Source of the DNA: an uncultured Erythrobacter sp.
GTDB taxonomy: Bacteria; Pseudomonadota; Alphaproteobacteria; Sphingomonadales; Sphingomonadaceae
Direction of reading: 5' to 3'
Assembly: GCF_947492365.1 (NCBI RefSeq)
Contig: NZ_CANLMB010000002.1
Coordinates: 558,001 to 622,000 of the forward strand
Length of the DNA stretch: 64,000 nt
The notes beneath the pieces are model-generated. The model was not told where the DNA came from. It searched no databases and worked only from the letters and a program-made list of their open reading frames with translations. Position 1 is the stretch's first letter, and each line of letters starts with the position of its first letter. Below, piece by piece: positions 1-64,000 of the stretch. The position numbers were made by a program, and so were the translations under genes.

Positions 1-2
1 TG

Positions 3-419
3 CCCACCGGCGGCGCGGGGCGGATCGCGCAGGGGCTCGAGGTGCTCGATCAGGGTCTGGCGACGCAAATGCTCGTCACCGGCGTTGATCCCGAAGTCAC
101 GCCGGAAGAATTCGCCGCCGAATTCGAAGTGGACGAAGCGCGAATGGATTGCTGCATCACGCTGGGCTTCCGCGCAGTCGATACGCGTAGCAACGCCACC
201 GAAACCGCAGAATGGGTCGAAGCCAATGCAATCACCTCGCTGCGGCTGGTCACAACAGACTGGCACATGCGCCGCGCGGCCAACGAATTGCACCGCAAAA
301 TTCCATCCAACGTAAAAGTGGTGCGGGACGCCGTGCCTTCCGAGCCGAGCCTTGCCAGCCTGTTCCTTGAATACCACAAGCTGATCGCCAGTTTCGCGGC
401 CGGTCTTTTGGGGTTTTGA
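3..419 (+). CDS. YdcF-like (DUF218) protein, 5' end outside window
   Basis: The reading frame is open from the left edge, so the N-terminus is missing; about 138 codons remain. The visible start Pro-Thr-Gly-Gly followed by an Arg and a Gly-Leu-Glu helix matches the DUF218/YdcF family, where a Thr-Gly-Gly strand begins the conserved fold. The later Thr-Thr-Asp-Trp-His-Met-Arg-Arg-Ala segment is also typical of the family. Such proteins are membrane-associated and, in the ElyC/SanA branch, are linked to envelope maintenance; the specific reaction is unknown. The stop lies 7 bp before plsC, so the two are probably cotranscribed. Confidence 0.8.
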   Translation, partial: PTGGAGRIAQGLEVLDQGLATQMLVTGVDPEVTPEEFAAEFEVDEARMDCCITLGFRAVDTRSNATETAEWVEANAITSLRLVTTDWHMRRAANELHRKIPSNVKVVRDAVPSEPSLASLFLEYHKLIASFAAGLLGF

Positions 420-426
420 GGCAGTC

Positions 427-1149
427 TTGGCCTATCTTCGCAGTCTGATTTACTACCCCCTCTTCTACGGGTTCAGCGCCTGCCTTGTCGTGGCATCGGT
501 GCTGGCGATCCCGTTCGGGCGCGAGCGGCTGAAGAAGGTCGTCGCGCTATGGGGCCGGTGGCATCACTGGTGCGTCGAGAATATTCTCGACATCAAGATC
601 GTGCAGGAAGGGGTGATCCCGGACGAGCCGGTTCTGATCGCGGTCAAGCATGAGAGCTTCTTTGAAGCGATCGACATGCCGCGGCTTTTTTCCTTCCCGA
701 CAGTCTTTGCCAAGCAGGAGCTGTTCTGGATCCCGGGCTGGGGTTACTCCGCCAAGATCTACGGGCTGGTGCCCGTCGCCCGCGACAAGGGGGCCAAGGC
801 GCTGCGCAATATGATCGCGACCGCCAAATTGCGCATCAATGAAGGCCGCCCCTTGGTGATCTTCCCCGAAGGCACGCGGGTAAAACACGGCGCAGAGCCG
901 CCTTTGCAATCGGGCTTTGCCGGTATTTACAAGCTGCTGGGCCTGCCGGTCGTGCCAATCGCGGTGGATAGCGGGCCGACCTATCACAGAATCGTGAAGC
1001 GACCCGGCACGATCACCTACCGCGTCGGCGAGATGATCCCCGCCGGCCTCCCCCGCGCCGAAGCCGAAGCTCGCGTGCACCGGGCGATTAATGCGTTGAA
1101 CCGGGGTGAGAGTGTGAGTGATAGTGGCTCGGTGGCTGCTAGCGCTTAG
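427..1149 (+). CDS. plsC: 1-acyl-sn-glycerol-3-phosphate acyltransferase (PlsC family)
   Basis: 240 residues. It should acylate lysophosphatidic acid at the inner membrane to give phosphatidic acid. An N-terminal hydrophobic segment (about residues 7-30) anchors it. The acyltransferase block I reads Lys-His-Glu-Ser-Phe-Phe-Glu, i.e. H-X4-E rather than H-X4-D, a variant I associate with alphaproteobacterial members. Block III is Phe-Pro-Glu-Gly-Thr-Arg-Val. The start is TTG at 427, 7 bp after the YdcF-like stop; no later start gives a complete anchor. The C-terminal 15 residues are Ser/Gly-rich and may be non-essential. The gene converges on tyrA. Confidence 0.9.
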   Translation: MAYLRSLIYYPLFYGFSACLVVASVLAIPFGRERLKKVVALWGRWHHWCVENILDIKIVQEGVIPDEPVLIAVKHESFFEAIDMPRLFSFPTVFAKQELFWIPGWGYSAKIYGLVPVARDKGAKALRNMIATAKLRINEGRPLVIFPEGTRVKHGAEPPLQSGFAGIYKLLGLPVVPIAVDSGPTYHRIVKRPGTITYRVGEMIPAGLPRAEAEARVHRAINALNRGESVSDSGSVAASA

Positions 1150-1188
1150 TGGACAGGCCGATGTGTGTTTCCGCGGAGTCTTTGTTTG

Positions 1189-1408
1189 CGTGGACGCATC
1201 CGCGCCCACGTCCTCGCTAGACGTGCGGCAAGCCGCACCCGCTGCGGGCGCCCGGTCGGGCTTTGACTGCCGTGACCAAGGATCAGGAACAACATTCGTG
1301 GCTTGGAATGGGTCGGTCCGCGACAGCGGGCCGCAAGGGCGACCGCCCGTCCGCAGCGGGCGCATCTTTGATGCGCGTCTAGCGAGGAGTTCGCCCGGAG
1401 GGGCGAAC
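1189..1408. repeat. Inverted pair of structured intergenic repeats (family R1)
   Basis: Two oppositely oriented copies of one repeat fill the gap between the converging plsC and tyrA. Copy 1: hairpin 1189-1210, linker TCCTCGCT at 1211-1218, hairpin 1223-1238 (7-bp stem, AA loop), then a GC-rich core to about 1261. Copy 2 is the mirror: core about 1331-1358, hairpin 1360-1376 (7-bp stem, TTT loop), linker AGCGAGGA at 1381-1388, hairpin 1389-1408 (8-bp stem, GGAG loop). The linkers and core are conserved while the stems differ in sequence but stay paired. A third copy lies at 28102-28219. Confidence 0.75.
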
Positions 1409-1413
1409 ACAAA

Positions 1414-2322
1414 TCATAAATGATCCTCGCGCCCGAAGTCGGGGCGATCATCGTCTTGCCCTTCTTCGATCACCGCGCGGCGGATGGTGCGGGTGCGGCT
1501 GAAGAGTTCGTGCAAGGTCTCGCCATCGCCAGATCGGATCGCGCGTTGCAGCGCGGTCAAATCCTCGGTGAAGCGCCCGAGCATTTCGAGCACCGCGCCC
1601 TTGTTGGAGAGGAACACGTCGCGCCACATCACCGGATCGGAGGCGGCGATGCGGGTGAAGTCGCGGAAGCCACCTGCGGAATATTTGATCACTTCGGAGC
1701 GGGTGACTTCTTCCAGATCGCTCGCCGTACCGACGATGGTGAAGGCGATGAGGTGGGGGATGTGGCTGGTCACAGCGAGGACCAGATCGTGGTGCTCTGC
1801 GTCCATCAATTCGACATTCGCGCCGAGAGCAGACCAGAACTCTGACAGGCTGGCGATGGCGGCCTCATTGGCACCTTCTGGCGGGGTAAGAATGCACCAG
1901 CGATTGGTGAAGAGCGAGGCAAAACCGGCGTCCGGCCCGCTCTGCTCCGTGCCTGCGACCGGGTGCGCGGGAATGATCGTGTGACCGGGCAGCGCGCGGG
2001 TGAGCGCTTCGGCGACGCTTTGCTTGGACGAGCCGACATCGGAGATGATCGCGCCGTCTTTGAGATGCCCGGCAAGCTCGCGCGCAGCCTCTTCCATCGC
2101 GCCGACCGGCACACATAGAACAACCAAATCGGCCTCGCGCACGGCCTCTTGCGCACTGTCGCAGATGGTTCCTGCAAGGCCCAACTCGGCAGCCTTGGCG
2201 CGCACGTCTGGATCGCGGTCATAGCCGGTGGTTGTGATTTGCGGGGCGTGTTCCTTAACCGCGAGGCCTATCGAGCCGCCAAGCAGACCCAGCCCGATTA
2301 TCGCGACATTGCGGACGCTCAT
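1414..2322 (-). CDS. tyrA: Prephenate/arogenate (cyclohexadienyl) dehydrogenase
   Basis: 302 residues. It performs the NAD(P)-dependent oxidative decarboxylation of prephenate or arogenate in tyrosine synthesis. The N-terminus carries a Rossmann motif, [10 protein letters not shown] (about residues 7-16); the His-Pro-Val-Ala-Gly-Thr-Glu segment and Ser-His-Ile-Pro-His-Leu are the catalytic landmarks of the family. I chose ATG at 2322 because it overlaps the hisC stop as ATGA, implying translational coupling; a start at 2337 would only add five residues inside hisC. Cotranscribed with hisC, an aminotransferase that can also act on aromatic substrates. Confidence 0.92.
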
Positions 2323-3434
2323 GCCGCTTCCCCGCATAGGGTGCGCAAGGTCGCGGTGACTTTCGCCATATCTTCGCTTGTCCCGATGGTAATCCGCAAG
2401 GCATCGCCCAGACCCTGTCCGGGCAAATGCCGCACGGCATATCCGGCCTCGGCCAGAGCATCGAGCGCGGCCTCGGCTTTCACCTCGCCCTCGAAACGCA
2501 CGAGCACGAAGTTCGCCTCGCTCGGCACCGTGCTGATCCCATGATTGCCCAGCGCAGCCATGGCTTCGGCAAAGCGTGCACGTGTTGCGGAATTGTGCGA
2601 GCGGCTGTGCTCGACAAAATCGGTGTCGCCTAGCGCGGCGAGCGCAGCTTTCTGCCCGCTGACGGTCACGTTGAACGGCCCTCTGATCCGGTTGAGGACG
2701 TCGATCAAGGCAGGCGCGCCGGTCGCCCAGCCGACCCGCTCAGCGGCAAGACCGTGGATCTTGGAAAAGGTGCGCGTGACCAGCACATTGTCATGCGCGG
2801 CGGCGAGGTCGAAGCCGACCCGCTGGACCTCGGGCGCGCAATATTCGGCATAGGCCTCATCGACCACCAACAGCACGTCAGAAGGCAGGCCAGCATGCAG
2901 CCGCTCGACTTCAGCGGGCGCGAGCCAGGTGCCGGTCGGGTTGTTGGGGTTGGCGAGGAAGACGACGCGGGTTCGCTCCGTCACAGCCGCCAGCATCGCA
3001 TCCACATCAGCGGTGAAGTCCGTGTCCGGCACCTCGACAACGCTAGCGCCGCAGCGCCGTGCCGCGATGTCATAAACGGCGAAGGAGTGGCGGCTGAACA
3101 GCACCTCATCGCCCGCGCCTGCAAAGCCTTGGGCGGCGAGGTTGAGGAGCTCGTCCGAGCCGGTTCCGCACACGATCCGCTCTGCGTCGAGCGCGTGATG
3201 CTCGGCCAATGCTGCACGCAGAGCATTCGCGTCGGGATCGGGGTAGCCCGCTGCTTCTCCGCGCGCTGCTTCCAGCGCCGCCAAAGCCGCCGCGCTGGTG
3301 CCCAGCGGGTTCTCGTTCGCCGACAGTTTGACCAGCGCGCGCCCGTCGCTCGCCGTCGCCTTTCCGGGCACATAGGCGTGGATGCCGAGGATGTAGGGCT
3401 TCGGGGCCGGAGCGGGTTTGGTGCGAGCAGTCAT
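2319..3434 (-). CDS. hisC: Histidinol-phosphate aminotransferase, possibly also aromatic aminotransferase
   Basis: 371 residues. PLP-dependent fold-type I transaminase converting imidazole acetol phosphate to histidinol phosphate; HisC proteins beside tyrA often also serve phenylalanine/tyrosine synthesis. The N-terminal Ile-His-Ala-Tyr-Val-Pro-Gly-Lys, the Asn-Pro-Asn-Asn-Pro-Thr-Gly-Thr loop, and the Ser-Lys-Ile-His-Gly-Leu-Ala segment with the PLP lysine are all present. The chosen ATG (3434) begins directly before the conserved N-terminus; an in-frame ATG at 3479 would add 15 residues unlike the family. The gene diverges from metX across about 97 bp. Confidence 0.9.
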
Positions 3435-3531
3435 ATCGCGCGCGGCGATAACCGCTTCGCTGCTGCAAGAACACCCCATATGATCTCGGCCAATTGACTT
3501 CGCATCATAGCTCGCCCAATCCGCTCACCCG
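3435..3531. promoter_or_regulatory. Divergent promoter region hisC/metX
   Basis: The 97 bp between the two divergent start codons must hold promoters for both operons, if the starts chosen are right. I see no convincing SAM-II-type riboswitch fold or clear -35/-10 pair, so this is a positional call only. Confidence 0.35.
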
Positions 3532-4641
3532 ATGAATGCCGCCCCCGCCTCGAAGGTCTATCAGCTTCCCAACGCGCTCCCGCTCGACAGCGGGCAAGCG
3601 CTCGAAAGCGCGCAGGTCGCGTATGAGACCTATGGCGAGCTGGCAGCGGACAAGTCGAATGCGGTGCTGATCTGCCACGCGCTGACCGGCGATCAATATG
3701 TGGCGAGCGAGCATCCCGTGACCGGCAAGCCGGGCTGGTGGGAGCGAATGGTCGGACCGGGTAAGCCGATTGATACGGACCGCTTTCACGTCATCTGCGC
3801 CAATGTGATTGGCAGCTGCATGGGCTCGACCGGGCCCGCGAGTCCGGCGGCGAGCGAGGGACCGGACGGCGCTCCCTATGCGATGCGCTTCCCCGTCATC
3901 ACGATCCGCGACATGGTGCGCGGGACGGTCGCCTTGCTTGACGGCTTGGGGATCGAGCAGCTGCACAGCGTTGTCGGCGGATCGATGGGCGGGATGCAGG
4001 CGCTTAGCCTCGCCGCCAACTGGCCGGAGCGCGCGGCGCGGGTGCTGGTGGTCGCCTCCACCGCAAGGCATTCGGCGCAGAACATCGCGTTTCACGAAGT
4101 TGGCCGGCAGGCGATCATGGCGGACCCGGCCTGGGGCGAGGGAGACTATTACGCGAGCGGGGCCAGCCCCGACAACGGCCTGGCGGTGGCGCGGATGGCG
4201 GCGCATATCACCTACCTTTCCGAAGAAGGGCTGACGGAGAAGTTCGGGCGGCGCTTGCAGGATCGCACGTCCAAGAGTTTTGGTTTCGACGCCGACTTTC
4301 AGGTCGAGTCCTATCTGCGTTATCAGGGCAGCGGCTTCACCCGCCGCTTCGATGCCAATTCCTACCTCTATATCACCCGCGCGATGGACTATTTCGATCT
4401 TGCCGAAGAGCATGGCGGCAAGCTCGCCAATGCCTTTGCAGACAGCACCGCGCGGTTCTGTCTGGTGAGCTTTGACAGCGACTGGCTCTACCCCACTGCC
4501 GAGAGCCGGCACATTGTCCACGCGCTTAACGCAGCCGGAGCGAAGGTGAGCTTCGTCGAGTTGAGCGCGCCCAACGGCCATGACAGCTTTCTGCTCGAAC
4601 ACGAACAGCTCGACCGCGTGGTGCGGGGGTTTGTCGAATGA
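3532..4641 (+). CDS. metX: Homoserine O-acetyltransferase
   Basis: 369 residues, the usual length. Alpha/beta-hydrolase-fold enzyme transferring acetyl (or succinyl in some relatives) from CoA to homoserine, the first step of the methionine branch. The nucleophile elbow is Gly-Gly-Ser-Met-Gly-Gly; the catalytic Asp lies in Ser-Asp-Trp-Leu-Tyr-Pro and the His in Asn-Gly-His-Asp-Ser-Phe near the C-terminus. The 3' end overlaps metW as ATGA. Acetyl versus succinyl specificity cannot be settled by eye. Confidence 0.93.
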
Positions 4642-5243
4642 GCCAGAGCCCAAACTCAACCCTGCGCCCTGACCTCGCGGCGATTGCCGACCATGTCGCG
4701 CCCGCATCGCGCGTGCTCGATATCGGCTGCGGCGATGGCGGGCTCATGGGTGTGCTCGAAGCCGACAAGCAATGCGATGTGCGCGGGATCGAGATTGACG
4801 GGAGTCTGGTCGAGCGCTGCGTCGCGCGCGGGCTTTCGGTAGTGCAGGGCGATGCCAATATCGACCTTGCCGACTATCCCGACAAGGCGTTCGACTATGC
4901 GATCCTGAGTCAGACGCTCCAGACCGCAACACGGCCGGACCTGATGCTGGACGAGCTTCTGCGGGTGGGCCGCCGCGCCTTTGTCTCGTTCCCCAATTTC
5001 GCCCATTGGCGCACCCGAACCGCGCTGCTGCTCGGCGGGCGGATGCCGGTCACGCGCGCGCTTCCGGTCAGTTGGTACGAGACCGAGAACATTCACCACG
5101 TCACCGTTGAGGACTTCTGCGACCTCGCCACTGCCAAAGGCGCGGTGATCGAGCGGCGGTGGTTCTTTGCGAATGAGCGCGCCATTTCACCCATCGGGGC
5201 AAACTGGCGCGCTGAGTTCGCGGTATTTGAGCTGAGTCGGTAG
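4638..5243 (+). CDS. metW: Methionine biosynthesis protein MetW
   Basis: 201 residues. SAM-dependent methyltransferase-like protein with the motif Val-Leu-Asp-Ile-Gly-Cys-Gly-Asp-Gly near residue 25. MetW is almost always paired with MetX in Proteobacteria and is needed for full homoserine acyltransferase activity in some species; its own reaction is not firmly known. It starts within the metX stop (ATGA overlap), so it is translationally coupled. A strong palindrome follows 32 bp after the stop. Confidence 0.93.
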
Positions 5244-5275
5244 CCGTTTGTTTGCGGCTCGCTAATGCTCGCGTG

Positions 5276-5389
5276 CCGTAGCCACCCGCGCCCTCCACCC
5301 TTCCACCCGGAGCCTACCGGGACACAATCCGGGTGGAAGGGTGGAGGGCGCGGGTGGCTACGGCCAAGGGACGGGCGGAGGCCCGTCCC
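5276..5389. repeat. 36-bp perfect palindrome plus GGAG-loop hairpin
   Basis: Arms at 5276-5311 and 5328-5363 are exact reverse complements over 36 bp, separated by a 16-nt loop. A second hairpin follows at 5368-5389 (9-bp stem GGGACGGGC, loop GGAG). They occupy the gap between the converging metW and VOC genes and could terminate both transcripts, though no T-run follows on either strand. The GGAG loop is shared with the hairpin at 1389-1408. Confidence 0.85.
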
Positions 5390-5396
5390 GCACGTA

Positions 5397-5789
5397 TCAA
5401 GAAGGCCGGTGGATGCCGCAGACCTTGTGGCCGTCGGGATCGGTGAAGTAGCACAGGTTCATCACGCCCATGCTGCCCTCGCGCGGGCCGGGAGGGTCTT
5501 CGATGCTGGTGCCGCCATTGGCGACCGCGACATCATGAAGCTCTTGGATTTGCTCCAGCGAATCGCATTTCAGGCCGATGGTAAAGCCGTTGGCGACATT
5601 GGCCGGCTCGCCATTGATCGGCTCGCTGATCGAGAAGGTGTCGCCATTGTGGTTGTAGAACAGCCGCGTCTGCCCGGTGTCGTTGACATGGGCGAAGGGC
5701 TCGCCCGCGCCCAGCACGCCGAGAACCGCATTGTAGAAGGATTTGGACCGTTCGATATCGTTCGAACCGATCATCACGTGATTGAGCAT
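5397..5789 (-). CDS. VOC-family (glyoxalase/dioxygenase fold) protein
   Basis: 130 residues. Single vicinal-oxygen-chelate domain: it begins Met-Leu-Asn-His-Val-Met-Ile-Gly-Ser-Asn-Asp followed by the Ser-Phe-Tyr helix, and ends with Phe-Thr-Asp-Pro-Asp-Gly-His-Lys, both hallmarks of the superfamily. Substrate unknown. I chose ATG 5789, which has AGGAG about 7 nt upstream, over an in-frame upstream start at 5849 that lacks family similarity. Encoded alone, convergent with metW. Confidence 0.85.
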   Translation of the reverse strand: MLNHVMIGSNDIERSKSFYNAVLGVLGAGEPFAHVNDTGQTRLFYNHNGDTFSISEPINGEPANVANGFTIGLKCDSLEQIQELHDVAVANGGTSIEDPPGPREGSMGVMNLCYFTDPDGHKVCGIHRPS

Positions 5790-5932
5790 GGTTTGAGTCT
5801 CCTGTTTGAAACCTGTCTCTGTGAGGTAGGGGCGCGCCAGCGGCTCCACAAGAGTGTTCTTGGCAGTTCATGCGCGACCCTCTCTCGCATTCCCGTAGCC
5901 AGCGGTTCATCTGCGCGCCTATAGGAAGAGGC

Positions 5933-6343
5933 ATGACCTCGCTCTTCCTCGCTGCGATTGCGGCACCGCTCGCCCTTCAGGCTGCCGCGCCCTCTACCGG
6001 CACCGCCGAGACTCCCGCCGCGCCCGCGATCGCGTCCTTCGATGAGCTGCCGATCGAGCAGTCCGCCGCGCCGCGCTGCGCGATTGCCTTTGCGGTTGTG
6101 TCCCGCTGGCAGAAGGCAGGCGATGCGCGCGGTGCGCCCTATGACGACATGGAAACCAATGGCGGGCGCGAGTTCTTCGTTCAGTCGCTCGCCGCACTGA
6201 TGGAGCAGGCGCAGCTGCAGCAGGGCGACGTGCTGGATCTGGCCTTTGCCGAGGTCGACAAGCTCGACAATGCCGATGGCGCGCTGCGGGTTGAGGCGAT
6301 GATGCCAGCCTGCCTGTTGATGAAGGAGGCCGCGGGTCTGTGA
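5933..6343 (+). CDS. Small exported protein of unknown function
   Basis: 136 residues. Residues 1-20 (Thr-Ser-Leu-Phe-Leu then Ala-rich) form a Sec signal peptide, followed by an Ala/Pro/Thr-rich linker and a compact domain with one internal Cys and one near the C-terminus. I do not recognise the family. ATG 5933 is preceded by GGAAGAGG; the frame is open further upstream but that extension destroys the signal peptide. It sits 45 bp before the GST gene in the same direction. Confidence 0.65.
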   Translation: MTSLFLAAIAAPLALQAAAPSTGTAETPAAPAIASFDELPIEQSAAPRCAIAFAVVSRWQKAGDARGAPYDDMETNGGREFFVQSLAALMEQAQLQQGDVLDLAFAEVDKLDNADGALRVEAMMPACLLMKEAAGL

Positions 6344-6388
6344 GAGCGCTGGATTCGTCTTCGCACTTGCGGCAATAGGACGGACACG

Positions 6389-7060
6389 ATGTGGCAACTC
6401 TACCAATTCCCCCTGTGTCCCTTTTCGCGCAAGATCAGGCTGCTGATGGGCGAGAAGGGCGTTGCCTATGATCTGGTGCGCGAGGACCCCTGGGCGGCCT
6501 CCGACCATTTCCTCAACCTCAACGCCGCTGGCCGCACGCCGGTTCTCGTGAACGAGGAGAAGGGGATCACGCTCGCCGATAGCCGCGCGATCGCTGAGTA
6601 TCTCGAAGAGACCATCGACACCTCGCCAATGATCAACGGCACCGCGACCACCCGGGCTGAGATCCGGCGGCTGGTCGCTCTGTTTGACGAGAACTTCTAC
6701 AACGATGTCACCGCCCCGCTGCTGCTGGAGCGGATGAAGAAGCGCATCGTGCTGCGCCAACCGCCCGACAGCCGCGCTTTGCGCGAAGCGATGCGGATGG
6801 CGCACGGGCATCTCGACTATATGGACTGGCTGATCGACAACCGCCCGTGGCTGGCCGGATCGACCATGAGCCTTGCCGACCTTGCCGCCGCCGCGCAGAT
6901 CAGCGTGGCCGACTACCTTGGCGGGATCGACTGGGCCGGGCACGAACAGTCGCGCGGCTGGTACTCTGTGTTCAAGAGCCGCCCGAGCTTCCGCCCGCTG
7001 CTGTCCGAACGCATGGACGTGATCAAGCCGCCTGCGCATTACGCGCTTGTCGATGGCTAG
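6389..7060 (+). CDS. Glutathione S-transferase family protein
   Basis: 223 residues. N-terminal thioredoxin-like domain (about 1-78) opening Leu-Tyr-Gln-Phe-Pro-Leu-Cys-Pro-Phe-Ser-Arg-Lys, with a cis-Pro in Thr-Pro-Val-Leu-Val and the glutathione-contacting Asp-Ser-Arg-Ala-Ile segment, then an all-helical C-terminal domain with Trp-Leu-Ala-Gly-Ser-Thr-Met-Ser-Leu-Ala-Asp. The Cys-Pro-Phe-Ser pattern suggests a beta/omega-like cysteine-type class. Cytoplasmic detoxification or thiol chemistry is likely; substrate not predictable. Confidence 0.88.
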   Translation: MWQLYQFPLCPFSRKIRLLMGEKGVAYDLVREDPWAASDHFLNLNAAGRTPVLVNEEKGITLADSRAIAEYLEETIDTSPMINGTATTRAEIRRLVALFDENFYNDVTAPLLLERMKKRIVLRQPPDSRALREAMRMAHGHLDYMDWLIDNRPWLAGSTMSLADLAAAAQISVADYLGGIDWAGHEQSRGWYSVFKSRPSFRPLLSERMDVIKPPAHYALVDG

Positions 7061-7214
7061 GGGGTCGATGGCTAGGCTGATCGGGCTGGACTTGGAACGC
7101 GCAGGCCGCCTGTTTAAGAAATTGACTTTCTCCCCAAAGCTCTGAAAACACTGCGCGAATGCCGGTTTCGGCGTGGGCAATGTGTCAACTTTCACTTTCG
7201 GCGCACCAAAACCA

Positions 7215-7290
7215 CCGTCACCCCTGCGCAGGCAGGGGTCTATCCACGCTATCGAGGTCAGCTGGGCCCCTGCCTGCGCAGCGGCGACGG
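7215..7290. repeat. REP-like inverted repeat (family R2)
   Basis: Imperfect inverted repeat: left arm about 7215-7239 and right arm about 7265-7290 share the core CTGCGCAGGCAGGGG. A related pair lies at 18305-18376 with core CCTGCGAAGGCAGG. The rest of the 7061-7419 gap holds no gene that I can support; a 32-codon minus-strand frame next to msrB has no recognisable similarity. Confidence 0.7.
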
Positions 7291-7419
7291 GATTGGTGTT
7301 TTGCACGAGGCCAATCTACCAATCGCGCGCGCTGTAGGAAAACTCGAAGCCTGTCCTCAGCCGCTTGCAGATCGCGCCTTCGGCCCCGATATTGGGCGCC
7401 CAGTTGAAAGGCACCTTTT

Positions 7420-7824
7420 ATGAGCGATGATCCCAAAGCCCTCACAGAAGCCGAATGGCGTGAGCGCCTGTCAGCCGAGCAGTTCCACATCCTGCGCGAA
7501 GCGGGCACCGAGCGCGCCTTTACCGGCGAATATGACAAGTTCTACGAAGCGGGCGAATATATGTGCGCAGGCTGCGGCACGCGGTTGTTCATCAGCGCGG
7601 CCAAATACAATAGCGGCTGCGGCTGGCCCGCCTTCACCAAACCGGCAGAAGGCGGCACCGTGGACGAGCACCGCGACACCTCGCACGGCATGATCCGAAC
7701 CGAAGTCACCTGCGGCAATTGCGGCGGCCACCTAGGCCACGTCTTCCCCGACGGCCCGCCCGAAGAAGGCGGCCTGCGCTATTGCATCAATTCGGCTGCG
7801 CTGAGCTTTGCGCCCGAGGAGTAG
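7420..7824 (+). CDS. msrB: Peptide-methionine (R)-S-oxide reductase
   Basis: 134 residues, a typical MsrB length. It reduces the R-sulfoxide of methionine in proteins. Zinc-binding pairs Cys49/Cys52 (Cys-Ala-Gly-Cys) and Cys98/Cys101 (Cys-Gly-Asn-Cys) and the catalytic Cys122 in Arg-Tyr-Cys-Ile-Asn-Ser are all intact, as is Gly-His-Leu-Gly-His-Val-Phe. No signal peptide, so cytoplasmic. The S-isomer enzyme MsrA is encoded separately at 30547-31074. Confidence 0.95.
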   Translation: MSDDPKALTEAEWRERLSAEQFHILREAGTERAFTGEYDKFYEAGEYMCAGCGTRLFISAAKYNSGCGWPAFTKPAEGGTVDEHRDTSHGMIRTEVTCGNCGGHLGHVFPDGPPEEGGLRYCINSAALSFAPEE

Positions 7825-8207
7825 GGTGATGGCGGCTTAGAAGCGAAGGTCGCGTCTGGTGCCTATGACCAGGGCTGGGTGTGATAGCGGACGTAGCACG
7901 AGGCCGCAGTCCATTTGTCAATGAACTCCCACGCGCACCAAGACTGCAGGCTCTACCTAAGAAAAGTACGTAGATCGATTGAGATGGCGTTTGGAAATTG
8001 CGAGAAGTTTGGGCCGAGACAGTGGTGATTCGGCGACTTGCCCTCGAAAAATTGGGCCGTTTTGAGATATAGGAATTCGGCTATTACCAGCATAAGAGAA
8101 TGGATCCAGGTCGAGCGCTGGATGCATCGTTGATCTGTTCATTGCCACAGGCAATATTCCGGTCAGCCTTCAATCATTCGCGGGTAAAGTCCAGGCGCTC
8201 AAGCCAA
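7825..8207. other. Gene-poor junction into AT-richer accessory region
   Basis: 383 bp with no supported gene. Base composition becomes visibly AT-richer from about 7900. A 65-codon minus-strand frame (7957-8154) has no ribosome-binding site or recognisable similarity and is not annotated. Confidence 0.5.
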
Positions 8208-8597
8208 TCATTGGCATTGAAGCGCAGCATCAATCGCTGACGCTGATAATTCGTCGGTATAAGTGATCCAAATTTCCGAACGCCCGTCAATCAACTTTGT
8301 ACTTACTCTAATGCGGCCGTCGTCGGCTATAAATGTGCTCCCATTGCCGCAGTATCCACCTACCGATCCCTTCCCTCCGCAGACCCCAACTCGTGTCAAA
8401 TTGGGGTGGAATTTTTTGGAAGCAATATCGACACATCTACTAACCGAATAAATTGAACGATCAGAATCCAGCTTCCAAACGCCAACATCTTTCCGTTCAA
8501 TCCGATCAATATAAATTGCCAGTGACGCTAAGATTATGAGAATACCTGACAAATAGAAAATTCTATTATTAAGAATTCGAATCACTATTACACCCAC
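8208..8597 (-). CDS. Small membrane-anchored protein, unknown
   Basis: 129 residues. One N-terminal transmembrane helix (about residues 9-28) with a short basic N-terminus, then an extracytoplasmic domain of about 100 residues with four cysteines (in Ser-Arg-Cys, Val-Cys-Gly, Tyr-Cys-Gly and the C-terminal Gln-Cys-Gln). The Cys content suggests disulfides in the periplasm. Family not recognised. It is the last of the consecutive minus-strand genes of this accessory stretch. Confidence 0.55.
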   Translation of the reverse strand: MGVIVIRILNNRIFYLSGILIILASLAIYIDRIERKDVGVWKLDSDRSIYSVSRCVDIASKKFHPNLTRVGVCGGKGSVGGYCGNGSTFIADDGRIRVSTKLIDGRSEIWITYTDELSASAIDAALQCQ

Positions 8598-8606
8598 TTT
8601 CGATCG

Positions 8607-9065
8607 TTATTTGACAGTGATCTGCAATACTGGAGCATTATTTAAGACGGCCTGATATTGCTCCTGGCAAGCGCTCGGGCCTCCCCTTGAGCAATGGTAG
8701 ATAACCGCAGCATTTGAAAACCTCGCCGCATATGCATCGTTTGCGGATTCAAAATTTGCCAACATTCGTTCGAGCTCGCCGATATTTGAAGCTGGAGCGA
8801 AAATCGAACCGGCCACACAGTTGCCTTCAATTCTCGAGTATTGAATATTCAGAGCGAGAGCCAGATCGAACCGGAAATGCTGGCGTAGCGCATAGGCAGC
8901 AAAGGACAAATCTTCCCGCACAAATCCTTCTTCCGGAATGCATAGATCCACTGACATCAGGCTCGAGTATGACGGCGGCCTAAAGTCAGCTTCAGCAACG
9001 AACAAAAGGTCGGAGATGTCGATCATGTCAGACGTGGGAATTCCTGCCCTTTCGAAGAGCACCAA
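8607..9065 (-). CDS. Hypothetical protein
   Basis: 152 residues, acidic, with four cysteines and no clear signal peptide or membrane segment. It may be the C-terminal part of a longer gene, because its beginning (Met-Val-Leu-Phe-Glu-Arg-Ala-Gly-Ile-Pro) does not look like a mature N-terminus. I recognise no family. It is 9 bp upstream of the next minus-strand gene, suggesting cotranscription. Confidence 0.45.
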   Translation of the reverse strand: MVLFERAGIPTSDMIDISDLLFVAEADFRPPSYSSLMSVDLCIPEEGFVREDLSFAAYALRQHFRFDLALALNIQYSRIEGNCVAGSIFAPASNIGELERMLANFESANDAYAARFSNAAVIYHCSRGGPSACQEQYQAVLNNAPVLQITVK

Positions 9066-9169
9066 ATCGCCAAATGAACGGTCGCTTCTGTCAGACTATT
9101 GCCAGTTTCCAAACGGTGAAACTTGGGGTGAATGCGAAAATTCCTTTTCAAATTACAGACTTAGCGCGC

Positions 9170-10090
9170 CTACCTTTGAACGATGGTCAGTTTTCCTGCC
9201 GCTTCGTCTACCACTACCAATTTGTCCAAGAAGTATGGGAAGCCGATATGCCCATCGATACTATCATCAGGGTGATCTAACCGCGTGGTTCTAACAATCG
9301 CCGAAAACCGGCCCACATCGAGTCTGGTGTTTTGGCGTACTTCAGACGCTCTCACGTTTCCGGTAGCATCGGCGCTCATCGTTCGCTCAACGCCAACATT
9401 GTCGGAGAAGAAATTTTCCCAAGAATGTTCGAAAATGGTCAATTGATGATTGCTTCCTAGATCCAATTTCAGCCTGGCAGGTTTCCCATCGACCAATGTG
9501 TCGATGACACCATTTACCATCGTCAGATTTTGGATGTTGCCACCAGACAGGTTCATTGTCCCGCTTGGAACGAATAACACTCGACTGAATTGCGGGTCGA
9601 CAACGTAAGTCAGATTACTGAGAACATCATTACCAAGCACCAACCCAATTCGACGACCAATACGCGCTGAAATGGGTTCAAAATCGACAGCATACAGATC
9701 GGCGGTAAACTCAATTTGTGTTGGGATATTGAGATTGATCTGCCGAGCGACCCGTGTTTCGAGCTGGCCAGAAGGAGCTCGGATTCCATTTTGCAACACA
9801 GTTAGATCGCTTCCAACTGCCTCGGCAAGGCTTGTGTCGATAACCGTGTTCGCCGCGCCATTATCCAATAATATCCAAACTTCCTGCCCGTTCACCAGCG
9901 CTTTGAAAAAGACGACCCCTTTACTGAGATCAACAGGCATCAATTCCGGGCTACCAGAGTGGAGAAAGTCGACTTCGAATGTGTTGGCTGTAGTCGGGGG
10001 GCTCGGTGTACTGCTTGATTCGCTTGCCTGAACGGCCTGCACTGCAAGTGCAGTGCAGGCCAAAGCGAGCAGAGAGACTAAACGTACCAT
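9170..10090 (-). CDS. Exported retropepsin-like aspartyl protease
   Basis: 306 residues. Signal peptide at about 1-22. Two retropepsin-like lobes are visible: the first has the flap-and-loop sequence Val-Trp-Ile-Leu-Leu-Asp76-Asn-Gly-Ala-Ala, the second has Leu-Lys-Leu-Asp-Leu-Gly-Ser near residue 205, and Leu-Gly-Asn-Asp-Val-Leu and Gly-His-Ile-Gly-Phe-Pro are the usual post-motif strands of bacterial clan AA proteases. The active-site triad Asp-Thr/Ser-Gly reads Asp-Asn-Gly in lobe 1 and Asp-Leu-Gly in lobe 2, so catalysis is uncertain. Periplasmic or surface location expected. It follows the 117-residue gene by 24 bp. Confidence 0.75.
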   Translation of the reverse strand: MVRLVSLLALACTALAVQAVQASESSSTPSPPTTANTFEVDFLHSGSPELMPVDLSKGVVFFKALVNGQEVWILLDNGAANTVIDTSLAEAVGSDLTVLQNGIRAPSGQLETRVARQINLNIPTQIEFTADLYAVDFEPISARIGRRIGLVLGNDVLSNLTYVVDPQFSRVLFVPSGTMNLSGGNIQNLTMVNGVIDTLVDGKPARLKLDLGSNHQLTIFEHSWENFFSDNVGVERTMSADATGNVRASEVRQNTRLDVGRFSAIVRTTRLDHPDDSIDGHIGFPYFLDKLVVVDEAAGKLTIVQR

Positions 10091-10114
10091 TCTGCTGTTA
10101 CCTTATTCAGTTAT

Positions 10115-10468
10115 CTAGAATGTGACACTGATTCCACCAGAGATACTAAAACCTCCATTGCCTGACACTGAACCAGATACTGATCCTGTCACACCACCAC
10201 CAAAGTCAACGTTATAGGTTCCGGATGCCGTTTGACTTAAGACATTTCCAGTTATGCTGAAATCAGGAGTAGTAATCGTAACGGTAGGGATATTCAAATT
10301 ATTCAAATCAAACTCGAGGCTAATGACGCCAACATCTGTCAAGGCATTGATCGTCAACGATCCGCTACTTGGATCGACCTCCGCACTGACACCTCCGCCC
10401 AGATCAATGTTGCTGTCGCCGTCTGCGCCGTAGACGATAATACCCCATTGAGCCAAAAACTGGTCCAA
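10115..10468 (-). CDS. Gly/Ser/Thr-rich beta protein, probably 5'-truncated
   Basis: 117 codons from a TTG; an in-frame stop lies only three codons upstream and no ATG is available. The product alternates Gly, Ser, Thr, Asn and Val (Gly-Gly-Gly-Val-Ser, Thr-Gly-Ser-Val-Ser-Gly-Ser repeats) and ends with aromatic Phe, as in secreted beta-structured proteins. The break lies about 45 bp from the tRNA remnant, so the original N-terminus was probably lost when that junction formed. Function unknown. Cotranscription with the downstream retropepsin gene is likely. Confidence 0.5.
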   Translation of the reverse strand: MDQFLAQWGIIVYGADGDSNIDLGGGVSAEVDPSSGSLTINALTDVGVISLEFDLNNLNIPTVTITTPDFSITGNVLSQTASGTYNVDFGGGVTGSVSGSVSGNGGFSISGGISVTF

Positions 10469-10476
10469 CCACCATC

Positions 10477-10499
10477 AAACTTGAAAAACAATCAAGTTT
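10477..10499 (-). terminator. Hairpin after tRNA remnant
   Basis: 8-bp perfect stem AAACTTGA/TCAAGTTT with a 7-nt loop, 14 bp beyond the CCA end of the tRNA fragment on the minus strand. Probably the original tRNA terminator; the expected T-run is short. Confidence 0.35.
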
Positions 10500-10512
10500 T
10501 CAAAGGTTTTGT

Positions 10513-10563
10513 TGGTAGCGGAGGAGGGACTTGAACCCCCGACACGCGGATTATGATTCCGCG
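10513..10563 (-). pseudogene. 3' half of a tRNA with CAU anticodon (integration scar)
   Basis: On the minus strand, nucleotides corresponding to tRNA positions 27-76 are intact: anticodon stem GCGGA/TCCGC with loop ATCATAA (anticodon CAU), 5-nt variable loop, T-arm with TTCAAGT loop, 3' acceptor strand CTCCGCT, discriminator A and encoded CCA. The 5' half (acceptor AGCGGAG and D-arm) is absent upstream. The fragment therefore cannot be a functional tRNA-Met or tRNA-Ile2; it looks like the distal attachment site of an element that used the tRNA 3' end. Confidence 0.8.
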
Positions 10564-10731
10564 TATAAGCAGCGGAATACTGCGGCTCTAGCGTCTCATG
10601 TTGCACAGGTGTTGCATTGAGCCAAATTCACCGGCTGCTATTGAGTGGGACTTAGCGCCCCTACAATGTCCGAAACTTGAGGTTGGTTACAGCCAACTAG
10701 TCAAGAGAATTGTCGCAGCGCAGAATTGGTA

Positions 10732-10923
10732 TTAAACTGGGTAGATAAACCTCATGGCGCCAAACAAAGTGCTGCCAGCTTGTATTGCGAGCACAACACT
10801 TGCCATCCAGTACCCCCAAGCTGTTTCAGGGTTTTTTCGCGCCAAAACCGTGCAAAAATAGGCAAGCCCCCCCAAGGCCAAGAACCAAGAAATGAAGGCA
10901 ATCAAGTAAAGTGCAAATATCAC
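10732..10923 (-). CDS. Two-helix membrane peptide, candidate immunity protein
   Basis: 63 residues with two hydrophobic segments (about 3-27 and 38-58) separated by a short basic loop. GTG start at 10923 overlaps the stop of the ClpP-fold gene as GTGA, so it is the translationally coupled last gene of the exporter operon. Small two-helix proteins at the end of bacteriocin operons are often immunity proteins; that role is only an inference from position. No similarity recognised. Confidence 0.6.
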   Translation of the reverse strand: MIFALYLIAFISWFLALGGLAYFCTVLARKNPETAWGYWMASVVLAIQAGSTLFGAMRFIYPV

Positions 10924-11609
10924 CTCTCTAAAACCCTTACCCTTCCAGCCGTTAATTCTTCCATTCCTCTTGGTGGAACCACATAGAATGGATTTCTTGA
11001 TTGAAAAACAAAGTTGCTACAGCCGTTAGTATTTCCCGCCAGTTTGGGCGAGCCTTTTTTAAATTCCAATGCGTCTAGGATAGCATGGCTCCATTCCCTC
11101 GCTGAAACAACACCTTCAAAGTTTCCTTCATACCAATCCGCTCGCTTCTGGATACAGTTTGGAATTGAGAAGCTAGCGCGCTCTAGCAGGACCAATGCGA
11201 CAATGGGGTTCATGTGAAATTTAATTGATGCACTCTCGGTAAGAATTACTGGTTTCTCTATTGTCATAAGGAGTTCGGCACATGCGGAATGGCAGATTGC
11301 TCCTACAACGACACCTGCAAACTTGTCATCAACCAGTTCAGAAAGTTCAATCATAGCATCGGCATCTCCGCCCGGTGAGTTAATAAAGAGCCATGGTTTG
11401 TGAGTTGCAATCTTCTCGCCGTGCTCCTCTAGATTGCCTCTAAGATCATCAAGTGCCTCTTCGGAAATTGCGGCAGTAAACCCAAATACGGGGGCAGACT
11501 CATCGAAGTTTTCGACAACCGTATCACGGTCCTCTGCACGGAGGAATGATGTGTGTTGGACGGCCAGAAGGCCGCCCAACAATGTTGTCGCAATTAACCG
11601 TTTGCGCAA
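10920..11609 (-). CDS. Exported ClpP/crotonase-fold protein (COG3904-like)
   Basis: 229 residues. Basic N-terminus plus hydrophobic stretch (about 1-25) suggests a signal peptide. Ile-Asn-Ser-Pro-Gly-Gly-Asp (76-82) and Ala-Ile-Cys-His-Ser108-Ala-Cys-Ala are the substrate-strand and nucleophile segments of periplasmic Clp-fold proteins; His132 in Lys-Phe-His-Met-Asn-Pro is a candidate base. A serine is kept at the nucleophile position. Start is TTG at 11609, inside the last codons of the precursor gene (16-nt overlap), so translation is coupled. A role in processing or turnover of the exported precursor is inferred from context. Confidence 0.68.
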   Translation of the reverse strand: MRKRLIATTLLGGLLAVQHTSFLRAEDRDTVVENFDESAPVFGFTAAISEEALDDLRGNLEEHGEKIATHKPWLFINSPGGDADAMIELSELVDDKFAGVVVGAICHSACAELLMTIEKPVILTESASIKFHMNPIVALVLLERASFSIPNCIQKRADWYEGNFEGVVSAREWSHAILDALEFKKGSPKLAGNTNGCSNFVFQSRNPFYVVPPRGMEELTAGRVRVLER

Positions 11610-12055
11610 TGGTCTGCAGCCTGTGTACGGTCCATGTTCTCGGTTTGAGCCGGATACTCATAGCCGAGGGCTTCACCTAGGTTATCAATCAACTGACCGA
11701 GCGGCCCTAAGTAATTATTCCCTTCTGACGCTCGTGTGTCTTGTATGTCTTCTGTGCCTGCATCGACGCACGAATCGAAGTCTGCCCATACCCCGCCGTC
11801 TGCATCAATGAAATAGCCTGTGTTTTGGTCAATATAGCCACCGCCATCGCCATTTTGCACCCAGCCAAACGCAAGAGCAGCGCCGTCTGTCGGTACAAGA
11901 CTGAAGGTAAAATAGTCTGGCTGGTCATCCCCCAACGGATTCAAAGCTGCGTCCCCGTCAATATGGAGAACTTCGCCTCCGCCTACCGCTTCGATCTCGG
12001 TCATGTCCAATGTCCTAAAACCAGTCTTCGTTTCTATCACATTTTTATGAAGCAT
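11594..12055 (-). CDS. Double-glycine-leader secreted protein precursor
   Basis: 153 residues. The leader (residues 1-27) ends Leu-Asp-Met-Thr-Glu-Ile-Glu-Ala-Val-Gly-Gly-Gly, which fits the class II bacteriocin/microcin leader rule: Leu -12, Glu -8, hydrophobic -7 and -4, Gly-Gly -2/-1. Cleavage after Gly27 would release a strongly acidic 126-residue protein with Gly-Asp-Gly-Gly-Gly-Tyr and two Cys (Asp-Ser-Cys-Val; Asp-His-Cys-Ala near the end). ATG 12055 has GGAGAGAGG just upstream, favoured over ATG 12094. It is 64 bp after the C39 exporter gene, its probable protease and transporter. It is larger than usual for bacteriocins, so it may be another kind of exported effector. Confidence 0.75.
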   Translation of the reverse strand: MLHKNVIETKTGFRTLDMTEIEAVGGGEVLHIDGDAALNPLGDDQPDYFTFSLVPTDGAALAFGWVQNGDGGGYIDQNTGYFIDADGGVWADFDSCVDAGTEDIQDTRASEGNNYLGPLGQLIDNLGEALGYEYPAQTENMDRTQAADHCANG

Positions 12056-12119
12056 GCGCCTCTCTCCATTTGTCTGCACCTTTGTTGATTCCAACCGAGG
12101 CGGCGCAGGTTGACCTCAG

Positions 12120-14372
12120 CTAGTTTGTCACATCTGAAACATCGTTGTTGTCGGTGTCTGATGCGGGATTGGTTTGGGGTGCGGCAGTAGATGCATTCTG
12201 CGATTGCAATTGTGCGAGTTGGGCTTTGCGTTGTGCTCGCATCTTTGCCGCAAACTGTCGGTCGACTGCCTGCCCGGCCATGACCTCGAAAACCTCCTGC
12301 GCCGCCTCCAACGTCGCGGGTCTATGTGCGACAGCGATGCGGGTGATCTCCAACGTCTGAAGCGTCTTCAGAATCTTCGCTTCGTTTTCGGCGTCGAGGT
12401 TCGCGGTGCCCTCGTCGAGGATGAGGACCTTGGGATCGGGGTAGAGCGCCCTTGCGAGCAGCACCCGCTGCAACTGCCCGCCGGAGAGGACCGAGCCCAT
12501 GTCGCCGACGAGCGTTTCGTAGCCCATCGGCATAGCCTCGATCTCGCCCTCGATCTGCGCCATGCGGGAGACTTCGCGCACACGGTCCATGTCGATCTCG
12601 GGGTCGAAGAAGGCGATGTTTTCGGCCAGCGATCCGGCATAGAGCATGTCGCCTTGGGCCACCGAGCCGATACAGCGGCGATACTTGGATTTGCGGTACG
12701 ATGAGATCGGACGCTCGCCGAGACGGATAGCTCCGTTGGTCGGTTCGAACAGGCCCATCAGGATCTTCATCAGCGTGGTTTTGCCGCCGCCAGATGGGCC
12801 GGTGATCGCGATAAATTCGCCGGGTTCGATCTTAAGATTGACACCTTGAAGCACCATCGGTTCGTTGGTGCCGTAGCGATAGAATACGCGGTCGAGCAGC
12901 AGTGGCTTGGTAAAGTCAGGTTCTTCGTTGCTCTTTTCCGCTTCGCCCTCTTCCAGCGGTGACAAGGCGATGTCGGCGATGCGGGTGAGGTGGACCTTGA
13001 CGATCTGGTAGTTGATCATCTGCTCGGTCAGCCGCATTCCGGCGTCCAGGAACTGCTGCTTATAGGCCTGGAAGGCGAAGATCATGCCGATGGTCAGCAC
13101 GCTGTCGAACGCCAGACCGATCGCGATATAGACGAACAATACCCGCTCGGCCCCGATGATGAACTGCCCCAGTGCATCAAACCCGGCTTGTAACCGGCCC
13201 AGCTTTACCTGCGCGTTGACCGCATCCGCCTTGCTCTTCTGCCACAGGCGCTGGCGGTTGCCCTCCTGCCCGAAGGCCTTGATCGCAGAGATACCGCGCA
13301 CACTCTCGATAAAGTTCGAGTTCTCCTTCGCCATTGTGGTGATGACATCGAGATTGCGCAGCTTGATGGATTGCAGGAACGCAAGCCGCAGACCGACATA
13401 GAGCGCCAGCGCGGCGCAGGCGACCCCGCCAAGCAGCGGCGAGTAGACGAACATCAGCGCCAGTGTGAGGATCGCCATCAACCCGTCGACAAAGGCCGCG
13501 ATCATCCCTTGGCTGATCAACTGGCTTATCGGCTGCGTTGAACCAAAGCGCGAGATGATGTCGCCGACATGACGCTTCTCAAAATAGTCGAGCGGCAGCC
13601 GCATCAGATGCCGGAACAGGTTGACGATCACCTGATAGGATAGCGAGTTGGAAAGCGTCACCAAGACCAGCGAACGCAGCCAGCTTGCGAGCAAGTTCAC
13701 GATCACCAGCCCGCCAAAGCCCAACGCCAACATCAGCAGCAGATCGCTGTCGAAGGCTGGGAACACCGTGTCGATCGAGATTTGCAGGAAAAACGGCGTG
13801 GCCAGCACCACCAGCTGCATCACCAGCGACAGCAGCACGATCTGCCTGATCGTGCTCCAGAAGCCGGTCATCTTTGACCAGAGCTGGGTGATATTGAGCT
13901 GTTTGCGCTCGATCTTGGGCTTGAAGCTTTCCGAACGCAGCAGATCGAGCGCAACACCGGTCCAGTGCCGCGACACGTCCTCCTCGCTCAGCACCAATGC
14001 GCCGCGAGCCGGATCGTGGATGTGATAACGCCGCCCACGCACGCCGCCGGTGATCGCGGTCAACACAACGAAGTGATTGAGGTTCCAGTGGAGGATCGCC
14101 GGCATGGCCAGATGCGGCATATCTTCAACTTCACCGCGCAGTGGCCGCGCGTTGAAGCCGATGTCTTCGGCAACCTGCATCACCTGTTTAAGGTTCGCGC
14201 CTTTGAGGCTCATGCCATAACGCTGGCGCAGCGCGATCAGGTCTGTCTTATAGCCGTGAAAGCCAGCCACCATCGCAAGACAGGCCAGCGCACACTCACT
14301 CGCCTCACCCTGCGGTATATAAGGCGTCTTCTGCCGCCCTGTGAACTCAACAAGATCAAGCGGCGAATTCAT
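12120..14372 (-). CDS. Peptidase-containing ABC exporter (C39 domain, NHLM/CvaB-like)
   Basis: 750 residues. N-terminal C39 cysteine peptidase (about 16-140) with Gln21, catalytic Cys27 in Ser-Glu-Cys-Ala-Leu, His100 in Leu-Asn-His-Phe-Val-Val and Asp120 in His-Asp-Pro-Ala; all are kept, so it should cleave double-glycine leaders. Then six membrane helices (about 170-440) and an ATPase with Walker A Gly-Pro-Ser-Gly-Gly-Gly-Lys-Thr, signature Leu-Ser-Gly-Gly-Gln and Walker B Leu-Ile-Leu-Asp-Glu-Gly. The C-terminus is Gln/Ala-rich with an Asn/Asp tail. The start ATG shares one base with the stop of the HlyD gene (TGATG). Confidence 0.93.
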   Translation of the reverse strand: MNSPLDLVEFTGRQKTPYIPQGEASECALACLAMVAGFHGYKTDLIALRQRYGMSLKGANLKQVMQVAEDIGFNARPLRGEVEDMPHLAMPAILHWNLNHFVVLTAITGGVRGRRYHIHDPARGALVLSEEDVSRHWTGVALDLLRSESFKPKIERKQLNITQLWSKMTGFWSTIRQIVLLSLVMQLVVLATPFFLQISIDTVFPAFDSDLLLMLALGFGGLVIVNLLASWLRSLVLVTLSNSLSYQVIVNLFRHLMRLPLDYFEKRHVGDIISRFGSTQPISQLISQGMIAAFVDGLMAILTLALMFVYSPLLGGVACAALALYVGLRLAFLQSIKLRNLDVITTMAKENSNFIESVRGISAIKAFGQEGNRQRLWQKSKADAVNAQVKLGRLQAGFDALGQFIIGAERVLFVYIAIGLAFDSVLTIGMIFAFQAYKQQFLDAGMRLTEQMINYQIVKVHLTRIADIALSPLEEGEAEKSNEEPDFTKPLLLDRVFYRYGTNEPMVLQGVNLKIEPGEFIAITGPSGGGKTTLMKILMGLFEPTNGAIRLGERPISSYRKSKYRRCIGSVAQGDMLYAGSLAENIAFFDPEIDMDRVREVSRMAQIEGEIEAMPMGYETLVGDMGSVLSGGQLQRVLLARALYPDPKVLILDEGTANLDAENEAKILKTLQTLEITRIAVAHRPATLEAAQEVFEVMAGQAVDRQFAAKMRAQRKAQLAQLQSQNASTAAPQTNPASDTDNNDVSDVTN

Positions 14373-15640
14373 CAGGTTCTATTGAGCACCGCGTTTAGGG
14401 GTTGAAGAATCCAAGCAAGGAAACTCTGGCGCTCGAGCACGATATTGGCTTGCAGTGTCATGCCCGGTTGCAACGGCGCGGGTTCGCCGAACGCCTCGAT
14501 GCGCTGTTGATCTAGGTTGACCCGAACGCGGTAAACCGGCTCCTCGAAGGGAAAGGGAATTTCGGTCTCGCGCGGATCAACCGCTATGCGTGAGATTGAG
14601 GCAACACGGCCTTCGAAACTGCCAAAGCGTTGATAGGGAAATGCGTCATAAAGCAGGCGTGTCTCCTCGCCCGGTTCAACGAACCCGATCGAACGTGTGG
14701 GAGCATATAGCTCCGCTTGCAGCTGAGCATCGGTCGGCACAATCACCATCAAGGGTCGGGCGGTTGCTGCAGCGCGCCCCTCTCCGGTTGTTAATGCGGT
14801 TACACGTCCGGCGATTGGTGCCTTAATCACATAGCTCTGCTCACCTTCAAGTCGGGCTTGCTCCGAAAGCATCGACTGAAGGTTGCCCTGGATTTGTGAG
14901 ATGCCCTGAGCGGCATCGATATTGACGCTGGCAAGCTGACTGCGGGCCTGTGTTGCATCTGACAAATGAGCTGAGCGACGCTGCTGGAGGCTGGCGAGCG
15001 ATTGTTGCGAAGAAAGAAGTGTTTGTCTGCGCCGCTCAAATTCGACTTGCGAGACGAAACCCTGCTCGACCACTTCGACAACCCGGTCGAATATCTCCTG
15101 ATTGGAAGCGACCACCTGTTCTTGAAGTGCGATTTGCTCGCCAAGGCTCGCCGCCTGATCTTCAGCCGAGGCGATCATTGCCGTCAGCCGTGAGCGCTCA
15201 GCCGAGGCTCGGCTCCCTGCCAGAACAACCTGTGCCTCGCTTAGCTGCCTGCGCGCCTCAATCGCTCCGATCCCGCGGCTCGCAACGTCCCCGCCTGCTG
15301 CGGTTTGCCGATCAGAGTTGATGACGAGCAAAATCTCGCCCTGATCCACAAGCTGGCCTTCAACCACATTGAGTTCGACGATGACACCAGGCTGCGGCGC
15401 AATAACCTTGGCACTGGGAATATCGGTAACAAGGATGCCGGGAACCGTCTCGATACGAGCATAGGTCCCAACCGAAACCCAGATCGCCGCAATCGCAAGG
15501 ATGACAAACAGCGCGCCAGCAAACAGTTTGGTCGAAAGCGGCTGGGTAAATACCACTTCGCCATGCAGCCGATCCTGGGTGGCCTCAACGACCTCTTTGC
15601 GAAACAGTGTCAATTGCGATCCCGAACTCTTGATTCGCAA
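14372..15640 (-). CDS. HlyD/CvaA-family membrane fusion protein
   Basis: 422 residues. Periplasmic adaptor that links the ABC exporter to an outer-membrane channel. A short cytoplasmic N-terminus is followed by one membrane helix (about 37-58), a lipoyl-like half motif (Ala-Pro-Gln-Pro-Gly-Val-Ile-Val), a long Gln/Ala/Ser-rich coiled coil (about 130-270), the second lipoyl half (Ile-Lys-Ala-Pro-Ile-Ala-Gly-Arg) and a beta-barrel region. First gene of the exporter operon. No TolC-like channel is encoded nearby. Confidence 0.92.
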   Translation of the reverse strand: MRIKSSGSQLTLFRKEVVEATQDRLHGEVVFTQPLSTKLFAGALFVILAIAAIWVSVGTYARIETVPGILVTDIPSAKVIAPQPGVIVELNVVEGQLVDQGEILLVINSDRQTAAGGDVASRGIGAIEARRQLSEAQVVLAGSRASAERSRLTAMIASAEDQAASLGEQIALQEQVVASNQEIFDRVVEVVEQGFVSQVEFERRRQTLLSSQQSLASLQQRRSAHLSDATQARSQLASVNIDAAQGISQIQGNLQSMLSEQARLEGEQSYVIKAPIAGRVTALTTGEGRAAATARPLMVIVPTDAQLQAELYAPTRSIGFVEPGEETRLLYDAFPYQRFGSFEGRVASISRIAVDPRETEIPFPFEEPVYRVRVNLDQQRIEAFGEPAPLQPGMTLQANIVLERQSFLAWILQPLNAVLNRT

Positions 15641-15995
15641 TGTACGCTATCGGAGTCGGTGTTTCCGCCTACTTCAGAAAATCTGTAGTGCGTTGAATTT
15701 CGCGGTATTCTTTCTGTTGTTATCCGCAATACGGTCTTCTGGTTGTTCAACTCGAAGCAAGAGTTTTCTCAGGTTGGGGTAGATATTGCGTGGCCTTCTC
15801 GTGTCGGAAACTGGGTGTGAGCAGAACGCCAGCCTTCCAGTTCCCGAAAACAGAAGTCCGACCTTTTCCGACTAGCCCGTCCCACCCCAACAATCCCCGA
15901 TCTCCTCGCTTGCGCCGTTCACGCCATGTTACAAGTGCCCTATACATTGCCTAAAGGCGAATGTGTGGGTGCTTCCAAGGTGCGAATAGGAATTC
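15641..15995. other. Divergent intergenic region, exporter operon / mrcA
   Basis: 355 bp without a supported gene. It separates the divergent HlyD and PBP1A starts and should contain both promoters. I cannot place either reliably. Confidence 0.4.
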
Positions 15996-18254
15996 ATGTC
16001 GAAGCGGGGTGAACGTCTGACCAACAAGAACAAGCGAGGCTCGCGCCGCGCGGCGAGCGAGCGCGCCAAGAGCGGCTCGGGCGGCGGGTCCAGCTCGGGT
16101 AAGAAGCGCCTTTCGCGCAGTGGCAAGAGCAAGAAAGAGGGTGAGCCCGGCGAGCCTTCCTTCCTGTGGAAGTGGACCAAGCGGATCACCCTGTGGGGCG
16201 GCGCGGCGGCGCTGCTTGGCGCGATCTTCCTCGCCTTTGCGGTTGGCTTTGCCGCGCGGTCGATCCCCAGCTTCTACCAGCTAAAGGCCAGCCAGACCGG
16301 CCAGACCATTCTGGTGAGAGCGCGCGACGGGACCGAAATTGTCGAGATCGGGCCAAGCTTCGGCAACTGGCTCGAATATGACGAAATCCCGGAGAATATG
16401 CGCAACGCGATGATCGCGGTCGAGGATAAGCGCTTTGAATCGCATTACGGGATCGACCCGATCCGGCTGACCGGCGCGCTTGTTGAAGGCGTTACCGGTG
16501 CGCGCTCGCGTCTGGGCGGCACGTCGACCATCTCGCAGCAGCTGGCGCGCAACCTGTTCCTGTCCTCGAACCGGACGTTTGACCGCAAGGCGCGCGAGGC
16601 GGTGCTTGCGATGGCGCTCGAATGGCGGTTCTCCAAGGAGCAGATCCTCGAGCTGTATCTGAACAAGGTCTATTTCGGCGGCGGGGCCTACGGTGTCGAC
16701 AGCGCGAGCCGCAAATTCTTCAGCCATCCCGGCACCGAATTGTCGGTCGCTGAAGCGTCGATCATCGCCGGCCTTGTGAAAGCGCCGAGCCGCTATTCGC
16801 CGACTGCCGACACGCAGGCCGCGGTGGACCGCGCGCAGGTCGTGCTGCGGCTGATGCGCGAGCAGGGCTATATCACTTCTGAGCAGGCCAGCGTCGATGT
16901 CGATACGGTCGAACTGAAACAGCAATCGGGCCAGAATTCGGTGCGTTACTTCACCGATTGGGCGCTGCCGCAGCTCGACATATTGCTGCCCGAAACCAAC
17001 GCTCCGCTGGAGGTCTGGACGACGCTGGACGTGGGCATGCAGCGCGCGGCGACGGCGGCGATTGATTCCAACACGCCTGACGGCTCGCAAGGGGCATTGG
17101 TCAGTCTCGACCGCGACGGTGCGATCCTCGCGCTGGTGGGCGGGACCGACTATGTCGAGACCAACTTCAACCGCGCGACCAATGCGATGCGCCAGCCCGG
17201 CTCTTCGTGGAAACTGTTCGTGTTCCTCGCCGCGCTGGAGGCGGGTTACACCCCCGATGACCGCGTGGTCGATACGCCGGTGACAATCGACGGCTGGTCC
17301 CCGCGCAATTCCAACGGGCGCAATGTCGGTGAGACCGATTTGCGCACCGCCTTTGCCTATTCGATCAACACGGTCGCTGCGCAGCTGGGCAATGAAGTCG
17401 GCTTCGGCACGGTAGCCTCGATGGCGCGGCGCTTTGGCGTGACCAGCCCGATCTCGACCTTCCCTTCGATGGTGCTGGGATCATCGGAGGTGCGCCTGAT
17501 CGAGATGACCAGAGCCTTTGCCGCCGTTTCCGCAAAGGGCACGGCGGTCGAGCCCTACGGCATCGTGCGCGTCCAGACCGCCGATGGTGAGGTGATTTAC
17601 GAGCATGAAAGCGCGCGCGAGACGCAGCTGGTGCCCGATTACGTTGCCGCCGGAATCACCGATTTGCTGCAAGCCGCCGTGCAAACAGGAACGGGGCGTG
17701 CGGCGCAGATCGGCAGGCCGGTTGCGGGCAAGACCGGCACGACCAGTTCGAACAAGGACGGGTGGTTTGTCGGTTTTTCCAGCGGGATCACCACCGGCGT
17801 GTGGATGGGCCGCGACGATGCGCGCGCTGTGCCCGGATTGCAGGGCGGTCGTGCGCCCGCGCAGGCCTTTTCCGCCTATATGCGCTATGCGGTGAAGGAC
17901 CGCGCGGTAGAGGAGTTCGATGTCGAGCTGAACCTGCCCGAATGGCGGCTTGAACCCGATGAAGAGGCGCTGTTCGGCGATCCGGACGATTACTATTTCA
18001 TCGACGAGCAAGGCAATCTGATCGAACCGGGTCGCCGCGATCCGTCCTCACCCGACTTTGACATCGAAGGCGAGCGCCCGCCGCCCGTTGCCGAGCCGCC
18101 GCCTGCGGTGAGCGAGGACTTTCTGGAGGAGGCCATCGGCGCTCCGGTGAGCGGGGATGGACCGAGAAACGAGCCCAGAGCGCCGCCCGCTCCGCCCCCG
18201 CGACCTCCGCCTGATGGCGAGCGGGTGGATGACGATTTCCTCGACGCGCTCTAG
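15996..18254 (+). CDS. mrcA: Penicillin-binding protein 1A (bifunctional transglycosylase/transpeptidase)
   Basis: 752 residues. It polymerises and cross-links peptidoglycan in the periplasm. A Lys/Arg/Ser/Gly-rich cytoplasmic tail (about 1-55), one membrane helix (about 62-90), then the GT51 domain with Glu143 in Glu-Asp-Lys-Arg-Phe and Gly-Thr-Ser-Thr-Ile-Ser-Gln-Gln. The transpeptidase has Ser403-Ser-Trp-Lys406, Ser-Ile-Asn, and Lys579-Thr-Gly-Thr. The C-terminal 80 residues are acidic and Pro-rich. A rho-independent terminator follows directly. Confidence 0.95.
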   Translation: MSKRGERLTNKNKRGSRRAASERAKSGSGGGSSSGKKRLSRSGKSKKEGEPGEPSFLWKWTKRITLWGGAAALLGAIFLAFAVGFAARSIPSFYQLKASQTGQTILVRARDGTEIVEIGPSFGNWLEYDEIPENMRNAMIAVEDKRFESHYGIDPIRLTGALVEGVTGARSRLGGTSTISQQLARNLFLSSNRTFDRKAREAVLAMALEWRFSKEQILELYLNKVYFGGGAYGVDSASRKFFSHPGTELSVAEASIIAGLVKAPSRYSPTADTQAAVDRAQVVLRLMREQGYITSEQASVDVDTVELKQQSGQNSVRYFTDWALPQLDILLPETNAPLEVWTTLDVGMQRAATAAIDSNTPDGSQGALVSLDRDGAILALVGGTDYVETNFNRATNAMRQPGSSWKLFVFLAALEAGYTPDDRVVDTPVTIDGWSPRNSNGRNVGETDLRTAFAYSINTVAAQLGNEVGFGTVASMARRFGVTSPISTFPSMVLGSSEVRLIEMTRAFAAVSAKGTAVEPYGIVRVQTADGEVIYEHESARETQLVPDYVAAGITDLLQAAVQTGTGRAAQIGRPVAGKTGTTSSNKDGWFVGFSSGITTGVWMGRDDARAVPGLQGGRAPAQAFSAYMRYAVKDRAVEEFDVELNLPEWRLEPDEEALFGDPDDYYFIDEQGNLIEPGRRDPSSPDFDIEGERPPPVAEPPPAVSEDFLEEAIGAPVSGDGPRNEPRAPPAPPPRPPPDGERVDDDFLDAL

Positions 18255-18261
18255 CGAAAAC

Positions 18262-18300
18262 AAAACCCCCGGAAGCGAAGTGCTTCCGGGGGTTTTTGTT
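18262..18300 (+). terminator. Rho-independent terminator of mrcA
   Basis: 12-bp stem ACCCCCGGAAGC/GCTTCCGGGGGT with loop GAAGT, flanked by A4 and T5, 8 bp after the mrcA stop. The A-run on the left makes it potentially bidirectional towards degP. Confidence 0.92.
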
Positions 18301-18304
18301 TGGT

Positions 18305-18376
18305 CGTGAGTTCCTGCGGAAGCAGAAGTCCATTCGCAAGGCTTGCAATGGGTTCCTGCCTTCGCAGGAACTCACG
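18305..18376. repeat. REP-like inverted repeat (family R2)
   Basis: Imperfect inverted repeat with outer arms GTGAGTTCCTGCG and its complement at about 18305-18332 and 18349-18376. The right arm contains the smaller palindrome TTCCTGCCTTCGCAGGAA. Its core matches 7215-7290 in 13 of 14 bases (CCTGCGNAGGCAGG). Lies between the converging mrcA and degP. Confidence 0.75.
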
Positions 18377-18386
18377 CTAGCCCTTC

Positions 18387-19916
18387 TTACCTCATCCGCA
18401 CCGGCACAAAGCGCGGGGGAGCGCCGCGGCGCTGGATGCGCAGCAGCACGGCTTCGCGGTTGTCGGATTGTGCAGCGGTCACCTGCTCGCGCAGGCCTTC
18501 GATCGTGCTGACGACCTGATAATTGGCGGACAGGATGATGTCGCCCCGGCGCAGGCCCTTGCGGCCCGCATCCGAATTGGGATCAACCGCGCCGATCACC
18601 AGACCTTCCGTATCAGCGCCCACGCCCAGACTGCGCGCGATCTGCGGGGTCATTTCGAGCACTTGCAGGCCGAGCACTTCAGCGATCATGGTGTCGGATT
18701 CGTCTGGCTCCATAACCTCTTCGCTGTCAGGGTCGAAATTCTGGTTTTGCTGGGCGAGTTCAGCCTCACTCGGGCGGCGGCCAAGGGTCGCGTTGACGGT
18801 GAGCGAACGCCCATCGCGCAGCACTTCGATCGGAATGCTCTCACCCGGCGCGATATTGGCGACGAGGAAGGAGACCGTTTGGTCCGAGGTCACATCCTGC
18901 CCGTTAATGCTGGTGATGATGTCGCCTTCGCGCAGGCCCGCATTGGACGCTGCGCTATCGGGCTGGATCGACTGCACGATCTCGCCGCGATTGCGCGGAA
19001 CGCCGAGCGAGTCGGCGAGATCATCGGTCATGGATTCGAGGCCCACGCCAAGGAAGCCGCGCTCAATCTCGCGCCCTTCGCGCAGCTGCGCGACAATCGG
19101 CTCGGCGATTTCGCTGGGGATGGCAAAGCCGATCCCGACGCTGCCGCCCGAAGGCGAGAAGATCGCATTGTTGATGCCGATCACATTGCCGCGCATGTCG
19201 AACAAAGGCCCGCCCGAATTGCCGCGATTGATACTGGCATCGGTCTGGATGAAACGGTCATAGGCGCCGCCCTGACCGGTGTTGCGATAGACCGCCGAGA
19301 CGATGCCCGAAGTCACCGTTCCGCCAAGCCCGAAGGGATTGCCGATTGCAACCACCCATTCGCCCACGCGGGTCTGCGCCGAATCGCCGAAACGCACAAA
19401 GGGGAAGGACTGGTCCGAATTGATCTTGAGCACAGCGAGGTCCGACTGCGCATCCGCGCCGACCAGTTCAGCTTCGTATTCGGTGCCGTCAGGCATGGTG
19501 ACGGTGATTTCTTCAAGCGTCGCGCGGTTATCGGGCGCAACAACGTGATTGTTGGTCACGACATAGCCATCGGCGCTGATGATGAAGCCCGAACCCAGCG
19601 ATTGCGCCTCGCGCGTTTGCGGTTCGTCGCTGCGGCCGCGCCGATTGAACAGTTCGGCAAAGGGCGTGCCGGCGAAAGGATTGCGGTTGACCTGGATCGA
19701 CTGGCGCGTGGCGATGTTCACCACCGCCGGCTGCAATTGTTCGGTCAGGTCGGCGAAGCTTGCCGGAGCGCCTTCGATCGGCACCACCCGGTCCATCACC
19801 GCGCTGTCGTTTTGCGCCACCTGCGCGCCTGCGGGGAATCCGGTCATCAGCGAGACCGCCGCACCCCCCACCAAAAGCGCGCTCGTCAGTCCATAAACAT
19901 ACCGCACGTTGCTCAC
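18387..19916 (-). CDS. degP: DegP/DegQ-type periplasmic serine protease
   Basis: 509 residues. ATP-independent protease/chaperone for misfolded envelope proteins. Signal peptide about 1-32, then a trypsin-like domain with His124 (Asn-Asn-His-Val-Val), Asp159 (Ser-Asp-Leu-Ala-Val) and Ser234 (Arg-Gly-Asn-Ser-Gly-Gly-Pro), followed by two PDZ domains, the second ending Pro-Pro-Arg-Phe-Val-Pro-Val-Arg. An acidic spacer rich in Asp/Glu joins the PDZ domains. It lies downstream of hflK-hflC, a frequent alphaproteobacterial arrangement; the 164-bp gap to hflC leaves cotranscription uncertain. Confidence 0.95.
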   Translation of the reverse strand: MSNVRYVYGLTSALLVGGAAVSLMTGFPAGAQVAQNDSAVMDRVVPIEGAPASFADLTEQLQPAVVNIATRQSIQVNRNPFAGTPFAELFNRRGRSDEPQTREAQSLGSGFIISADGYVVTNNHVVAPDNRATLEEITVTMPDGTEYEAELVGADAQSDLAVLKINSDQSFPFVRFGDSAQTRVGEWVVAIGNPFGLGGTVTSGIVSAVYRNTGQGGAYDRFIQTDASINRGNSGGPLFDMRGNVIGINNAIFSPSGGSVGIGFAIPSEIAEPIVAQLREGREIERGFLGVGLESMTDDLADSLGVPRNRGEIVQSIQPDSAASNAGLREGDIITSINGQDVTSDQTVSFLVANIAPGESIPIEVLRDGRSLTVNATLGRRPSEAELAQQNQNFDPDSEEVMEPDESDTMIAEVLGLQVLEMTPQIARSLGVGADTEGLVIGAVDPNSDAGRKGLRRGDIILSANYQVVSTIEGLREQVTAAQSDNREAVLLRIQRRGAPPRFVPVRMR

Positions 19917-20080
19917 GTCCTCTCGTTCCTTCCATAGTAGAGCGCCGTCAAAGGGCGCTCCGATTACGTTACAAATACGTGTCCACTATCAGGGCAGACG
20001 CACTTAACCGCGATTGAACACAGTTGTAGTCGGTCGCACCATGTCAGCGTTTCGTCGGTGCGTGGCAATTCGCCGGACGC

Positions 20081-20923
20081 CTATCGCCCGTTGAACTGGT
20101 TGAAATATGCATTGTCGGCATCGAGCACCATTGTGCTGTCTCCGCTGCCGTCAACAAAGGTCCGCCGATAACTCTCCATCGCGCGATAGAAATCGTAGAA
20201 TTGCGGGTCTTTGCCGTAAGCCTCTGCATAGGTCGACGCCGCATCGGCATCGGCCTCTGCGCGGATGATCTGCGCATTCTTGCGGCCCTGCGCACGGATC
20301 GTTTCCGCTTGTTCCTGCCGCTCCGAAATCATCCGGTTGAGCGCAGCCGTCAGCGGCGTGCCTTCGGGCAGGTCGGCCGCCTTGATCCGCACATCGATGA
20401 TCTGCACGCCGTATTCGCGCGACTGCGTGTCGAGGCTGTCGCGGATCTCGGTCATCGCGCTGCCGCGTTCGGCGGTGAGCAGGCTGGCGAAGGTCCGGCG
20501 ACCCAGCTCCTGCCGCAATACCGAGCGAAGGATACGGGCAAGCTGCGTGTTGAGCTGACCTTCATCGCCCGCACGTTCAATCATCGTGACAGGCTGGATG
20601 ATGCGATAGCGAGCATAGGCGTTCACCCGCAGGCGTTGCTGATCGCTGGTGAGCACCTGTTCGTTGTCCATGTCGAGATCGAGCACACGGCGCTCTACCA
20701 TCTGGACGCGGTCCACGAATGGAATGCGGTACCAGATGCCCGCACCGGTCTGGCCAAAGGGCTGATCCGGGCGATACATATTGACGATATCGAGCGGCTC
20801 ACCGGTACGGATGATAACCGCCTGCTTGGTTTCAGGCGTCACGAATAAAGTCGATGCCAGCCCGACCAGAAAGACTGCGGCCAGGACAATCGCAATGCGG
20901 TATTGGGTCCAGATGTTTTGCAT
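20081..20923 (-). CDS. hflC: HflC, SPFH-domain FtsH modulator
   Basis: 280 residues. N-terminal membrane helix (about 8-26) followed by an SPFH/band-7 domain, as expected for the HflKC complex that surrounds FtsH and limits its access to membrane proteins. The Ala-Arg-Tyr-Arg-Ile segment and the helical stretch Ala-Glu-Ala-Asp-Ala-Asp-Ala-Ala with Tyr-Gly-Lys-Asp-Pro-Gln-Phe-Tyr near the end are characteristic of HflC. Its ATG begins one base after the hflK stop, so the pair is coupled. Confidence 0.95.
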   Translation of the reverse strand: MQNIWTQYRIAIVLAAVFLVGLASTLFVTPETKQAVIIRTGEPLDIVNMYRPDQPFGQTGAGIWYRIPFVDRVQMVERRVLDLDMDNEQVLTSDQQRLRVNAYARYRIIQPVTMIERAGDEGQLNTQLARILRSVLRQELGRRTFASLLTAERGSAMTEIRDSLDTQSREYGVQIIDVRIKAADLPEGTPLTAALNRMISERQEQAETIRAQGRKNAQIIRAEADADAASTYAEAYGKDPQFYDFYRAMESYRRTFVDGSGDSTMVLDADNAYFNQFNGR

Positions 20924-20924
20924 C

Positions 20925-22097
20925 TTACTGGCCTCCCTGTTCGGTAGCCGGTGTCGGGGGCTGCACGGTTATGGTTCGCTCGCGCTCGACTTCGCGCAAG
21001 GGAAGATAGGGCGTGACCCCGTCGGCATCGATTATGGTCTTGTTCGTGCGCGACAGGACGGTTTCCATTGTCTCGTAATAGAGCCGGCGCCGCGTCACTT
21101 CGGGAGCGAGGCGGTATTCGGCATAAAGCTGATTGAACTCTTCCGCGCTACCTTCTGCCGTTGCCAACTGGCGCTGTGCATAAAGCCGCGCGCCGTTGAG
21201 CGCGCGTTCGGCATCCTGCTGCGCGGCGAGCACGTCGTTAAACGCCTCGACCACATTTTCAGGCGGGTCGGTTTCGTCGACTTCGATAGCGAGCACGGCA
21301 ATGCCTGCGCCATAGCCATCGAGGATGTCCTGCATGCGGGTTTGCACATTGGCCTGAATGTCGGCGCGGCCTTCACCCGAGATCACGGTGTCGAATGTCT
21401 TTTCCGCGACCGAGGAGCGCATCGCGGTCTCGGCAGCCTCGCGAACGGTTTCGATCGGGTCTTCGAGCTGGAACTGGAACAGCGGAAGGTCGCTGATATT
21501 CCAACGCACAGAGTAAGAAAGGTCGACGAGGTTCTGGTCGCCGGTGAGAATCAGCTTGCTCGGCACTTCCTCAATCCGCGCGGCTTCGACATTTTCAATA
21601 TCGACAATGCTGATCGGCCACGGAAGGGACCAGTTGGTGCCCTGATTGAAAGTGTCGACATATTCGCCGCCAAAGCGGGTGACGGTTGCCTGCTCACCCG
21701 GCTGGATGAAGTGGACGCTGCTAAAGGCGAGCCATGCGAGGCCTGCGCCGACTGCGAGGACCGGAAGCCACGAACCGCCACCGGGGCGCTCGGGAATGCG
21801 GAAGCCCGCTCCGCCGCCGCCGCCAGTGCGGTTGGGGCCTTCGGGTCCGCGGTTCTTGAAGATGTCTTCGATGCTGGCGGATTTGCGCCCGCCGCGTTTC
21901 TGGCCATCGCCGCCGCCGGGCAGCCACGGATTGCGCGGCCCTTCCTTGGGTCCGTCGTCGGAGCCGCCCGAAGGCGGTTCTCCATCCGAGCCGTCGCTGC
22001 CGCCAGAGCCACCATCACTCCCCGGCTTACCCCAGGGATTTTTCTTGCCTGCCATTGCAAGGCCAAGATTTTTCTTGAAACCATCGAAAATACGCAT
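20925..22097 (-). CDS. hflK: HflK, SPFH-domain FtsH modulator
   Basis: 390 residues. A Gly/Ser/Pro-rich cytoplasmic N-terminus (about 15-110), a membrane helix (about 122-140) and an SPFH domain. Start chosen at ATG 22097 (Met-Arg-Ile-Phe-Asp-Gly-Phe-Lys-Lys) with AGAGG upstream; the frame stays open far upstream but that extension runs antisense into mrp and is not family-like. ATG 22055 (Met-Ala-Gly-Lys-Lys-Asn-Pro) is a possible alternative. Partner of HflC; divergent from mrp. Confidence 0.94.
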   Translation of the reverse strand: MRIFDGFKKNLGLAMAGKKNPWGKPGSDGGSGGSDGSDGEPPSGGSDDGPKEGPRNPWLPGGGDGQKRGGRKSASIEDIFKNRGPEGPNRTGGGGGAGFRIPERPGGGSWLPVLAVGAGLAWLAFSSVHFIQPGEQATVTRFGGEYVDTFNQGTNWSLPWPISIVDIENVEAARIEEVPSKLILTGDQNLVDLSYSVRWNISDLPLFQFQLEDPIETVREAAETAMRSSVAEKTFDTVISGEGRADIQANVQTRMQDILDGYGAGIAVLAIEVDETDPPENVVEAFNDVLAAQQDAERALNGARLYAQRQLATAEGSAEEFNQLYAEYRLAPEVTRRRLYYETMETVLSRTNKTIIDADGVTPYLPLREVERERTITVQPPTPATEQGGQ

Positions 22098-22172
22098 GCA
22101 CCTCTTATAGGAACGCCGATTGAGGAAAAACAGGGGTTGGCTAAGCGAAATTGGTGGTAGAGGGCCAACTTC

Positions 22173-23174
22173 ATGACTCAAACTGATGATCCAGGGCGAA
22201 ATCCGTCCGAAGAAGAGACGCTTATCCGCGAATGCCTGCCGGTGGAGATCCACGGGCGGCTGCGTTCCGCGCGGATCAAGGAGCGCCGCGCGATTATCGT
22301 TGCCGAAGCCGGCGATCTGGGCGCGAAAGCGCGCGAGGAGCTTGAAGGGCTGATCGAAAATGCGGTTGGCGAACTGGCGCAAGTTGACGAAGTTCGCGTC
22401 GCTTTGATCGCGGATCGCAAGCGGCGCATGGTGATCGCGGTCGGATCGGGCAAAGGCGGCGTGGGCAAATCGACGCTCACCACCAATCTCGCGGTCGCTC
22501 TGGCGCGCAAGGGACGCAAGGTCGGGGTGATCGACGGCGATGTTTACGGGCCCTCGCAGCCGCGCCTGCTCGCAGTCGACCGCGAAAAGCCGAGGGTTGA
22601 GGGCGACAAGCTGGTCCCGATTGACAGCCCGCACGGGGTCAAGGTGCTCTCAATGGGCAATCTGGTCGCACCGGGCAAAGCGCTCGCATGGCGCGGGCCG
22701 ATGGCGGGCAAGGCGCTGAGCCAGCTGATCGACGCGGCGTGGGGCGATACCGAACTGCTGCTGATCGACCTGCCGCCGGGCACAGGCGATGTGCAGATCA
22801 CGATGATGGCCGATGCCAAGCCTGACGGCGCGGTGCTGGTTTCGACCCCGCAAGACCTCGCGCTGCTCGACGCGGCGCGCGCGGGGCAATTGTTCGACGA
22901 TGGCGAAGTGCCGATCATCGGTCTGGTTGAGAATATGGCGGGCTATGCCTGCCCCCATTGCGGCGAGATCAGCGATCCCTTTGGCACTGGCGGGGTGGAA
23001 AGATTCGCCGCATCGCTCGAAATCCCGTTCCTTGGCCGCGTGCCGCTGACGATGGAAACGCGCATTGCCGGTGATGCTGGCACGCCGCCTGCGGCCGGCG
23101 ATGGCGAAGGGGCCGCGCCGTTCCTTGCGATTGCCGACAAGCTCGACCGCTGGCTGACGAGCGGGGCTGTCTAA
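22173..23174 (+). CDS. apbC: Mrp/ApbC-type Fe-S cluster carrier ATPase
   Basis: 333 residues. N-terminal DUF59/MIP18-like domain (about 10-85), then a P-loop NTPase with the deviant Walker A Gly-Lys-Gly-Gly-Val-Gly-Lys-Ser. Cys-Pro-His-Cys near residue 254 is the CXXC pair that binds a bridging Fe-S cluster in Mrp dimers. Likely delivers Fe-S clusters to cytoplasmic apoproteins. Its stop is 4 bp before the molybdopterin oxidoreductase gene, so the two share a transcript. Confidence 0.93.
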   Translation: MTQTDDPGRNPSEEETLIRECLPVEIHGRLRSARIKERRAIIVAEAGDLGAKAREELEGLIENAVGELAQVDEVRVALIADRKRRMVIAVGSGKGGVGKSTLTTNLAVALARKGRKVGVIDGDVYGPSQPRLLAVDREKPRVEGDKLVPIDSPHGVKVLSMGNLVAPGKALAWRGPMAGKALSQLIDAAWGDTELLLIDLPPGTGDVQITMMADAKPDGAVLVSTPQDLALLDAARAGQLFDDGEVPIIGLVENMAGYACPHCGEISDPFGTGGVERFAASLEIPFLGRVPLTMETRIAGDAGTPPAAGDGEGAAPFLAIADKLDRWLTSGAV

Positions 23175-23178
23175 GCGC

Positions 23179-25509
23179 ATGCAGGTATCGCGCCGGGGAT
23201 TGATGACAGGAGCCGCTGTGGGCGGCGGCTTGATCGTCGCGTGGTGGTTCCTGCCGCGCTCCTATCCCAACCCGCTCGAACCGTCGGCGGGCGAGCATGT
23301 TTACGATGCGTGGATCAAGATTGCCGAGGACGGCGTAGTCACGGTCGCGGTGCCGCAGCTCGAAATGGGGCAAGGGATCACGACCTTGCTGCCGCAGATC
23401 GTCGCGCAGGAACTGGGCGCGGACTGGCGGCAGATCGCGGTCGAGCCTGCGCCGGTTGCGGCGGCCTATCCCAATGTCCCGCTGGCGAAACGCTGGACCG
23501 AATTGTGGGAGCCGCTCGCATCGGGTTTGTCCGAGACCACGGACGACATGTTCGCGCGGCAATTCGCCCGCAATTCGCGCTTTACCGCGACTGCGGACGG
23601 CACCTCGCTCGCCGCCTATGAGGCGCCCTGCCGGGAGGCTGCGGCGGCGGCGCGCGCAATGTTGGCGCTCGAAGCGGCAGACCGTTGGGGCACTTCGTGG
23701 GAGGAATGCGAGGTTTCGCGCGGGATCGTACGCTGGCGCGACAACAGCGCCACATTTGGCGAGCTCGCCGCAGGCGCTGCCGAGCAATCGCCGCCCAGTC
23801 CCCCGCCGATCAGACCTGAAGCTCCGAGCGAATCGCCGCTGCTTGGCGTAGGAGGCGAAGCGCAGGGGCCGAGCATTTCGACCGTCAATGCAAGCACGGT
23901 TGGATCGGACAATGCCGCCGCCGCTTATCCGCGCATCGACCTGCCCTCCAAAGTCGATGGCAGTTACATGTTCGCAGGCGATGTGCGGCTGCCCGGCATG
24001 GTCTTTGCCGCGATCCGCCACGGTCCCAACAATGGCAGCGAGCTGACCGGCTTCAACGAAAGCGGCGCCGAAGGCATTCGAGGGCTGGTCGGCGCGGTCA
24101 AGACATCGCGCTGGCTCGCCGTCGCGGCAACGACATGGTGGAGCGCCGAACGCGCGCTCGACGCGATGCAGCCGCAGTTCACCACCAGCTTTCCGGTCGA
24201 TAGCGACGATGTGGCAGGCAGGCTCGACACATTCCTGACCAGTGGGGACTCGTTCAAGATCGCCGAAACCGGCTTTGGCGAAGAGGCGATGACGCGGGTC
24301 GATCTGGCCCGCCGATACGAGATCGAACCGGCCCATGCCGCCCCGCTCGAAACCGCGACCGCAGCCGCGCGTTACAAGGACGGGCGGCTCGAATTGTGGA
24401 TCGCCAGCCAAGCCCCTGAACAGACCCGCATCGCCGCCGCCCGTGCGGTCGGCATCGCGGCCGAGGACGTTGCGCTCTACCCCATGCCCGCAGGCGGGAG
24501 CTTCGACGCGCGGCTCGAACACGATCACGCCATAGAAGTCGTGCATATCGCCAAGACGCTCGACCGCCCGGTTCAGCTGACATGGAAGCGGCGCGAGGAA
24601 ATGATCCGCTCGCGCCCACGCGCACCGGCCTATACGCTGGTTGGCGCGCAGCTTTCAGCGGCTGGCGACGGAGCCATCGATGCGCTCAAGCTGCGGATCG
24701 CGACCCCGCCTGCGAGCCACGAATTTGGCGAGCGGCTGTTCGGCAATCGCACCGCATGGGCCGCAATCCGCGAAAGCTCGGGCCGCAAGGATGCGCTGGC
24801 CTGCGAAGGCGCGGTGCCGCCTTACGAGCTGCCCAGTGTCACGGTGCGCCACATTCCGGTCGAGATCGGCCAGCCGGTCGGGCGGGTGCGCGGCAATTCC
24901 CATGTGCCCGGTGCCTTCGCGATCGAAAGCTTCATCGACGAGGTCGCCGCAAGCGCTGCGCGCGAGCCTTTGTCCTACCGCATGTCGATGCTGGGCAGCG
25001 ATATCCGCCTCGCCGCTTGCCTGCAGCGCGCGGCTTCGATGGCCGAGTGGAATGGCGGGGTGAACCAGAGCGGGCAGGGGATTGCCTGCCACCGGATCGG
25101 CGATGGGGAGACAGGCGGGCGGATTGCCTGCGTTGCGACTGCGCGGCAGGGAGAGGGCGGCGTGCGGGTTACGCGGCTTTCGGCAGCGGTCGATATCGGG
25201 CGGATCATCAATCTCGACATTGCCCGCCAACAGATTGAGGGCGGATTGCTGTTCGGCCTCGGCATGGCGCTGGGCAATGCGCTCAAGATGCGCGGCGGGC
25301 TTCCGGCGAGCTTCGACTATGCCGATCTGGGCCTGCCATCTTTGGCCGAATGTCCCGAGATCGAGGTGGATTTCATACCTTCCGGAGCCGCCCCTGCCGA
25401 CCCCGGAGAGCTGGGCGTAGCGGTTGCGCCGCCTGCGATAGCCAATGCGCTGTTTTCCGCGACAGGCTTGCGGCTGCGGCGACTGCCCCTACTTTCGGAC
25501 GGGTTATGA
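23179..25509 (+). CDS. Tat-exported molybdopterin-binding oxidoreductase subunit (IorB/xanthine dehydrogenase large-subunit family)
   Basis: 776 residues. The N-terminus Ser-Arg-Arg-Gly-Leu-Met with a hydrophobic stretch is a twin-arginine signal. The mature part opens with the aldehyde oxidase/xanthine dehydrogenase molybdopterin pattern (Val-Pro-Gln-Leu-Glu-Met-Gly-Gln-Gly-Ile) and ends with the conserved Ala-Val-Asp-Ile-Gly-Arg-Ile-Ile-Asn and Asn-Ala-Leu-Phe-Ser-Ala-Thr-Gly segments. It resembles isoquinoline 1-oxidoreductase beta subunits; substrate unknown. No [2Fe-2S] small subunit is encoded in the window. It sits between mrp (4 bp) and hemH (ATGA overlap). Confidence 0.88.
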   Translation: MQVSRRGLMTGAAVGGGLIVAWWFLPRSYPNPLEPSAGEHVYDAWIKIAEDGVVTVAVPQLEMGQGITTLLPQIVAQELGADWRQIAVEPAPVAAAYPNVPLAKRWTELWEPLASGLSETTDDMFARQFARNSRFTATADGTSLAAYEAPCREAAAAARAMLALEAADRWGTSWEECEVSRGIVRWRDNSATFGELAAGAAEQSPPSPPPIRPEAPSESPLLGVGGEAQGPSISTVNASTVGSDNAAAAYPRIDLPSKVDGSYMFAGDVRLPGMVFAAIRHGPNNGSELTGFNESGAEGIRGLVGAVKTSRWLAVAATTWWSAERALDAMQPQFTTSFPVDSDDVAGRLDTFLTSGDSFKIAETGFGEEAMTRVDLARRYEIEPAHAAPLETATAAARYKDGRLELWIASQAPEQTRIAAARAVGIAAEDVALYPMPAGGSFDARLEHDHAIEVVHIAKTLDRPVQLTWKRREEMIRSRPRAPAYTLVGAQLSAAGDGAIDALKLRIATPPASHEFGERLFGNRTAWAAIRESSGRKDALACEGAVPPYELPSVTVRHIPVEIGQPVGRVRGNSHVPGAFAIESFIDEVAASAAREPLSYRMSMLGSDIRLAACLQRAASMAEWNGGVNQSGQGIACHRIGDGETGGRIACVATARQGEGGVRVTRLSAAVDIGRIINLDIARQQIEGGLLFGLGMALGNALKMRGGLPASFDYADLGLPSLAECPEIEVDFIPSGAAPADPGELGVAVAPPAIANALFSATGLRLRRLPLLSDGL

Positions 25510-26540
25510 CCTGGAGCGAGCAGAACCTTCCTAGTGACCACCCGCCAGTAAAGAGCGGCAAGGTCGGCGTGTTGCTGGTCAATCTCGGCACGCCTGATGC
25601 GCCCGATGCGAAGTCGGTGAAGCGCTATCTCAAACAGTTCCTGTCCGACCGGCGCGTGATCGAAATTCCGCCGATTGCGTGGCAGCCGATCCTGCGCGGG
25701 ATCATCCTAAACACGCGGCCCAAGAAAAGCGCCAAGGCCTATAAGAAGGTCTGGACGGATCGCGGATCGCCGCTGGCCGATATCACCTCGCGGCAGGCAG
25801 AGGCGGTGGCGGATGCGCTGGGCGAAGCTGCGGTGGTGGACTACGCCATGCGCTATGGCTCACCGTCGATTGAGCGGCGGATCGGCGAGCTGACCGAAAA
25901 GGGCTGCGACCGCATCCTGATCGCGCCGCTCTATCCGCAATATTGCGCCGCGACGAGCGCGACCGTTTTCGACGAAGTGGCGCGGATCATGGCAGAGCTG
26001 CGCTGGCAACCGGCTTTGCGCTTCCTGCCGCCCTATCACGACGATCCGGCCTATCTCGATGCGCTCGCCCGCGATCTGACGCGGCAGGTTGGCACGCTCG
26101 CCTTCAAGCCCGAAGTGATGCTCTTAAGCTTCCACGGAATGCCGCAGCGCACGCTTGAGCTGGGCGATCCCTATCACTGCCACTGCATGAAGACCTCGCG
26201 GCTTTTGCAGGAACGGCTCGCCGCGCGAGAAGAGTTTGCCGGCGTGCGTTTTGCGACCAGCTTTCAGTCGCGCTTTGGCAAGGCGAAGTGGCTTGAGCCT
26301 GCCACCGACACCACATTGGAGGCGGAGGGCGCCAAGGGCACCAAAGGCCTCGTCGTCGCGGCTCCCGGCTTCTCGGCCGATTGCGTCGAGACGCTCGAAG
26401 AGCTGGCTCTCGAAGGCCGCGACATCTTCCTCGAGGCGGGCGGGAGCGATTATGCGGTTCTCGACTGCCTCAACGTGTCAGCCGACGGGGTGCAGATGCT
26501 CGATCAGGTTGTGCGGCGCGAGCTTTCCGGCTGGCTCTGA
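25506..26540 (+). CDS. hemH: Ferrochelatase
   Basis: 344 residues. It inserts Fe2+ into protoporphyrin IX at the last step of heme synthesis. Family signatures are the N-terminal Val-Leu-Leu-Val-Asn-Leu-Gly-Thr-Pro-Asp and the metal-site His in Leu-Ser-Phe-His-Gly-Met-Pro; the Phe-Gln-Ser-Arg-Phe-Gly segment and a late Glu-rich helix are also present. I chose ATG 25506 because it overlaps the preceding stop as ATGA; the open frame upstream is only antiparallel overlap. Heme supply is relevant to the P450 next door. Confidence 0.95.
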   Translation: MTWSEQNLPSDHPPVKSGKVGVLLVNLGTPDAPDAKSVKRYLKQFLSDRRVIEIPPIAWQPILRGIILNTRPKKSAKAYKKVWTDRGSPLADITSRQAEAVADALGEAAVVDYAMRYGSPSIERRIGELTEKGCDRILIAPLYPQYCAATSATVFDEVARIMAELRWQPALRFLPPYHDDPAYLDALARDLTRQVGTLAFKPEVMLLSFHGMPQRTLELGDPYHCHCMKTSRLLQERLAAREEFAGVRFATSFQSRFGKAKWLEPATDTTLEAEGAKGTKGLVVAAPGFSADCVETLEELALEGRDIFLEAGGSDYAVLDCLNVSADGVQMLDQVVRRELSGWL

Positions 26541-26663
26541 TCTTTGGCCCAACTGGGCGGATTGATCCTATCGTATTCATGCGAGGCTTATTTACACTGT
26601 GGTAAGTTAAGGGCAGGATAGAGCGTTCTTGCTGCCCACCCACACCCTCGGAGTTCGCCTGAA

Positions 26664-28097
26664 ATGGCCACCCTCGCCAATCCTGCCGACAAGCCCGCCG
26701 ACGCTGCCAATGAAGCGCAAAGCTTCGACCATTGGAGCGAAGGTCTGCCCGATGAAGCCGCGATCGCGCATATTCCGGGCGAGGCCGGCTGGCCGCTGGT
26801 GGGCAACACATTCCGCCAGCTCGCCGACCCGCACGGCTTCACCCAGCGCATGGTTGAGAAATACGGCAAGGTTTACAAGACCCACGCCTTTGGCGGCTGG
26901 AATGTTGCGCTGATCGGCGCGGATGCGAACGAGCTGGTGCTGTTCAACAAGGACAAGATCTTCTCCAGCGAACAGGGCTGGGGTCCGGTGCTCGACCAGC
27001 TGTTCCCGCGCGGGCTGATGCTGATCGATTTCGACCACCACCGGATTGACCGGCGCGCACTGTCTATCGCGTTCAAGCCGGGGCCGATGCGGCATTATAT
27101 GGGCTCGCTCAATTCCGGTATCGCGCGTGAGGTTGAAGGCTGGGCCGGTCCGATGAAGTTCCAGCCCGCGATCAAGCAGCTGACGCTCGATCTGGCTGCG
27201 GAGAGCTTTCTCGGCATTCCGTGGGGGCCGGAAGCCGACGCAATCAATCAGGCCTTTGTCGATATGGTGCAGGCCTCGGTCGCGCCAATTCGCACGCCCT
27301 TGCCCTTTACCAAGATGAAAAAGGGCGTCGATGGCCGCGCCTATATGGTCGATTATCTGACCAAGGAAACGCATCGCCGCCGCGCGGAAGGCGCCGATAG
27401 CACTCGGGGCCAGGACATGTTCAGCCAGTTCGCCAATGCGACGCGCGAGGACGGCTCGCTGCTGCCGGTGGACCAGGTGGTCGACCATATGAGCTTCCTG
27501 CTGATGGCCGCGCATGACACGATCACATCCTCTGCGACGTCGATGCTGTTCTACCTTGCGACCCAGAGCGAATGGCAGGAGAAGCTGCGCGAAGAGGTGA
27601 TCGCAGTCACCGGCGGCCCCGACGCAGACGGCAATCCGCGCCCGCTTTCCTACGACGATCTGGGCAAGCTCGATCTGACCGAGATGTTCTTCAAAGAGAC
27701 CCTGCGGATGATCCCCCCTGTCCCCTCCATGCCGCGCCGCGCGCTGAAGGATTTCGAGTTTGGGGGCTATCACATTCCGGCAGGCCAGATGGTCGGTATC
27801 AACATCCACTGGACCCACCATTCGGAGGAATACTGGGACAATCCGGCGGTGTTCGACCCGATGCGCTTCACGCCCGACAAGGTGAAGGCGCGGCACAAAT
27901 ATGCCTGGGTCCCCTTTGGCGGCGGCGCGCATATGTGCCTGGGTCTGCACTTTGCCTATATGCAGGTGAAGGTGCTGATGGTGCAGCTGCTCCAGCGCTA
28001 CCGCGTCAAAGCAGCAGAAGGCTACACGCCCGAATGGCAACCATGGCCGATCCCGCAGCCGAAAGACGGGCTGAGGGTGGAGTTTAAGAGTCTTTGA
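26664..28097 (+). CDS. Cytochrome P450
   Basis: 477 residues, soluble. I-helix Ala-Ala-His-Asp-Thr-Ile-Thr-Ser, K-helix Glu-Thr-Leu-Arg, and the heme loop Phe-Gly-Gly-Gly-Ala-His-Met-Cys425-Leu-Gly with the Cys thiolate ligand. The Pro-Leu-Val-Gly-Asn-Thr start and Arg-Gly-Leu-Met-Leu-Ile-Asp-Phe-Asp-His segment recall bacterial P450s of the CYP120/CYP26-like group acting on lipophilic substrates; the subfamily is not certain. No ferredoxin or reductase gene is adjacent. ATG 26664 follows a 123-bp gap after hemH, which may carry a promoter. Confidence 0.92.
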   Translation: MATLANPADKPADAANEAQSFDHWSEGLPDEAAIAHIPGEAGWPLVGNTFRQLADPHGFTQRMVEKYGKVYKTHAFGGWNVALIGADANELVLFNKDKIFSSEQGWGPVLDQLFPRGLMLIDFDHHRIDRRALSIAFKPGPMRHYMGSLNSGIAREVEGWAGPMKFQPAIKQLTLDLAAESFLGIPWGPEADAINQAFVDMVQASVAPIRTPLPFTKMKKGVDGRAYMVDYLTKETHRRRAEGADSTRGQDMFSQFANATREDGSLLPVDQVVDHMSFLLMAAHDTITSSATSMLFYLATQSEWQEKLREEVIAVTGGPDADGNPRPLSYDDLGKLDLTEMFFKETLRMIPPVPSMPRRALKDFEFGGYHIPAGQMVGINIHWTHHSEEYWDNPAVFDPMRFTPDKVKARHKYAWVPFGGGAHMCLGLHFAYMQVKVLMVQLLQRYRVKAAEGYTPEWQPWPIPQPKDGLRVEFKSL

Positions 28098-28101
28098 TTT
28101 C

Positions 28102-28219
28102 CGCAGCGGCTCCGCGCTGCGATTTCCTCGCTCATGCGACCTAAAGGTCGCGTCGCTGCGGGCGGGCGGTCGCCCTTGCGGTTGCTACGCAACCGTCTGG
28201 TGATCTTCAGTGAGATCAC
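28102..28219. repeat. Structured intergenic repeat (family R1, third copy)
   Basis: Same order as 1189-1261: hairpin 28102-28121 (7-bp stem CGCAGCG), linker TCCTCGCT at 28125-28132, hairpin 28136-28151 (6-bp stem GCGACC, loop TAAA), conserved core about 28154-28178, then hairpins 28179-28195 (7-bp stem CGGTTGC) and 28200-28219 (7-bp stem GTGATCT). Stem sequences differ from the other copies while the linker and core are kept. Lies between the converging P450 and DUF1674 genes. Confidence 0.78.
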
Positions 28220-28225
28220 TAGCCC

Positions 28226-28396
28226 TCAAAAATCCACCGCGATCCCGTCCTTCTCCCAGTCGCCATAGCGGGTGGGGGAGAGCTTCTCGTCGTGCTTCAC
28301 CGGCTTCGGCTCGGGCGCGGGGTCGTTGGACCAGTGCGCGGGCTTCTTGAAGGTCTTAGCTGCCCGAGACTTCTGGGGGGATTTTTGTTTGGTCAT
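28226..28396 (-). CDS. DUF1674 / SDHAF4-like succinate dehydrogenase assembly factor
   Basis: 56 residues, too short for many ORF filters. The translated C-terminus Pro-Thr-Arg-Tyr-Gly-Asp-Trp-Glu-Lys-Asp-Gly-Ile-Ala-Val-Asp-Phe is the diagnostic DUF1674 ending, preceded by a Lys/Pro-rich N-terminus. The mitochondrial homologue Sdh8/SDHAF4 binds FAD-loaded SdhA and protects the assembly intermediate; the bacterial role is assumed similar. ATG at 28396, divergent from the RNA methyltransferase gene by about 60 bp. Confidence 0.9.
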   Translation of the reverse strand: MTKQKSPQKSRAAKTFKKPAHWSNDPAPEPKPVKHDEKLSPTRYGDWEKDGIAVDF

Positions 28397-28455
28397 GTCG
28401 CTTTATCCATGCGCGCGCTGGCGCTTGGTTGCAAGCACGGTTAGAGCCGCGCGCG

Positions 28456-29703
28456 ATGGCTCAACCTTCCGGAATTCACGCGCGCCGCGCCGCGCTCAAA
28501 ATGCTCGACGCGGTTATGCGCCGGGGCGAGACGCTCGAACAAGCGGCGCCCTCTGCCTTGCGCGATGTGCGCGACGGCAAGGACCAGGCCTTGGCGCGCG
28601 CGATTGCGGGGGAAAGCCTGCGCTGGCTTACCGATATCGACGCTCTGATCGACAGCGCGACCAAGAAACGCCTGCCTGACGATGCCAAGCCGCGCATGGT
28701 GCTGCGCATGATGCTGGCCCAAGCGCTCAGGCTGGAGACACCGCCGCACGCAGTGCTCGCCACGGGGCTGGACTTGCTCTCTGGCGGGCCGAGGCGGCTT
28801 GCGCATGGGGTGTTTTCAACGCTGACCAAGCGCGAAGTGACTTTGCCCGAAGTGCCGACCTTGCCCGAACGGGTGGTGGAGCGCTGGGGTGAGCGCGCTG
28901 CGCCCATCGCCGCCGGTCTGGTCCACCCGCCCGAAGTTGATCTGGCGCTTTTGCGGCCAGAGGAAACCGCCGAATGGCAGGCGAAGCTGGGCGGGATCAG
29001 CCTCGCCACGGGCCATGTCCGCGTGCCGCGCGGGACGCCGGTTGAACAGCTTGCCGGTTATGACGACGGCGCGTGGTGGGTGCAGGACCTCGCCGCGCAG
29101 ATCGCGCCGTCGCTGCTGGGTGCTGGGGAAGGCAGGCACGCGCTTGACCTCTGCGCTGCGCCGGGCGGCAAGACGATGGCGCTCGCAGCAGCGGGCTTCG
29201 AAGTGACCGCGCTCGACATGTCGAAGCGCCGTCTTGATGTGCTCAAGGCCAACCTCAAACGCACTGGCCTCAAGGCCTCGCCCGTGCGCGCCGATGCGAT
29301 GGCGTGGGAGCCGAAGCACCAATTCGACGTGATCCTGCTCGACGCGCCGTGCACCGCGACCGGCACCTGCCGCCGCCACCCCGACGTGCTCCACCGCATC
29401 GGCCCGCGCCAGATCGGCGAGATGATCGAGCTCCAGCAATCGCTGCTGCTGCGCGCGGTCGCGTGGCTGAAGCCCGGAGGCACACTGCTCTATGCGGTGT
29501 GCTCGCTGGAGGCCGAAGAGGGCGAGGAACAGGCGGCGTGGCTGAGCGAAAACAGCGATCTCGCGCTTGCACCGATCACCGCAGAAGAACTTCCCGCTGG
29601 CCTGAAGCCCTCAGCAGAAGGCTGGCTGCGTACCGATCCGGCAATGCTGGCCGATCAGGGCGGGCTCGACGGGTTCTTTATCGCCCGCTGGAAGAAGCGC
29701 TAG
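28456..29703 (+). CDS. RsmB/NOP2-family RNA m5C methyltransferase
   Basis: 415 residues. N-terminal NusB-like helical domain (about 5-130) followed by a SAM-dependent methyltransferase domain with Cys-Ala-Ala-Pro-Gly-Gly-Lys-Thr, Asp-Ala-Pro-Cys299-Thr-Ala-Thr-Gly (motif IV) and Val-Cys349-Ser-Leu-Glu (motif VI), the two cysteines used in 5-methylcytosine formation. RsmB methylates C967 of 16S rRNA in E. coli. ATG 28456 (Met-Ala-Gln-Pro) is preferred over an upstream in-frame start. Its end overlaps the converging gene by 4 bp. Confidence 0.92.
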   Translation: MAQPSGIHARRAALKMLDAVMRRGETLEQAAPSALRDVRDGKDQALARAIAGESLRWLTDIDALIDSATKKRLPDDAKPRMVLRMMLAQALRLETPPHAVLATGLDLLSGGPRRLAHGVFSTLTKREVTLPEVPTLPERVVERWGERAAPIAAGLVHPPEVDLALLRPEETAEWQAKLGGISLATGHVRVPRGTPVEQLAGYDDGAWWVQDLAAQIAPSLLGAGEGRHALDLCAAPGGKTMALAAAGFEVTALDMSKRRLDVLKANLKRTGLKASPVRADAMAWEPKHQFDVILLDAPCTATGTCRRHPDVLHRIGPRQIGEMIELQQSLLLRAVAWLKPGGTLLYAVCSLEAEEGEEQAAWLSENSDLALAPITAEELPAGLKPSAEGWLRTDPAMLADQGGLDGFFIARWKKR

Positions 29704-30539
29704 CCCCACTCCATCGCGATTTTCGCGCAGGATCGCTCAAGCTGCGACACGGTGAGTTCAACACTGCTCGCTGATGGCCGCTCGATCGCGATGTCGATCC
29801 GCGTGCCCAGCTCGATATAGCGGTGCATGTCCATCTCGGCCCCTGTGATGGTGTGCGCGATGGTGCGCGCCTCGCCCTCGCTCACCAGATAGGCCGCTTG
29901 CCGCCCGATCTCGGCCAGATGCGGCGCGTTCACATGATCGCCTGAACCGCTGAAATAGGGATGGCCCGGCATCAGGCCGTTCTCGCGCGTGACCAGAGCG
30001 GCGCTGCGGAGCGTGCCGCCGACTTCCTCCAGTGGCGCGAGCAAGGGAGGTTCCGCCTCCGGCAGTCCCAGAGCCTCGCGCGGGGCATAGGTGAAGGTGC
30101 TGTGGTCAGGCGCGGAGCTTCGCACATCGGCTTTGGACTTGCCGCGCCAGCTTTCGAAATTGCGCGTGCGGAACACCACACCCTTGCCGCGAATGCGCGT
30201 GATCAGCCGGTCCTGCGCATCGAACAGGCGGGTGCAGAAATCGAGCTTGTCGCCCTCTCCGGTCCGCTCAAACACGCCGCGAACAGCCATTCCCGCATCG
30301 CGGTCGCCCAGCACCCAATCGGTCCAGGTGAGCGCGCTCCACTTGCTGTCATCGCGGGTGCGCGCTGCCTGGGTCGCGCCGACGCTGCACCAGAAATTCT
30401 GGGTCTGGATCACCAGCGGATGCTGCGCGGGAAGCGCCAGCCATGGCCATTCGCCGCTATCGGTCGAGCAGGTGAAGGCGACCGAACCGCCTGGCTCTAT
30501 CGCGCAATCGGAGACATAGGATCGATCGAGCGCGGGCAT
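29700..30539 (-). CDS. Unknown protein with possible AfsA-like hotdog domain
   Basis: 279 residues, no signal peptide. The segment His-Pro-Tyr-Phe then Gly-Asp-His-Val-Asn-Ala-Pro-His-Leu-Ala-Glu-Ile-Gly-Arg-Gln-Ala-Ala (about 205-225) resembles the hotdog core of the A-factor biosynthesis (AfsA) family, in which Asp-His-Val precedes the central helix. The rest is unfamiliar, so the assignment is tentative and no reaction can be given. It converges on the RNA methyltransferase gene with a 4-bp overlap and lies 7 bp downstream of msrA on the same strand, probably in one transcript. Confidence 0.6.
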   Translation of the reverse strand: MPALDRSYVSDCAIEPGGSVAFTCSTDSGEWPWLALPAQHPLVIQTQNFWCSVGATQAARTRDDSKWSALTWTDWVLGDRDAGMAVRGVFERTGEGDKLDFCTRLFDAQDRLITRIRGKGVVFRTRNFESWRGKSKADVRSSAPDHSTFTYAPREALGLPEAEPPLLAPLEEVGGTLRSAALVTRENGLMPGHPYFSGSGDHVNAPHLAEIGRQAAYLVSEGEARTIAHTITGAEMDMHRYIELGTRIDIAIERPSASSVELTVSQLERSCAKIAMEWG

Positions 30540-30546
30540 GGCTGCC

Positions 30547-31074
30547 CTAGTCCTTCACATATTTCTGGAAGCTCTTGCGCAGCTTCATGATCTTGGGCGG
30601 GATCACCGCGAGGCAATAGGGATTGCGCTGGCCTTCGCCGTCCCAATATTCCTGATGGTAATCCTCTGCCGGATACCATTCTGCGGGGCCTTCCACGGTG
30701 GTGACAGCCGTGCCGGAATTGTCCGCATTCCAGCGTTCGATTGCGGCCTCCGCCTCTGCCTTCTGATCGTCCGACAAAGGGAAGATCGCGCTGCGATATT
30801 GGGTGCCGACATCATTGCCCTGCCGGTTCAGCTGGGTCGGATCATGGGTGCCGAGGAAGACGTCGTAAATCTCGGGTAGAGTGATTTGCGCGGGGTCAAA
30901 GGTAACGCGGATACCCTCGGCATGGCCGGTCGATCCGGTGCAGACCTCTTTGTAGGTCGGGCTGGCGACATGCCCGCCAATATAGCCGCTTTCGACTTCG
31001 CTCACGCCGATGACATCGCGGAACACCGCTTCGGTGCACCAGAAACATCCGCCTGCGATGATTGCCTGTTCCAT
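30547..31074 (-). CDS. msrA: Peptide-methionine (S)-S-oxide reductase
   Basis: 175 residues. Catalytic motif Gly-Gly-Cys10-Phe-Trp-Cys13 at the N-terminus, followed by Gly-Tyr-Ile-Gly-Gly and Tyr-Lys-Glu-Val-Cys, then Gly-His-Ala-Glu-Gly; all diagnostic of MsrA. Cytoplasmic repair of S-methionine sulfoxide, complementing MsrB at 7420-7824. The C-terminal Lys-Ser-Phe-Gln-Lys-Tyr-Val-Lys-Asp tail lacks a resolving Cys pair. Likely cotranscribed with the unknown gene 7 bp downstream. Confidence 0.95.
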   Translation of the reverse strand: MEQAIIAGGCFWCTEAVFRDVIGVSEVESGYIGGHVASPTYKEVCTGSTGHAEGIRVTFDPAQITLPEIYDVFLGTHDPTQLNRQGNDVGTQYRSAIFPLSDDQKAEAEAAIERWNADNSGTAVTTVEGPAEWYPAEDYHQEYWDGEGQRNPYCLAVIPPKIMKLRKSFQKYVKD

Positions 31075-31221
31075 ACCGCTCTGATCTCCTTTTCGATGAA
31101 CGACATAGTGCGGACGACAGGGATTGCCAGAGCGACCAGCCCTCGCAGCAGCGCATCTTGTCTTTCGCCCGCCTTGGCGTCAGGAGGTAGCCACGTATTT
31201 CGACTGGAGAGGACTGAACCC

Positions 31222-32085
31222 ATGAAACTTGCCCTTTTGGCTCCCATCGCCGCGCTTGCCGCCGGTACCGCGCTTGTCACTTTTTCCGGCCCGCTGGCCG
31301 CCGAAGCACACACCGACACTGCTGCTCCGACGCTTGAACAAGTGCTCGCAATGGAACATCGCGACGATGATCGTGCGCGCGACCAATATCGCCGCCCTGC
31401 TGAAACACTGGCGTTTTTTCAGGTTGAACCGACCATGACCGTGGCCGAATATGGACCGGGCGGCGCATGGTACACCCGCGTGCTCGCGCCGTGGATCATG
31501 CCGCAGGGCACTTACATTGCCTTCAACGGAGACAGCGACGCGCGCACCTATCGCAGCCGTGCGCAAGAGGCTCGCTCCAAGGCTTGGACCGAAAACTTCA
31601 TCCGCGGGATGGAAGAGGGATCGGGCATGGAAGTTGACCCCAATACCGTGTTCGAAATCGATGAGATGCCTGAAAGCGTCCACGGCACGGTCGACCGCGT
31701 GTTGATCTTCCGCTCGATGCACGGCCTTGCCAATGGCAACGTCGCTGATGATGTGCTCGACGCCGTGCGCACCATGCTGAAGGATGACGGCATGGTCGGC
31801 GTGGTCCAGCACCGCAAACCCGATGATGCACCGGATTACGATTACGGCTCTGCGCTTGGCTATATGAAGACCGCGCAAGTCGTCGCGATCTTTGCCGCCA
31901 ACGGCTTTGAATTGGTCGATTCTTCCGAGATCAACGCCAATCCGAACGATCCAGCGGACTGGGCGCGCGGCGTGTGGACGCTGCCGCCCGTGCTGACCAC
32001 CGGCGAAGATGACCCGCGCCGTGCCGAATATCTCGCCATCGGCGAAAGCGACCGGATGACGCTGCTCTTCCGCAAGGCCGACTAA
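31222..32085 (+). CDS. Exported SAM-methyltransferase-fold protein
   Basis: 287 residues. Residues 1-27 form a Sec-type signal peptide (Lys then Leu/Ala-rich, ending Ala-Glu-Ala-His), which is odd for an enzyme needing cytoplasmic SAM. The following domain contains Val-Ala-Glu-Tyr-Gly-Pro-Gly-Gly-Ala-Trp-Tyr, a variant SAM motif I, and Met-Leu-Lys-Asp-Asp-Gly-Met-Val-Gly-Val-Val-Gln-His. ATG 31222 has GGAGAGGA upstream; the open frame before it is rejected. I know this exported type from alphaproteobacterial genomes but not its role. Confidence 0.8.
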   Translation: MKLALLAPIAALAAGTALVTFSGPLAAEAHTDTAAPTLEQVLAMEHRDDDRARDQYRRPAETLAFFQVEPTMTVAEYGPGGAWYTRVLAPWIMPQGTYIAFNGDSDARTYRSRAQEARSKAWTENFIRGMEEGSGMEVDPNTVFEIDEMPESVHGTVDRVLIFRSMHGLANGNVADDVLDAVRTMLKDDGMVGVVQHRKPDDAPDYDYGSALGYMKTAQVVAIFAANGFELVDSSEINANPNDPADWARGVWTLPPVLTTGEDDPRRAEYLAIGESDRMTLLFRKAD

Positions 32086-32103
32086 ATCGCTATCGGGCGG
32101 CGC

Positions 32104-32979
32104 ATGAGCACACTCACTGTCGCCGCCCTTCAGCTCCCGCTTGCAAGCGAGGACGAGGCCGAAAATATCGCTGCGGTTGCCGCATTGGTCGAAGAGGCCG
32201 CTGCGCGCGGGGCAAAGCTTGTCCTGCCGCCAGAGCTCTTTTCCGGCCCCTATTTCTGCCGCGAGGAAGACGAGGCGCTGTTCGCGCTCGCCCGCCCTAC
32301 GGCAGAGCATCCCTCGGTGCTGGCGATGCAGGAACTGGCAGCGAAGCACGCAATTGCGATCCCGACCAGCTTCTTTGAGCGCGACGGGCATCATTATTAC
32401 AACACGCTCGCCATGATCGGAGCCGACGGCGCGATTGCGGGCACTTACCGCAAGAGCCACATTCCCGATGGTCCGGGCTATGAGGAAAAGTTCTACTTCC
32501 GCCCCGGCAATGACGGGTTCAAGGTCTGGGACGTCGCCGCCGATGATGGCAGCACGGTGCGCATCGGCGTCGGCATTTGCTGGGACCAGTGGTATCCCGA
32601 ATGCGCGCGGGTGATGGCGCTCAAAGGGGCGGAAGTTTTGCTCTACCCCACCGCCATCGGCTCTGAGCCCTATGATGCCGACCTTGACACCAGCCGCATG
32701 TGGCGGCGCGCGATGATCGGCCATGCGGTGTCGAACTGCATGCCGGTGATGGCCGCCAATCGGATCGGAACTGAAGGCCCAGAGGGCGCGCAAAGCTTTT
32801 ACGGCCATTCCTTCATCAGCGACGAATGGGGCGATCTGCTCGCCAGTTTCGGCGCTGAGGAGACAGGCGTTCTCACCGCGGCGCTCGATCTCGCGCAGGC
32901 GGCCAAACACCGCGCGGGCATGGGATTCTTCCGCGATCGCCGCCCGCAGCTTTATTCGCGCATCGCCGAAGACATCTAA
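32104..32979 (+). CDS. aguB: Nitrilase-superfamily amidase, probably N-carbamoylputrescine amidase
   Basis: 291 residues. Catalytic triad Glu44 (Pro-Pro-Glu-Leu-Phe), Lys117 (Tyr-Arg-Lys-Ser-His-Ile-Pro) and Cys159 (Gly-Ile-Cys-Trp-Asp-Gln-Trp-Tyr-Pro-Glu). The last motif and Phe-Tyr-Gly-His-Ser-Phe-Ile are typical of the enzyme that converts N-carbamoylputrescine to putrescine in the agmatine route. Agmatine deiminase (aguA) is not in the window, so substrate is inferred. Starts 18 bp after the preceding gene. Confidence 0.85.
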   Translation: MSTLTVAALQLPLASEDEAENIAAVAALVEEAAARGAKLVLPPELFSGPYFCREEDEALFALARPTAEHPSVLAMQELAAKHAIAIPTSFFERDGHHYYNTLAMIGADGAIAGTYRKSHIPDGPGYEEKFYFRPGNDGFKVWDVAADDGSTVRIGVGICWDQWYPECARVMALKGAEVLLYPTAIGSEPYDADLDTSRMWRRAMIGHAVSNCMPVMAANRIGTEGPEGAQSFYGHSFISDEWGDLLASFGAEETGVLTAALDLAQAAKHRAGMGFFRDRRPQLYSRIAEDI

Positions 32980-33007
32980 GTCCGTTCGGCTTTCGTAACT
33001 CCTTATC

Positions 33008-33496
33008 GTGATACACACCTATCTGATCGCGCTGGGCAGCAATATGCGCTCGCACCGCCACGGGCCACCGCGCGAAGTGCTGGCGCGTGCGGCGGAAATG
33101 ATTTCGCTTGTCGGGATCGAAGTGGTCGCGGTCGCAAAGCCGATTGCGAGCCGCCCGATTGGCCCTTCCAGCCGCGAATATGCCAATGGAGCCGCGATTG
33201 TGCGCGGCACGATGGAGCCGCGCGGCATGCTGCTGCTGATGCAGGATATCGAGCGCAAATTCGGGCGCGAGCGGCGCGGACAACGCTGGCGTGCGCGGGT
33301 GCTGGACCTCGACATCGTGCTTTGGAGCGGGGGCACTTATCACTCGCCCGAGCTCACCATCCCGCACCCCGAATTTCGCCACCGCGATTTCGTGCTGGGT
33401 CCGGCGGCGAGCATTGCAGGCGATTGGCGCGACCCGGAAACCGGGCTGAGTGTGCGGCAACTCGCCGCTCGGCTGGCGAAGGGCGCCCCAAGATAG
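33008..33496 (+). CDS. folK: 6-hydroxymethyl-7,8-dihydropterin pyrophosphokinase
   Basis: 162 residues. It transfers pyrophosphate from ATP to hydroxymethyldihydropterin in folate synthesis. Signatures are Ile-Ala-Leu-Gly-Ser-Asn-Met at the N-terminus, Arg-Trp-Arg-Ala-Arg-Val-Leu-Asp-Leu-Asp-Ile-Val (Mg-binding Asp pair) and Ile-Pro-His-Pro. GTG start at 33008. About 200 bp without a gene separate it from tRNA-Lys. Confidence 0.92.
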   Translation: MIHTYLIALGSNMRSHRHGPPREVLARAAEMISLVGIEVVAVAKPIASRPIGPSSREYANGAAIVRGTMEPRGMLLLMQDIERKFGRERRGQRWRARVLDLDIVLWSGGTYHSPELTIPHPEFRHRDFVLGPAASIAGDWRDPETGLSVRQLAARLAKGAPR

Positions 33497-33698
33497 AACA
33501 AGGCATTGAAAATTGGCCCGCCAGTTACTCCGCAAGGCGCACCGGCCAAGTGCAAGATCGGCGAAGATTGGGCAATCATTGACGCCGAGCGAAGCGGCAA
33601 TTTCGCCGCCCGCGCAAGTCACGCTTGACGGTGAGGCCGACCCTGCCTAGGTGAGCGCTCCGCACAGCGCCGCGAACCGCCGCGCCGTGACCCTCAGG

Positions 33699-33774
33699 GG
33701 GCCCTTAGCTCAGTCGGTAGAGCAACTGACTTTTAATCAGTAGGTCGCTGGTTCGAACCCAGCAGGGCTCACCA
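33699..33774 (+). tRNA. tRNA-Lys (anticodon UUU)
   Basis: 76 nt including encoded CCA. Acceptor GGGCCCT pairs with AGGGCTC (one G-U), D-arm GCTC/GAGC, anticodon arm ACTGA-CTTTTAA-TCAGT with TTT, T-arm GCTGG-TTCGAAC-CCAGC. Its 3' part (from 33726) is exactly duplicated at 41625-41675, so it is the intact gene regenerated by an integrated element. Confidence 0.97.
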
Positions 33775-33776
33775 TC
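33726..33776 (+). repeat. attL direct repeat (within tRNA-Lys)
   Basis: 51 bp from CTGACTTTTAATCAG through the CCA end plus TC; identical to 41625-41675. It starts in the 5' strand of the anticodon stem, a usual crossover region for tRNA-targeting tyrosine integrases. Confidence 0.93.
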
Positions 33777-33872
33777 CATCCTCCTGAAATACAAGAGAAA
33801 CTTAATGTCCTTGCCTCTCAGGAGGTGGTGGAGGGCGAAGTGGCAACCGCAAGGCAACCACTCCGCAGGAAA

Positions 33873-34076
33873 CTAGACGGGTCTGCCTCCTCCAGTGTTT
33901 ACCTGTTCGCCCGCCTCGACAAAGGCCTCTAGATCGCGTGGTCTGTAGCGGACCAACCGCCCGCCTAGCTTTACGAACACAGGCCCGCCTCCCTCATAAC
34001 GCCACGCCTCAAGGGTCCGCTTGGTCGTGCCAAGGCAGGCTGCGGCTTGGTCGGTTGTCAGGAGCGGTTCAAGCAT
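33873..34076 (-). CDS. AlpA/excisionase-type helix-turn-helix protein
   Basis: 67 residues. MerR-like winged-helix: Leu-Leu-Thr-Thr-Asp-Gln-Ala-Ala-Ala-Cys-Leu-Gly-Thr then Thr-Leu-Glu-Ala-Trp-Arg, a basic-aromatic wing (Gly-Gly-Arg-Leu-Val-Arg-Tyr-Arg) and Asp-Leu-Glu-Ala-Phe. ATG 34076 has a GAGAGG site upstream; the longer frame to 34154 is not family-like. Probably directs excision or regulates the integrase; it lies next to attL. Confidence 0.85.
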   Translation of the reverse strand: MLEPLLTTDQAAACLGTTKRTLEAWRYEGGGPVFVKLGGRLVRYRPRDLEAFVEAGEQVNTGGGRPV

Positions 34077-34213
34077 TGCCACCGCCTCTCTTCGACAAAG
34101 AGGCCGGGGCCCGCCTAGACCCGGGTAAGGGGGGACTGGCACGGTCGCTCTCACTTATTTGCGGGGCCTCGGAAGTTTGGGCCAAATTTTGCAAGCGCTG
34201 GCGGCTGACTGAA

Positions 34214-34606
34214 CTACTCATCATTCCCGCCTCCGTCGGCTTGAGGTTCCCAAACGCGAAAGCCCTCCCCAATCGAATAGGCAGCGAATACTCCCGGTTC
34301 ATTTTGTTTGGCGAAGTGCTTGCTATGGATGAGCGAGCCGTAACGATCCCAAATCGTATCGACCGTGCGGCTATACTGATCGCTGTCGCCCAACGCACGG
34401 TATAGGTGTCTATTGAGGACGAGTCCCGGCGCTTGCGAAACAAATCGGACATATGCCGCCGCTTGACTTCTGGGTATCTCAACAGCGCTTTTGCCATTCT
34501 CCCGAAAGCATATTGGGCCATCGAATGCGGGTCGGATTTCGAATGCACCGCAGTTGGGGCAGATTGGGAAGCGCGCAATTGAGCTGATTTGATTGAGGTT
34601 AGGCAT
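34214..34606 (-). CDS. Putative winged-helix protein with N-terminal CPNC motif
   Basis: 130 residues. N-terminal Pro-Ile-Cys-Pro-Asn-Cys-Gly suggests a small zinc knuckle (only one Cys pair plus one later Cys is visible). The C-terminal half, with Tyr-Ser-Arg-Thr-Val-Asp-Thr-Ile-Trp and a final Tyr-Ser-Ile-Gly-Glu-Gly-Phe-Arg-Val-Trp, resembles the OmpR/PhoB-type winged-helix (usual Arg-Thr-Val-Asp and Gly-Val-Gly-Tyr positions). ATG 34606 has AGGAG 8 nt upstream. Function unknown; probable element regulator. Confidence 0.55.
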   Translation of the reverse strand: MPNLNQISSIARFPICPNCGAFEIRPAFDGPICFRENGKSAVEIPRSQAAAYVRFVSQAPGLVLNRHLYRALGDSDQYSRTVDTIWDRYGSLIHSKHFAKQNEPGVFAAYSIGEGFRVWEPQADGGGNDE

Positions 34607-35141
34607 GTTGCAGTCTCCTAAAGGTGACAAGGTTTCAACCCAGTCCCGCAGGAGCCCGGTCGGATGGCGCGGGGTGACCATCCACCAGATACCCAAGGTT
34701 CTTACGGCTTTGCCTGCCTTGGGGCTCGCATTTTGCAGCCCATTTCCTGACTGCCGCCTCTTGGGGCTCTTCACCTCCCTCGTCTCCCGGGAATGAAAGA
34801 GACAGATCAGGTCTGAGGCAACGGCCCAAGCGCTCTTCCGCCATCCGTGCTCGGTTTGCTGCTGACGCGCAATAAGAGACCCGCACCAGCGTCAGTGGAG
34901 TTGGGCGCTAGAATCCCATATTTCAAGTGAAATAGGATTCGACCGTCGACGCCGCTTCAAAACTGGACTTGGCCGCAGGCCGAAATTCTCGATGGATGCC
35001 GAGATCAAATAGTCATGGTTTCATAAATCTTGGGATTATGTTGACTAGTTACCCCGAGCAATGCCTTGATTGGCTAAGTTTAAGTGTACGACGTAAATCG
35101 CGACACACAAGTGAGCAAGCTTGGCGCCTTTGGAGGACAGA
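34607..35141. other. 535-bp non-coding stretch upstream of trlF-like gene
   Basis: No supported gene. An 83-codon minus-strand frame (34635-34886) lacks recognisable similarity. The AT-rich part from about 34915 likely contains the promoter of the PHP/ATPase gene. Confidence 0.45.
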
Positions 35142-37955
35142 ATGAGTTTTGCACATTGGAGGAAATGCGACTTTCAAGTCCACACTCCTCGTGATCCGGG
35201 TTGGAAAGGAGCACGCCCTGTTGGACTTGGTGAAGAGTATCAAGGACGCATAGCAACTTCAGAAGATGTTGATCGAGATCGAGAGAAGTGGGCGTACGAG
35301 TTTGTCGATTGGTGTATCAAGAGAGGGCTAGAAGCGGTTGCCCTTACTGATCATCATGAGATGGTGATGTTCCCCTATGTTGCGGCTGAAGCAGCCAAAC
35401 GACATGAGGCTGACGAATCATTTGGCTTATGGTTCTTCCCCGGAATGGAATTGACCTGCAGGGGGGGCGTTCAGTGCATTATTATCTTTGATGCCGATTT
35501 AGCGGCAGAATGGCGTACGACGGCTCAGGCTAGACTTGGTATTGTCGCTGCCAGCCTTAATGAGTCCGCGCGGCAGGGCCCAGCAGTGACGCAGCTAGAT
35601 TACGACTACCCCGACATTGCGTCGCGCCTTGAGCCAGTCGAAGAACTGAGAGGCCGTTTCATTGTATTGCCCAACGTGTCTGATGGTGGAGCTCATACGG
35701 TTGTCACGCAAGGCGCACACGCCAACTTCAAAGCGATGCCCTATGTAGGTGGCTACGTCGATTGCGGACAATCAATCGATACCATACCTCACAAGCTCCG
35801 TGTACGCCTCTCTGGTGAAGATCCTTATTGGGGCGATAGATACATCTACCCTCTGCCAACATCCGATGCACGATCCGCAGATTACTCGAAGCTCGGTAAC
35901 AATAGCTGCTGGATCAAGCTTGCCGAACCGACCGCTGAGGCCATCAGACAAGCCTTTCTTGGTCACCCATCGCGAATACTCATTACTCCGCCAGTCACCC
36001 CCTCAATTGCAGTGCAGTCTTTATCGGTTTCAGGCTCCTCGATCCTCTCCGATCAAGAACTGCGTTTCAGCCCAGAGTTTAACTCGATCATTGGTGGCCG
36101 AGGTAGCGGAAAGAGCACCGTCCTTGAGTATCTTGCATACGGCCTTGGGCGAAGCTGTTCCGACATCAGCAAAGGGAGCTATTCAGGATCAGACAGGCTC
36201 AAAGGTGTCATTGCGGATACGCTTGTTGCTAGCGGAGCCACAATTGAGATTGGTATCGAGCAGGATCGAGCTAACTTTTATGTCAGGCGCGGAGCTGAAA
36301 CGGGACATGTCGCTACGGTAACCTATCCTGATGGCACCAAGCATGAGATGTCAGTGGCGGAACTTCGAGCCCTCTTTCCTGCAGTGGTGTATAGTCAGGG
36401 TGAACTATCCGAACTCGGCAAGATTGCTGGGAGCCGCGCCCAGCTATCCCAATTACTCCAATTTGTTGATCCAGAATTCAAGCGGAAAGATCGACGGCTT
36501 AGCAATGAGATCGAGCAATCTAAGCTGGCAATTCGGAGGGCGATTCAAGCGCTTGTGAATGGATGGCTACAAGAAGAGAAGGTTAGAAAGCTCAACGCCG
36601 CCAGAGCCACTTTGGAGCAACGGATAGCGGCCCTTCAGAAGTCTCTTCCGACCCTTTCTAAAGAGGAACAAGCACATATCGTACGATATGAAGCGCTCGC
36701 AGAATTGGATGGCAAGCGGCAGGCTGCCGAAGCTCAAGCACAAACAGTACTAGATGAATTCACCGGACTTTGGCAGACATCTCGTTCTCCGGTCGATCTA
36801 TTGTCAACCGCTCCTGAAGCGGCGGATTTTCAAGCAGCCTACGAAGAATTCAGAAAGGTGTTCTCACGTGGCGTGGAAGCGCTAGGGAAGGATCTGGAGG
36901 CTCGTCGCGTCGGAATGGCGACGAAAGGCGCAGAGATCGGCCGCACCCTCATTGATGCAAAGTCTGAGCGTGACAGGGTGATGGAGGAGTTGACCGAGCA
37001 CAAAGTCCAGACAACACAAATAGCGAAACTTCAAGAAGAGCTGCAAGCCTTAGTTGGCCATATCGCAAGCCTCGAATCACGTCAGGTGTCCGTCTCGGAG
37101 AAGCAAGGCGAATTCAATGCTGCTATCGACAACCTGAAGGCACTGGTTGAGGAAGGTGCCAAGACGACTGAGCGTTGGGTCGGCGCAATAGAAATGCTTT
37201 CCGGCAATTGCATTGACGCCGAATTCGTTGCTGCTGGCGATCACTCAGAGGTTCACGCCTCAATTGATGCTCTAGTTGCCCAGACTGGATCGCAAGAGGC
37301 AACCCGCAAGCATCGAGTAGTCGAGCAACTCGCGGATTCTGGGGTCTGGCCATTTTTAGACACCATCCGGGCTGAGTGCCTTTCACTCCTAAGGTGGAAG
37401 ACACTTTCTCCAGAAGGAGGTGGCGGTGCTCCTGCATTTCCGACGATAGAGAATGCGATAGGCGGGACAGAGAACATGAAGACTCGCCTGAAGGAGCTAA
37501 TTGATCTTCAGCGAGTGGAGGCAATTGCTACCGCAACACCGAAGCCCGATGTGTCCTTGTACTATGTCGATGGAGGCAATCGATACGCGTTTGAGAAAGC
37601 TTCGGAGGGACAGCGCGCCGCCGCCCTGCTTCTTATGCTACTCGAACAGGCGGGAGGACCCCTGCTTGTCGATCAACCTGAGGGCGATCTCGACAATAAG
37701 GTCGTATCTGATTTGGCCGAGAAGCTACATTCGGCGAAGCAGCATCGACAGGTTATCTTTGCGAGTCACAATGCAAACATCGTCGTAAACGGCTCGTCAG
37801 AGTTGGTCGTGTCGATGGAAATCACACAAGATGCTAAGCGCTCAGCCTCCGGCCCGGGCGCAATTGACCGCCAAGATATTCGCCTGAAGATTACTGAGAC
37901 AATGGAAGGGGGCGAGAAGGCATTCAAGGATCGTAAGAACAAGTACGGGTACTGA
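35142..37955 (+). CDS. trlF: TrlF-type protein: PHP domain plus SMC-like ABC ATPase
   Basis: 937 residues. The N-terminal PHP (polymerase/histidinol phosphatase) domain has His14 in Phe-Gln-Val-His-Thr-Pro-Arg-Asp and Thr-Asp70-His-His-Glu, likely metal ligands for phosphoester hydrolysis. Residues 318-326 are Walker A (Gly-Gly-Arg-Gly-Ser-Gly-Lys-Ser-Thr), a long Lys/Glu/Gln-rich coiled coil covers about 440-700, and the C-terminus has the ABC signature Ser821-Glu-Gly-Gln, Walker B Leu-Leu-Val-Asp-Gln-Pro-Glu and a Ser-His-Asn H-loop. This is the layout of SMC-like nuclease ATPases. ATG 35142 has GGAGGA upstream. AT-richer than the host genes. Anti-phage function is inferred. Confidence 0.88.
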   Translation: MSFAHWRKCDFQVHTPRDPGWKGARPVGLGEEYQGRIATSEDVDRDREKWAYEFVDWCIKRGLEAVALTDHHEMVMFPYVAAEAAKRHEADESFGLWFFPGMELTCRGGVQCIIIFDADLAAEWRTTAQARLGIVAASLNESARQGPAVTQLDYDYPDIASRLEPVEELRGRFIVLPNVSDGGAHTVVTQGAHANFKAMPYVGGYVDCGQSIDTIPHKLRVRLSGEDPYWGDRYIYPLPTSDARSADYSKLGNNSCWIKLAEPTAEAIRQAFLGHPSRILITPPVTPSIAVQSLSVSGSSILSDQELRFSPEFNSIIGGRGSGKSTVLEYLAYGLGRSCSDISKGSYSGSDRLKGVIADTLVASGATIEIGIEQDRANFYVRRGAETGHVATVTYPDGTKHEMSVAELRALFPAVVYSQGELSELGKIAGSRAQLSQLLQFVDPEFKRKDRRLSNEIEQSKLAIRRAIQALVNGWLQEEKVRKLNAARATLEQRIAALQKSLPTLSKEEQAHIVRYEALAELDGKRQAAEAQAQTVLDEFTGLWQTSRSPVDLLSTAPEAADFQAAYEEFRKVFSRGVEALGKDLEARRVGMATKGAEIGRTLIDAKSERDRVMEELTEHKVQTTQIAKLQEELQALVGHIASLESRQVSVSEKQGEFNAAIDNLKALVEEGAKTTERWVGAIEMLSGNCIDAEFVAAGDHSEVHASIDALVAQTGSQEATRKHRVVEQLADSGVWPFLDTIRAECLSLLRWKTLSPEGGGGAPAFPTIENAIGGTENMKTRLKELIDLQRVEAIATATPKPDVSLYYVDGGNRYAFEKASEGQRAAALLLMLLEQAGGPLLVDQPEGDLDNKVVSDLAEKLHSAKQHRQVIFASHNANIVVNGSSELVVSMEITQDAKRSASGPGAIDRQDIRLKITETMEGGEKAFKDRKNKYGY

Positions 37956-38057
37956 CCACCTCCCCTTAGACCCCTCCCCTGCTCGTTCGGGTAGACCCTC
38001 TCTACTGGAGACCCTCCGTAAGGAAGCTGGTCAGTAGGATGAGGTTAGGGGAGGTGG
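37956..38057. repeat. Inverted repeat after trlF-like gene
   Basis: CCACCTCCCCT at 37956-37966 is perfectly complementary to AGGGGAGGTGG at 38047-38057. The left arm abuts the stop codon. The 80-bp spacing is long for a terminator. The right arm continues into GGTGGTGGAGG, also found near attL at about 33823-33836. Confidence 0.6.
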
Positions 38058-38177
38058 TGGAGGTAGGGGGTTCTCTTCCTAGGTGCAGGCCCGGGGCGGC
38101 TGGCAAGGCTCGCTGAGATGCCAATAGGGTGTGACCCGATAGGGGGTCTCTATATAGTAGCTACGAGTGGCAGAGAG

Positions 38178-38393
38178 CTATTCTGAGGCCAGCCTGAGAA
38201 GGTCCGCTGCCTCAACCTCCAACGCCCTAGCCAGCAAGCCCAGCGCATGAACAGAAGGGTTTCGTGTTCCGCGTTCAAGATCAGAGAGGTAGCTGCGGGT
38301 TAGCCCAGCCTCCTCCGCAACCTCCTCCTGCGTTCGACCTTGGCGCAGCCGCTCCTTGCGGACATTCTCTCCAAGTAAGCGCACCAAATCCAT
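38178..38393 (-). CDS. XRE-family helix-turn-helix regulator
   Basis: 71 residues, almost entirely one Cro/CI-type domain: Leu-Arg-Gln-Gly-Arg-Thr-Gln-Glu-Glu-Val-Ala, Leu-Thr-Arg-Ser-Tyr-Leu-Ser-Asp-Leu-Glu-Arg-Gly-Thr-Arg-Asn-Pro-Ser, then Leu-Ala-Arg-Ala-Leu. ATG 38393 chosen; a GTG at 38408 would add five residues. It probably represses its own and the divergent membrane gene's promoter across the 74-bp gap. Confidence 0.9.
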   Translation of the reverse strand: MDLVRLLGENVRKERLRQGRTQEEVAEEAGLTRSYLSDLERGTRNPSVHALGLLARALEVEAADLLRLASE

Positions 38394-38467
38394 TCGCCCG
38401 ATTGACACGATTGGAGAACATTGGTCTGTCTACTGTCCGTGTCATTAGAGGTTGAGGGCGAATTGTG

Positions 38468-38851
38468 ATGGATGAATTGAATGGCCGACAGGCAATCAAT
38501 CAAGCTGAGGCCACCGGGGCGCTCTTTCTCCCTGCCATCGTCGCTTGCGCGGCTGGAGGTTACAAGCTGGCCTCGCACCCTTGGCCCAGCACCAATGGCC
38601 AATTGCTGCTCATGCTCGGCGTTCTAACGCTGTTTGGGGCCTTTGGAGTGGGGTCTCGGCCGCGCCTTGCTTTGTTCGCAGTGCCGCTAGCGATATACAC
38701 CTTTATCATCATCGGCTGTCTAGCCCTCGGGTTGGCAATCTCTGAGGGTAGCGGATGGTGGACCATTGGAGAGGCAGCGTTTTGGGTCCTGTTCGGCTGG
38801 TATGTTTCCTTTAGGATTACACGCTCTCTAAAGACCGCACAGTCTACCTAG
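38468..38851 (+). CDS. Small membrane protein, unknown
   Basis: 127 residues with about four hydrophobic segments (about 18-34, 43-60, 66-90 and 93-114). No family recognised. Divergent from the XRE regulator; its last 4 bases overlap the end of the converging 392-residue gene. Element location and membrane character would suit an effector or immunity partner, but nothing in the sequence proves it. Confidence 0.6.
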   Translation: MDELNGRQAINQAEATGALFLPAIVACAAGGYKLASHPWPSTNGQLLLMLGVLTLFGAFGVGSRPRLALFAVPLAIYTFIIIGCLALGLAISEGSGWWTIGEAAFWVLFGWYVSFRITRSLKTAQST

Positions 38852-40026
38852 CCTTCTCGATTGCGCTTCCTTGCCAAGGCTCTTTCCATTGCCTCAATCT
38901 GCGGTTTCATTTCCTTGAATATCTGCTCTTTTTCTTCTGGGGTCATTTCGTCATGAGGGTTCGCGGCATCGTAGCGCCAGCCGGAAACCATCTGGTCGTA
39001 AATCTCGTGGATCGTAGTTTGAAGCGAGAGGGGCGGATAAGCGGCAAATTTCATCGACCCTTGTTTCTTTAACTCGTCCTCGTTCGCCGCATAGTATGAA
39101 GCTATCTCCCGGAGTCCCGGCCTTAGCTTCTCAATGTCGAAGTATCTCTGGTCGGACCGGAGAAAGAGCGGAGCCAGCTCATGGTGCAGCTTATCCGCTG
39201 ACACGAATATGCGGCAGAAGGGCAGGTAGAATAGATACTCTAAATCAATCAGATTTGTTGGCTTCTGACCGATCAAATTGAGTGCCACTGCATAACGCAA
39301 TGTAAGAGCAAGCCTTAGGCAGAAATGCAGATACGGCAGAAAGTGTTTTATGGGCGGGCGGCGGTATTTCACCCACATTTTTGCAACATGCTTCTTGCTC
39401 TTCGCGGGCTGCTCGAATTGGCTCAATCCGAATTTGAGTGTGCGAAACTGATAACCCGGAGCATCGAGGAACGTGTCTACGGCGGCGACCACCTGATCCA
39501 ACGTCTCAGGATAGAGGGCATCTCGCTTCCTCGAATGGGAGAAGATTCTAACCAACTGCTCAAGCGACTTGTCAGACTTTGCTCTTTTACGGAGCATTGC
39601 CCCTTGGGAACGTTCTGCATCATCGAATATCTGGTCGCTCCACCGTTTGAGTGCCCGTTCCTCATCACTCTCATCGACGACCGCCCCCAATTTACCTTCC
39701 ACGTCAAAGAAGGTCTCTGCCGCAACAACCGGGTGCCCCTTCATCTCGACGGGATTCCCCAATACCTCGCCATCAATTAGGGCTTGGAATGACATCTGAA
39801 GATAGTTCCCGAGACCATCAGAAGCGCGGGCGGCTAGCGCAGCTACAGCAGACTCAGGCGTGCCTCGCCTCGGCTTTTTCGCAATGTTGCCTAGAACTTC
39901 TCGAACGTAAACGGGAGTGACGAGGGTGATGAAGAAGTGAACGAGCCACCTTGCCTCGTCCTTCGACAGCCTCTGCATTGCTGACTTGTCATAGAGAAGA
40001 GGAGGGCCGTGAGTCATTGAACGCAT
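38848..40026 (-). CDS. Unknown 392-residue cytoplasmic protein
   Basis: No signal peptide or membrane segment is convincing. The most distinctive stretch is Leu-Glu-Tyr-Leu-Phe-Tyr-Leu-Pro-Phe-Cys-Arg-Ile-Phe-Val-Ser (about 255-270) followed by Ala-Asp-Lys-Leu-His-His, resembling the strand and helix after the active-site region of some PIN-like proteins, but the acidic set cannot be confirmed by eye. The C-terminus is charged (Glu/Lys/Arg). It lies just downstream of the integrase gene on the same strand (51-bp gap). Function unknown. Confidence 0.6.
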   Translation of the reverse strand: MRSMTHGPPLLYDKSAMQRLSKDEARWLVHFFITLVTPVYVREVLGNIAKKPRRGTPESAVAALAARASDGLGNYLQMSFQALIDGEVLGNPVEMKGHPVVAAETFFDVEGKLGAVVDESDEERALKRWSDQIFDDAERSQGAMLRKRAKSDKSLEQLVRIFSHSRKRDALYPETLDQVVAAVDTFLDAPGYQFRTLKFGLSQFEQPAKSKKHVAKMWVKYRRPPIKHFLPYLHFCLRLALTLRYAVALNLIGQKPTNLIDLEYLFYLPFCRIFVSADKLHHELAPLFLRSDQRYFDIEKLRPGLREIASYYAANEDELKKQGSMKFAAYPPLSLQTTIHEIYDQMVSGWRYDAANPHDEMTPEEKEQIFKEMKPQIEAMERALARKRNREG

Positions 40027-40077
40027 CTGATAGCAAAGCGCAGCACGCGGAGAATAGCCCTATGCTCACAGATTATC

Positions 40078-41418
40078 TTAAAGCTCCGAGCTACCGACCA
40101 TTCGTTCCCCAGCCGCCTTGAGCCCCTCACGCTGTACTGAGTCCTCTAGGGTGGCATAGCGCGCCGTGGTGCTCGCCTGTGTATGTCCTAGCGCCTTTCC
40201 TACAGTGGCAAGCGTAGAGCCGCCCGAAAGCATAAAGCTGGCGAGGGTCCGCCTCAGATCGTGCAGCCTCACCCCTTCCAGCCCGGCTAGAGCTGTGATT
40301 GCCCTCCAAGGGTGTTTCAGGTCGGCGCGAGGGCCAATCCCAACAGGCTCTCCGGAGTTGATGTCTACGGGGGCCGACTTGCGGCGCTTCTCAGTGCTCC
40401 CCGGAAACAAATAGACCGAGTGGCTCTTGCGCTCGAACATCGCCTTGAGCGTCTCAAGCGCAGGCCCCTCAAGCTCAAGCCTATGGATGCGCTTCGTCTT
40501 GGTGTGGGCTGAGGGCTTCTGCCAAAGGCCCCGTTCTAAATCGAATTGAGACCACTCAGCTTTGAGCACCTCTTGAAGCCGCGCCCCGGTGAACAAAAGG
40601 AGGCGGATTGCATCAGCGGCTTCCCTGTCGGTTGCGCTTCTCTCAGTCTCAGGGAGGGGCTTGGTCTTGTGCTCGACCGTCTCAGGGTCATCATCAGGGG
40701 AGACGGGTCTAAGGCCCGCAGCGTAGTCCTCACAGGCCCGCAGCAGCCGCTTCACCTCGCCTTCGCTAAGGTTCTGCCATCGCTGGTCCTCAGGGAACTT
40801 GCGAACGCCCCTACACGGATTGTCATTCCTCCACCCCCGCTCAATCGCCAGCGAGAACAACTTGCTCAGCAGTGCGAGGAGGCGGTTGGCCTGATAGACC
40901 CCCTTGGTCCCTCTTGCGATGCCAGCGGCCCTTGTGTCCCCGTGCAGCTTCCGAATGTCGGTGATGGTCACCGCCTCCACCTTCTTCGATCCAAGTGCTT
41001 CAATGGCTATGCGGGAGAGCTGGCGCGCATGGCGGATAGTCGACGATCTAAGGGCCTGTGAGGGCGCATAATCCTCTAGGTAGACCTTGGAGAGGCTCTC
41101 AACCGTTGGGGCGTTCTTAGCGGCTTCCTCAGCCTCCCTCGCTGCCCTCTCCTCGACATGGGGGTCTACACCTGCCCTCACCTTCCGCAGCACTTCGCGG
41201 GCCATATCGCGGGCCTCTTGAACGGTGAATGTGGGGAACGCGCCGAGCGCCTTCATGCTGGACCGCCCGTGGATACGATAGGAGGCAACAAAGCGCCGGG
41301 TCCCGCTTTTGGAGACCACAAGGCGAAAGCCCCTCACCTCGCTGTCCGAGATGGTCTGACCGGGCTGAGCAGCTTCCACCACGCTCTTGGTGAGCCGTGT
41401 GTCTGAGAGTTTGGGCAT
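40078..41418 (-). CDS. int: Tyrosine-type integrase with Arm-binding (DUF4102) domain
   Basis: 446 residues. N-terminal DUF4102-type Arm domain (about 8-90), core-binding helices (about 105-220) and catalytic domain with Arg280 (Thr-Gly-Ala-Arg), His-Asp-Leu-Arg-Arg-Thr, Leu-Gly-His and nucleophile Tyr421 (Thr-Ala-Arg-Tyr). It is the P4-like class that targets tRNA 3' ends, matching the tRNA-Lys duplication. Located about 200 bp from the distal repeat. Confidence 0.95.
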   Translation of the reverse strand: MPKLSDTRLTKSVVEAAQPGQTISDSEVRGFRLVVSKSGTRRFVASYRIHGRSSMKALGAFPTFTVQEARDMAREVLRKVRAGVDPHVEERAAREAEEAAKNAPTVESLSKVYLEDYAPSQALRSSTIRHARQLSRIAIEALGSKKVEAVTITDIRKLHGDTRAAGIARGTKGVYQANRLLALLSKLFSLAIERGWRNDNPCRGVRKFPEDQRWQNLSEGEVKRLLRACEDYAAGLRPVSPDDDPETVEHKTKPLPETERSATDREAADAIRLLLFTGARLQEVLKAEWSQFDLERGLWQKPSAHTKTKRIHRLELEGPALETLKAMFERKSHSVYLFPGSTEKRRKSAPVDINSGEPVGIGPRADLKHPWRAITALAGLEGVRLHDLRRTLASFMLSGGSTLATVGKALGHTQASTTARYATLEDSVQREGLKAAGERMVGSSEL

Positions 41419-41624
41419 TCAGGCCTCCTTGCCTTTACACCTCCCTCATAGCCGAAACCGGGCTAATCCGATAGATAGATAACCACACCGCAACCACAAA
41501 AGTCCCAGAACTGGCAGGGACAGACAGATGCTCAACCGTAGAGAAATTTGCTTATACCCCTGTAACTACGAGATATAATGAGGATTAACCGCATTCCTCA
41601 GAACTGCGCAGAATTAATGACGCG

Positions 41625-41675
41625 CTGACTTTTAATCAGTAGGTCGCTGGTTCGAACCCAGCAGGGCTCACCATC
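41625..41675 (+). repeat. attR direct repeat (tRNA-Lys 3' fragment)
   Basis: Exact 51-bp copy of 33726-33776; without the 5' half it cannot form a tRNA. Marks the right end of the element. The 200 bp between the integrase start and this site contain GCAACCAC at 41490-41497, also present near attL at 33854-33861, a possible integrase arm site. Confidence 0.93.
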
Positions 41676-41718
41676 TTTTCCCGTCATCCACCGCATGCTG
41701 CAACGCGAGTGAAATCGT

Positions 41719-44700
41719 TCATGCTTTGCTGCGCACAATCGGGAAGGCATCCAACGCCGTTTTGTCGAGAAGCAATTGCTTGACCATCTCATATCCTATT
41801 CGGCGATAGCTTTCCCATTGTGCCTCATCAAAGAACTGATCGGAGGTCTTGTGATTCGGGAAATCCGGTTCGGCCCTTTTGTAGGCGATGATGTCTGCGG
41901 GCAATTGATCGAACATCCGCGGAATTAGCCAGACGATCGAGGCTTGTTCTGGGCGATGGACGTTCTTGTCGGATGCGCGTTTCGTAATCTTTTTCGCCTT
42001 GAGAAGCAGGGCAAAGGCATTGCCGCCCGGCTGAGCAACCGTTTCGCGCCAATTGCTTTGCATGTTCAGGAAGCATCGGTGGGTGCGGCTTCGATATCGA
42101 CCGCAGAATTCAACCGTTTCTTCTACCGTCGCTTCACGCACTTCATAATTTTCATCAATCCGTGCGGTCCTGATGAAAGTCTCCAGATCAGCGAATTCAT
42201 AATTCGGATCGGCGCCATTGTCACAGACAAGAAGGGTCGCGCACCCCTTGTCCAGCAATGCCATTGCGCCGGTATTTTCCGAATGACCCGCATCAGACAG
42301 ATATATGCGCCGTTCGTTCAGCGGGAACCGGGCGCGCATTTCGTTGAGCAGATTGCCGTAAGTCGGCAGCCAACGCGTTAGCGGCTTTTCGTCCAGATTG
42401 GCTTTGATGTAGCAGTCCGGATCGCCCTCTGCCGAGCCATCCTTCGTCTGGATATTGAGCGGCTTGTGCCCGCGATCCCACCAATATCCAAGCCGCACAT
42501 TGGCAAAGCTCATCGCCAGGGCGCCTCCCATCGTGGTGCGCCGACCCATGCCCGATGACGCCGCTGCGCCGGAGATTGCGCAAAGCTGGCCCGCGGTCAG
42601 CCTTTCGGCGTCGTTAAGCTCTTTCGCCCAGGAGTTGCTGGCCCCTTGAATGGTCAATCCGTCATGTTCGAAAGTCGCTCGCCGGCTTTTGCGATCGCGC
42701 GCTACCAGGCTGCTGTCGGAAACGGTATCGTTGATTGTCACATTCAGCAGGTGAAAGGGGGCGGGCAGACTCGCTCTAAAATAGGAATACGCATCGATGT
42801 GGTCATGCCGCCTATCCAGTTGGTCGGACCGATCCTGATTCCAGTCCAGACGCTGGACATTGGTCGCACCAAGATATGCTCGGGTCAGCCGGGCAGCATA
42901 GAATGTGTGGAGCGATAGCATGTTGGCCAGACTGCCCGACATGCCAAGTACTGCAGTCGTTCCTATGACTGCCAATCCAAAAACTGCAGCGTTGCTGTAA
43001 TCCAACGGGCCCCACGGCCCGACTTTCCAAATTGCCAGATGCACGAGCAATGCGGCTGTGATCGCACTCACACTGAACAGGAAAGCACCGGCAACCAGGG
43101 AGGTCAGTGAGACGCTTTTACGAAAGAACCCGACGATCGCGTTTTGGCTGCCACCATACATTTCCGGTATTTTTTTGATGAGGAAGGCACCGATCGGCTG
43201 CAGGATGACCACCATAATTCCTGACACCAGGGTCGCTTCGGTTGCTCCGGACACATTGGATCCCTGCAACCGAATATCTGCATGCAGATACATCGCAATC
43301 GTATCGACAATGGCAAGATAGGCGAGAACGAGGAAATACAGATTGAAATTGCTCTGCGTCACGAGCAGCCAGCGCCGCAGTCGCTGGGCCATGTTTGCCG
43401 CATCTTTCAGATATCCGATCCGCCACGCGCCCCACACCAGAAAGACGCAGCCTGCAGCCAATGCGAGCCAGAGCGGGCCAAACAGAAGCAATCCCAAGTC
43501 TTGCGAACCAACAATAGTTTGGGCGAGGTCGAGGCCCGTTGACGGGAAATCAAGCGAGATAGCAGCGGCCAGGAATCCACCAAACAGGATCGCAAGAGTT
43601 GCCAGTACCGACCGGAAAAGCGCCAGGTCGATCCTTTGATTGGTGCTGTGGCCGGACAGCGGATTGTACGGGATCTTGTGCGCGATAAAATAAGCCGCGG
43701 CCACACTGAGCGAGAGGAACGCAAACAGGCCGGCGAATAGCGCGATCTGGCTGATTTGCAGGTCGGCTCCACCCCATTCAAGCTTCATCCAGCCGGAGAG
43801 TTGCTGCTCCATTGACTGGTCGACGCCATAGAGTGCCATCTGGATCAGAAATTGAATGCTCGCAAAAGCCAATCCGATGGCGAGCATCAGCGTGAGCCAG
43901 TTGCGGGCTACATAGCTTAGGCCGCTTAGCCAGTCTGCGGCTCCGCCCGGGGCCAGGTAACGTCCATGTTCGCGAAGCCAATATATCGGGTGGCGCAGGA
44001 ATTCGGGCGCCAATGGTCCTTCCACCAGACCATTCGCGGGCACCGCCCGGTCGCCTGGAGCGCTGGTGAGAACTTCGTTGGCGAATTTGAACCGATGACT
44101 GCGTGGGATCAGTTTTGTGTCCTGATGGGCCAGTTCTGCCGCATCGACGGCCGCCATCAGCCGGCCGATGGCTCGCTGCGTTTCCTTGTGCTCTGCTGCG
44201 GCATTGCCAAGGCTGGCGCTTTTCCCGTCAATTGCGGCATCAAGTGCTGCACGTTCGGCCTGATCAGCTGCAAGGACAACTTGTGCAAACATGCTCTCGG
44301 CATTGTCGCACAATTCATCAAACGACAATTCATCCGTTTTATCGCTTTCGGGCGTCTGGGCCTGCCCTGCAGCTTCGGGCTCATCCTCCTCCGATTTCGA
44401 GCGCCCGCTCCACAATGTCAAAGCGGCCCGTTTGGTGCGCAGCCACAAGCCGTAAGCAGCCTTCTGAAGGCTTCGGCGCTCTGCGTATCTTGCCCGAGCC
44501 TTTTCCAGGCTTGCGTGAGCCGCTTCCTCAAGATCATTCGCCCGTGCTTCCATGTTGAAGCAACGGGCAATTCTCGTGTCGCGTTTTTCAGCGTGCGTTG
44601 CAGTGGTGCGGTGCCCTCTGACTGGTCCTGCCGATAGCGGCTCCCGCTCACGATCTGGCAGAAAGAGGCTGCGCAGAAAGCAGGCGAAGTATCCGCCGCC

Positions 44701-44934
44701 TGACGAACTGGACATGAAGTCGAACCCGTAGAAGCGATCCCGCCGCGCCAGCGCCTGGACGACTCCCAGCGAAATGGTGGCGCTGCGGATGCCGCCTCCG
44801 GAAAAGGCAATGCCAACCGGCGGAGCATCGTGATCGGGATGCACAAGGCCAATATCGTCTTCACCCAACATCTTGCGGCGATGCTGGATGTAAGGATATT
44901 TCTGCAGCGGATCTTCCCTGGTGCCGTTACTCAT
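41719..44934 (-). CDS. Membrane-integral patatin-like phospholipase
   Basis: 1071 residues. N-terminal patatin elements: oxyanion loop Gly46-Gly-Gly-Ile-Arg and nucleophile Ser78 in Ser-Ser-Ser-Ser-Gly-Gly. A charged coiled-coil insertion (about 110-290) and about eight membrane helices (about 340-680) follow; the partner Asp881 lies in Tyr-Leu-Ser-Asp-Ala-Gly-His beyond them. So the catalytic dyad is split by a large membrane module, an unusual arrangement. It should release fatty acids from membrane lipids. ATG 44934 is favoured; a G9 tract lies between it and an upstream in-frame ATG (44958). Transcribed in the same direction as the heme peroxidase gene, 194 bp downstream of it. Confidence 0.85.
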   Translation of the reverse strand: MSNGTREDPLQKYPYIQHRRKMLGEDDIGLVHPDHDAPPVGIAFSGGGIRSATISLGVVQALARRDRFYGFDFMSSSSGGGYFACFLRSLFLPDREREPLSAGPVRGHRTTATHAEKRDTRIARCFNMEARANDLEEAAHASLEKARARYAERRSLQKAAYGLWLRTKRAALTLWSGRSKSEEDEPEAAGQAQTPESDKTDELSFDELCDNAESMFAQVVLAADQAERAALDAAIDGKSASLGNAAAEHKETQRAIGRLMAAVDAAELAHQDTKLIPRSHRFKFANEVLTSAPGDRAVPANGLVEGPLAPEFLRHPIYWLREHGRYLAPGGAADWLSGLSYVARNWLTLMLAIGLAFASIQFLIQMALYGVDQSMEQQLSGWMKLEWGGADLQISQIALFAGLFAFLSLSVAAAYFIAHKIPYNPLSGHSTNQRIDLALFRSVLATLAILFGGFLAAAISLDFPSTGLDLAQTIVGSQDLGLLLFGPLWLALAAGCVFLVWGAWRIGYLKDAANMAQRLRRWLLVTQSNFNLYFLVLAYLAIVDTIAMYLHADIRLQGSNVSGATEATLVSGIMVVILQPIGAFLIKKIPEMYGGSQNAIVGFFRKSVSLTSLVAGAFLFSVSAITAALLVHLAIWKVGPWGPLDYSNAAVFGLAVIGTTAVLGMSGSLANMLSLHTFYAARLTRAYLGATNVQRLDWNQDRSDQLDRRHDHIDAYSYFRASLPAPFHLLNVTINDTVSDSSLVARDRKSRRATFEHDGLTIQGASNSWAKELNDAERLTAGQLCAISGAAASSGMGRRTTMGGALAMSFANVRLGYWWDRGHKPLNIQTKDGSAEGDPDCYIKANLDEKPLTRWLPTYGNLLNEMRARFPLNERRIYLSDAGHSENTGAMALLDKGCATLLVCDNGADPNYEFADLETFIRTARIDENYEVREATVEETVEFCGRYRSRTHRCFLNMQSNWRETVAQPGGNAFALLLKAKKITKRASDKNVHRPEQASIVWLIPRMFDQLPADIIAYKRAEPDFPNHKTSDQFFDEAQWESYRRIGYEMVKQLLLDKTALDAFPIVRSKA

Positions 44935-45128
44935 TGCACGCCCCCCCCCATAGAGCATAATGGCGAATTGAAGTTCTTAACTATCTCTTTCAAATACAAA
45001 AATTACGAAAAATGATCTTTTGAAGGATCAAGAGGATCCAGTTCACCGCGACCCTTGATCAATTGGTGCAGCATGGCGCTACTGGCCGGTCGCTCCATTC
45101 TTCTGGGCCGGGTCCGCGAGACGATCGA

Positions 45129-48100
45129 CTAAGCCTGCCCGGCCGCAAACTCCTCGAAGATTTGAGGGATGAGCTGGTTGCGATAGAGCCCTTCAAATTC
45201 AGCTGGCCCGATGGCTCTTTTCTTGCCCGCCCGCTCGAGCATGCGGAAGAATGAACCCCATTGCTTTCTGGTCAGACTGTCGAGCGCGTCTTTCGCTTCG
45301 AGCATCTGGAGGAATTCCGCTTCTGGAATAAGGCCGTCCGGATGGGCCTTGGCCCTTTCGCCCAATTCGCCGAGATAGGATGCCAGCAGAGCTTCATCGA
45401 CCATGCCGTTCTCGTCGAAGACGCCGGTTCGCTTGGAGGGCCTGCGCAGTGCCATTTCGTCCATCGGAATGCCGCGCCCGAGCAACAGATTCTTGAGACC
45501 GCCAAATTTGAAGGTCGAGCCGATAGCGAGATAGAGCGCGCGCAGGCCGCTGCTTTCGATAATGCGCCACCCTTTCAGATTTTCCGAGAATCCAGCCCGG
45601 CCTGCATCGTCTGAGAGGTTGAACGGGACCAGATGCTTTTCAAGGTCGGTCAGGTTCAGCGCGACACCTTTGCGCTGTTTATCGCCATCATAGGCGCGCA
45701 ATGTGTTGACCTCGTCCTGCGTCAGTTTCCAGCCGCTGACGAAACCCGGATGCGCATTGGATTCATAGCCGGGCCAGGGCCAGCGTGTCTCTGACTGGAT
45801 CGCAGCTGCGGCCTGCAGCAATTCGGCCCGCGAAACATCTTGCGGATCTTCGAACAGGACATTGTGACCATAGACCCGGCCCGCGCCTTCGAAATCGGCG
45901 AGCACAAGCCCGTCGGTCACATCGACGATATAGGTCGCGCCGGAATGTTCGATCCGAAGCATGTAATTGGGAGCATCGCCGAAATGCTCCTCTTTCCACG
46001 CATCGCCTAGCCCGAAGTCCTGAAGGTTCTGCTGGCCCCAGACGATGATGCCATTGGTTTCGAGAGGGTGCTCTTCCGGATTGTCTTTGGGATTTGTTCC
46101 CGCATATTCGTAGGTATTGATGGTCTCACGCTGTTCGAGCCATTCGCGCAGTTCCGGGCAATGCAGATAAAGGAGCTTCTCCTTGTCGATTGCCTCGACC
46201 AGATTGATCGCAGTCCAACTCACCTCGTTGGGGCGCCATTTCTCGGTCAGATACGGGTTTTTGCGAATCCGGCTGGTGGCTTCCTGAACGAATGTCTGGA
46301 AGCCCTCATTGGTGATCGCCAGACCTTCGGGCTTATGTTCGTTGAGCGTCAGGCCGATTATGGCGTCGAGCGTGCTGATCCCCTTGGGGTAAAGGCGCTC
46401 GAGCTTGGCAATCTTTGCTTGCGCATCGGGGCTCGCCGGATTGAGGAACAGATGCTCCCACTTCTCGCTCGGCGGGATGTTGTGCGCCTTTTGATAGTCG
46501 GTCCATGACGGTGTGCCGCGCTGCCGGTCCTTGCGGATTTCCTGCTCCAGCATGTTCATGACACCTTCTTCGGTGGCCATGTCGCGGAAGAAATCGGCGG
46601 TGTTGCCCGCCGCTGGCGCGCCGAGCCGGGTGTTCATCATGTAATAATAGACCGCGCCGAGCCCTTCTTGCTGGATGAATTTGTGCCCATCCAATTCGCG
46701 CAGGTTCTTCATATTGACGGTGCGCGTTCCATCGCCCGAAGTCTCGCCGATCGCTGGGCACTTGAGCTCGTCGACCCAGATCTGGTGGCCAAAGCGATAG
46801 GCTTTGCTGAAGAAGTTGCCTTTGACCTCCGGCTTTGCCTTGTTGACCTTGCCTGCCGCGATACCGTGCGCAATCGGATCGGTGCCTTGTTCGGGGCGAT
46901 AGATCTTCTTGTCGAAATGGGGGAGCTTGCGCTCTGCCCGTCCGAAGAGATTGGCGTTCAGGCCGTTGACCACCTCTTCATTGGCGAACAGCGTGTGAGT
47001 CCAGGTGCCGGTGTGGATTTTGACATAGGTCATCGTCACGACGCGGCGGGCGATCTGGAAAATCTGGTTGTCCGACCAGTCGTATCGCTCCTTCAGGACC
47101 GAGGCGACCCAGTTGTGGTGACGGGCATAGAGAGTGTGTTCAGCCTCCAGCGGAGCGGTCATATTGCGCCCAAAGCCGGTCAGGATCTGGTCCTGAATGC
47201 GCCCGTCCTTACCCGTAGAAACCTTGCGCAGCGGCAGGAAAAGCCCGCCATTGCCCTCATCATCCATCCCTTCGAGAAAGATTTTACCATCGGGCACTTG
47301 CCTGCCATCGGGGTAAGAGCGGATTTCGGCCAAAGTCTCGATATCGCTGCCGTAGATGTGGCTCATGTCCCACCAGACGGTGGTGCCATGCATGCCTTCG
47401 CCGCCGGCTCTCATCGAGTTTGGCGCATCGGACCTGCTCCATTGATACTTCACCCCCAGGCGGGCCCACTCGCTCTCCGGGTCGATGGCAATGGCATGTT
47501 TGCGTTTGTTGTCAGGCGCGGTCTGCGCGACGTCGTGAACCAGTTGCTGCAAATGTGCTGCGGCGTGAAAACTGGCCGTTTTCGCCTCGATTGTGCGTCC
47601 ATTGCGATAGCCGAACTCGCGGGCGATCTCAGCCTCGCTCGGAAGGTCGGGATTGCCGGACTGGTCCTGTGGCCGGTAGCCTTCGGGCATACCGTGATCG
47701 ACAAATTCCTGCCCGACACGGCCTTCACCCGGTCCGAACATCGCGTCGACATGCGCGCCATCGGGGGTGAAGCCGGAGCCTGCCCAATCCGGCGGATCGC
47801 GCTCAGGCAGCTGACCGGGCCGATCCCCGCGCTCTCCATCGGGATTACGCTCGCGATTTTCCATCCAGGTGCGCGCAGCCCCTAGCGCTGCCAGCCGGAA
47901 AATCCCGATCTTTCGCTGCGTCCAGCGCCCCGCATTTCCGGGAGTAGCGCCGCTATTGGCCAATTCACCGATTGGGCCGAGCGCGAGCGACACAAGAGAA
48001 TCTTTGAAATTCCGGATCCGGTTGGCAAGTGACTTTGGCGGGATATAGTCGCCGGGCACCTTAAAGTCCGTGCACAAAACCCAGGCATGCGGGCTGTCCT

Positions 48101-48491
48101 TATATGCATCGGCAGGGTCTTTGGTGAGATATTCTGCGGTCAGGTTGTTGGGGCGCAGGATTCCCGATCCCGCTTCTCCATCAACCTTGTTCTGCGCAAT
48201 CTGGTCCGCCCAGCTTCGCGCAAATTCGTGATCAGGCTCTTTGTCGAGCGCGCGTTGCATCCATTCTGCCGCGAGTGTGAATTCACCGGTGTTGCGATAG
48301 GCATACGCTGCCAGCGCGTAATCTTCAGCCGAGGCACTGCCCGATTTATCGCGCTGTTCGTAGAGTTCGATTGCCTTGGCAAAATTCCCGGCATTCAAAT
48401 GCGCCAGAGGATCATCAGACGCCAGTTCAGGTTGCTGATTGTGTGCATTAGCAAATGGGCACGATCCGGTTGTCGCTGCTTCTTGAGTCAT
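45129..48491 (-). CDS. Large animal-type heme peroxidase (peroxidase-cyclooxygenase superfamily)
   Basis: 1120 residues. A TPR-like helical N-terminus (about 25-115) precedes an animal heme peroxidase domain. Distal His378 lies in Asp-Met-Ser-His-Ile-Tyr-Gly and proximal His569 in Tyr-Arg-Phe-Gly-His-Gln; the 191-residue spacing is close to that in cyclooxygenases and myeloperoxidase. Tyr565 is four residues before the proximal His, whereas fatty-acid dioxygenases have Tyr at minus three, so peroxidase versus dioxygenase chemistry is open. The C-terminal 250 residues contain an EF-hand-like acidic helix. ATG 48491 follows a GGGGGAAG site. No export signal seen. Confidence 0.85.
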   Translation of the reverse strand: MTQEAATTGSCPFANAHNQQPELASDDPLAHLNAGNFAKAIELYEQRDKSGSASAEDYALAAYAYRNTGEFTLAAEWMQRALDKEPDHEFARSWADQIAQNKVDGEAGSGILRPNNLTAEYLTKDPADAYKDSPHAWVLCTDFKVPGDYIPPKSLANRIRNFKDSLVSLALGPIGELANSGATPGNAGRWTQRKIGIFRLAALGAARTWMENRERNPDGERGDRPGQLPERDPPDWAGSGFTPDGAHVDAMFGPGEGRVGQEFVDHGMPEGYRPQDQSGNPDLPSEAEIAREFGYRNGRTIEAKTASFHAAAHLQQLVHDVAQTAPDNKRKHAIAIDPESEWARLGVKYQWSRSDAPNSMRAGGEGMHGTTVWWDMSHIYGSDIETLAEIRSYPDGRQVPDGKIFLEGMDDEGNGGLFLPLRKVSTGKDGRIQDQILTGFGRNMTAPLEAEHTLYARHHNWVASVLKERYDWSDNQIFQIARRVVTMTYVKIHTGTWTHTLFANEEVVNGLNANLFGRAERKLPHFDKKIYRPEQGTDPIAHGIAAGKVNKAKPEVKGNFFSKAYRFGHQIWVDELKCPAIGETSGDGTRTVNMKNLRELDGHKFIQQEGLGAVYYYMMNTRLGAPAAGNTADFFRDMATEEGVMNMLEQEIRKDRQRGTPSWTDYQKAHNIPPSEKWEHLFLNPASPDAQAKIAKLERLYPKGISTLDAIIGLTLNEHKPEGLAITNEGFQTFVQEATSRIRKNPYLTEKWRPNEVSWTAINLVEAIDKEKLLYLHCPELREWLEQRETINTYEYAGTNPKDNPEEHPLETNGIIVWGQQNLQDFGLGDAWKEEHFGDAPNYMLRIEHSGATYIVDVTDGLVLADFEGAGRVYGHNVLFEDPQDVSRAELLQAAAAIQSETRWPWPGYESNAHPGFVSGWKLTQDEVNTLRAYDGDKQRKGVALNLTDLEKHLVPFNLSDDAGRAGFSENLKGWRIIESSGLRALYLAIGSTFKFGGLKNLLLGRGIPMDEMALRRPSKRTGVFDENGMVDEALLASYLGELGERAKAHPDGLIPEAEFLQMLEAKDALDSLTRKQWGSFFRMLERAGKKRAIGPAEFEGLYRNQLIPQIFEEFAAGQA

Positions 48492-48771
48492 GCTCGCTTC
48501 CCCCAAAACATTCCAAATCAAAAATTCGGACTGGCCCGCGGCGAATTGCATCTTTGCAAACCCGCCGCAGATAATATTCATTGCGGCTGTGACTTTAGGC
48601 AAACTTGCTTGGAAAGCAAAGACAGATCGAGCGAAGTGGACTTCTAAATGGCCTTTACTGTTAGGGTTCCAGTTGCCTATGGTCTTTTTGGTTGATCTGA
48701 TTGAGCGGCCTGTTCTGAATGCAGAATGCGGCCACCGGCCCTGGAGATTGGGTCAAATGGGGGAGATGAGT

Positions 48772-49203
48772 ATGTCTTTAAATGCAGCAAAGATGCTGAC
48801 GATGTCACAGTCAGAACTTGATGATCTTTTTTCGAGCTGTGAGGCCGGTCCTATCCCAACCGGCGAAGCAAAGGGCACTCCGGTCTTCTTCCCCGGCTCA
48901 AGTTTTTCGGACGAGATCGCGCAGGTGATAAATTTCTTCGCCTGGCAGGGCAAAGTGTTTGATCCCGAAGGCGGCTATCTGCGCAACCAGATCCTGCCCT
49001 TCGGAATTCAGGCGATCATGGCCAAGGTGTACAAGCAGGAAAGCTGGCTCGACGGGAAGGAGTGCATAGTCCTCGACTATTCGGAAACGTCGATGGTTGC
49101 ACAATTGGTCCGTGATGAAATGCGCATGGTCGCTCCCGATGTCTATCTCGGCAAAGTCTATTGGGAAAAGACCCGGCTGATCGACTTCGTATTGGAGTTC
49201 TGA
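48772..49203 (+). CDS. Unknown small protein, lipocalin/DUF4334-like character
   Basis: 143 residues. It contains Trp-Gln-Gly-Lys-Val-Phe, Gln-Ala-Ile-Met-Ala-Lys-Val-Tyr, Trp-Leu-Asp-Gly-Lys-Glu-Cys-Ile and Leu-Gly-Lys-Val-Tyr-Trp, an alternating aromatic/hydrophobic pattern suggesting an antiparallel beta-barrel for lipids or porphyrin-like ligands. Family membership is uncertain. ATG 48772 has GGGGAG at 48759-48764; two ATGs just upstream are less well placed. Alone on the plus strand between heme enzyme genes. Confidence 0.6.
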   Translation: MSLNAAKMLTMSQSELDDLFSSCEAGPIPTGEAKGTPVFFPGSSFSDEIAQVINFFAWQGKVFDPEGGYLRNQILPFGIQAIMAKVYKQESWLDGKECIVLDYSETSMVAQLVRDEMRMVAPDVYLGKVYWEKTRLIDFVLEF

Positions 49204-49219
49204 CCGACTGTCCCGGCAG

Positions 49220-49648
49220 TCAGGTCTGGCGCTCTTCGGTCATGAGCCGATAGCAACGCATCAGCAGGAAGACGCCCGCAATATTGACCAATGGAAGCGG
49301 CGCGAGAACGAGCCAGCCGCTTGTCGTCAAGGGCTGCGCGCTCAGCATGTAGAACAGGTCAGTGAAGATATCCGAGAAGCGGATCCCGGCCATGATGACC
49401 AGCCAGATCGGATGTCTGCGCAGCAACAGCAGCGCCAGAGCCTGCGCGAGGGCGAAAGCCGTCCACTGCCCGGCGGCCCTGCGCAATAGAGCAACCTCCT
49501 GACCCTGCGGCGCAGTATCATGGAAGAACGCGAACCAGAGGTGCGGATCGCTCCATGCCAGGATGGAGATTACAACATCGAGCGCCAGTCCGCCCCACAG
49601 ATAGATGAGCGTGAGTTTCAGGACCCAATTGCCATCATCAAGCTTCAA
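49220..49648 (-). CDS. Four-helix membrane protein, unknown
   Basis: 142 residues with four hydrophobic segments (about 10-30, 58-76, 80-98 and 108-128). No family recognised. It starts within the stop of the catalase-fold gene (ATGA overlap), so it is coupled to it and may anchor or assist that enzyme. Confidence 0.65.
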   Translation of the reverse strand: MKLDDGNWVLKLTLIYLWGGLALDVVISILAWSDPHLWFAFFHDTAPQGQEVALLRRAAGQWTAFALAQALALLLLRRHPIWLVIMAGIRFSDIFTDLFYMLSAQPLTTSGWLVLAPLPLVNIAGVFLLMRCYRLMTEERQT

Positions 49649-50814
49649 CTAAAGGTTTCCTCGCCAGTTGGCTCAATATGATCGACGCCGTTATTGGCCT
49701 GGCGAAAGCGTGACAGTTCGTAATAGAGCTTGCGCCGCGCCCGATTGAGATTTCCTAGCGGCCTGTGCTCGGCAATGCTGTGCCAGGGATTGTAGGAAAG
49801 GTTGCGCGCGAACGCCATCTGGGCCGGGCTGTCAAAAACCTGCGCGGGGATCCGCAATGTGGCCACCGGCACGCGCGGCGATAGCTTTTCGGGCCAGAGT
49901 ATCCCGGCATGTTCTATCGGCATCCTGTGCGAGTCAGTCTGAAGCTGCACCGTCATGGCGAAGCACACTTCGTGCTTGCCCAGCGTCTTGGCCATATTCT
50001 CGCGCAGATAATGATCCGAAGGCCGTCCCGGCAGCCCTTCGACTTTCATGTCCACCTTGCCTTGCGGAAAGAATGCGTACTGCATCGCGGCGTCAGGGCC
50101 GAGCATATAGGGCACGCAGCTGTAATAGGCGGTCCCCAGCGGGTTGCCCTGCGTCTTGCTCCACAGGCCCTGCATCAACAGATCGAGGATATGCGGGCGC
50201 CGGCCCAGGAAATACCAGAGCGGCAATTCGCGTTTGCTCCAATATTGCAGATAGGCGTTTTCGCGCGTGTTGGGGGTGGTGAAGGTCGGGCAGCTTATTC
50301 CGGTGAAGTCCTGCGTGTGCTGCTCGTCCTCCATCAATTTGGGACCGGGGACATCCATCAACTTCACGCCGATGCTCAGCACGCCGACATCATCAATGTC
50401 AGGAGGGGTGTGCGGACCCGGGCCGCCAAGCCTGACCCACGCGGGAAATGAACGCGGATTTGCGAAGATGCCGTGCCTAAGGTGATCAGGCAGATCCGGG
50501 TGAACAACCAGCTCGCCGCGAACAACCCCGTGCGTCTTGGTATTGCCGCCGCGCTCCATCTCTTCAGGCGCAAAATCCTGGCTCATATGCGCGCGCATCC
50601 GCTCGATGATTGTTTCGAGCAGTTCCTCTTCGTCGGCGCTGATTGTTTCCTGCGCCAGAGCCAGTTTCTCGTTGCGCCGAAAAGCCATAGCGATTTTCTG
50701 GACAATTGCGGTGCCCGGCCGCTGAAAAACAGCATCAAGGAACGGGCGCATCCACGGGTCAATGCGCCGCTGGGCAAGCAGCAGGCCCTGTAGAAAATCG
50801 TGAAACCAGCGCAA
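49645..50814 (-). CDS. Catalase-fold heme protein, allene-oxide-synthase-like
   Basis: 389 residues, shorter than true catalases. The distal site is Lys-Thr94-His95-Gly-Val-Val. Catalases have Val before this His; coral allene oxide synthase has Thr, a change shown to suppress catalase activity. The proximal ligand is Tyr364 with Arg360 four residues earlier (Arg-Arg-Lys-Leu-Tyr-Tyr), matching the Arg-X3-Tyr pattern. Substrates in this family are fatty-acid hydroperoxides. Coupled to a membrane protein by an ATGA overlap and divergent from the next two genes. Confidence 0.85.
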   Translation of the reverse strand: MRWFHDFLQGLLLAQRRIDPWMRPFLDAVFQRPGTAIVQKIAMAFRRNEKLALAQETISADEEELLETIIERMRAHMSQDFAPEEMERGGNTKTHGVVRGELVVHPDLPDHLRHGIFANPRSFPAWVRLGGPGPHTPPDIDDVGVLSIGVKLMDVPGPKLMEDEQHTQDFTGISCPTFTTPNTRENAYLQYWSKRELPLWYFLGRRPHILDLLMQGLWSKTQGNPLGTAYYSCVPYMLGPDAAMQYAFFPQGKVDMKVEGLPGRPSDHYLRENMAKTLGKHEVCFAMTVQLQTDSHRMPIEHAGILWPEKLSPRVPVATLRIPAQVFDSPAQMAFARNLSYNPWHSIAEHRPLGNLNRARRKLYYELSRFRQANNGVDHIEPTGEETFS

Positions 50815-51024
50815 AGTTGCTCTCTCCCCCCAAAATCAGAAGCGAACGTCCCTTATACTTAAATCATTGATCTCAATTGTCATCAATAAAGCAGGTCCGA
50901 ATGGCTCACTTGCTATTCGGCCGACTTTGCGGAATACAGTAACGATAAGACAGCGGGTCAAATTAAGTTTCAAACTTCTGGAATGGTCATTGAAACCATA
51001 TCCATCTCCAATGAGCGACCTCTA
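50815..51024. promoter_or_regulatory. Divergent promoter region of heme-enzyme cluster
   Basis: 210 bp of AT-richer DNA between the catalase-fold gene (minus) and the unknown/DyP pair (plus). It must hold the promoters of both arms if they are co-regulated. No specific operator could be assigned. Confidence 0.4.
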
Positions 51025-52293
51025 ATGGCACGCAAGTCACTTCTGATCATTGCAGCTGAAATTGACGATGCGGCAGCTGTGCAGGTTAAAGCGCTCCTCG
51101 CTTCCATGACTCTTGCGCCCGGTCAGGCCGATCCTGCGAACCCGCTGATCCCGTTCGGCCAGATTGCCTCAATCCATTTCGCGCGGTTTGTCGTACTCGA
51201 AGATCCATCACTTGGGGACCGTGCCGGAATAACCGATCTGCCCGTCAGCGAGCCGACACGGCTGGCACTGATGGTCGATGGAGATGGCGCGGCCGGCGAT
51301 ATGCTGGAGCAACTGGTCGCTAGAGCCGCTCCTGGGCTGGCGCAGATCTTTGCCCATTGCGATCCCTCGGTCACGGCGCAGAATATCGGCGAATGGATGC
51401 ATCGGCACCGGATTCGCGCAGCTGCCCAATACGCCAATGCTCCGTCGCGAACTGCCCTGCAGGCCCGCGAAGAAGCCGCATTGCATGATGCATTGCTGAG
51501 TGTGCGGCTGGCGCATCCCGGCGCATCGCCCAAGGAGCTTTGGCCGCATCTAAAAGCCGCCGCAGCCTCGGTTGTGCTTAGCCCGCAAGTCCAGCCCTCA
51601 TTTGCCCAGCGGATAAAGAATTTCGCGCATATGCTGTCGGTGCCGGTGCTCGCAGTTGCTCTCCTGCCAGCCTTCTTGCTCGCTTTGCCAATCCTTATCT
51701 GGATGCTGCGCAAACGCGAAAAAGTGGACCCGGTCATCGCGCCTCGCCCGCTTAGGGCGCGCAACGCGATGCTGTCCGGGATTGAGGACCATGATGTCGC
51801 CAATCAATACAGCGCCATTGGCAGCCTTAAGCCGGGGCGATTTCGCAGATGGCTGACCATCGTCATCCTGTTCGTCATCAATTGGGGCAGCCAGCATATC
51901 TTTAGCCGAGGGCGACTGGCGCGGGTCAATACGATCCACTTCGCCAGCTGGACGTTTCTGGATGATAAGCGCCGCATCTTCTTCGCCAGCAATTATGACG
52001 GCAGCCGCGAGGCCTATAATGATGACTTCATCAACAAGGTCGCCTTCGGGCTGAACCTCTCATTCTCCAACGGACTGGGCTATCCACGCACCGATTGGCT
52101 GGTCAAAGGCGGCGCGCAGCACGAACAGGACTTCAAGTGGTATCTGTTTCATCACCAGATCCCGACCCAGCTCTGGTATAACGCCTTTCGCGGTCTGACC
52201 ACTTACGAGATGGCGCGAAACGCGCGGTTGCGCGCTGCAATCGAGCAAACGCCAAGCGGTGATGCGCTGGCGCGGCTGGTGGCGGAGATCTGA
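51025..52293 (+). CDS. Unknown membrane-associated protein of the heme-enzyme cluster
   Basis: 422 residues. An N-terminal globular domain (about 1-190, with Ile-Ile-Ala-Ala-Glu-Ile-Asp and Ile-His-Phe-Ala-Arg-Phe), one strong membrane helix (about 203-226), and a C-terminal domain with Trp-Thr-Phe-Leu-Asp, Ser-Asn-Tyr-Asp-Gly-Ser and Asp-Phe-Ile-Asn-Lys-Val-Ala. The first part resembles a ferredoxin-like fold repeated around peroxidases, but I cannot name a family. ATG 51025 (Met-Ala-Arg-Lys) preferred over 50983. Ends 4 bp before the DyP gene. Confidence 0.65.
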   Translation: MARKSLLIIAAEIDDAAAVQVKALLASMTLAPGQADPANPLIPFGQIASIHFARFVVLEDPSLGDRAGITDLPVSEPTRLALMVDGDGAAGDMLEQLVARAAPGLAQIFAHCDPSVTAQNIGEWMHRHRIRAAAQYANAPSRTALQAREEAALHDALLSVRLAHPGASPKELWPHLKAAAASVVLSPQVQPSFAQRIKNFAHMLSVPVLAVALLPAFLLALPILIWMLRKREKVDPVIAPRPLRARNAMLSGIEDHDVANQYSAIGSLKPGRFRRWLTIVILFVINWGSQHIFSRGRLARVNTIHFASWTFLDDKRRIFFASNYDGSREAYNDDFINKVAFGLNLSFSNGLGYPRTDWLVKGGAQHEQDFKWYLFHHQIPTQLWYNAFRGLTTYEMARNARLRAAIEQTPSGDALARLVAEI

Positions 52294-52297
52294 CAAG

Positions 52298-53710
52298 ATG
52301 ACCCCCGATTTCAACGATATTCAGGCGCTGGTGCGGGCAGGTTTCGGATCGCTCGACGGGGCCAGATATCTGCTCTTGCGGGTCGCTGACAACGCTGCTG
52401 CAAAAGCCTGGCTGGCGCAGGCCGAACCGACCCGCTCGAGCGATGTCGGAGGCGGCAATACACTCGATCGCGTCTTGCAGATCGCTTTCACAAGCGCGGG
52501 GCTGAGAGCGCTGGGTTTCGCAGAGGACGAACTGGAAAGCCTGGCACCCGAATTCCTCGACGGAATGGCGAGTGATGAAAGACGCTCGCACCGGCTGGGC
52601 GATGTCGGCGAGAGCGGCCCGGAAAACTGGCAGTGGGGCACGCAGGAGCGCGAGCCACATGTCCTCTTGATCTTGCTGGCCAAGGTTTCGCAGATTGAAG
52701 CATGGACGGATGACATCAGCCAAACCCTTCTCGCCAGCGGATTTTCGCTGGTCGCCGACTTTGCCAGCACCCTCACTCGCGACGAGAAAGGTGTTGCGCG
52801 CGAGCCGTTCGGTTTTGCCGACGGGCTATCCCAGCCCAAGGTTGATTGGGAAAGCAAGGACATCGCCAGCCCTGGCGCGGACCGCAACTATCGCAGGACA
52901 ATTGCGGCAGGCGAGGTCGTGCTGGGATATTCGAATGAATATCGCGCGATTGCGGGCGATCAGACCGGTCCCTTGACGCAGCAAAATGGTAGCTACCTGG
53001 TTTACCGCCAGCTGGAGCAGGATGTTTCCGGTTTCTGGCAATGGGCAGTGCAGGCAGCGGGGCGTGAAAATGCAATCGGGCTGGCAGAACGGATGGTGGG
53101 CAGAGGCATTGACGGCGAGCCGCTGCCGGGCCTTGAAGCGGCTGATGCGTCAGCCGACTTTCTGTTTGATGCCGACCCGCACGGTCAAGTTTGCCCGTTT
53201 GGCGCGCATATCCGGCGGGCCAATCCGCGGATCGGTGACAATCCGATTCCGCAGCGCGGGTTCTTGCGCGATTTCCTCTCCTTCTTAGGCCTCTCGGGCA
53301 AGGCCAGCGGCGATGCGGTCGCCAGCGCCCGCTTTCACCGGATTTTGCGGCGCGGGAGGCCCTATGGCGAGATCGCGTCACCCGAAGAGGCGATGGGCGA
53401 TGGCGGCGGTCATGGCGCAGCGGGGTTACACTTCATGTGCCTCAATGCCAGTCTGGCGCGCCAGTTCGAATTTGTGCAGGGAGCGTGGCTTGAGAGCCCG
53501 ACATTCGGCGGCCTTTCGCAGGAAAGCGATCCGCTGGTTGGATCGCGCTGCCCGTTTCCCGATGACCGCCGGACTGACCTTTTTCGCTATTACGACAAGG
53601 AAGGGACGCCGCGCATTGCAGGAGACATTCCCCGCTTCGTCAAAGTCCTTGGCGGTGCGTATTTCTTCCTGCCCGGCATTGCGGGATTGAGGTCAATTGC
53701 TGCGCGTTAG
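52298..53710 (+). CDS. DyP-type peroxidase
   Basis: 470 residues. Dye-decolourising peroxidase with Gly-Phe-Ala-Asp175-Gly-Leu-Ser-Gln-Pro, the distal acid motif, and proximal His304 in Gly-Ala-His304-Ile-Arg-Arg-Ala-Asn-Pro-Arg. It oxidises substrates with H2O2 or organic hydroperoxides. No Tat or Sec signal, so cytoplasmic or membrane-tethered through its partner. ATG 52298 lies 4 bp after the preceding stop; the longer frame start at 52259 lies inside that gene and is rejected. Confidence 0.93.
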   Translation: MTPDFNDIQALVRAGFGSLDGARYLLLRVADNAAAKAWLAQAEPTRSSDVGGGNTLDRVLQIAFTSAGLRALGFAEDELESLAPEFLDGMASDERRSHRLGDVGESGPENWQWGTQEREPHVLLILLAKVSQIEAWTDDISQTLLASGFSLVADFASTLTRDEKGVAREPFGFADGLSQPKVDWESKDIASPGADRNYRRTIAAGEVVLGYSNEYRAIAGDQTGPLTQQNGSYLVYRQLEQDVSGFWQWAVQAAGRENAIGLAERMVGRGIDGEPLPGLEAADASADFLFDADPHGQVCPFGAHIRRANPRIGDNPIPQRGFLRDFLSFLGLSGKASGDAVASARFHRILRRGRPYGEIASPEEAMGDGGGHGAAGLHFMCLNASLARQFEFVQGAWLESPTFGGLSQESDPLVGSRCPFPDDRRTDLFRYYDKEGTPRIAGDIPRFVKVLGGAYFFLPGIAGLRSIAAR

Positions 53711-53728
53711 AGCGCGGACCGCACGGCT

Positions 53729-54862
53729 TTATTCCTCTTCAAGAAACCGCGCGATGTAGTCGTCGGAATAATCGACTTCCAGCTCCATCCAGATCGGCAG
53801 GTGGTCGGACATTTCGAAGGTTGTCCACCCGCCATAGCTCTTGGCGAAGTCCTTGTAGGGCTCCTTCGGCTTTTCCGCCGTGGTGCGCTGGAGATCGCAG
53901 ATCGGTTTGTAATGCGCGAGCATTTCGGCATGTGAGAGGCGGCGGGTGAGGCCTTGTTTTTCCTCATCCGGCAGCGCGTCATATTCGGCCTGCGGGTAGG
54001 GGCCAAAGACCGATTTGCGCCAGTCAAAGCTCCCCCGCCGGATCAGGCGGGTCTTGTTCTCCGCCTTGCCCTTCACCGTATAGGCCATCTGGTCGTAATG
54101 CTTGTCGCCCTTCAGATTGGTCGCGCCGAACAAGGGCACTTCCATTTTGCTGTCGAGCAGCGCCTGCATGATCGGGCCGTTCTCCTTCTCGATATTCATA
54201 TCGCCGAGCAGGATGTAAACTTGGTCTTCTTTCTTCGCGCGCTTGACCAGAATTTCGGAAAGTTCGCGGATTTCGTCCTTGCGCATCTGCTTTTTCTGCG
54301 CGTCGGTCCCGCCGAAAAAGATGTGCGTTGAGCACAGGCAGAAGCGGAACCAGCCAGCCTGAAACGAGGCGAAAAAGGGTGAGCGGGCGAATTGCGCCGC
54401 ATTGCCGAGATCGTCGGGATCGAGCACGATTTCACCCACCAGATTGCGGAAGAAGACGCGGTTTGTGTTGTAGACGAAGGCCATCCGCTCGCCATTGCCG
54501 CCCTTGTGGGTCGAGACGTCGGAGGCGAAGTAATCCCAGTTGGGACCCAGCAGTTTGACCAGCCGCTTGAGCGGTTCGAGATCGCCTTTGATCTCCTGGA
54601 TTGCACAAATGTCGAAGGCACCGATGATTTCGGCGATGTAGTGATAGCTTTCATCAAGCCTTGGCAGCCCGTCATCAAAGGCGCGGATATTCCAGCTTCC
54701 GACGATCAGTGAGCGCGGCTTGCGGCGGCTCACAATCGCCTCATCAAGATCCTTGCGCAGATTGAGAAGCCGTCCTGCGATCCATTGCTTCTTGCCCGGA
54801 TAATGCGGAAAATCAGCGTCGCCAGTGTGATCGTAGGTTTTGAGCCCGTGATAGAACGGCAT
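53729..54862 (-). CDS. Endonuclease/exonuclease/phosphatase (EEP) family protein
   Basis: 377 residues. Motifs Ser-Trp-Asn-Ile-Arg, Ile-Gln-Glu-Ile-Lys (metal Glu), Leu-Gly-Asp-Met-Asn-Ile and Ser-Asp-His-Leu-Pro-Ile (catalytic Asp-His) mark the DNase I-like fold. No signal peptide. Substrate may be a nucleic acid, phosphoinositide-like lipid or sphingolipid; not decidable. It converges on the DyP gene with an 18-bp gap. The N-terminal 65 residues form an extra segment before the fold. Confidence 0.85.
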   Translation of the reverse strand: MPFYHGLKTYDHTGDADFPHYPGKKQWIAGRLLNLRKDLDEAIVSRRKPRSLIVGSWNIRAFDDGLPRLDESYHYIAEIIGAFDICAIQEIKGDLEPLKRLVKLLGPNWDYFASDVSTHKGGNGERMAFVYNTNRVFFRNLVGEIVLDPDDLGNAAQFARSPFFASFQAGWFRFCLCSTHIFFGGTDAQKKQMRKDEIRELSEILVKRAKKEDQVYILLGDMNIEKENGPIMQALLDSKMEVPLFGATNLKGDKHYDQMAYTVKGKAENKTRLIRRGSFDWRKSVFGPYPQAEYDALPDEEKQGLTRRLSHAEMLAHYKPICDLQRTTAEKPKEPYKDFAKSYGGWTTFEMSDHLPIWMELEVDYSDDYIARFLEEE

Positions 54863-54949
54863 GATTATGCTCCCTCAATTTGCGGGAATTCTAACCCGCA
54901 AAGCGGTGAAGCCATAGGATCGAGCCGTCAGGTTTTGCTGGGCCTGGTA

Positions 54950-55654
54950 TCAAGCCGGGCGGTTATCGAGCCATTGCGCCGCCTTCACGCCAAAGGTGAT
55001 CAGGAACGGCACCAGCACGATGCTGAGCGTGACCTTGGCGATCACCTGACCGATCAGCAGGTTGGTGATGTCGAACTCGCCATAGAAAGCCAGCGTGATG
55101 AAGATGATCGAATCGACCGCCTGACTGAGCGCAGAAGCAATCGCGCCGCGCACCATCAGCCCCCATGTGGTCGCCTTTCCGGTGCCGCGCAGTTTTGAGA
55201 ATATCCAGACATTGAGCAGCAGCGAGGTGATATAGGCCGCCGGGCCCGCCATCAGGATGCGCGGGGTTTGGCCCAGCACCCGCTCGAACGCGGCGAGGTC
55301 TTCACCGCGGAAGTCGAGCATTTCGGGCGAAGCGGGCAGCGAAAGCACCAGATATATGAGGGCAGCTGACAGCGCGAGCGGCAGAAAACCGACCCAGATC
55401 AGCCGGTTAGCGAGCTTTTGACCATAGAGCTGCGCGATGGTGCTGGTGATGACAACCAGCAGCAGGAAGGGAAAAATCCCCGCTTCAACCGCGAGATTGC
55501 TGGGCCACAATTGCACCTGCTTGAACGCGACCACGCCGGCCAGCACCGTCATTCCGCCATAGAGGATGATGAAGACAAACAGACCCATCGGCGCGGCCAG
55601 CGCGCGTTCTGCATTGGGACCGACGGTTTCGCTTGGGGTTTCGTTCTCGCTCAT
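54950..55654 (-). CDS. VUT/YhhQ-family transporter (queuosine precursor type)
   Basis: 234 residues with six hydrophobic segments. The pattern Ile-Ile-Leu-Tyr-Gly-Gly-Met, Ile-Thr-Ser-Thr-Ile-Ala-Gln-Leu-Tyr-Gly and Gln-Ala-Val-Asp-Ser-Ile-Ile-Phe-Ile-Thr is typical of the VUT family, whose YhhQ branch imports queuosine precursors in E. coli. The Asp in Ala-Val-Asp-Ser lies in a transmembrane helix. ATG 55654 (Met-Ser-Glu-Asn-Glu-Thr) is chosen over 55684. Divergent from the nucleoside transporter gene. Confidence 0.8.
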   Translation of the reverse strand: MSENETPSETVGPNAERALAAPMGLFVFIILYGGMTVLAGVVAFKQVQLWPSNLAVEAGIFPFLLLVVITSTIAQLYGQKLANRLIWVGFLPLALSAALIYLVLSLPASPEMLDFRGEDLAAFERVLGQTPRILMAGPAAYITSLLLNVWIFSKLRGTGKATTWGLMVRGAIASALSQAVDSIIFITLAFYGEFDITNLLIGQVIAKVTLSIVLVPFLITFGVKAAQWLDNRPA

Positions 55655-55849
55655 GCGGCAATGGCGTAATGCGCGCCTTGGCAAAAAGGAAGCCGCGCGG
55701 CTCGCTCTTTCACCGGTCCGCTATGGCTCTGTTCGCTGCCCGCTTGCCTTCGGAGACGCAAACTGCCACCCATCCGCGCGAACAGGCATGGCTTTGACAA
55801 GAGCTATGCACGGTCTTCGGGAACAATCACAGACAAAGGGCAGCCACCC

Positions 55850-57328
55850 GTGAGCGAGAGTGTCACCTCCATCCTTTTCAGCCTTGTAGGGATCATCGCC
55901 ATTTTGGGGATCGCCTATGCGCTGTCCTCTGGCAGGAAGAACATCAATCTGCGCGTTGTGGGCGCGGCGTTCGCCTTGCAGGCTGTTATGGCGCTGCTGG
56001 TTCTGCGCACCGATTTCGGCGTGGCGCTGATCGGGTTCCTGTCTGACGGCGTGATCGCGCTGCTCGATTTCTCCAAGGTTGGCATCACAAGCGTGTTCGG
56101 CCCGATGGAGAGCAATCCCTTCGCCAACACTTTCGTCATTGCCGCTTTGCCGGTGATCGTGTTCTTCGCGGCGATTGTCTCGATCCTCTACCACCTTGGC
56201 ATCATGCAGAAACTGGTGCGCTGGGTCGGCGGAGCGATCGGCTGGATCACCGGGATCAGCAAGGTCGAGGCTTTGGGCAGCGCGGCCAATATCTTCGTCG
56301 GCCAGTCCGAAAGCCCGCTGGTGGTGCGCCCCTATCTGGCGGCTTTGTCGCCGTCCAAGCTCTTCACTTTGATGACTGTCGGCATGGCAGGCGTCGCCGG
56401 GACGATCCTGGCAGCTTACGCGAGCTTCATCGGTTCCGAAGCGGTGCCGTTCCTGCTGGCTGCGGCCTTCATGTCGGCGCCCGGCGGTATCCTGATGGCC
56501 AAGATCATCATGCCCGATCCGCCTGAGCCCGAGCTTGCCGAGGGCGCGAATGTCGCGCGCGCGGCGGGCGAGCAACTGAAGAAGGGGCAGGGCCTCTCCG
56601 ACGATAAGACACGCGTCACGATGGTTGGCGAATATGGCGAAGAGGTTGAGCTGCCCCAGTCACGGATCAGTGCGGGCGGTCCGGCGGCTCTGGTCGAAAG
56701 CGGCAAGCCTGAAGAGGTCGAAATGGCCGAAACCTTCGAGGAAGGGCACCGCCCCGCCAATATCATCGAGGCCGCCGCGCAGGGCACGCAGACCGGCGTG
56801 AAGCTGGCGGTTGCGGTCGGCGCGATGGTGATGGTGTTTGTGGCGCTGGTGGCGTTGGCCAACGGCTTGCTCGCGGGGCTTGGCTCGGGCCTTGTCTCGA
56901 CCGCCGCCGTGATCGGCGTGCCGTTCAGCGAGAGCACCGCCGCGTGGCTCAGCGCGCTCAGCTTCCAGCAATTGCTCGGCTATGTGTTCGCGCCGGTGAT
57001 GTTCCTGATCGGCATTTCGGATTGGGAGCAGGCGCAGATCGCAGGCGGGTTGTTCGGGACCAAGATCGTCCTCAATGAATTCGTCGCCTTTATCGAACTT
57101 GGCGCCATGACAGCAGGCGAGCTGACCGACCGCAGCCGCGCGATTGTGACCTTCGCGCTGTGCGGCTTTGCCAATTTCTCATCAATCGCGATCCAGATGG
57201 CAGTGACGGGGGGGCTTGCTCCCAATCAGCGCCCTGTGATCGCACGGCTGGGCCTGAAAGCGCTCGCCGCAGGCTCGCTCGCCAATCTGATGAGCGCGGC
57301 CTTGGCGAGTGTGTTCTTGCCGCTTTAG
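55850..57328 (+). CDS. NupC/CNT-family nucleoside transporter with cytoplasmic insertion
   Basis: 492 residues, longer than the usual 400. CNT signatures: Gly-Gln-Ser-Glu-Ser-Pro-Leu-Val (nucleoside and cation site), Met-Ser-Ala-Pro-Gly-Gly-Ile-Leu and the final Gly-Phe-Ala-Asn-Phe-Ser-Ser-Ile. About 80 charged residues (about 222-300, Glu/Lys-rich) are inserted after Asp-Pro-Pro-Glu. Cation-coupled nucleoside uptake. Start is GTG 55850, with no ATG alternative. Confidence 0.9.
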   Translation: MSESVTSILFSLVGIIAILGIAYALSSGRKNINLRVVGAAFALQAVMALLVLRTDFGVALIGFLSDGVIALLDFSKVGITSVFGPMESNPFANTFVIAALPVIVFFAAIVSILYHLGIMQKLVRWVGGAIGWITGISKVEALGSAANIFVGQSESPLVVRPYLAALSPSKLFTLMTVGMAGVAGTILAAYASFIGSEAVPFLLAAAFMSAPGGILMAKIIMPDPPEPELAEGANVARAAGEQLKKGQGLSDDKTRVTMVGEYGEEVELPQSRISAGGPAALVESGKPEEVEMAETFEEGHRPANIIEAAAQGTQTGVKLAVAVGAMVMVFVALVALANGLLAGLGSGLVSTAAVIGVPFSESTAAWLSALSFQQLLGYVFAPVMFLIGISDWEQAQIAGGLFGTKIVLNEFVAFIELGAMTAGELTDRSRAIVTFALCGFANFSSIAIQMAVTGGLAPNQRPVIARLGLKALAAGSLANLMSAALASVFLPL

Positions 57329-57383
57329 GTCGACACGCGCATGCGGGCTGGAACAACCGCCTGCACCCTATTAGATAAGCAGC

Positions 57384-58316
57384 ATGACACAGATCGACAT
57401 CGCCTCCGTTTCGCTTGCCAAACCGCTTGAAGAGATTGCCGACGAGTTGGGCCGCAGCTTTGCCGAATATGGCTTTGCCGTCGTGCGCGATCACGGCATT
57501 CCGCAGGATCTGATCGACAAGGCCGATGCGCTGTCGAAAGCGTTCTTCGCGCTGCCTGACGATGTGAAGCGCAGTTACAAGCTCGAAGGCGGAGGCGGCG
57601 CGCGCGGTTACACTCCGTTCGGGACCGAGAAGGCCAAGGATGCCAACATCTTTGACCTGAAAGAGTTTTGGCATGTCGGGCGCGAACTGCCCGAAGGCCA
57701 TGATCTGGCCGAGTTTATGGCTCCCAATATTTGGCCCGCCGAAGTTGACGGGTTCGAGCCGACATTCAGCGCGCTCTATTCAGCATTTGAAACAGCGGGC
57801 GGGCGCGTGCTCGAAGCGATTGCGCTGCATCTGGGGCTGGATCGCGGCTATTTCGCGCCAACCGTTGAAGACGGCAATTCGGTCATGCGCCTGCTCCATT
57901 ATCCGCCGCTTAGCCCTGATGCTCCCGAAGGCGCGATCCGGGCGGCTGCGCATGGCGACATCAACACGATCACCCTGCTGCTGGGAGCGGAGGAAGCGGG
58001 GCTCGAACTGCTAACCAAAGCGGGCGAGTGGCATGCGGTTGAAGCCGAAGAGGGCGCGCTGGTCATCAATGTCGGCGACATGCTCGAACGGCTGACCGCG
58101 GGCAAGCTGGTTTCGACCACGCACCGTGTGGTTAATCCGCGCGGCGCACGCGCGCAGAACTCGCGATATTCGATGCCGTTCTTCCTGCACTTCCGGCCCG
58201 ACTTCATGATCGAGCCTTTGGCCGATTGCGCCGCAGAAGAGGGCGCGGATGTTCAGCCCGCGATCTCCAGCCATGATTTCCTGATGCAGCGACTGCGCGA
58301 GATCAATCTCGCCTGA
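57384..58316 (+). CDS. Isopenicillin-N-synthase-like 2-oxoglutarate/Fe(II) dioxygenase
   Basis: 310 residues. Cupin-like dioxygenase fold with Fe ligands in His-Gly-Asp-Ile-Asn (His-X-Asp) and Thr-Thr-His-Arg-Val-Val, and the 2-oxoglutarate-binding Arg-Tyr-Ser downstream. The N-terminal Val-Val-Arg-Asp-His-Gly-Ile resembles the plant/IPNS family DIOX_N domain. Substrate unknown; not part of a recognisable pathway here. Start ATG 57384, 55 bp after the transporter gene. Confidence 0.9.
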   Translation: MTQIDIASVSLAKPLEEIADELGRSFAEYGFAVVRDHGIPQDLIDKADALSKAFFALPDDVKRSYKLEGGGGARGYTPFGTEKAKDANIFDLKEFWHVGRELPEGHDLAEFMAPNIWPAEVDGFEPTFSALYSAFETAGGRVLEAIALHLGLDRGYFAPTVEDGNSVMRLLHYPPLSPDAPEGAIRAAAHGDINTITLLLGAEEAGLELLTKAGEWHAVEAEEGALVINVGDMLERLTAGKLVSTTHRVVNPRGARAQNSRYSMPFFLHFRPDFMIEPLADCAAEEGADVQPAISSHDFLMQRLREINLA

Positions 58317-58687
58317 TTTAGGCTTTGACTGATTGAGGCTTTACTGGCCGCGACTCGGCAAGTGTGAGCGCCTTGACTCAGGCGCGCGAAGCCCGTTTTC
58401 GAGCCGATCTCCCGAGGCATTTCCGGCAAAGGCAAAATTCCCCACTCGTTGCAGCTTTGCAACAGGGGGGCGGAGTCCTGCGGATTCCTGCGGGTTTGGT
58501 TGCAATTGCGAACCGAGATGTCCACAGGGCGCCGGACTCGCACTTTGCGTTTCACAATCATGTCATAAAAACAGTCGCCATGGTGCAGCGCATCGCGCCT
58601 AAGGTTCGCGCGCTTTGCACATTAATAGCGTCAGTCACTCTTCCACGTACATTGCATGTACATTCCATGTTTAGGGGCATTCCTCAC
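58317..58687. promoter_or_regulatory. Upstream region of TonB receptor with Pho-like box
   Basis: 371 bp without a supported gene, the leader of the TonB-dependent receptor. At 58560-58577 the sequence ATGTCATAAAAACAGTCG resembles two half-sites of a PhoB box (consensus CTGTCAT, 4-bp spacer, CTGTCAT) but the second half is degenerate. Phosphate control is therefore only a suggestion. Confidence 0.4.
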
Positions 58688-61600
58688 ATGAAACTCAAAT
58701 ATCTCCTCGCAGCGAGCGTTGTCAGCCTCTCGGCTGCCGCCACTATCGCTACACCCGCCGCCGCACAGCAGATCACCTCGGGCGTTGAAGGCCAGGTCAC
58801 CGATGCCAATGGCAACGCGCTTTCCGGCGCGATGGTCACCGTTGTCGACACCCGTACCAACCAGACGAGCACGACCAGCGCCGATTCCAGCGGTAACTTC
58901 CGCATTCAGTCGCTTGCGCCGGGTGGCCCCTACACTGTCACCGTCACTGCTGACGGCTATGAAGGTCAGACTGTCGAAGACGTCTTCACCAACATCTCGG
59001 GCAATACCGGCTTCTCTTTTGAGCTGGCGCAGAGCACGACCGGCAACACCATCATCGTCACCGGCGCGCGCGCTCAGGTCACGCAGATCGCTGTTGGCCC
59101 GGGCACCGCATTCGGCACCGAAACGCTCGAAGCGTTCCCCTCGATCACCCGCGACGTGCGCGATATCATCCGCATCGACCCGCGTGTCAGCCTCGAACGT
59201 TCGAACGAAGTTGATCGTATCTCGTGCCTCGGCGGCAACGACCGCGGTAACACTTTCACCGTTGACGGCATTGTCCAGTCGGACGTGTTCGGCCTGAACG
59301 GCACGCCGTTTGCCGCGCGTAACTCGCTGCCGCTTCCGTTCGACGTGGTTGAGCAGACTTCGGTTGAGTTCGCGCCGTTCGACGTCGAATATTCGGACTT
59401 CACCGGCTGCCTCGTCAATGTTGTGACCAAGGCCGGTACCAACCGTTTCAGCGGCTCTGCCTTCATCACCTATTTCGACGGCGGCATGCAGGCCGACTCG
59501 GTCGAGCAGGCTGATGGTTCTGTCGATCCGTTCAATGCGGGCGAAGAAAAACGTTGGGGCGTCACCCTTTCGGGTCCAATCATTCCTGATCGCCTGTTCT
59601 TCTCCTTCGGCTACGAAGAGACCGATCTTGGCGACGGCTTCAACGGCGGTCCGGGCGCTCCGGGCGTCGACTTCGTCACTCAGGCACAGTTCGACCGTTT
59701 CGCGCAGATCGCACGCGACGTTTACGGCCAGGACATTGGTGGCATCCCCACCCAGCTGCCTGAATCGAACGTCCGCTATTTCGGTCGTCTCGACGCGCAG
59801 ATCACCGATGATCACCGCCTCGAAGCGACCTATCAGCGCCTTGAGGAAACCAATATCGAGCCGGACTTTGGCCGTGATAATTTCGGTGGCTTCAACTCTT
59901 TCGAAGACGAAGGCACGATCTCCGACTATTATTCGGTCCGCCTCTATTCTGACTGGAGCGACACGGTCTCGACCGAACTGCGCGTGAGCCGTGCAGAAGT
60001 GGGCGACGTTCAGGGTCCGGTTGGTTTCGGTGAAGCGCAGGCCGAAAATCCGACCGTTCGTCTCGTCGTCGGCGTCGACGGCCCCGGCGACATTGGCACG
60101 CTTTCGACTGGCCCCGGCATCTTCCGCTCGGCCAACCAGCTCGACACGAAGATCGACCAGGCGCGCTTCATCATGAGTATCGATGCGGGCAGCGGCCACT
60201 TCGTAAAACTCGGTGCCGAAATCAACGACCTAGAAGTCTTCAACCTGTTCGCAATCAACGCAACCGGCTCGCTGTACTTCCAGAACCTCGATGACTTCGC
60301 GGCCGGATTGCTTTCGCCGGGTGATGAGTTCTTCCCGAACAATGATGAAATCTTCAACGGTGAAGCTTACGCCGCTGACATCAACGTTGCGCCGGGCTTT
60401 GACATCAACAATGCTGCTGCATTGTTCAGCCGTCGGACCTATTCGGTCTTCGCGCAGGACGAATGGCAGGCCACCGATCAGCTGAGCCTCACCGCCGGTG
60501 TTCGCGTCCAGCTGTATGATGGCGATGCTCCGGTTGCCAACCCTCTGTTTGGCCAGCGTTTCGGCTTCACCAACGCAAACTCGTTCGGCAGTCTTGATCC
60601 TGTCGTGCTGCCGCGCCTGGCCGCAACTTACGAGTTCGACAATGACGGCTTCCTGTCGTCGAGCCGACTGACCGCCGGTATCGGTGTGTTCTCAGGCGGT
60701 GACCCGGTTGTGTTCTTCTCGAACGCGTTCTCGAATAACGGTTTCTCGACCGGTCTGGGTACGTCGAATGGGTGTAGCGATGCCGAACTGAACCGTGACG
60801 CCAATGGCCAGCCGCAGGTGCTCAATAACGGAAACTTCACCGGCCTCCCGCAATGCGTCATCAATATCGGTGAAGCTCAGGCTTCGCAGGGGCGTGCAGA
60901 TGTCCAATCGACCGATCCGGATTTCGACATTCCGACAGCCGTTCGTGCCAATATCGGTTTTGCGACCCAAATCGGCACTGAAAGCGGGTTTTTCTCGGGT
61001 TGGTCGCTGAACCTTGACTATATCTACACCCGCTTCAACGACACTTTGAGTGTGGTTGACCTGGTGCAGGTCGTCGACACAAGCCTCGGCAATAACGGCT
61101 TCACCGTCGATGGTCGTCCGATCTACCGTCCGATCGATCCGCTCAATGACGGCTGTAATGCGACACTTCAGGGTACAGGTGGCACGCCGCCGGTCTGGAA
61201 CGGCGTTACCGATGCCTGCTTTGGCGCCATCAACCCCGACGGTTCGCGTGGTCGCGGCACTGGTCTCGACGACTTCCTGCAGCTGACCAACGGACCGAGC
61301 TTCGACAGCCACAATGCCTCGCTGATCCTCACCAAGCGTTTCAGTGAAGGTCTCTTCACCGAAGGCGGCAGCGTGAACGTCAACTTCGGTTATGCGTTCA
61401 GCGACAGCGAGCAGACGATCAACTTCCGTTCGTCGACCGCTGGTTCGAACTTTGACAATACTCCGGGTTTTGATCGTCAAAATCTTGGTGTGTCGCAGTC
61501 GGGATTCGAAACGCGTCATAACATCACAGCGTCGCTCTTCTTCCGCGAGGAATTTTTCGAAGGCTTTGACACAGGTCTCGGCATCTTCTTCCGGGCTTCG

Positions 61601-62155
61601 GAAGGTCGCCCGTACAGCCTCGTATTCGACGATGGTCGCCCGTTCTTCAACGATTCCAACTCGCGTGAAGAGAATGCGCTGCTTTACGTGCCGACAGGTG
61701 TGAATGATCCGAACTTGTCGCCTAGCAGCGATCCTGCGGCGGTCACTGCTTTGCTTGCTGCTCTTAATGACGGCACCGGCATTGTCAGCAACCTGAACTG
61801 CAAGTTCACGCCGGGCCAGACGGTCGAGCGTAACCAGTGCCGTAATGGCTGGTCGTTCGATATGGACATGCGGTTCAGCCAGGAACTTCCGTTCATCGGC
61901 AGCCTTACCGGCATCACCGAAGACCGGATCGAACTGTTCGTCGACTTCGACAACTTCCTGAACCTGCTCGACGCTGGCTGGAACTCCCAGCGCGCGCTGG
62001 GCGGCTTTGACGGCCGTGTCGATCTGGTCGACGGCGCATTCGACGACGAAGGGCGCTATATCATCAGGAACTTCAATCCGGGCTCTGGTGAAGCGAATAC
62101 TTTCGAATCCTCCACCGCATGGCGGATCCAGATCGGTGCGCGTTACGAATTCTAA
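58688..62155 (+). CDS. Oar-like TonB-dependent outer-membrane receptor
   Basis: 1155 residues. Signal peptide (about 1-27) cut before Gln-Gln-Ile-Thr, then a carboxypeptidase-regulatory-like/Ig domain (about 30-120: Gly-Gln-Val-Thr-Asp-Ala-Asn-Gly, Gly-Tyr-Glu-Gly-Gln), a plug domain (about 125-270) and a long beta-barrel ending Ala-Arg-Tyr-Glu-Phe with terminal Phe. This layout is that of Oar-type receptors, whose ligands are proteins, peptides or unknown nutrients. Start chosen at ATG 58688 because it gives the signal peptide; the frame upstream is open by chance. Codon use is more C-rich and regular than the neighbours, which suggests high expression. Confidence 0.92.
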   Translation: MKLKYLLAASVVSLSAAATIATPAAAQQITSGVEGQVTDANGNALSGAMVTVVDTRTNQTSTTSADSSGNFRIQSLAPGGPYTVTVTADGYEGQTVEDVFTNISGNTGFSFELAQSTTGNTIIVTGARAQVTQIAVGPGTAFGTETLEAFPSITRDVRDIIRIDPRVSLERSNEVDRISCLGGNDRGNTFTVDGIVQSDVFGLNGTPFAARNSLPLPFDVVEQTSVEFAPFDVEYSDFTGCLVNVVTKAGTNRFSGSAFITYFDGGMQADSVEQADGSVDPFNAGEEKRWGVTLSGPIIPDRLFFSFGYEETDLGDGFNGGPGAPGVDFVTQAQFDRFAQIARDVYGQDIGGIPTQLPESNVRYFGRLDAQITDDHRLEATYQRLEETNIEPDFGRDNFGGFNSFEDEGTISDYYSVRLYSDWSDTVSTELRVSRAEVGDVQGPVGFGEAQAENPTVRLVVGVDGPGDIGTLSTGPGIFRSANQLDTKIDQARFIMSIDAGSGHFVKLGAEINDLEVFNLFAINATGSLYFQNLDDFAAGLLSPGDEFFPNNDEIFNGEAYAADINVAPGFDINNAAALFSRRTYSVFAQDEWQATDQLSLTAGVRVQLYDGDAPVANPLFGQRFGFTNANSFGSLDPVVLPRLAATYEFDNDGFLSSSRLTAGIGVFSGGDPVVFFSNAFSNNGFSTGLGTSNGCSDAELNRDANGQPQVLNNGNFTGLPQCVINIGEAQASQGRADVQSTDPDFDIPTAVRANIGFATQIGTESGFFSGWSLNLDYIYTRFNDTLSVVDLVQVVDTSLGNNGFTVDGRPIYRPIDPLNDGCNATLQGTGGTPPVWNGVTDACFGAINPDGSRGRGTGLDDFLQLTNGPSFDSHNASLILTKRFSEGLFTEGGSVNVNFGYAFSDSEQTINFRSSTAGSNFDNTPGFDRQNLGVSQSGFETRHNITASLFFREEFFEGFDTGLGIFFRASEGRPYSLVFDDGRPFFNDSNSREENALLYVPTGVNDPNLSPSSDPAAVTALLAALNDGTGIVSNLNCKFTPGQTVERNQCRNGWSFDMDMRFSQELPFIGSLTGITEDRIELFVDFDNFLNLLDAGWNSQRALGGFDGRVDLVDGAFDDEGRYIIRNFNPGSGEANTFESSTAWRIQIGARYEF

Positions 62156-62184
62156 TTCGTCGCGACCGAGTGACCAAAAGCGAG

Positions 62185-62212
62185 CGGCGGGGCCTTCGGG
62201 CTCCGCCGTTTG
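62185..62212 (+). terminator. Rho-independent terminator of the TonB receptor gene
   Basis: Stem CGGCGG-G-GCC/GGC-T-CCGCCG with loop TTCG (one G-T pair) at 62185-62208, followed by TTTGCGTTT. Starts 30 bp after the stop; convergent with the histidine kinase gene. Confidence 0.8.
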
Positions 62213-62245
62213 CGTTTGGGATGGGTATTAGATTGGACTACCGCC

Positions 62246-64000
62246 TTAACCGCGAGCGCGTGTGTCGATCGGATCGTCTGCCACGCTGAGCAATTCGAAT
62301 GCCAACGCTTCTCTGACTTCGCCGGACATGTTCATGCGCAGCGCGCGCTCGAACGCGGTGGCCTGATCGCCAAGCTCGGGTTCGCCAAAGATTGCTGCGG
62401 TTCCGGCCAGCTTGTGCACCAACCTGGCAAGGTCCTGCGCGCTTTCTTCATCGCCGCCCAGTTCGCCAAGCTTACCCGATTGCAGCGCCAGTCGCACAGC
62501 CTCGACCGCCTCGCTGCGCCGCTCGGTCCAGCGGCTGAGCAGGTCGGGGGAGTGCGATTGCAGACTGCCGCCTGTCTCGGATTGCGGAGGGGACGGCGCA
62601 GGACGTTTGGAGGGCATTGCGCTCTTGGATTCGTATCGGGGCTGGCCTTCAAATTGCGCGGTGTCGTGTGCGGATACCAACTCGTCACCCTGATCTGCCA
62701 GGTGGTCCTTCATGTCCGGCGCGTAACCGGCTTGAGCGTGATCCAGAGCATTGACCCGGCCATATTGCGGCATGTCAGCCTGAGACGTGATGTCGCCAAA
62801 ATCATCGGATTCTTCGCCCGCGTCGGCCTCGATAATGCGGGTGGGCAGCCATCGCCCCAGCGCGCGAGCGAGATCGGCAAAGACCAGCGGCTTGGCCAGA
62901 TGCGCCTGCATCCCGGCGTCGCGCGCGGCGGAGATATCCTCGGGGAAAGCGTTGGCGGTGAGCGCGACGATCGGCATGACATCGGGGGTGATCCCCTCAG
63001 CCCGAATGGCGCGGGTCGCGGCATAGCCGTCGCAGCCGGGCATCTGAATATCCATCAGCACCAGATCATAGGGCTTGCCGCGCATCACGCTGTCGATGAC
63101 CATCGCGATGGCTTCATTCCCGTCATGCGCAATTGCAACAGACTGCCCGCACCTTTCGAGCATTTCTGTGCCCAGCAGCCGGTTGACGTCATGGTCCTCG
63201 ACCAGCAACACGCGCGCCGATTGCGGCAGGTCTTGCGGCTCGACAATGGGCACCAGGCGCTCGGGCCGTTCTTCAGGTTCGGCATAAGTCGCGGGCAATG
63301 TCAGACGGAAGGTCGATCCCTTGCCCGGGTCGCTTTCGACTGTGATCGTGCCGCCGAGCAATTCTGCGAGTTGGCGCGAGATTGTCAGACCGAGTCCAGT
63401 CCCGCCAAAGCGGCGCGCCGTGTCGCTTTCCGCCTGCGTGAACGGGGCAAAGACCGTGTCGATCCGTGATTTGCTGATCCCGATCCCGGTGTCGCGCACC
63501 TCTAGGCAGAATTCCTCCGCATCGGCCCAATAGGAAACCTCAACTTCGCCGCGCTCGGTGAATTTGACTGCATTGCCGATCAGGTTGAGCGAGATCTGCC
63601 GCAAGCGCAGCGCATCGGTGACAACCCAGGGATGTTCGTCGAGATCAGTGCTTCGGTCTGAATCGGGTGCATCGCGCCGCTCAAACTCGATTCGCAGGCC
63701 CTTTTTCTCCGCCGCAGCACGGTGCAGCGCGGCGCATTCGGACAAAGTTGCATGAAGATCAACTGGGGTCTGGTCGATGTCGATCTGTCCCGCCTCGATC
63801 TTGGAAAGGTCGAGAATGTCGTTGAGCAGCATCATCATCGAGCGGCCGGACTGGACAATCATCTCGGTATGGCGGCGATGGTCTGGGGTCAGCTCGTCCT
63901 GCAGGATCAATTCGGCAAACCCGAGCACGCCGTTCATCGGTGTGCGGATCTCGTGGCTCATATTGGCGAGGAATTCCGATTTGGCACGAGCGGCGTTTTC
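62246..64000 (-). CDS. Hybrid histidine kinase with REC and Hpt domains, 5' end outside window
   Basis: At least 585 codons; the frame is open through the right edge (residues [10 protein letters not shown] before the H-box), so sensory input is missing. Visible: HisKA with [10 protein letters not shown], HATPase with Asn-Leu-Ile-Gly-Asn-Ala-Val-Lys-Phe and Gly-Gly-Thr-Gly-Leu-Gly-Leu, a receiver with Leu-Met-Asp-Ile-Gln-Met-Pro, and a C-terminal Hpt with Leu-Val-His-Lys-Leu-Ala-Gly. So it is a full phosphorelay in one chain. Signal and target are unknown. Confidence 0.93.

Follow-up and report, generated by a model that had tools for sequence, protein, structure and literature searches.

The 64,000-nucleotide stretch of DNA analysed here (the window), from an uncultured Erythrobacter sp., carries a compact block of haem-protein genes (Table 1). 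The initial annotation had placed a lipase, several haem-protein families and three unknown proteins (K, MEM142 and UNK436) within 41.7-53.7 kb, and both this gene content and the ORF coordinates were borne out. Genes were called by codon scoring, since length-only calling chose antisense ORFs; this scoring backed the coding status of every ORF in the block and misjudged one comparison locus (L067), for which stop-to-stop ORFs were taken instead. Direct matches to Pfam and NCBIfam comprised An_peroxidase (PF03098, E 1e-42), DyP (TIGR01413, E 2e-24) and a weak TPR, while the patatin and the catalase-fold protein had no direct Pfam match and were recognised via their relatives. Two gene pairs annotated as coupled are indeed tightly spaced, with a 4-nt overlap at 49645/49648 and a distance of 4 nt at 52293/52298. 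The intergenic gap said to hold a shared divergent promoter is real and AT-rich, but a search of it for sigma-70 consensus sites came up empty.

Table 1. Features of the block and of the adjoining insertion site (window coordinates)
Feature	Coordinates	Strand	Basis
tRNA gene, anticodon region TTT (Lys), insertion site	33699..33771	+	Rfam tRNA (75.5 bits), sequence
Integrative element, 7.9 kb, exact 21-bp repeats at ends	33754..41673	.	Repeats, recombinase domains
Patatin-like lipase, 1079 aa	41719..44958	-	Aligned motifs, hydropathy, plasmid homologues
ADOX, alpha-dioxygenase-like haem protein, N-terminal TPR	45129..48602	-	PF03098, closest PDB, residues, tree
K, small conserved protein (annotated initially as an unknown, ORF 48490-49203)	48793..49203	+	
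MEM142, small membrane protein	49220..49648	-	ORF, hydropathy, L067 homologue
Catalase-fold haem protein	49645..50814	-	Family profile against solved structures, invariant Arg and Tyr
AT-rich divergent intergenic gap, catalase-fold gene/UNK436	50815..51024	.	Sequence
UNK436, two alpha+beta domains and hydrophobic helix	51025..52293	+	AlphaFold, DyP linkage
DyP-type peroxidase	52298..53710	+	TIGR01413, PDB DyPs, catalytic residues
Exo_endo_phos-family protein	53729..54862	-	PF03372

Three further assignments were considered and set aside. The Exo_endo_phos gene does not lie beside the cluster in eight related Sphingomonadaceae loci (L067-L074) and adjoins vut_1 without the cluster in another genome (G663); it lies inside the same insertion, but is probably not part of the set. 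A P450 gene at 26.6 kb lies outside the block, and a search of eight proteins with PADLOC gave no match to an anti-phage defence system.

The flanking genes HPPK and vut_1 are separated by 231-291 bp in four genomes of the same genus and by 21.5 kb in the window. Other relatives show other gaps, and the whole 21.4 kb is missing from some of them. Because the gap is so variable, and because a tRNA-Lys gene lies within it in the window, the site looks like an insertion hotspot. Its left part is a 7.9 kb integrase element bounded by the exact 21-bp repeats (33754-33774 and 41653-41673) and containing a tyrosine recombinase (40078-41418); its right part is the cluster. The neighbouring integrase was rejected as the carrier of the cluster, as the att repeats end its element 46 bp before the patatin gene. 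In 16 same-genus genomes no catalase-fold relative turned up, and DyP relatives, weak or partial only, occur in 4 of 60. The cluster is horizontally acquired cargo of the tRNA-Lys hotspot.

The first gene of the block retains the features of the patatin-like lipase proposed initially. In an eight-sequence alignment, its motifs SGGGIRSA, SSSSGGG and LSDAGH align with those of seven relatives, leaving the oxyanion loop (GGGxR), nucleophile Ser (SxSGG) and Asp (Dx[GA]H type) intact. Hydropathy analysis indicates about eight hydrophobic (membrane) segments between residues 353 and 682. Homologues are present on plasmids, and Pfam does recognise one relative, a fused protein.

ADOX, previously described as a haem peroxidase/dioxygenase, can be placed more narrowly. 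Its nearest solved structures are plant alpha-dioxygenases (alpha-DOX; E 1e-24, closest PDB), and alpha-DOX is also its best structural relative by profile (E 6e-116). Functional residues for comparison were taken from the literature on alpha-DOX (PMC8720084). In the 1150-aa form of the protein (the true start probably lies downstream of 48602), H349, H599 and Y595 align with the distal His, proximal His and catalytic Tyr of OsaDOX (H157, H382 and Y379). Also conserved are H311, T316 and R559, which in alpha-DOX are carboxylate and positioning residues (PMC8720084), together with the channel residues W315, F375, F549, F552 and A556, so that all 11 of the haem, catalytic and carboxylate-binding residues tested are retained. 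The carboxylate-binding and channel residues are mostly absent from three bacterial controls of the MPO/COX type. The catalytic Tyr was discarded as a dioxygenase diagnostic because it is also present in an MPO-type homologue, and the carboxylate-binding residues were therefore used instead. A tree placed ADOX on the alpha-DOX side with support of 92/95, albeit with long branches. Where alpha-DOX has a Tyr-x-x-His spacing, the window protein has Y-R-F-G-H, one residue longer, a spacing shared with the Novosphingobium profundi homologue (L068) and with MPO-type proteins. Because its catalytic Tyr and proximal His are set one position farther apart than in alpha-DOX, the protein is named alpha-DOX-like, not a proven alpha-DOX.

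The catalase fold of the next haem protein was upheld: the family profile matches 3e4w best (E 2.5e-14) among solved structures, along with true catalases and coral allene oxide synthase (AOS), and the haem-binding Arg (R305) and axial Tyr (Y309) are invariant in the aligned segment. The label AOS-like, in its mechanistic sense, did not survive. At the alignment position of the His in the catalase MHAK motif, the window protein carries Asn (N91), as do all eight sphingomonad orthologues and a DyP-fused copy from another class (L155), and this Asn sits within the conserved motif ER[GA]GNTKT[HY]G of the cluster subfamily. Ordinary relatives, including copies in catalase-UNK436-DyP operons, have the distal His. 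In coral AOS the corresponding residue (H67) starts hydroperoxide cleavage (PMC5617202). The window protein should thus not be called an allene oxide synthase, and canonical catalase or AOS chemistry is without support for it. No lipoxygenase domain was found among the cluster proteins in Pfam or NCBIfam. The catalase-fold family at large is not confined to such clusters: of 14 homologue-bearing genomes of the order, one besides the window has UNK436 and DyP next to the gene. A contig scan with the window protein as the sole query gave no match.

The DyP-type peroxidase (E 3e-27 against PDB DyPs) has the GxxDG Asp, distal Arg and proximal His, which are invariant in 88-89 of 89 family members. 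UNK436, upstream of it, was modelled by AlphaFold (pLDDT 86) with a long helix, hydrophobic by hydropathy, connecting two alpha+beta domains; no Pfam model exists for the C-terminal one, and the best fold match of the protein is the ABM/SchA-like WhiE-ORFI (9lmn; E 7e-4, with a low TM-score). A scan for the family of its C-terminal domain, with one genome per species, yielded 376 relatives. In all of the best 80 loci the domain is linked to DyP, fused in 62 and directly upstream in 18, making the two an obligate pair. Mesorhizobium predominates among these 80 loci and they are not independent, though assemblies of Bacteroidetes, Gemmatimonas and Myxococcales are included. A P450 is present in 68 of the same best 80, mostly as a P450-UNK436-DyP fusion whose I-helix motifs are too variable for interpretation. 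The initial annotation was silent on the obligate pair and on the P450, GMC and dihaem cytochrome partners seen in other genomes. K adjoins UNK436 in all five family genomes with full-length UNK436, the window being one of these; its model is mostly beta and of low confidence (pLDDT 65), and weak matches to 4mve and to fatty-acid- or retinoid-binding proteins give only a hint of lipid binding. MEM142 has a homologue in one Sphingomonadaceae locus (L067), and none was found on plasmids.

The initial annotation had staked its proposal on recurrence of the neighbourhood in relatives, and a survey of other genomes found that it does recur. The genes for K, the catalase-fold protein, UNK436 and DyP occur together in about ten Sphingomonadaceae. 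They are contiguous in L067-L074, with catalase-fold identities of 54-79%, and six of these eight loci also carry an adjacent GMC oxidoreductase and dihaem cytochrome c; for the cytochrome of the Novosphingobium clusters, sequence comparison gave no relative of solved structure. ADOX is found in the same cluster, at 73% identity, in N. profundi and in a second genome (G749, locus L187). L155 combines K, catalase-fold, alpha-DOX and UNK436 genes with a DyP-catalase-fold fusion. Among 299 genomes of the family, full-length UNK436 occurs in five and K in seven, the remaining two K genes lying beside GMC and the dihaem cytochrome (G765) and beside UNK436 at a contig end (G731). Alpha-DOX occurs in three at E below 1e-150, two of the three genes belonging to this cluster, and in five at E<=1e-40. 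No published description of the cluster was found in the open-access literature.

Fusions and neighbourhoods farther afield tie several of these enzymes together. A catalase-fold and an alpha-DOX domain form a single polypeptide in Phyllobacterium A18/5-2, R. phaseoli, Rhizobium NXC24 and R. jaguaris. Three of these four rhizobial records have a patatin no more than about 3 kb away, separated from the fusion by a TPP enzyme. GMC and patatin are one polypeptide in Mesorhizobium onobrychidis, adjoining a dihaem cytochrome. A plasmid of Calothrix PCC 6303 has genes for alpha-DOX, GMC and patatin in a stretch of about 8 kb, and pNGR234a brings together genes for a catalase-fold protein, a RoxA-like cytochrome and a patatin. 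The catalase-UNK436-DyP operons of Agrobacterium pusense and Sphingobium cloacae adjoin genes for oleate hydratase, 3-hydroxyacyl-CoA dehydrogenase and a thioesterase; because these plasmid cassettes share protein accessions, they count as one observation.

What the analysis shows directly is the gene content, its recurrence, the fusions, the conserved residues and the horizontal acquisition. The best reading of them is lipid oxygenation with hydroperoxide processing, since the block puts together a lipase, an oxygenase for carboxylate lipids, a catalase-fold protein that in other bacteria is fused to such an oxygenase, and a peroxidase unit anchored in the membrane. That the block constitutes a mobile module for this chemistry is a proposal that we hold slightly more probable than its negation. 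The patatin would release fatty acids from membrane lipid; ADOX may oxygenate the carboxylate lipid to a (probably 2-) hydroperoxide; and this hydroperoxide would in turn be the substrate that the catalase-fold protein and the UNK436-DyP pair, anchored in the membrane, transform or reduce. Given the loss of its distal His, the catalase-fold protein could contribute non-canonical haem chemistry, or binding. Substrate, product, order of steps and purpose, be it signalling, catabolism or protection, are what we infer here.

Judged from sequence comparison, several findings appear to support the lipid-oxygenation reading: the full set of ADOX residues and its alpha-DOX profile match, the rhizobial fusions with patatin near three of four, the Calothrix trio, the GMC-patatin fusion, the UNK436-DyP linkage across the best 80 loci, the K/catalase-fold/ADOX/UNK436/DyP set in L068, L187 and L155, and the fatty-acid genes beside related operons. 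Counted against it are the missing distal His and, for ADOX, the long branch and extra Tyr-His residue. Also counted against it, most UNK436-DyP units have a P450 and no alpha-DOX, most alpha-DOX genes of other Proteobacteria have other neighbours, and a window-type patatin was seen alongside K-catalase-UNK436-DyP in no other genome.

The main rivals are a different hydrophobic substrate and peroxide protection. The haem enzymes could be a tailoring or degradation set for a polyisoprenoid, terpenoid, aromatic or polyketide-like compound, as might be suggested by the GMC and P450 partners, by the polyketide ABM/SchA-like protein that is the best fold match of UNK436, and by the RoxA-like cytochromes, a family named after a rubber oxygenase, that accompany alpha-DOX or catalase-fold genes in other genomes. 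ADOX nevertheless retains the His, Thr and Arg with which alpha-DOX binds the carboxylate, and patatin and fatty-acid genes are recurrent neighbours; we regard such a substrate as unlikely. Somewhat less likely again is that the haem proteins do no more than clear H2O2 or hydroperoxides of the membrane while the patatin removes oxidised acyl chains. Several peroxidase-type haem families in one place and intact DyP catalytic residues would fit protection, whereas a catalase-fold protein without its catalytic distal His is the opposite of what scavenging needs, the ADOX residues are of the oxygenase and not the MPO type, and ordinary peroxide defence would have no need of a gene as rare as alpha-DOX, present at E<=1e-40 in 5 of the 299 family genomes.

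A tRNA-Lys hotspot of variable content might also gather unrelated cargo genes as fortuitous neighbours, and the patatin, which lacks K-catalase-UNK436-DyP company in other genomes seen, would be consistent with this. Yet two of the three alpha-DOX genes (E below 1e-150) share a cluster with full-length UNK436 although alpha-DOX and full-length UNK436 are each confined to a handful of the 299 genomes, the set recurs in L068 and L155, and several pairs are fused. For K, the catalase-fold protein, UNK436, DyP and ADOX chance assembly is already contradicted, and for the block as a whole it is highly improbable.

As signals, oxygenated fatty acids have been studied closely in plants, animals and fungi, and much less is known of them in bacteria. 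The present set offers a recurrent, concrete and testable gene module whose enzymes are tied together by catalase-alpha-DOX, GMC-patatin and P450-UNK436-DyP fusions. It also gives context to two orphans: the UNK436 domain, constant companion of DyP, a kind of peroxidase with no settled natural role, and a subfamily of catalase-fold proteins that has consistently lost the catalytic His. Recurrence of parts of the set side by side and as fusions in many unrelated bacteria points to an undescribed lipid-oxidation pathway. A broader version, which we offer tentatively and with more doubt than belief, would be a widespread modular oxylipin-type pathway of bacteria, in which an alpha-dioxygenase feeds the distal-Asn catalase-fold protein with the obligate UNK436-DyP membrane module, spread by islands and plasmids as a counterpart of the coral AOS-lipoxygenase and fungal dioxygenase-P450 fusions.

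Among known systems, fatty-acid alpha-dioxygenases (plant AthDOX1 and OsaDOX; cyanobacterial CalDOX and LepDOX) share with ADOX the fold family, both His, the Tyr, the carboxylate-binding His/Thr/Arg and the channel residues (PMC8720084), and a patatin or GMC gene is found next to alpha-DOX genes related to it. ADOX differs in its divergence, TPR N-terminus, long C-terminal extension and extra Tyr-His residue. The DyPs DyP2 and Alr1585 (PDB 4g2c and 5c2i) resemble the window DyP in domain and catalytic residues; however, the window kind is obligately tied to the UNK436 domain and often to a P450 too. The catalase-fold protein of pNGR234a, belonging to what we take to be the y4iL-like catalase family, is of the same protein family as the window protein and has RoxA-like dihaem cytochrome and patatin genes adjoining, but it keeps the distal His where the window subfamily has Asn; no described function of the y4iL-like family was found in the literature searched.

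In the coral AOS-LOX and HPL-LOX fusions (PMC5617202), and in the catalase-LOX fusion of Acaryochloris (mentioned in PMC11719350), a catalase-fold haem domain that keeps the axial Tyr and Arg is likewise linked to a fatty-acid oxygenase. There, however, the oxygenase is an iron lipoxygenase, whereas in the window it is a haem alpha-DOX-like protein, the genes are separate and Asn replaces the distal His. The fungal dioxygenase-P450 fusions (linoleate diol and allene oxide synthases; review PMC13049297) are alike at the level of the idea, in that a member of the haem-dioxygenase superfamily is paired with another haem enzyme, which converts the hydroperoxide; in the window, this second enzyme would be the catalase-fold protein or DyP, and the bacterial P450-UNK436-DyP fusion, unlike the fungal proteins, comes without a dioxygenase.

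The catalase-fold domain is naturally fused to an alpha-dioxygenase domain on plasmids of Rhizobium and Phyllobacterium. UNK436 (a protein predicted to have two domains) and DyP are likewise joined, together with a P450, in fusion proteins of about 1450 aa that are widespread in Mesorhizobium; in Bacteroidetes, the three are encoded by separate, consecutive genes.

Features of the window and of comparison loci (L numbers; other genomes or plasmids)
Locus	Position	Feature
Window	8001-12000	Low-G+C stretch
Window	33754-41673	7.9 kb integrative element
Window	36801-37952	AAA_21 (AbiEii-type) protein, inside element
L055	13423-16272	Catalase-fold/alpha-dioxygenase fusion
L063	7651-10479	Same fusion
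L178	7660-10503	Same fusion
L184	7762-10605	Same fusion
L076, L080-L085, L087-L089, many others	about 7.8-12 kb	P450-UNK436-DyP fusions
L057	5656-10344	GMC oxidoreductase/patatin fusion
L147	4838-10556	RoxA-like dihaem cytochrome
L063	10490-12148	RoxA-like dihaem cytochrome
L032	10011-11801	RoxA-like dihaem cytochrome
L178	5727-7484	TPP-dependent enzyme
L184	5874-7589	TPP-dependent enzyme
L195 (G663)	10325-11391	Exo_endo_phos relative
L196	9830-14833	K with GMC oxidoreductase and dihaem cytochrome genes

Adjoining the cluster is an integrative element that encodes a tyrosine recombinase and has exact 21-bp repeats at a tRNA-Lys gene. In genome G663, a relative of the window's Exo_endo_phos gene adjoins the flanking gene vut_1 without the cluster; this relative is broken by an in-frame TAG. 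Elsewhere in the window, a stretch with a G+C content of 0.48 (vs about 0.63 around it) and almost no called genes is possibly another insertion.

RoxA-like (rubber-oxygenase-type) dihaem cytochromes accompany alpha-dioxygenase or catalase-fold genes at three loci, one of which (L147) also carries an old-yellow-enzyme-family gene, and a large dihaem cytochrome c gene adjoins the GMC-patatin fusion. In L196, GMC oxidoreductase and dihaem cytochrome genes adjoin K, a small conserved protein, with no UNK436, DyP or catalase-fold genes nearby. At two fusion loci, a TPP-dependent enzyme sits between patatin and the catalase-alpha-dioxygenase fusion; the 2-hydroxyacyl-CoA lyase of alpha-oxidation is likewise TPP-dependent.
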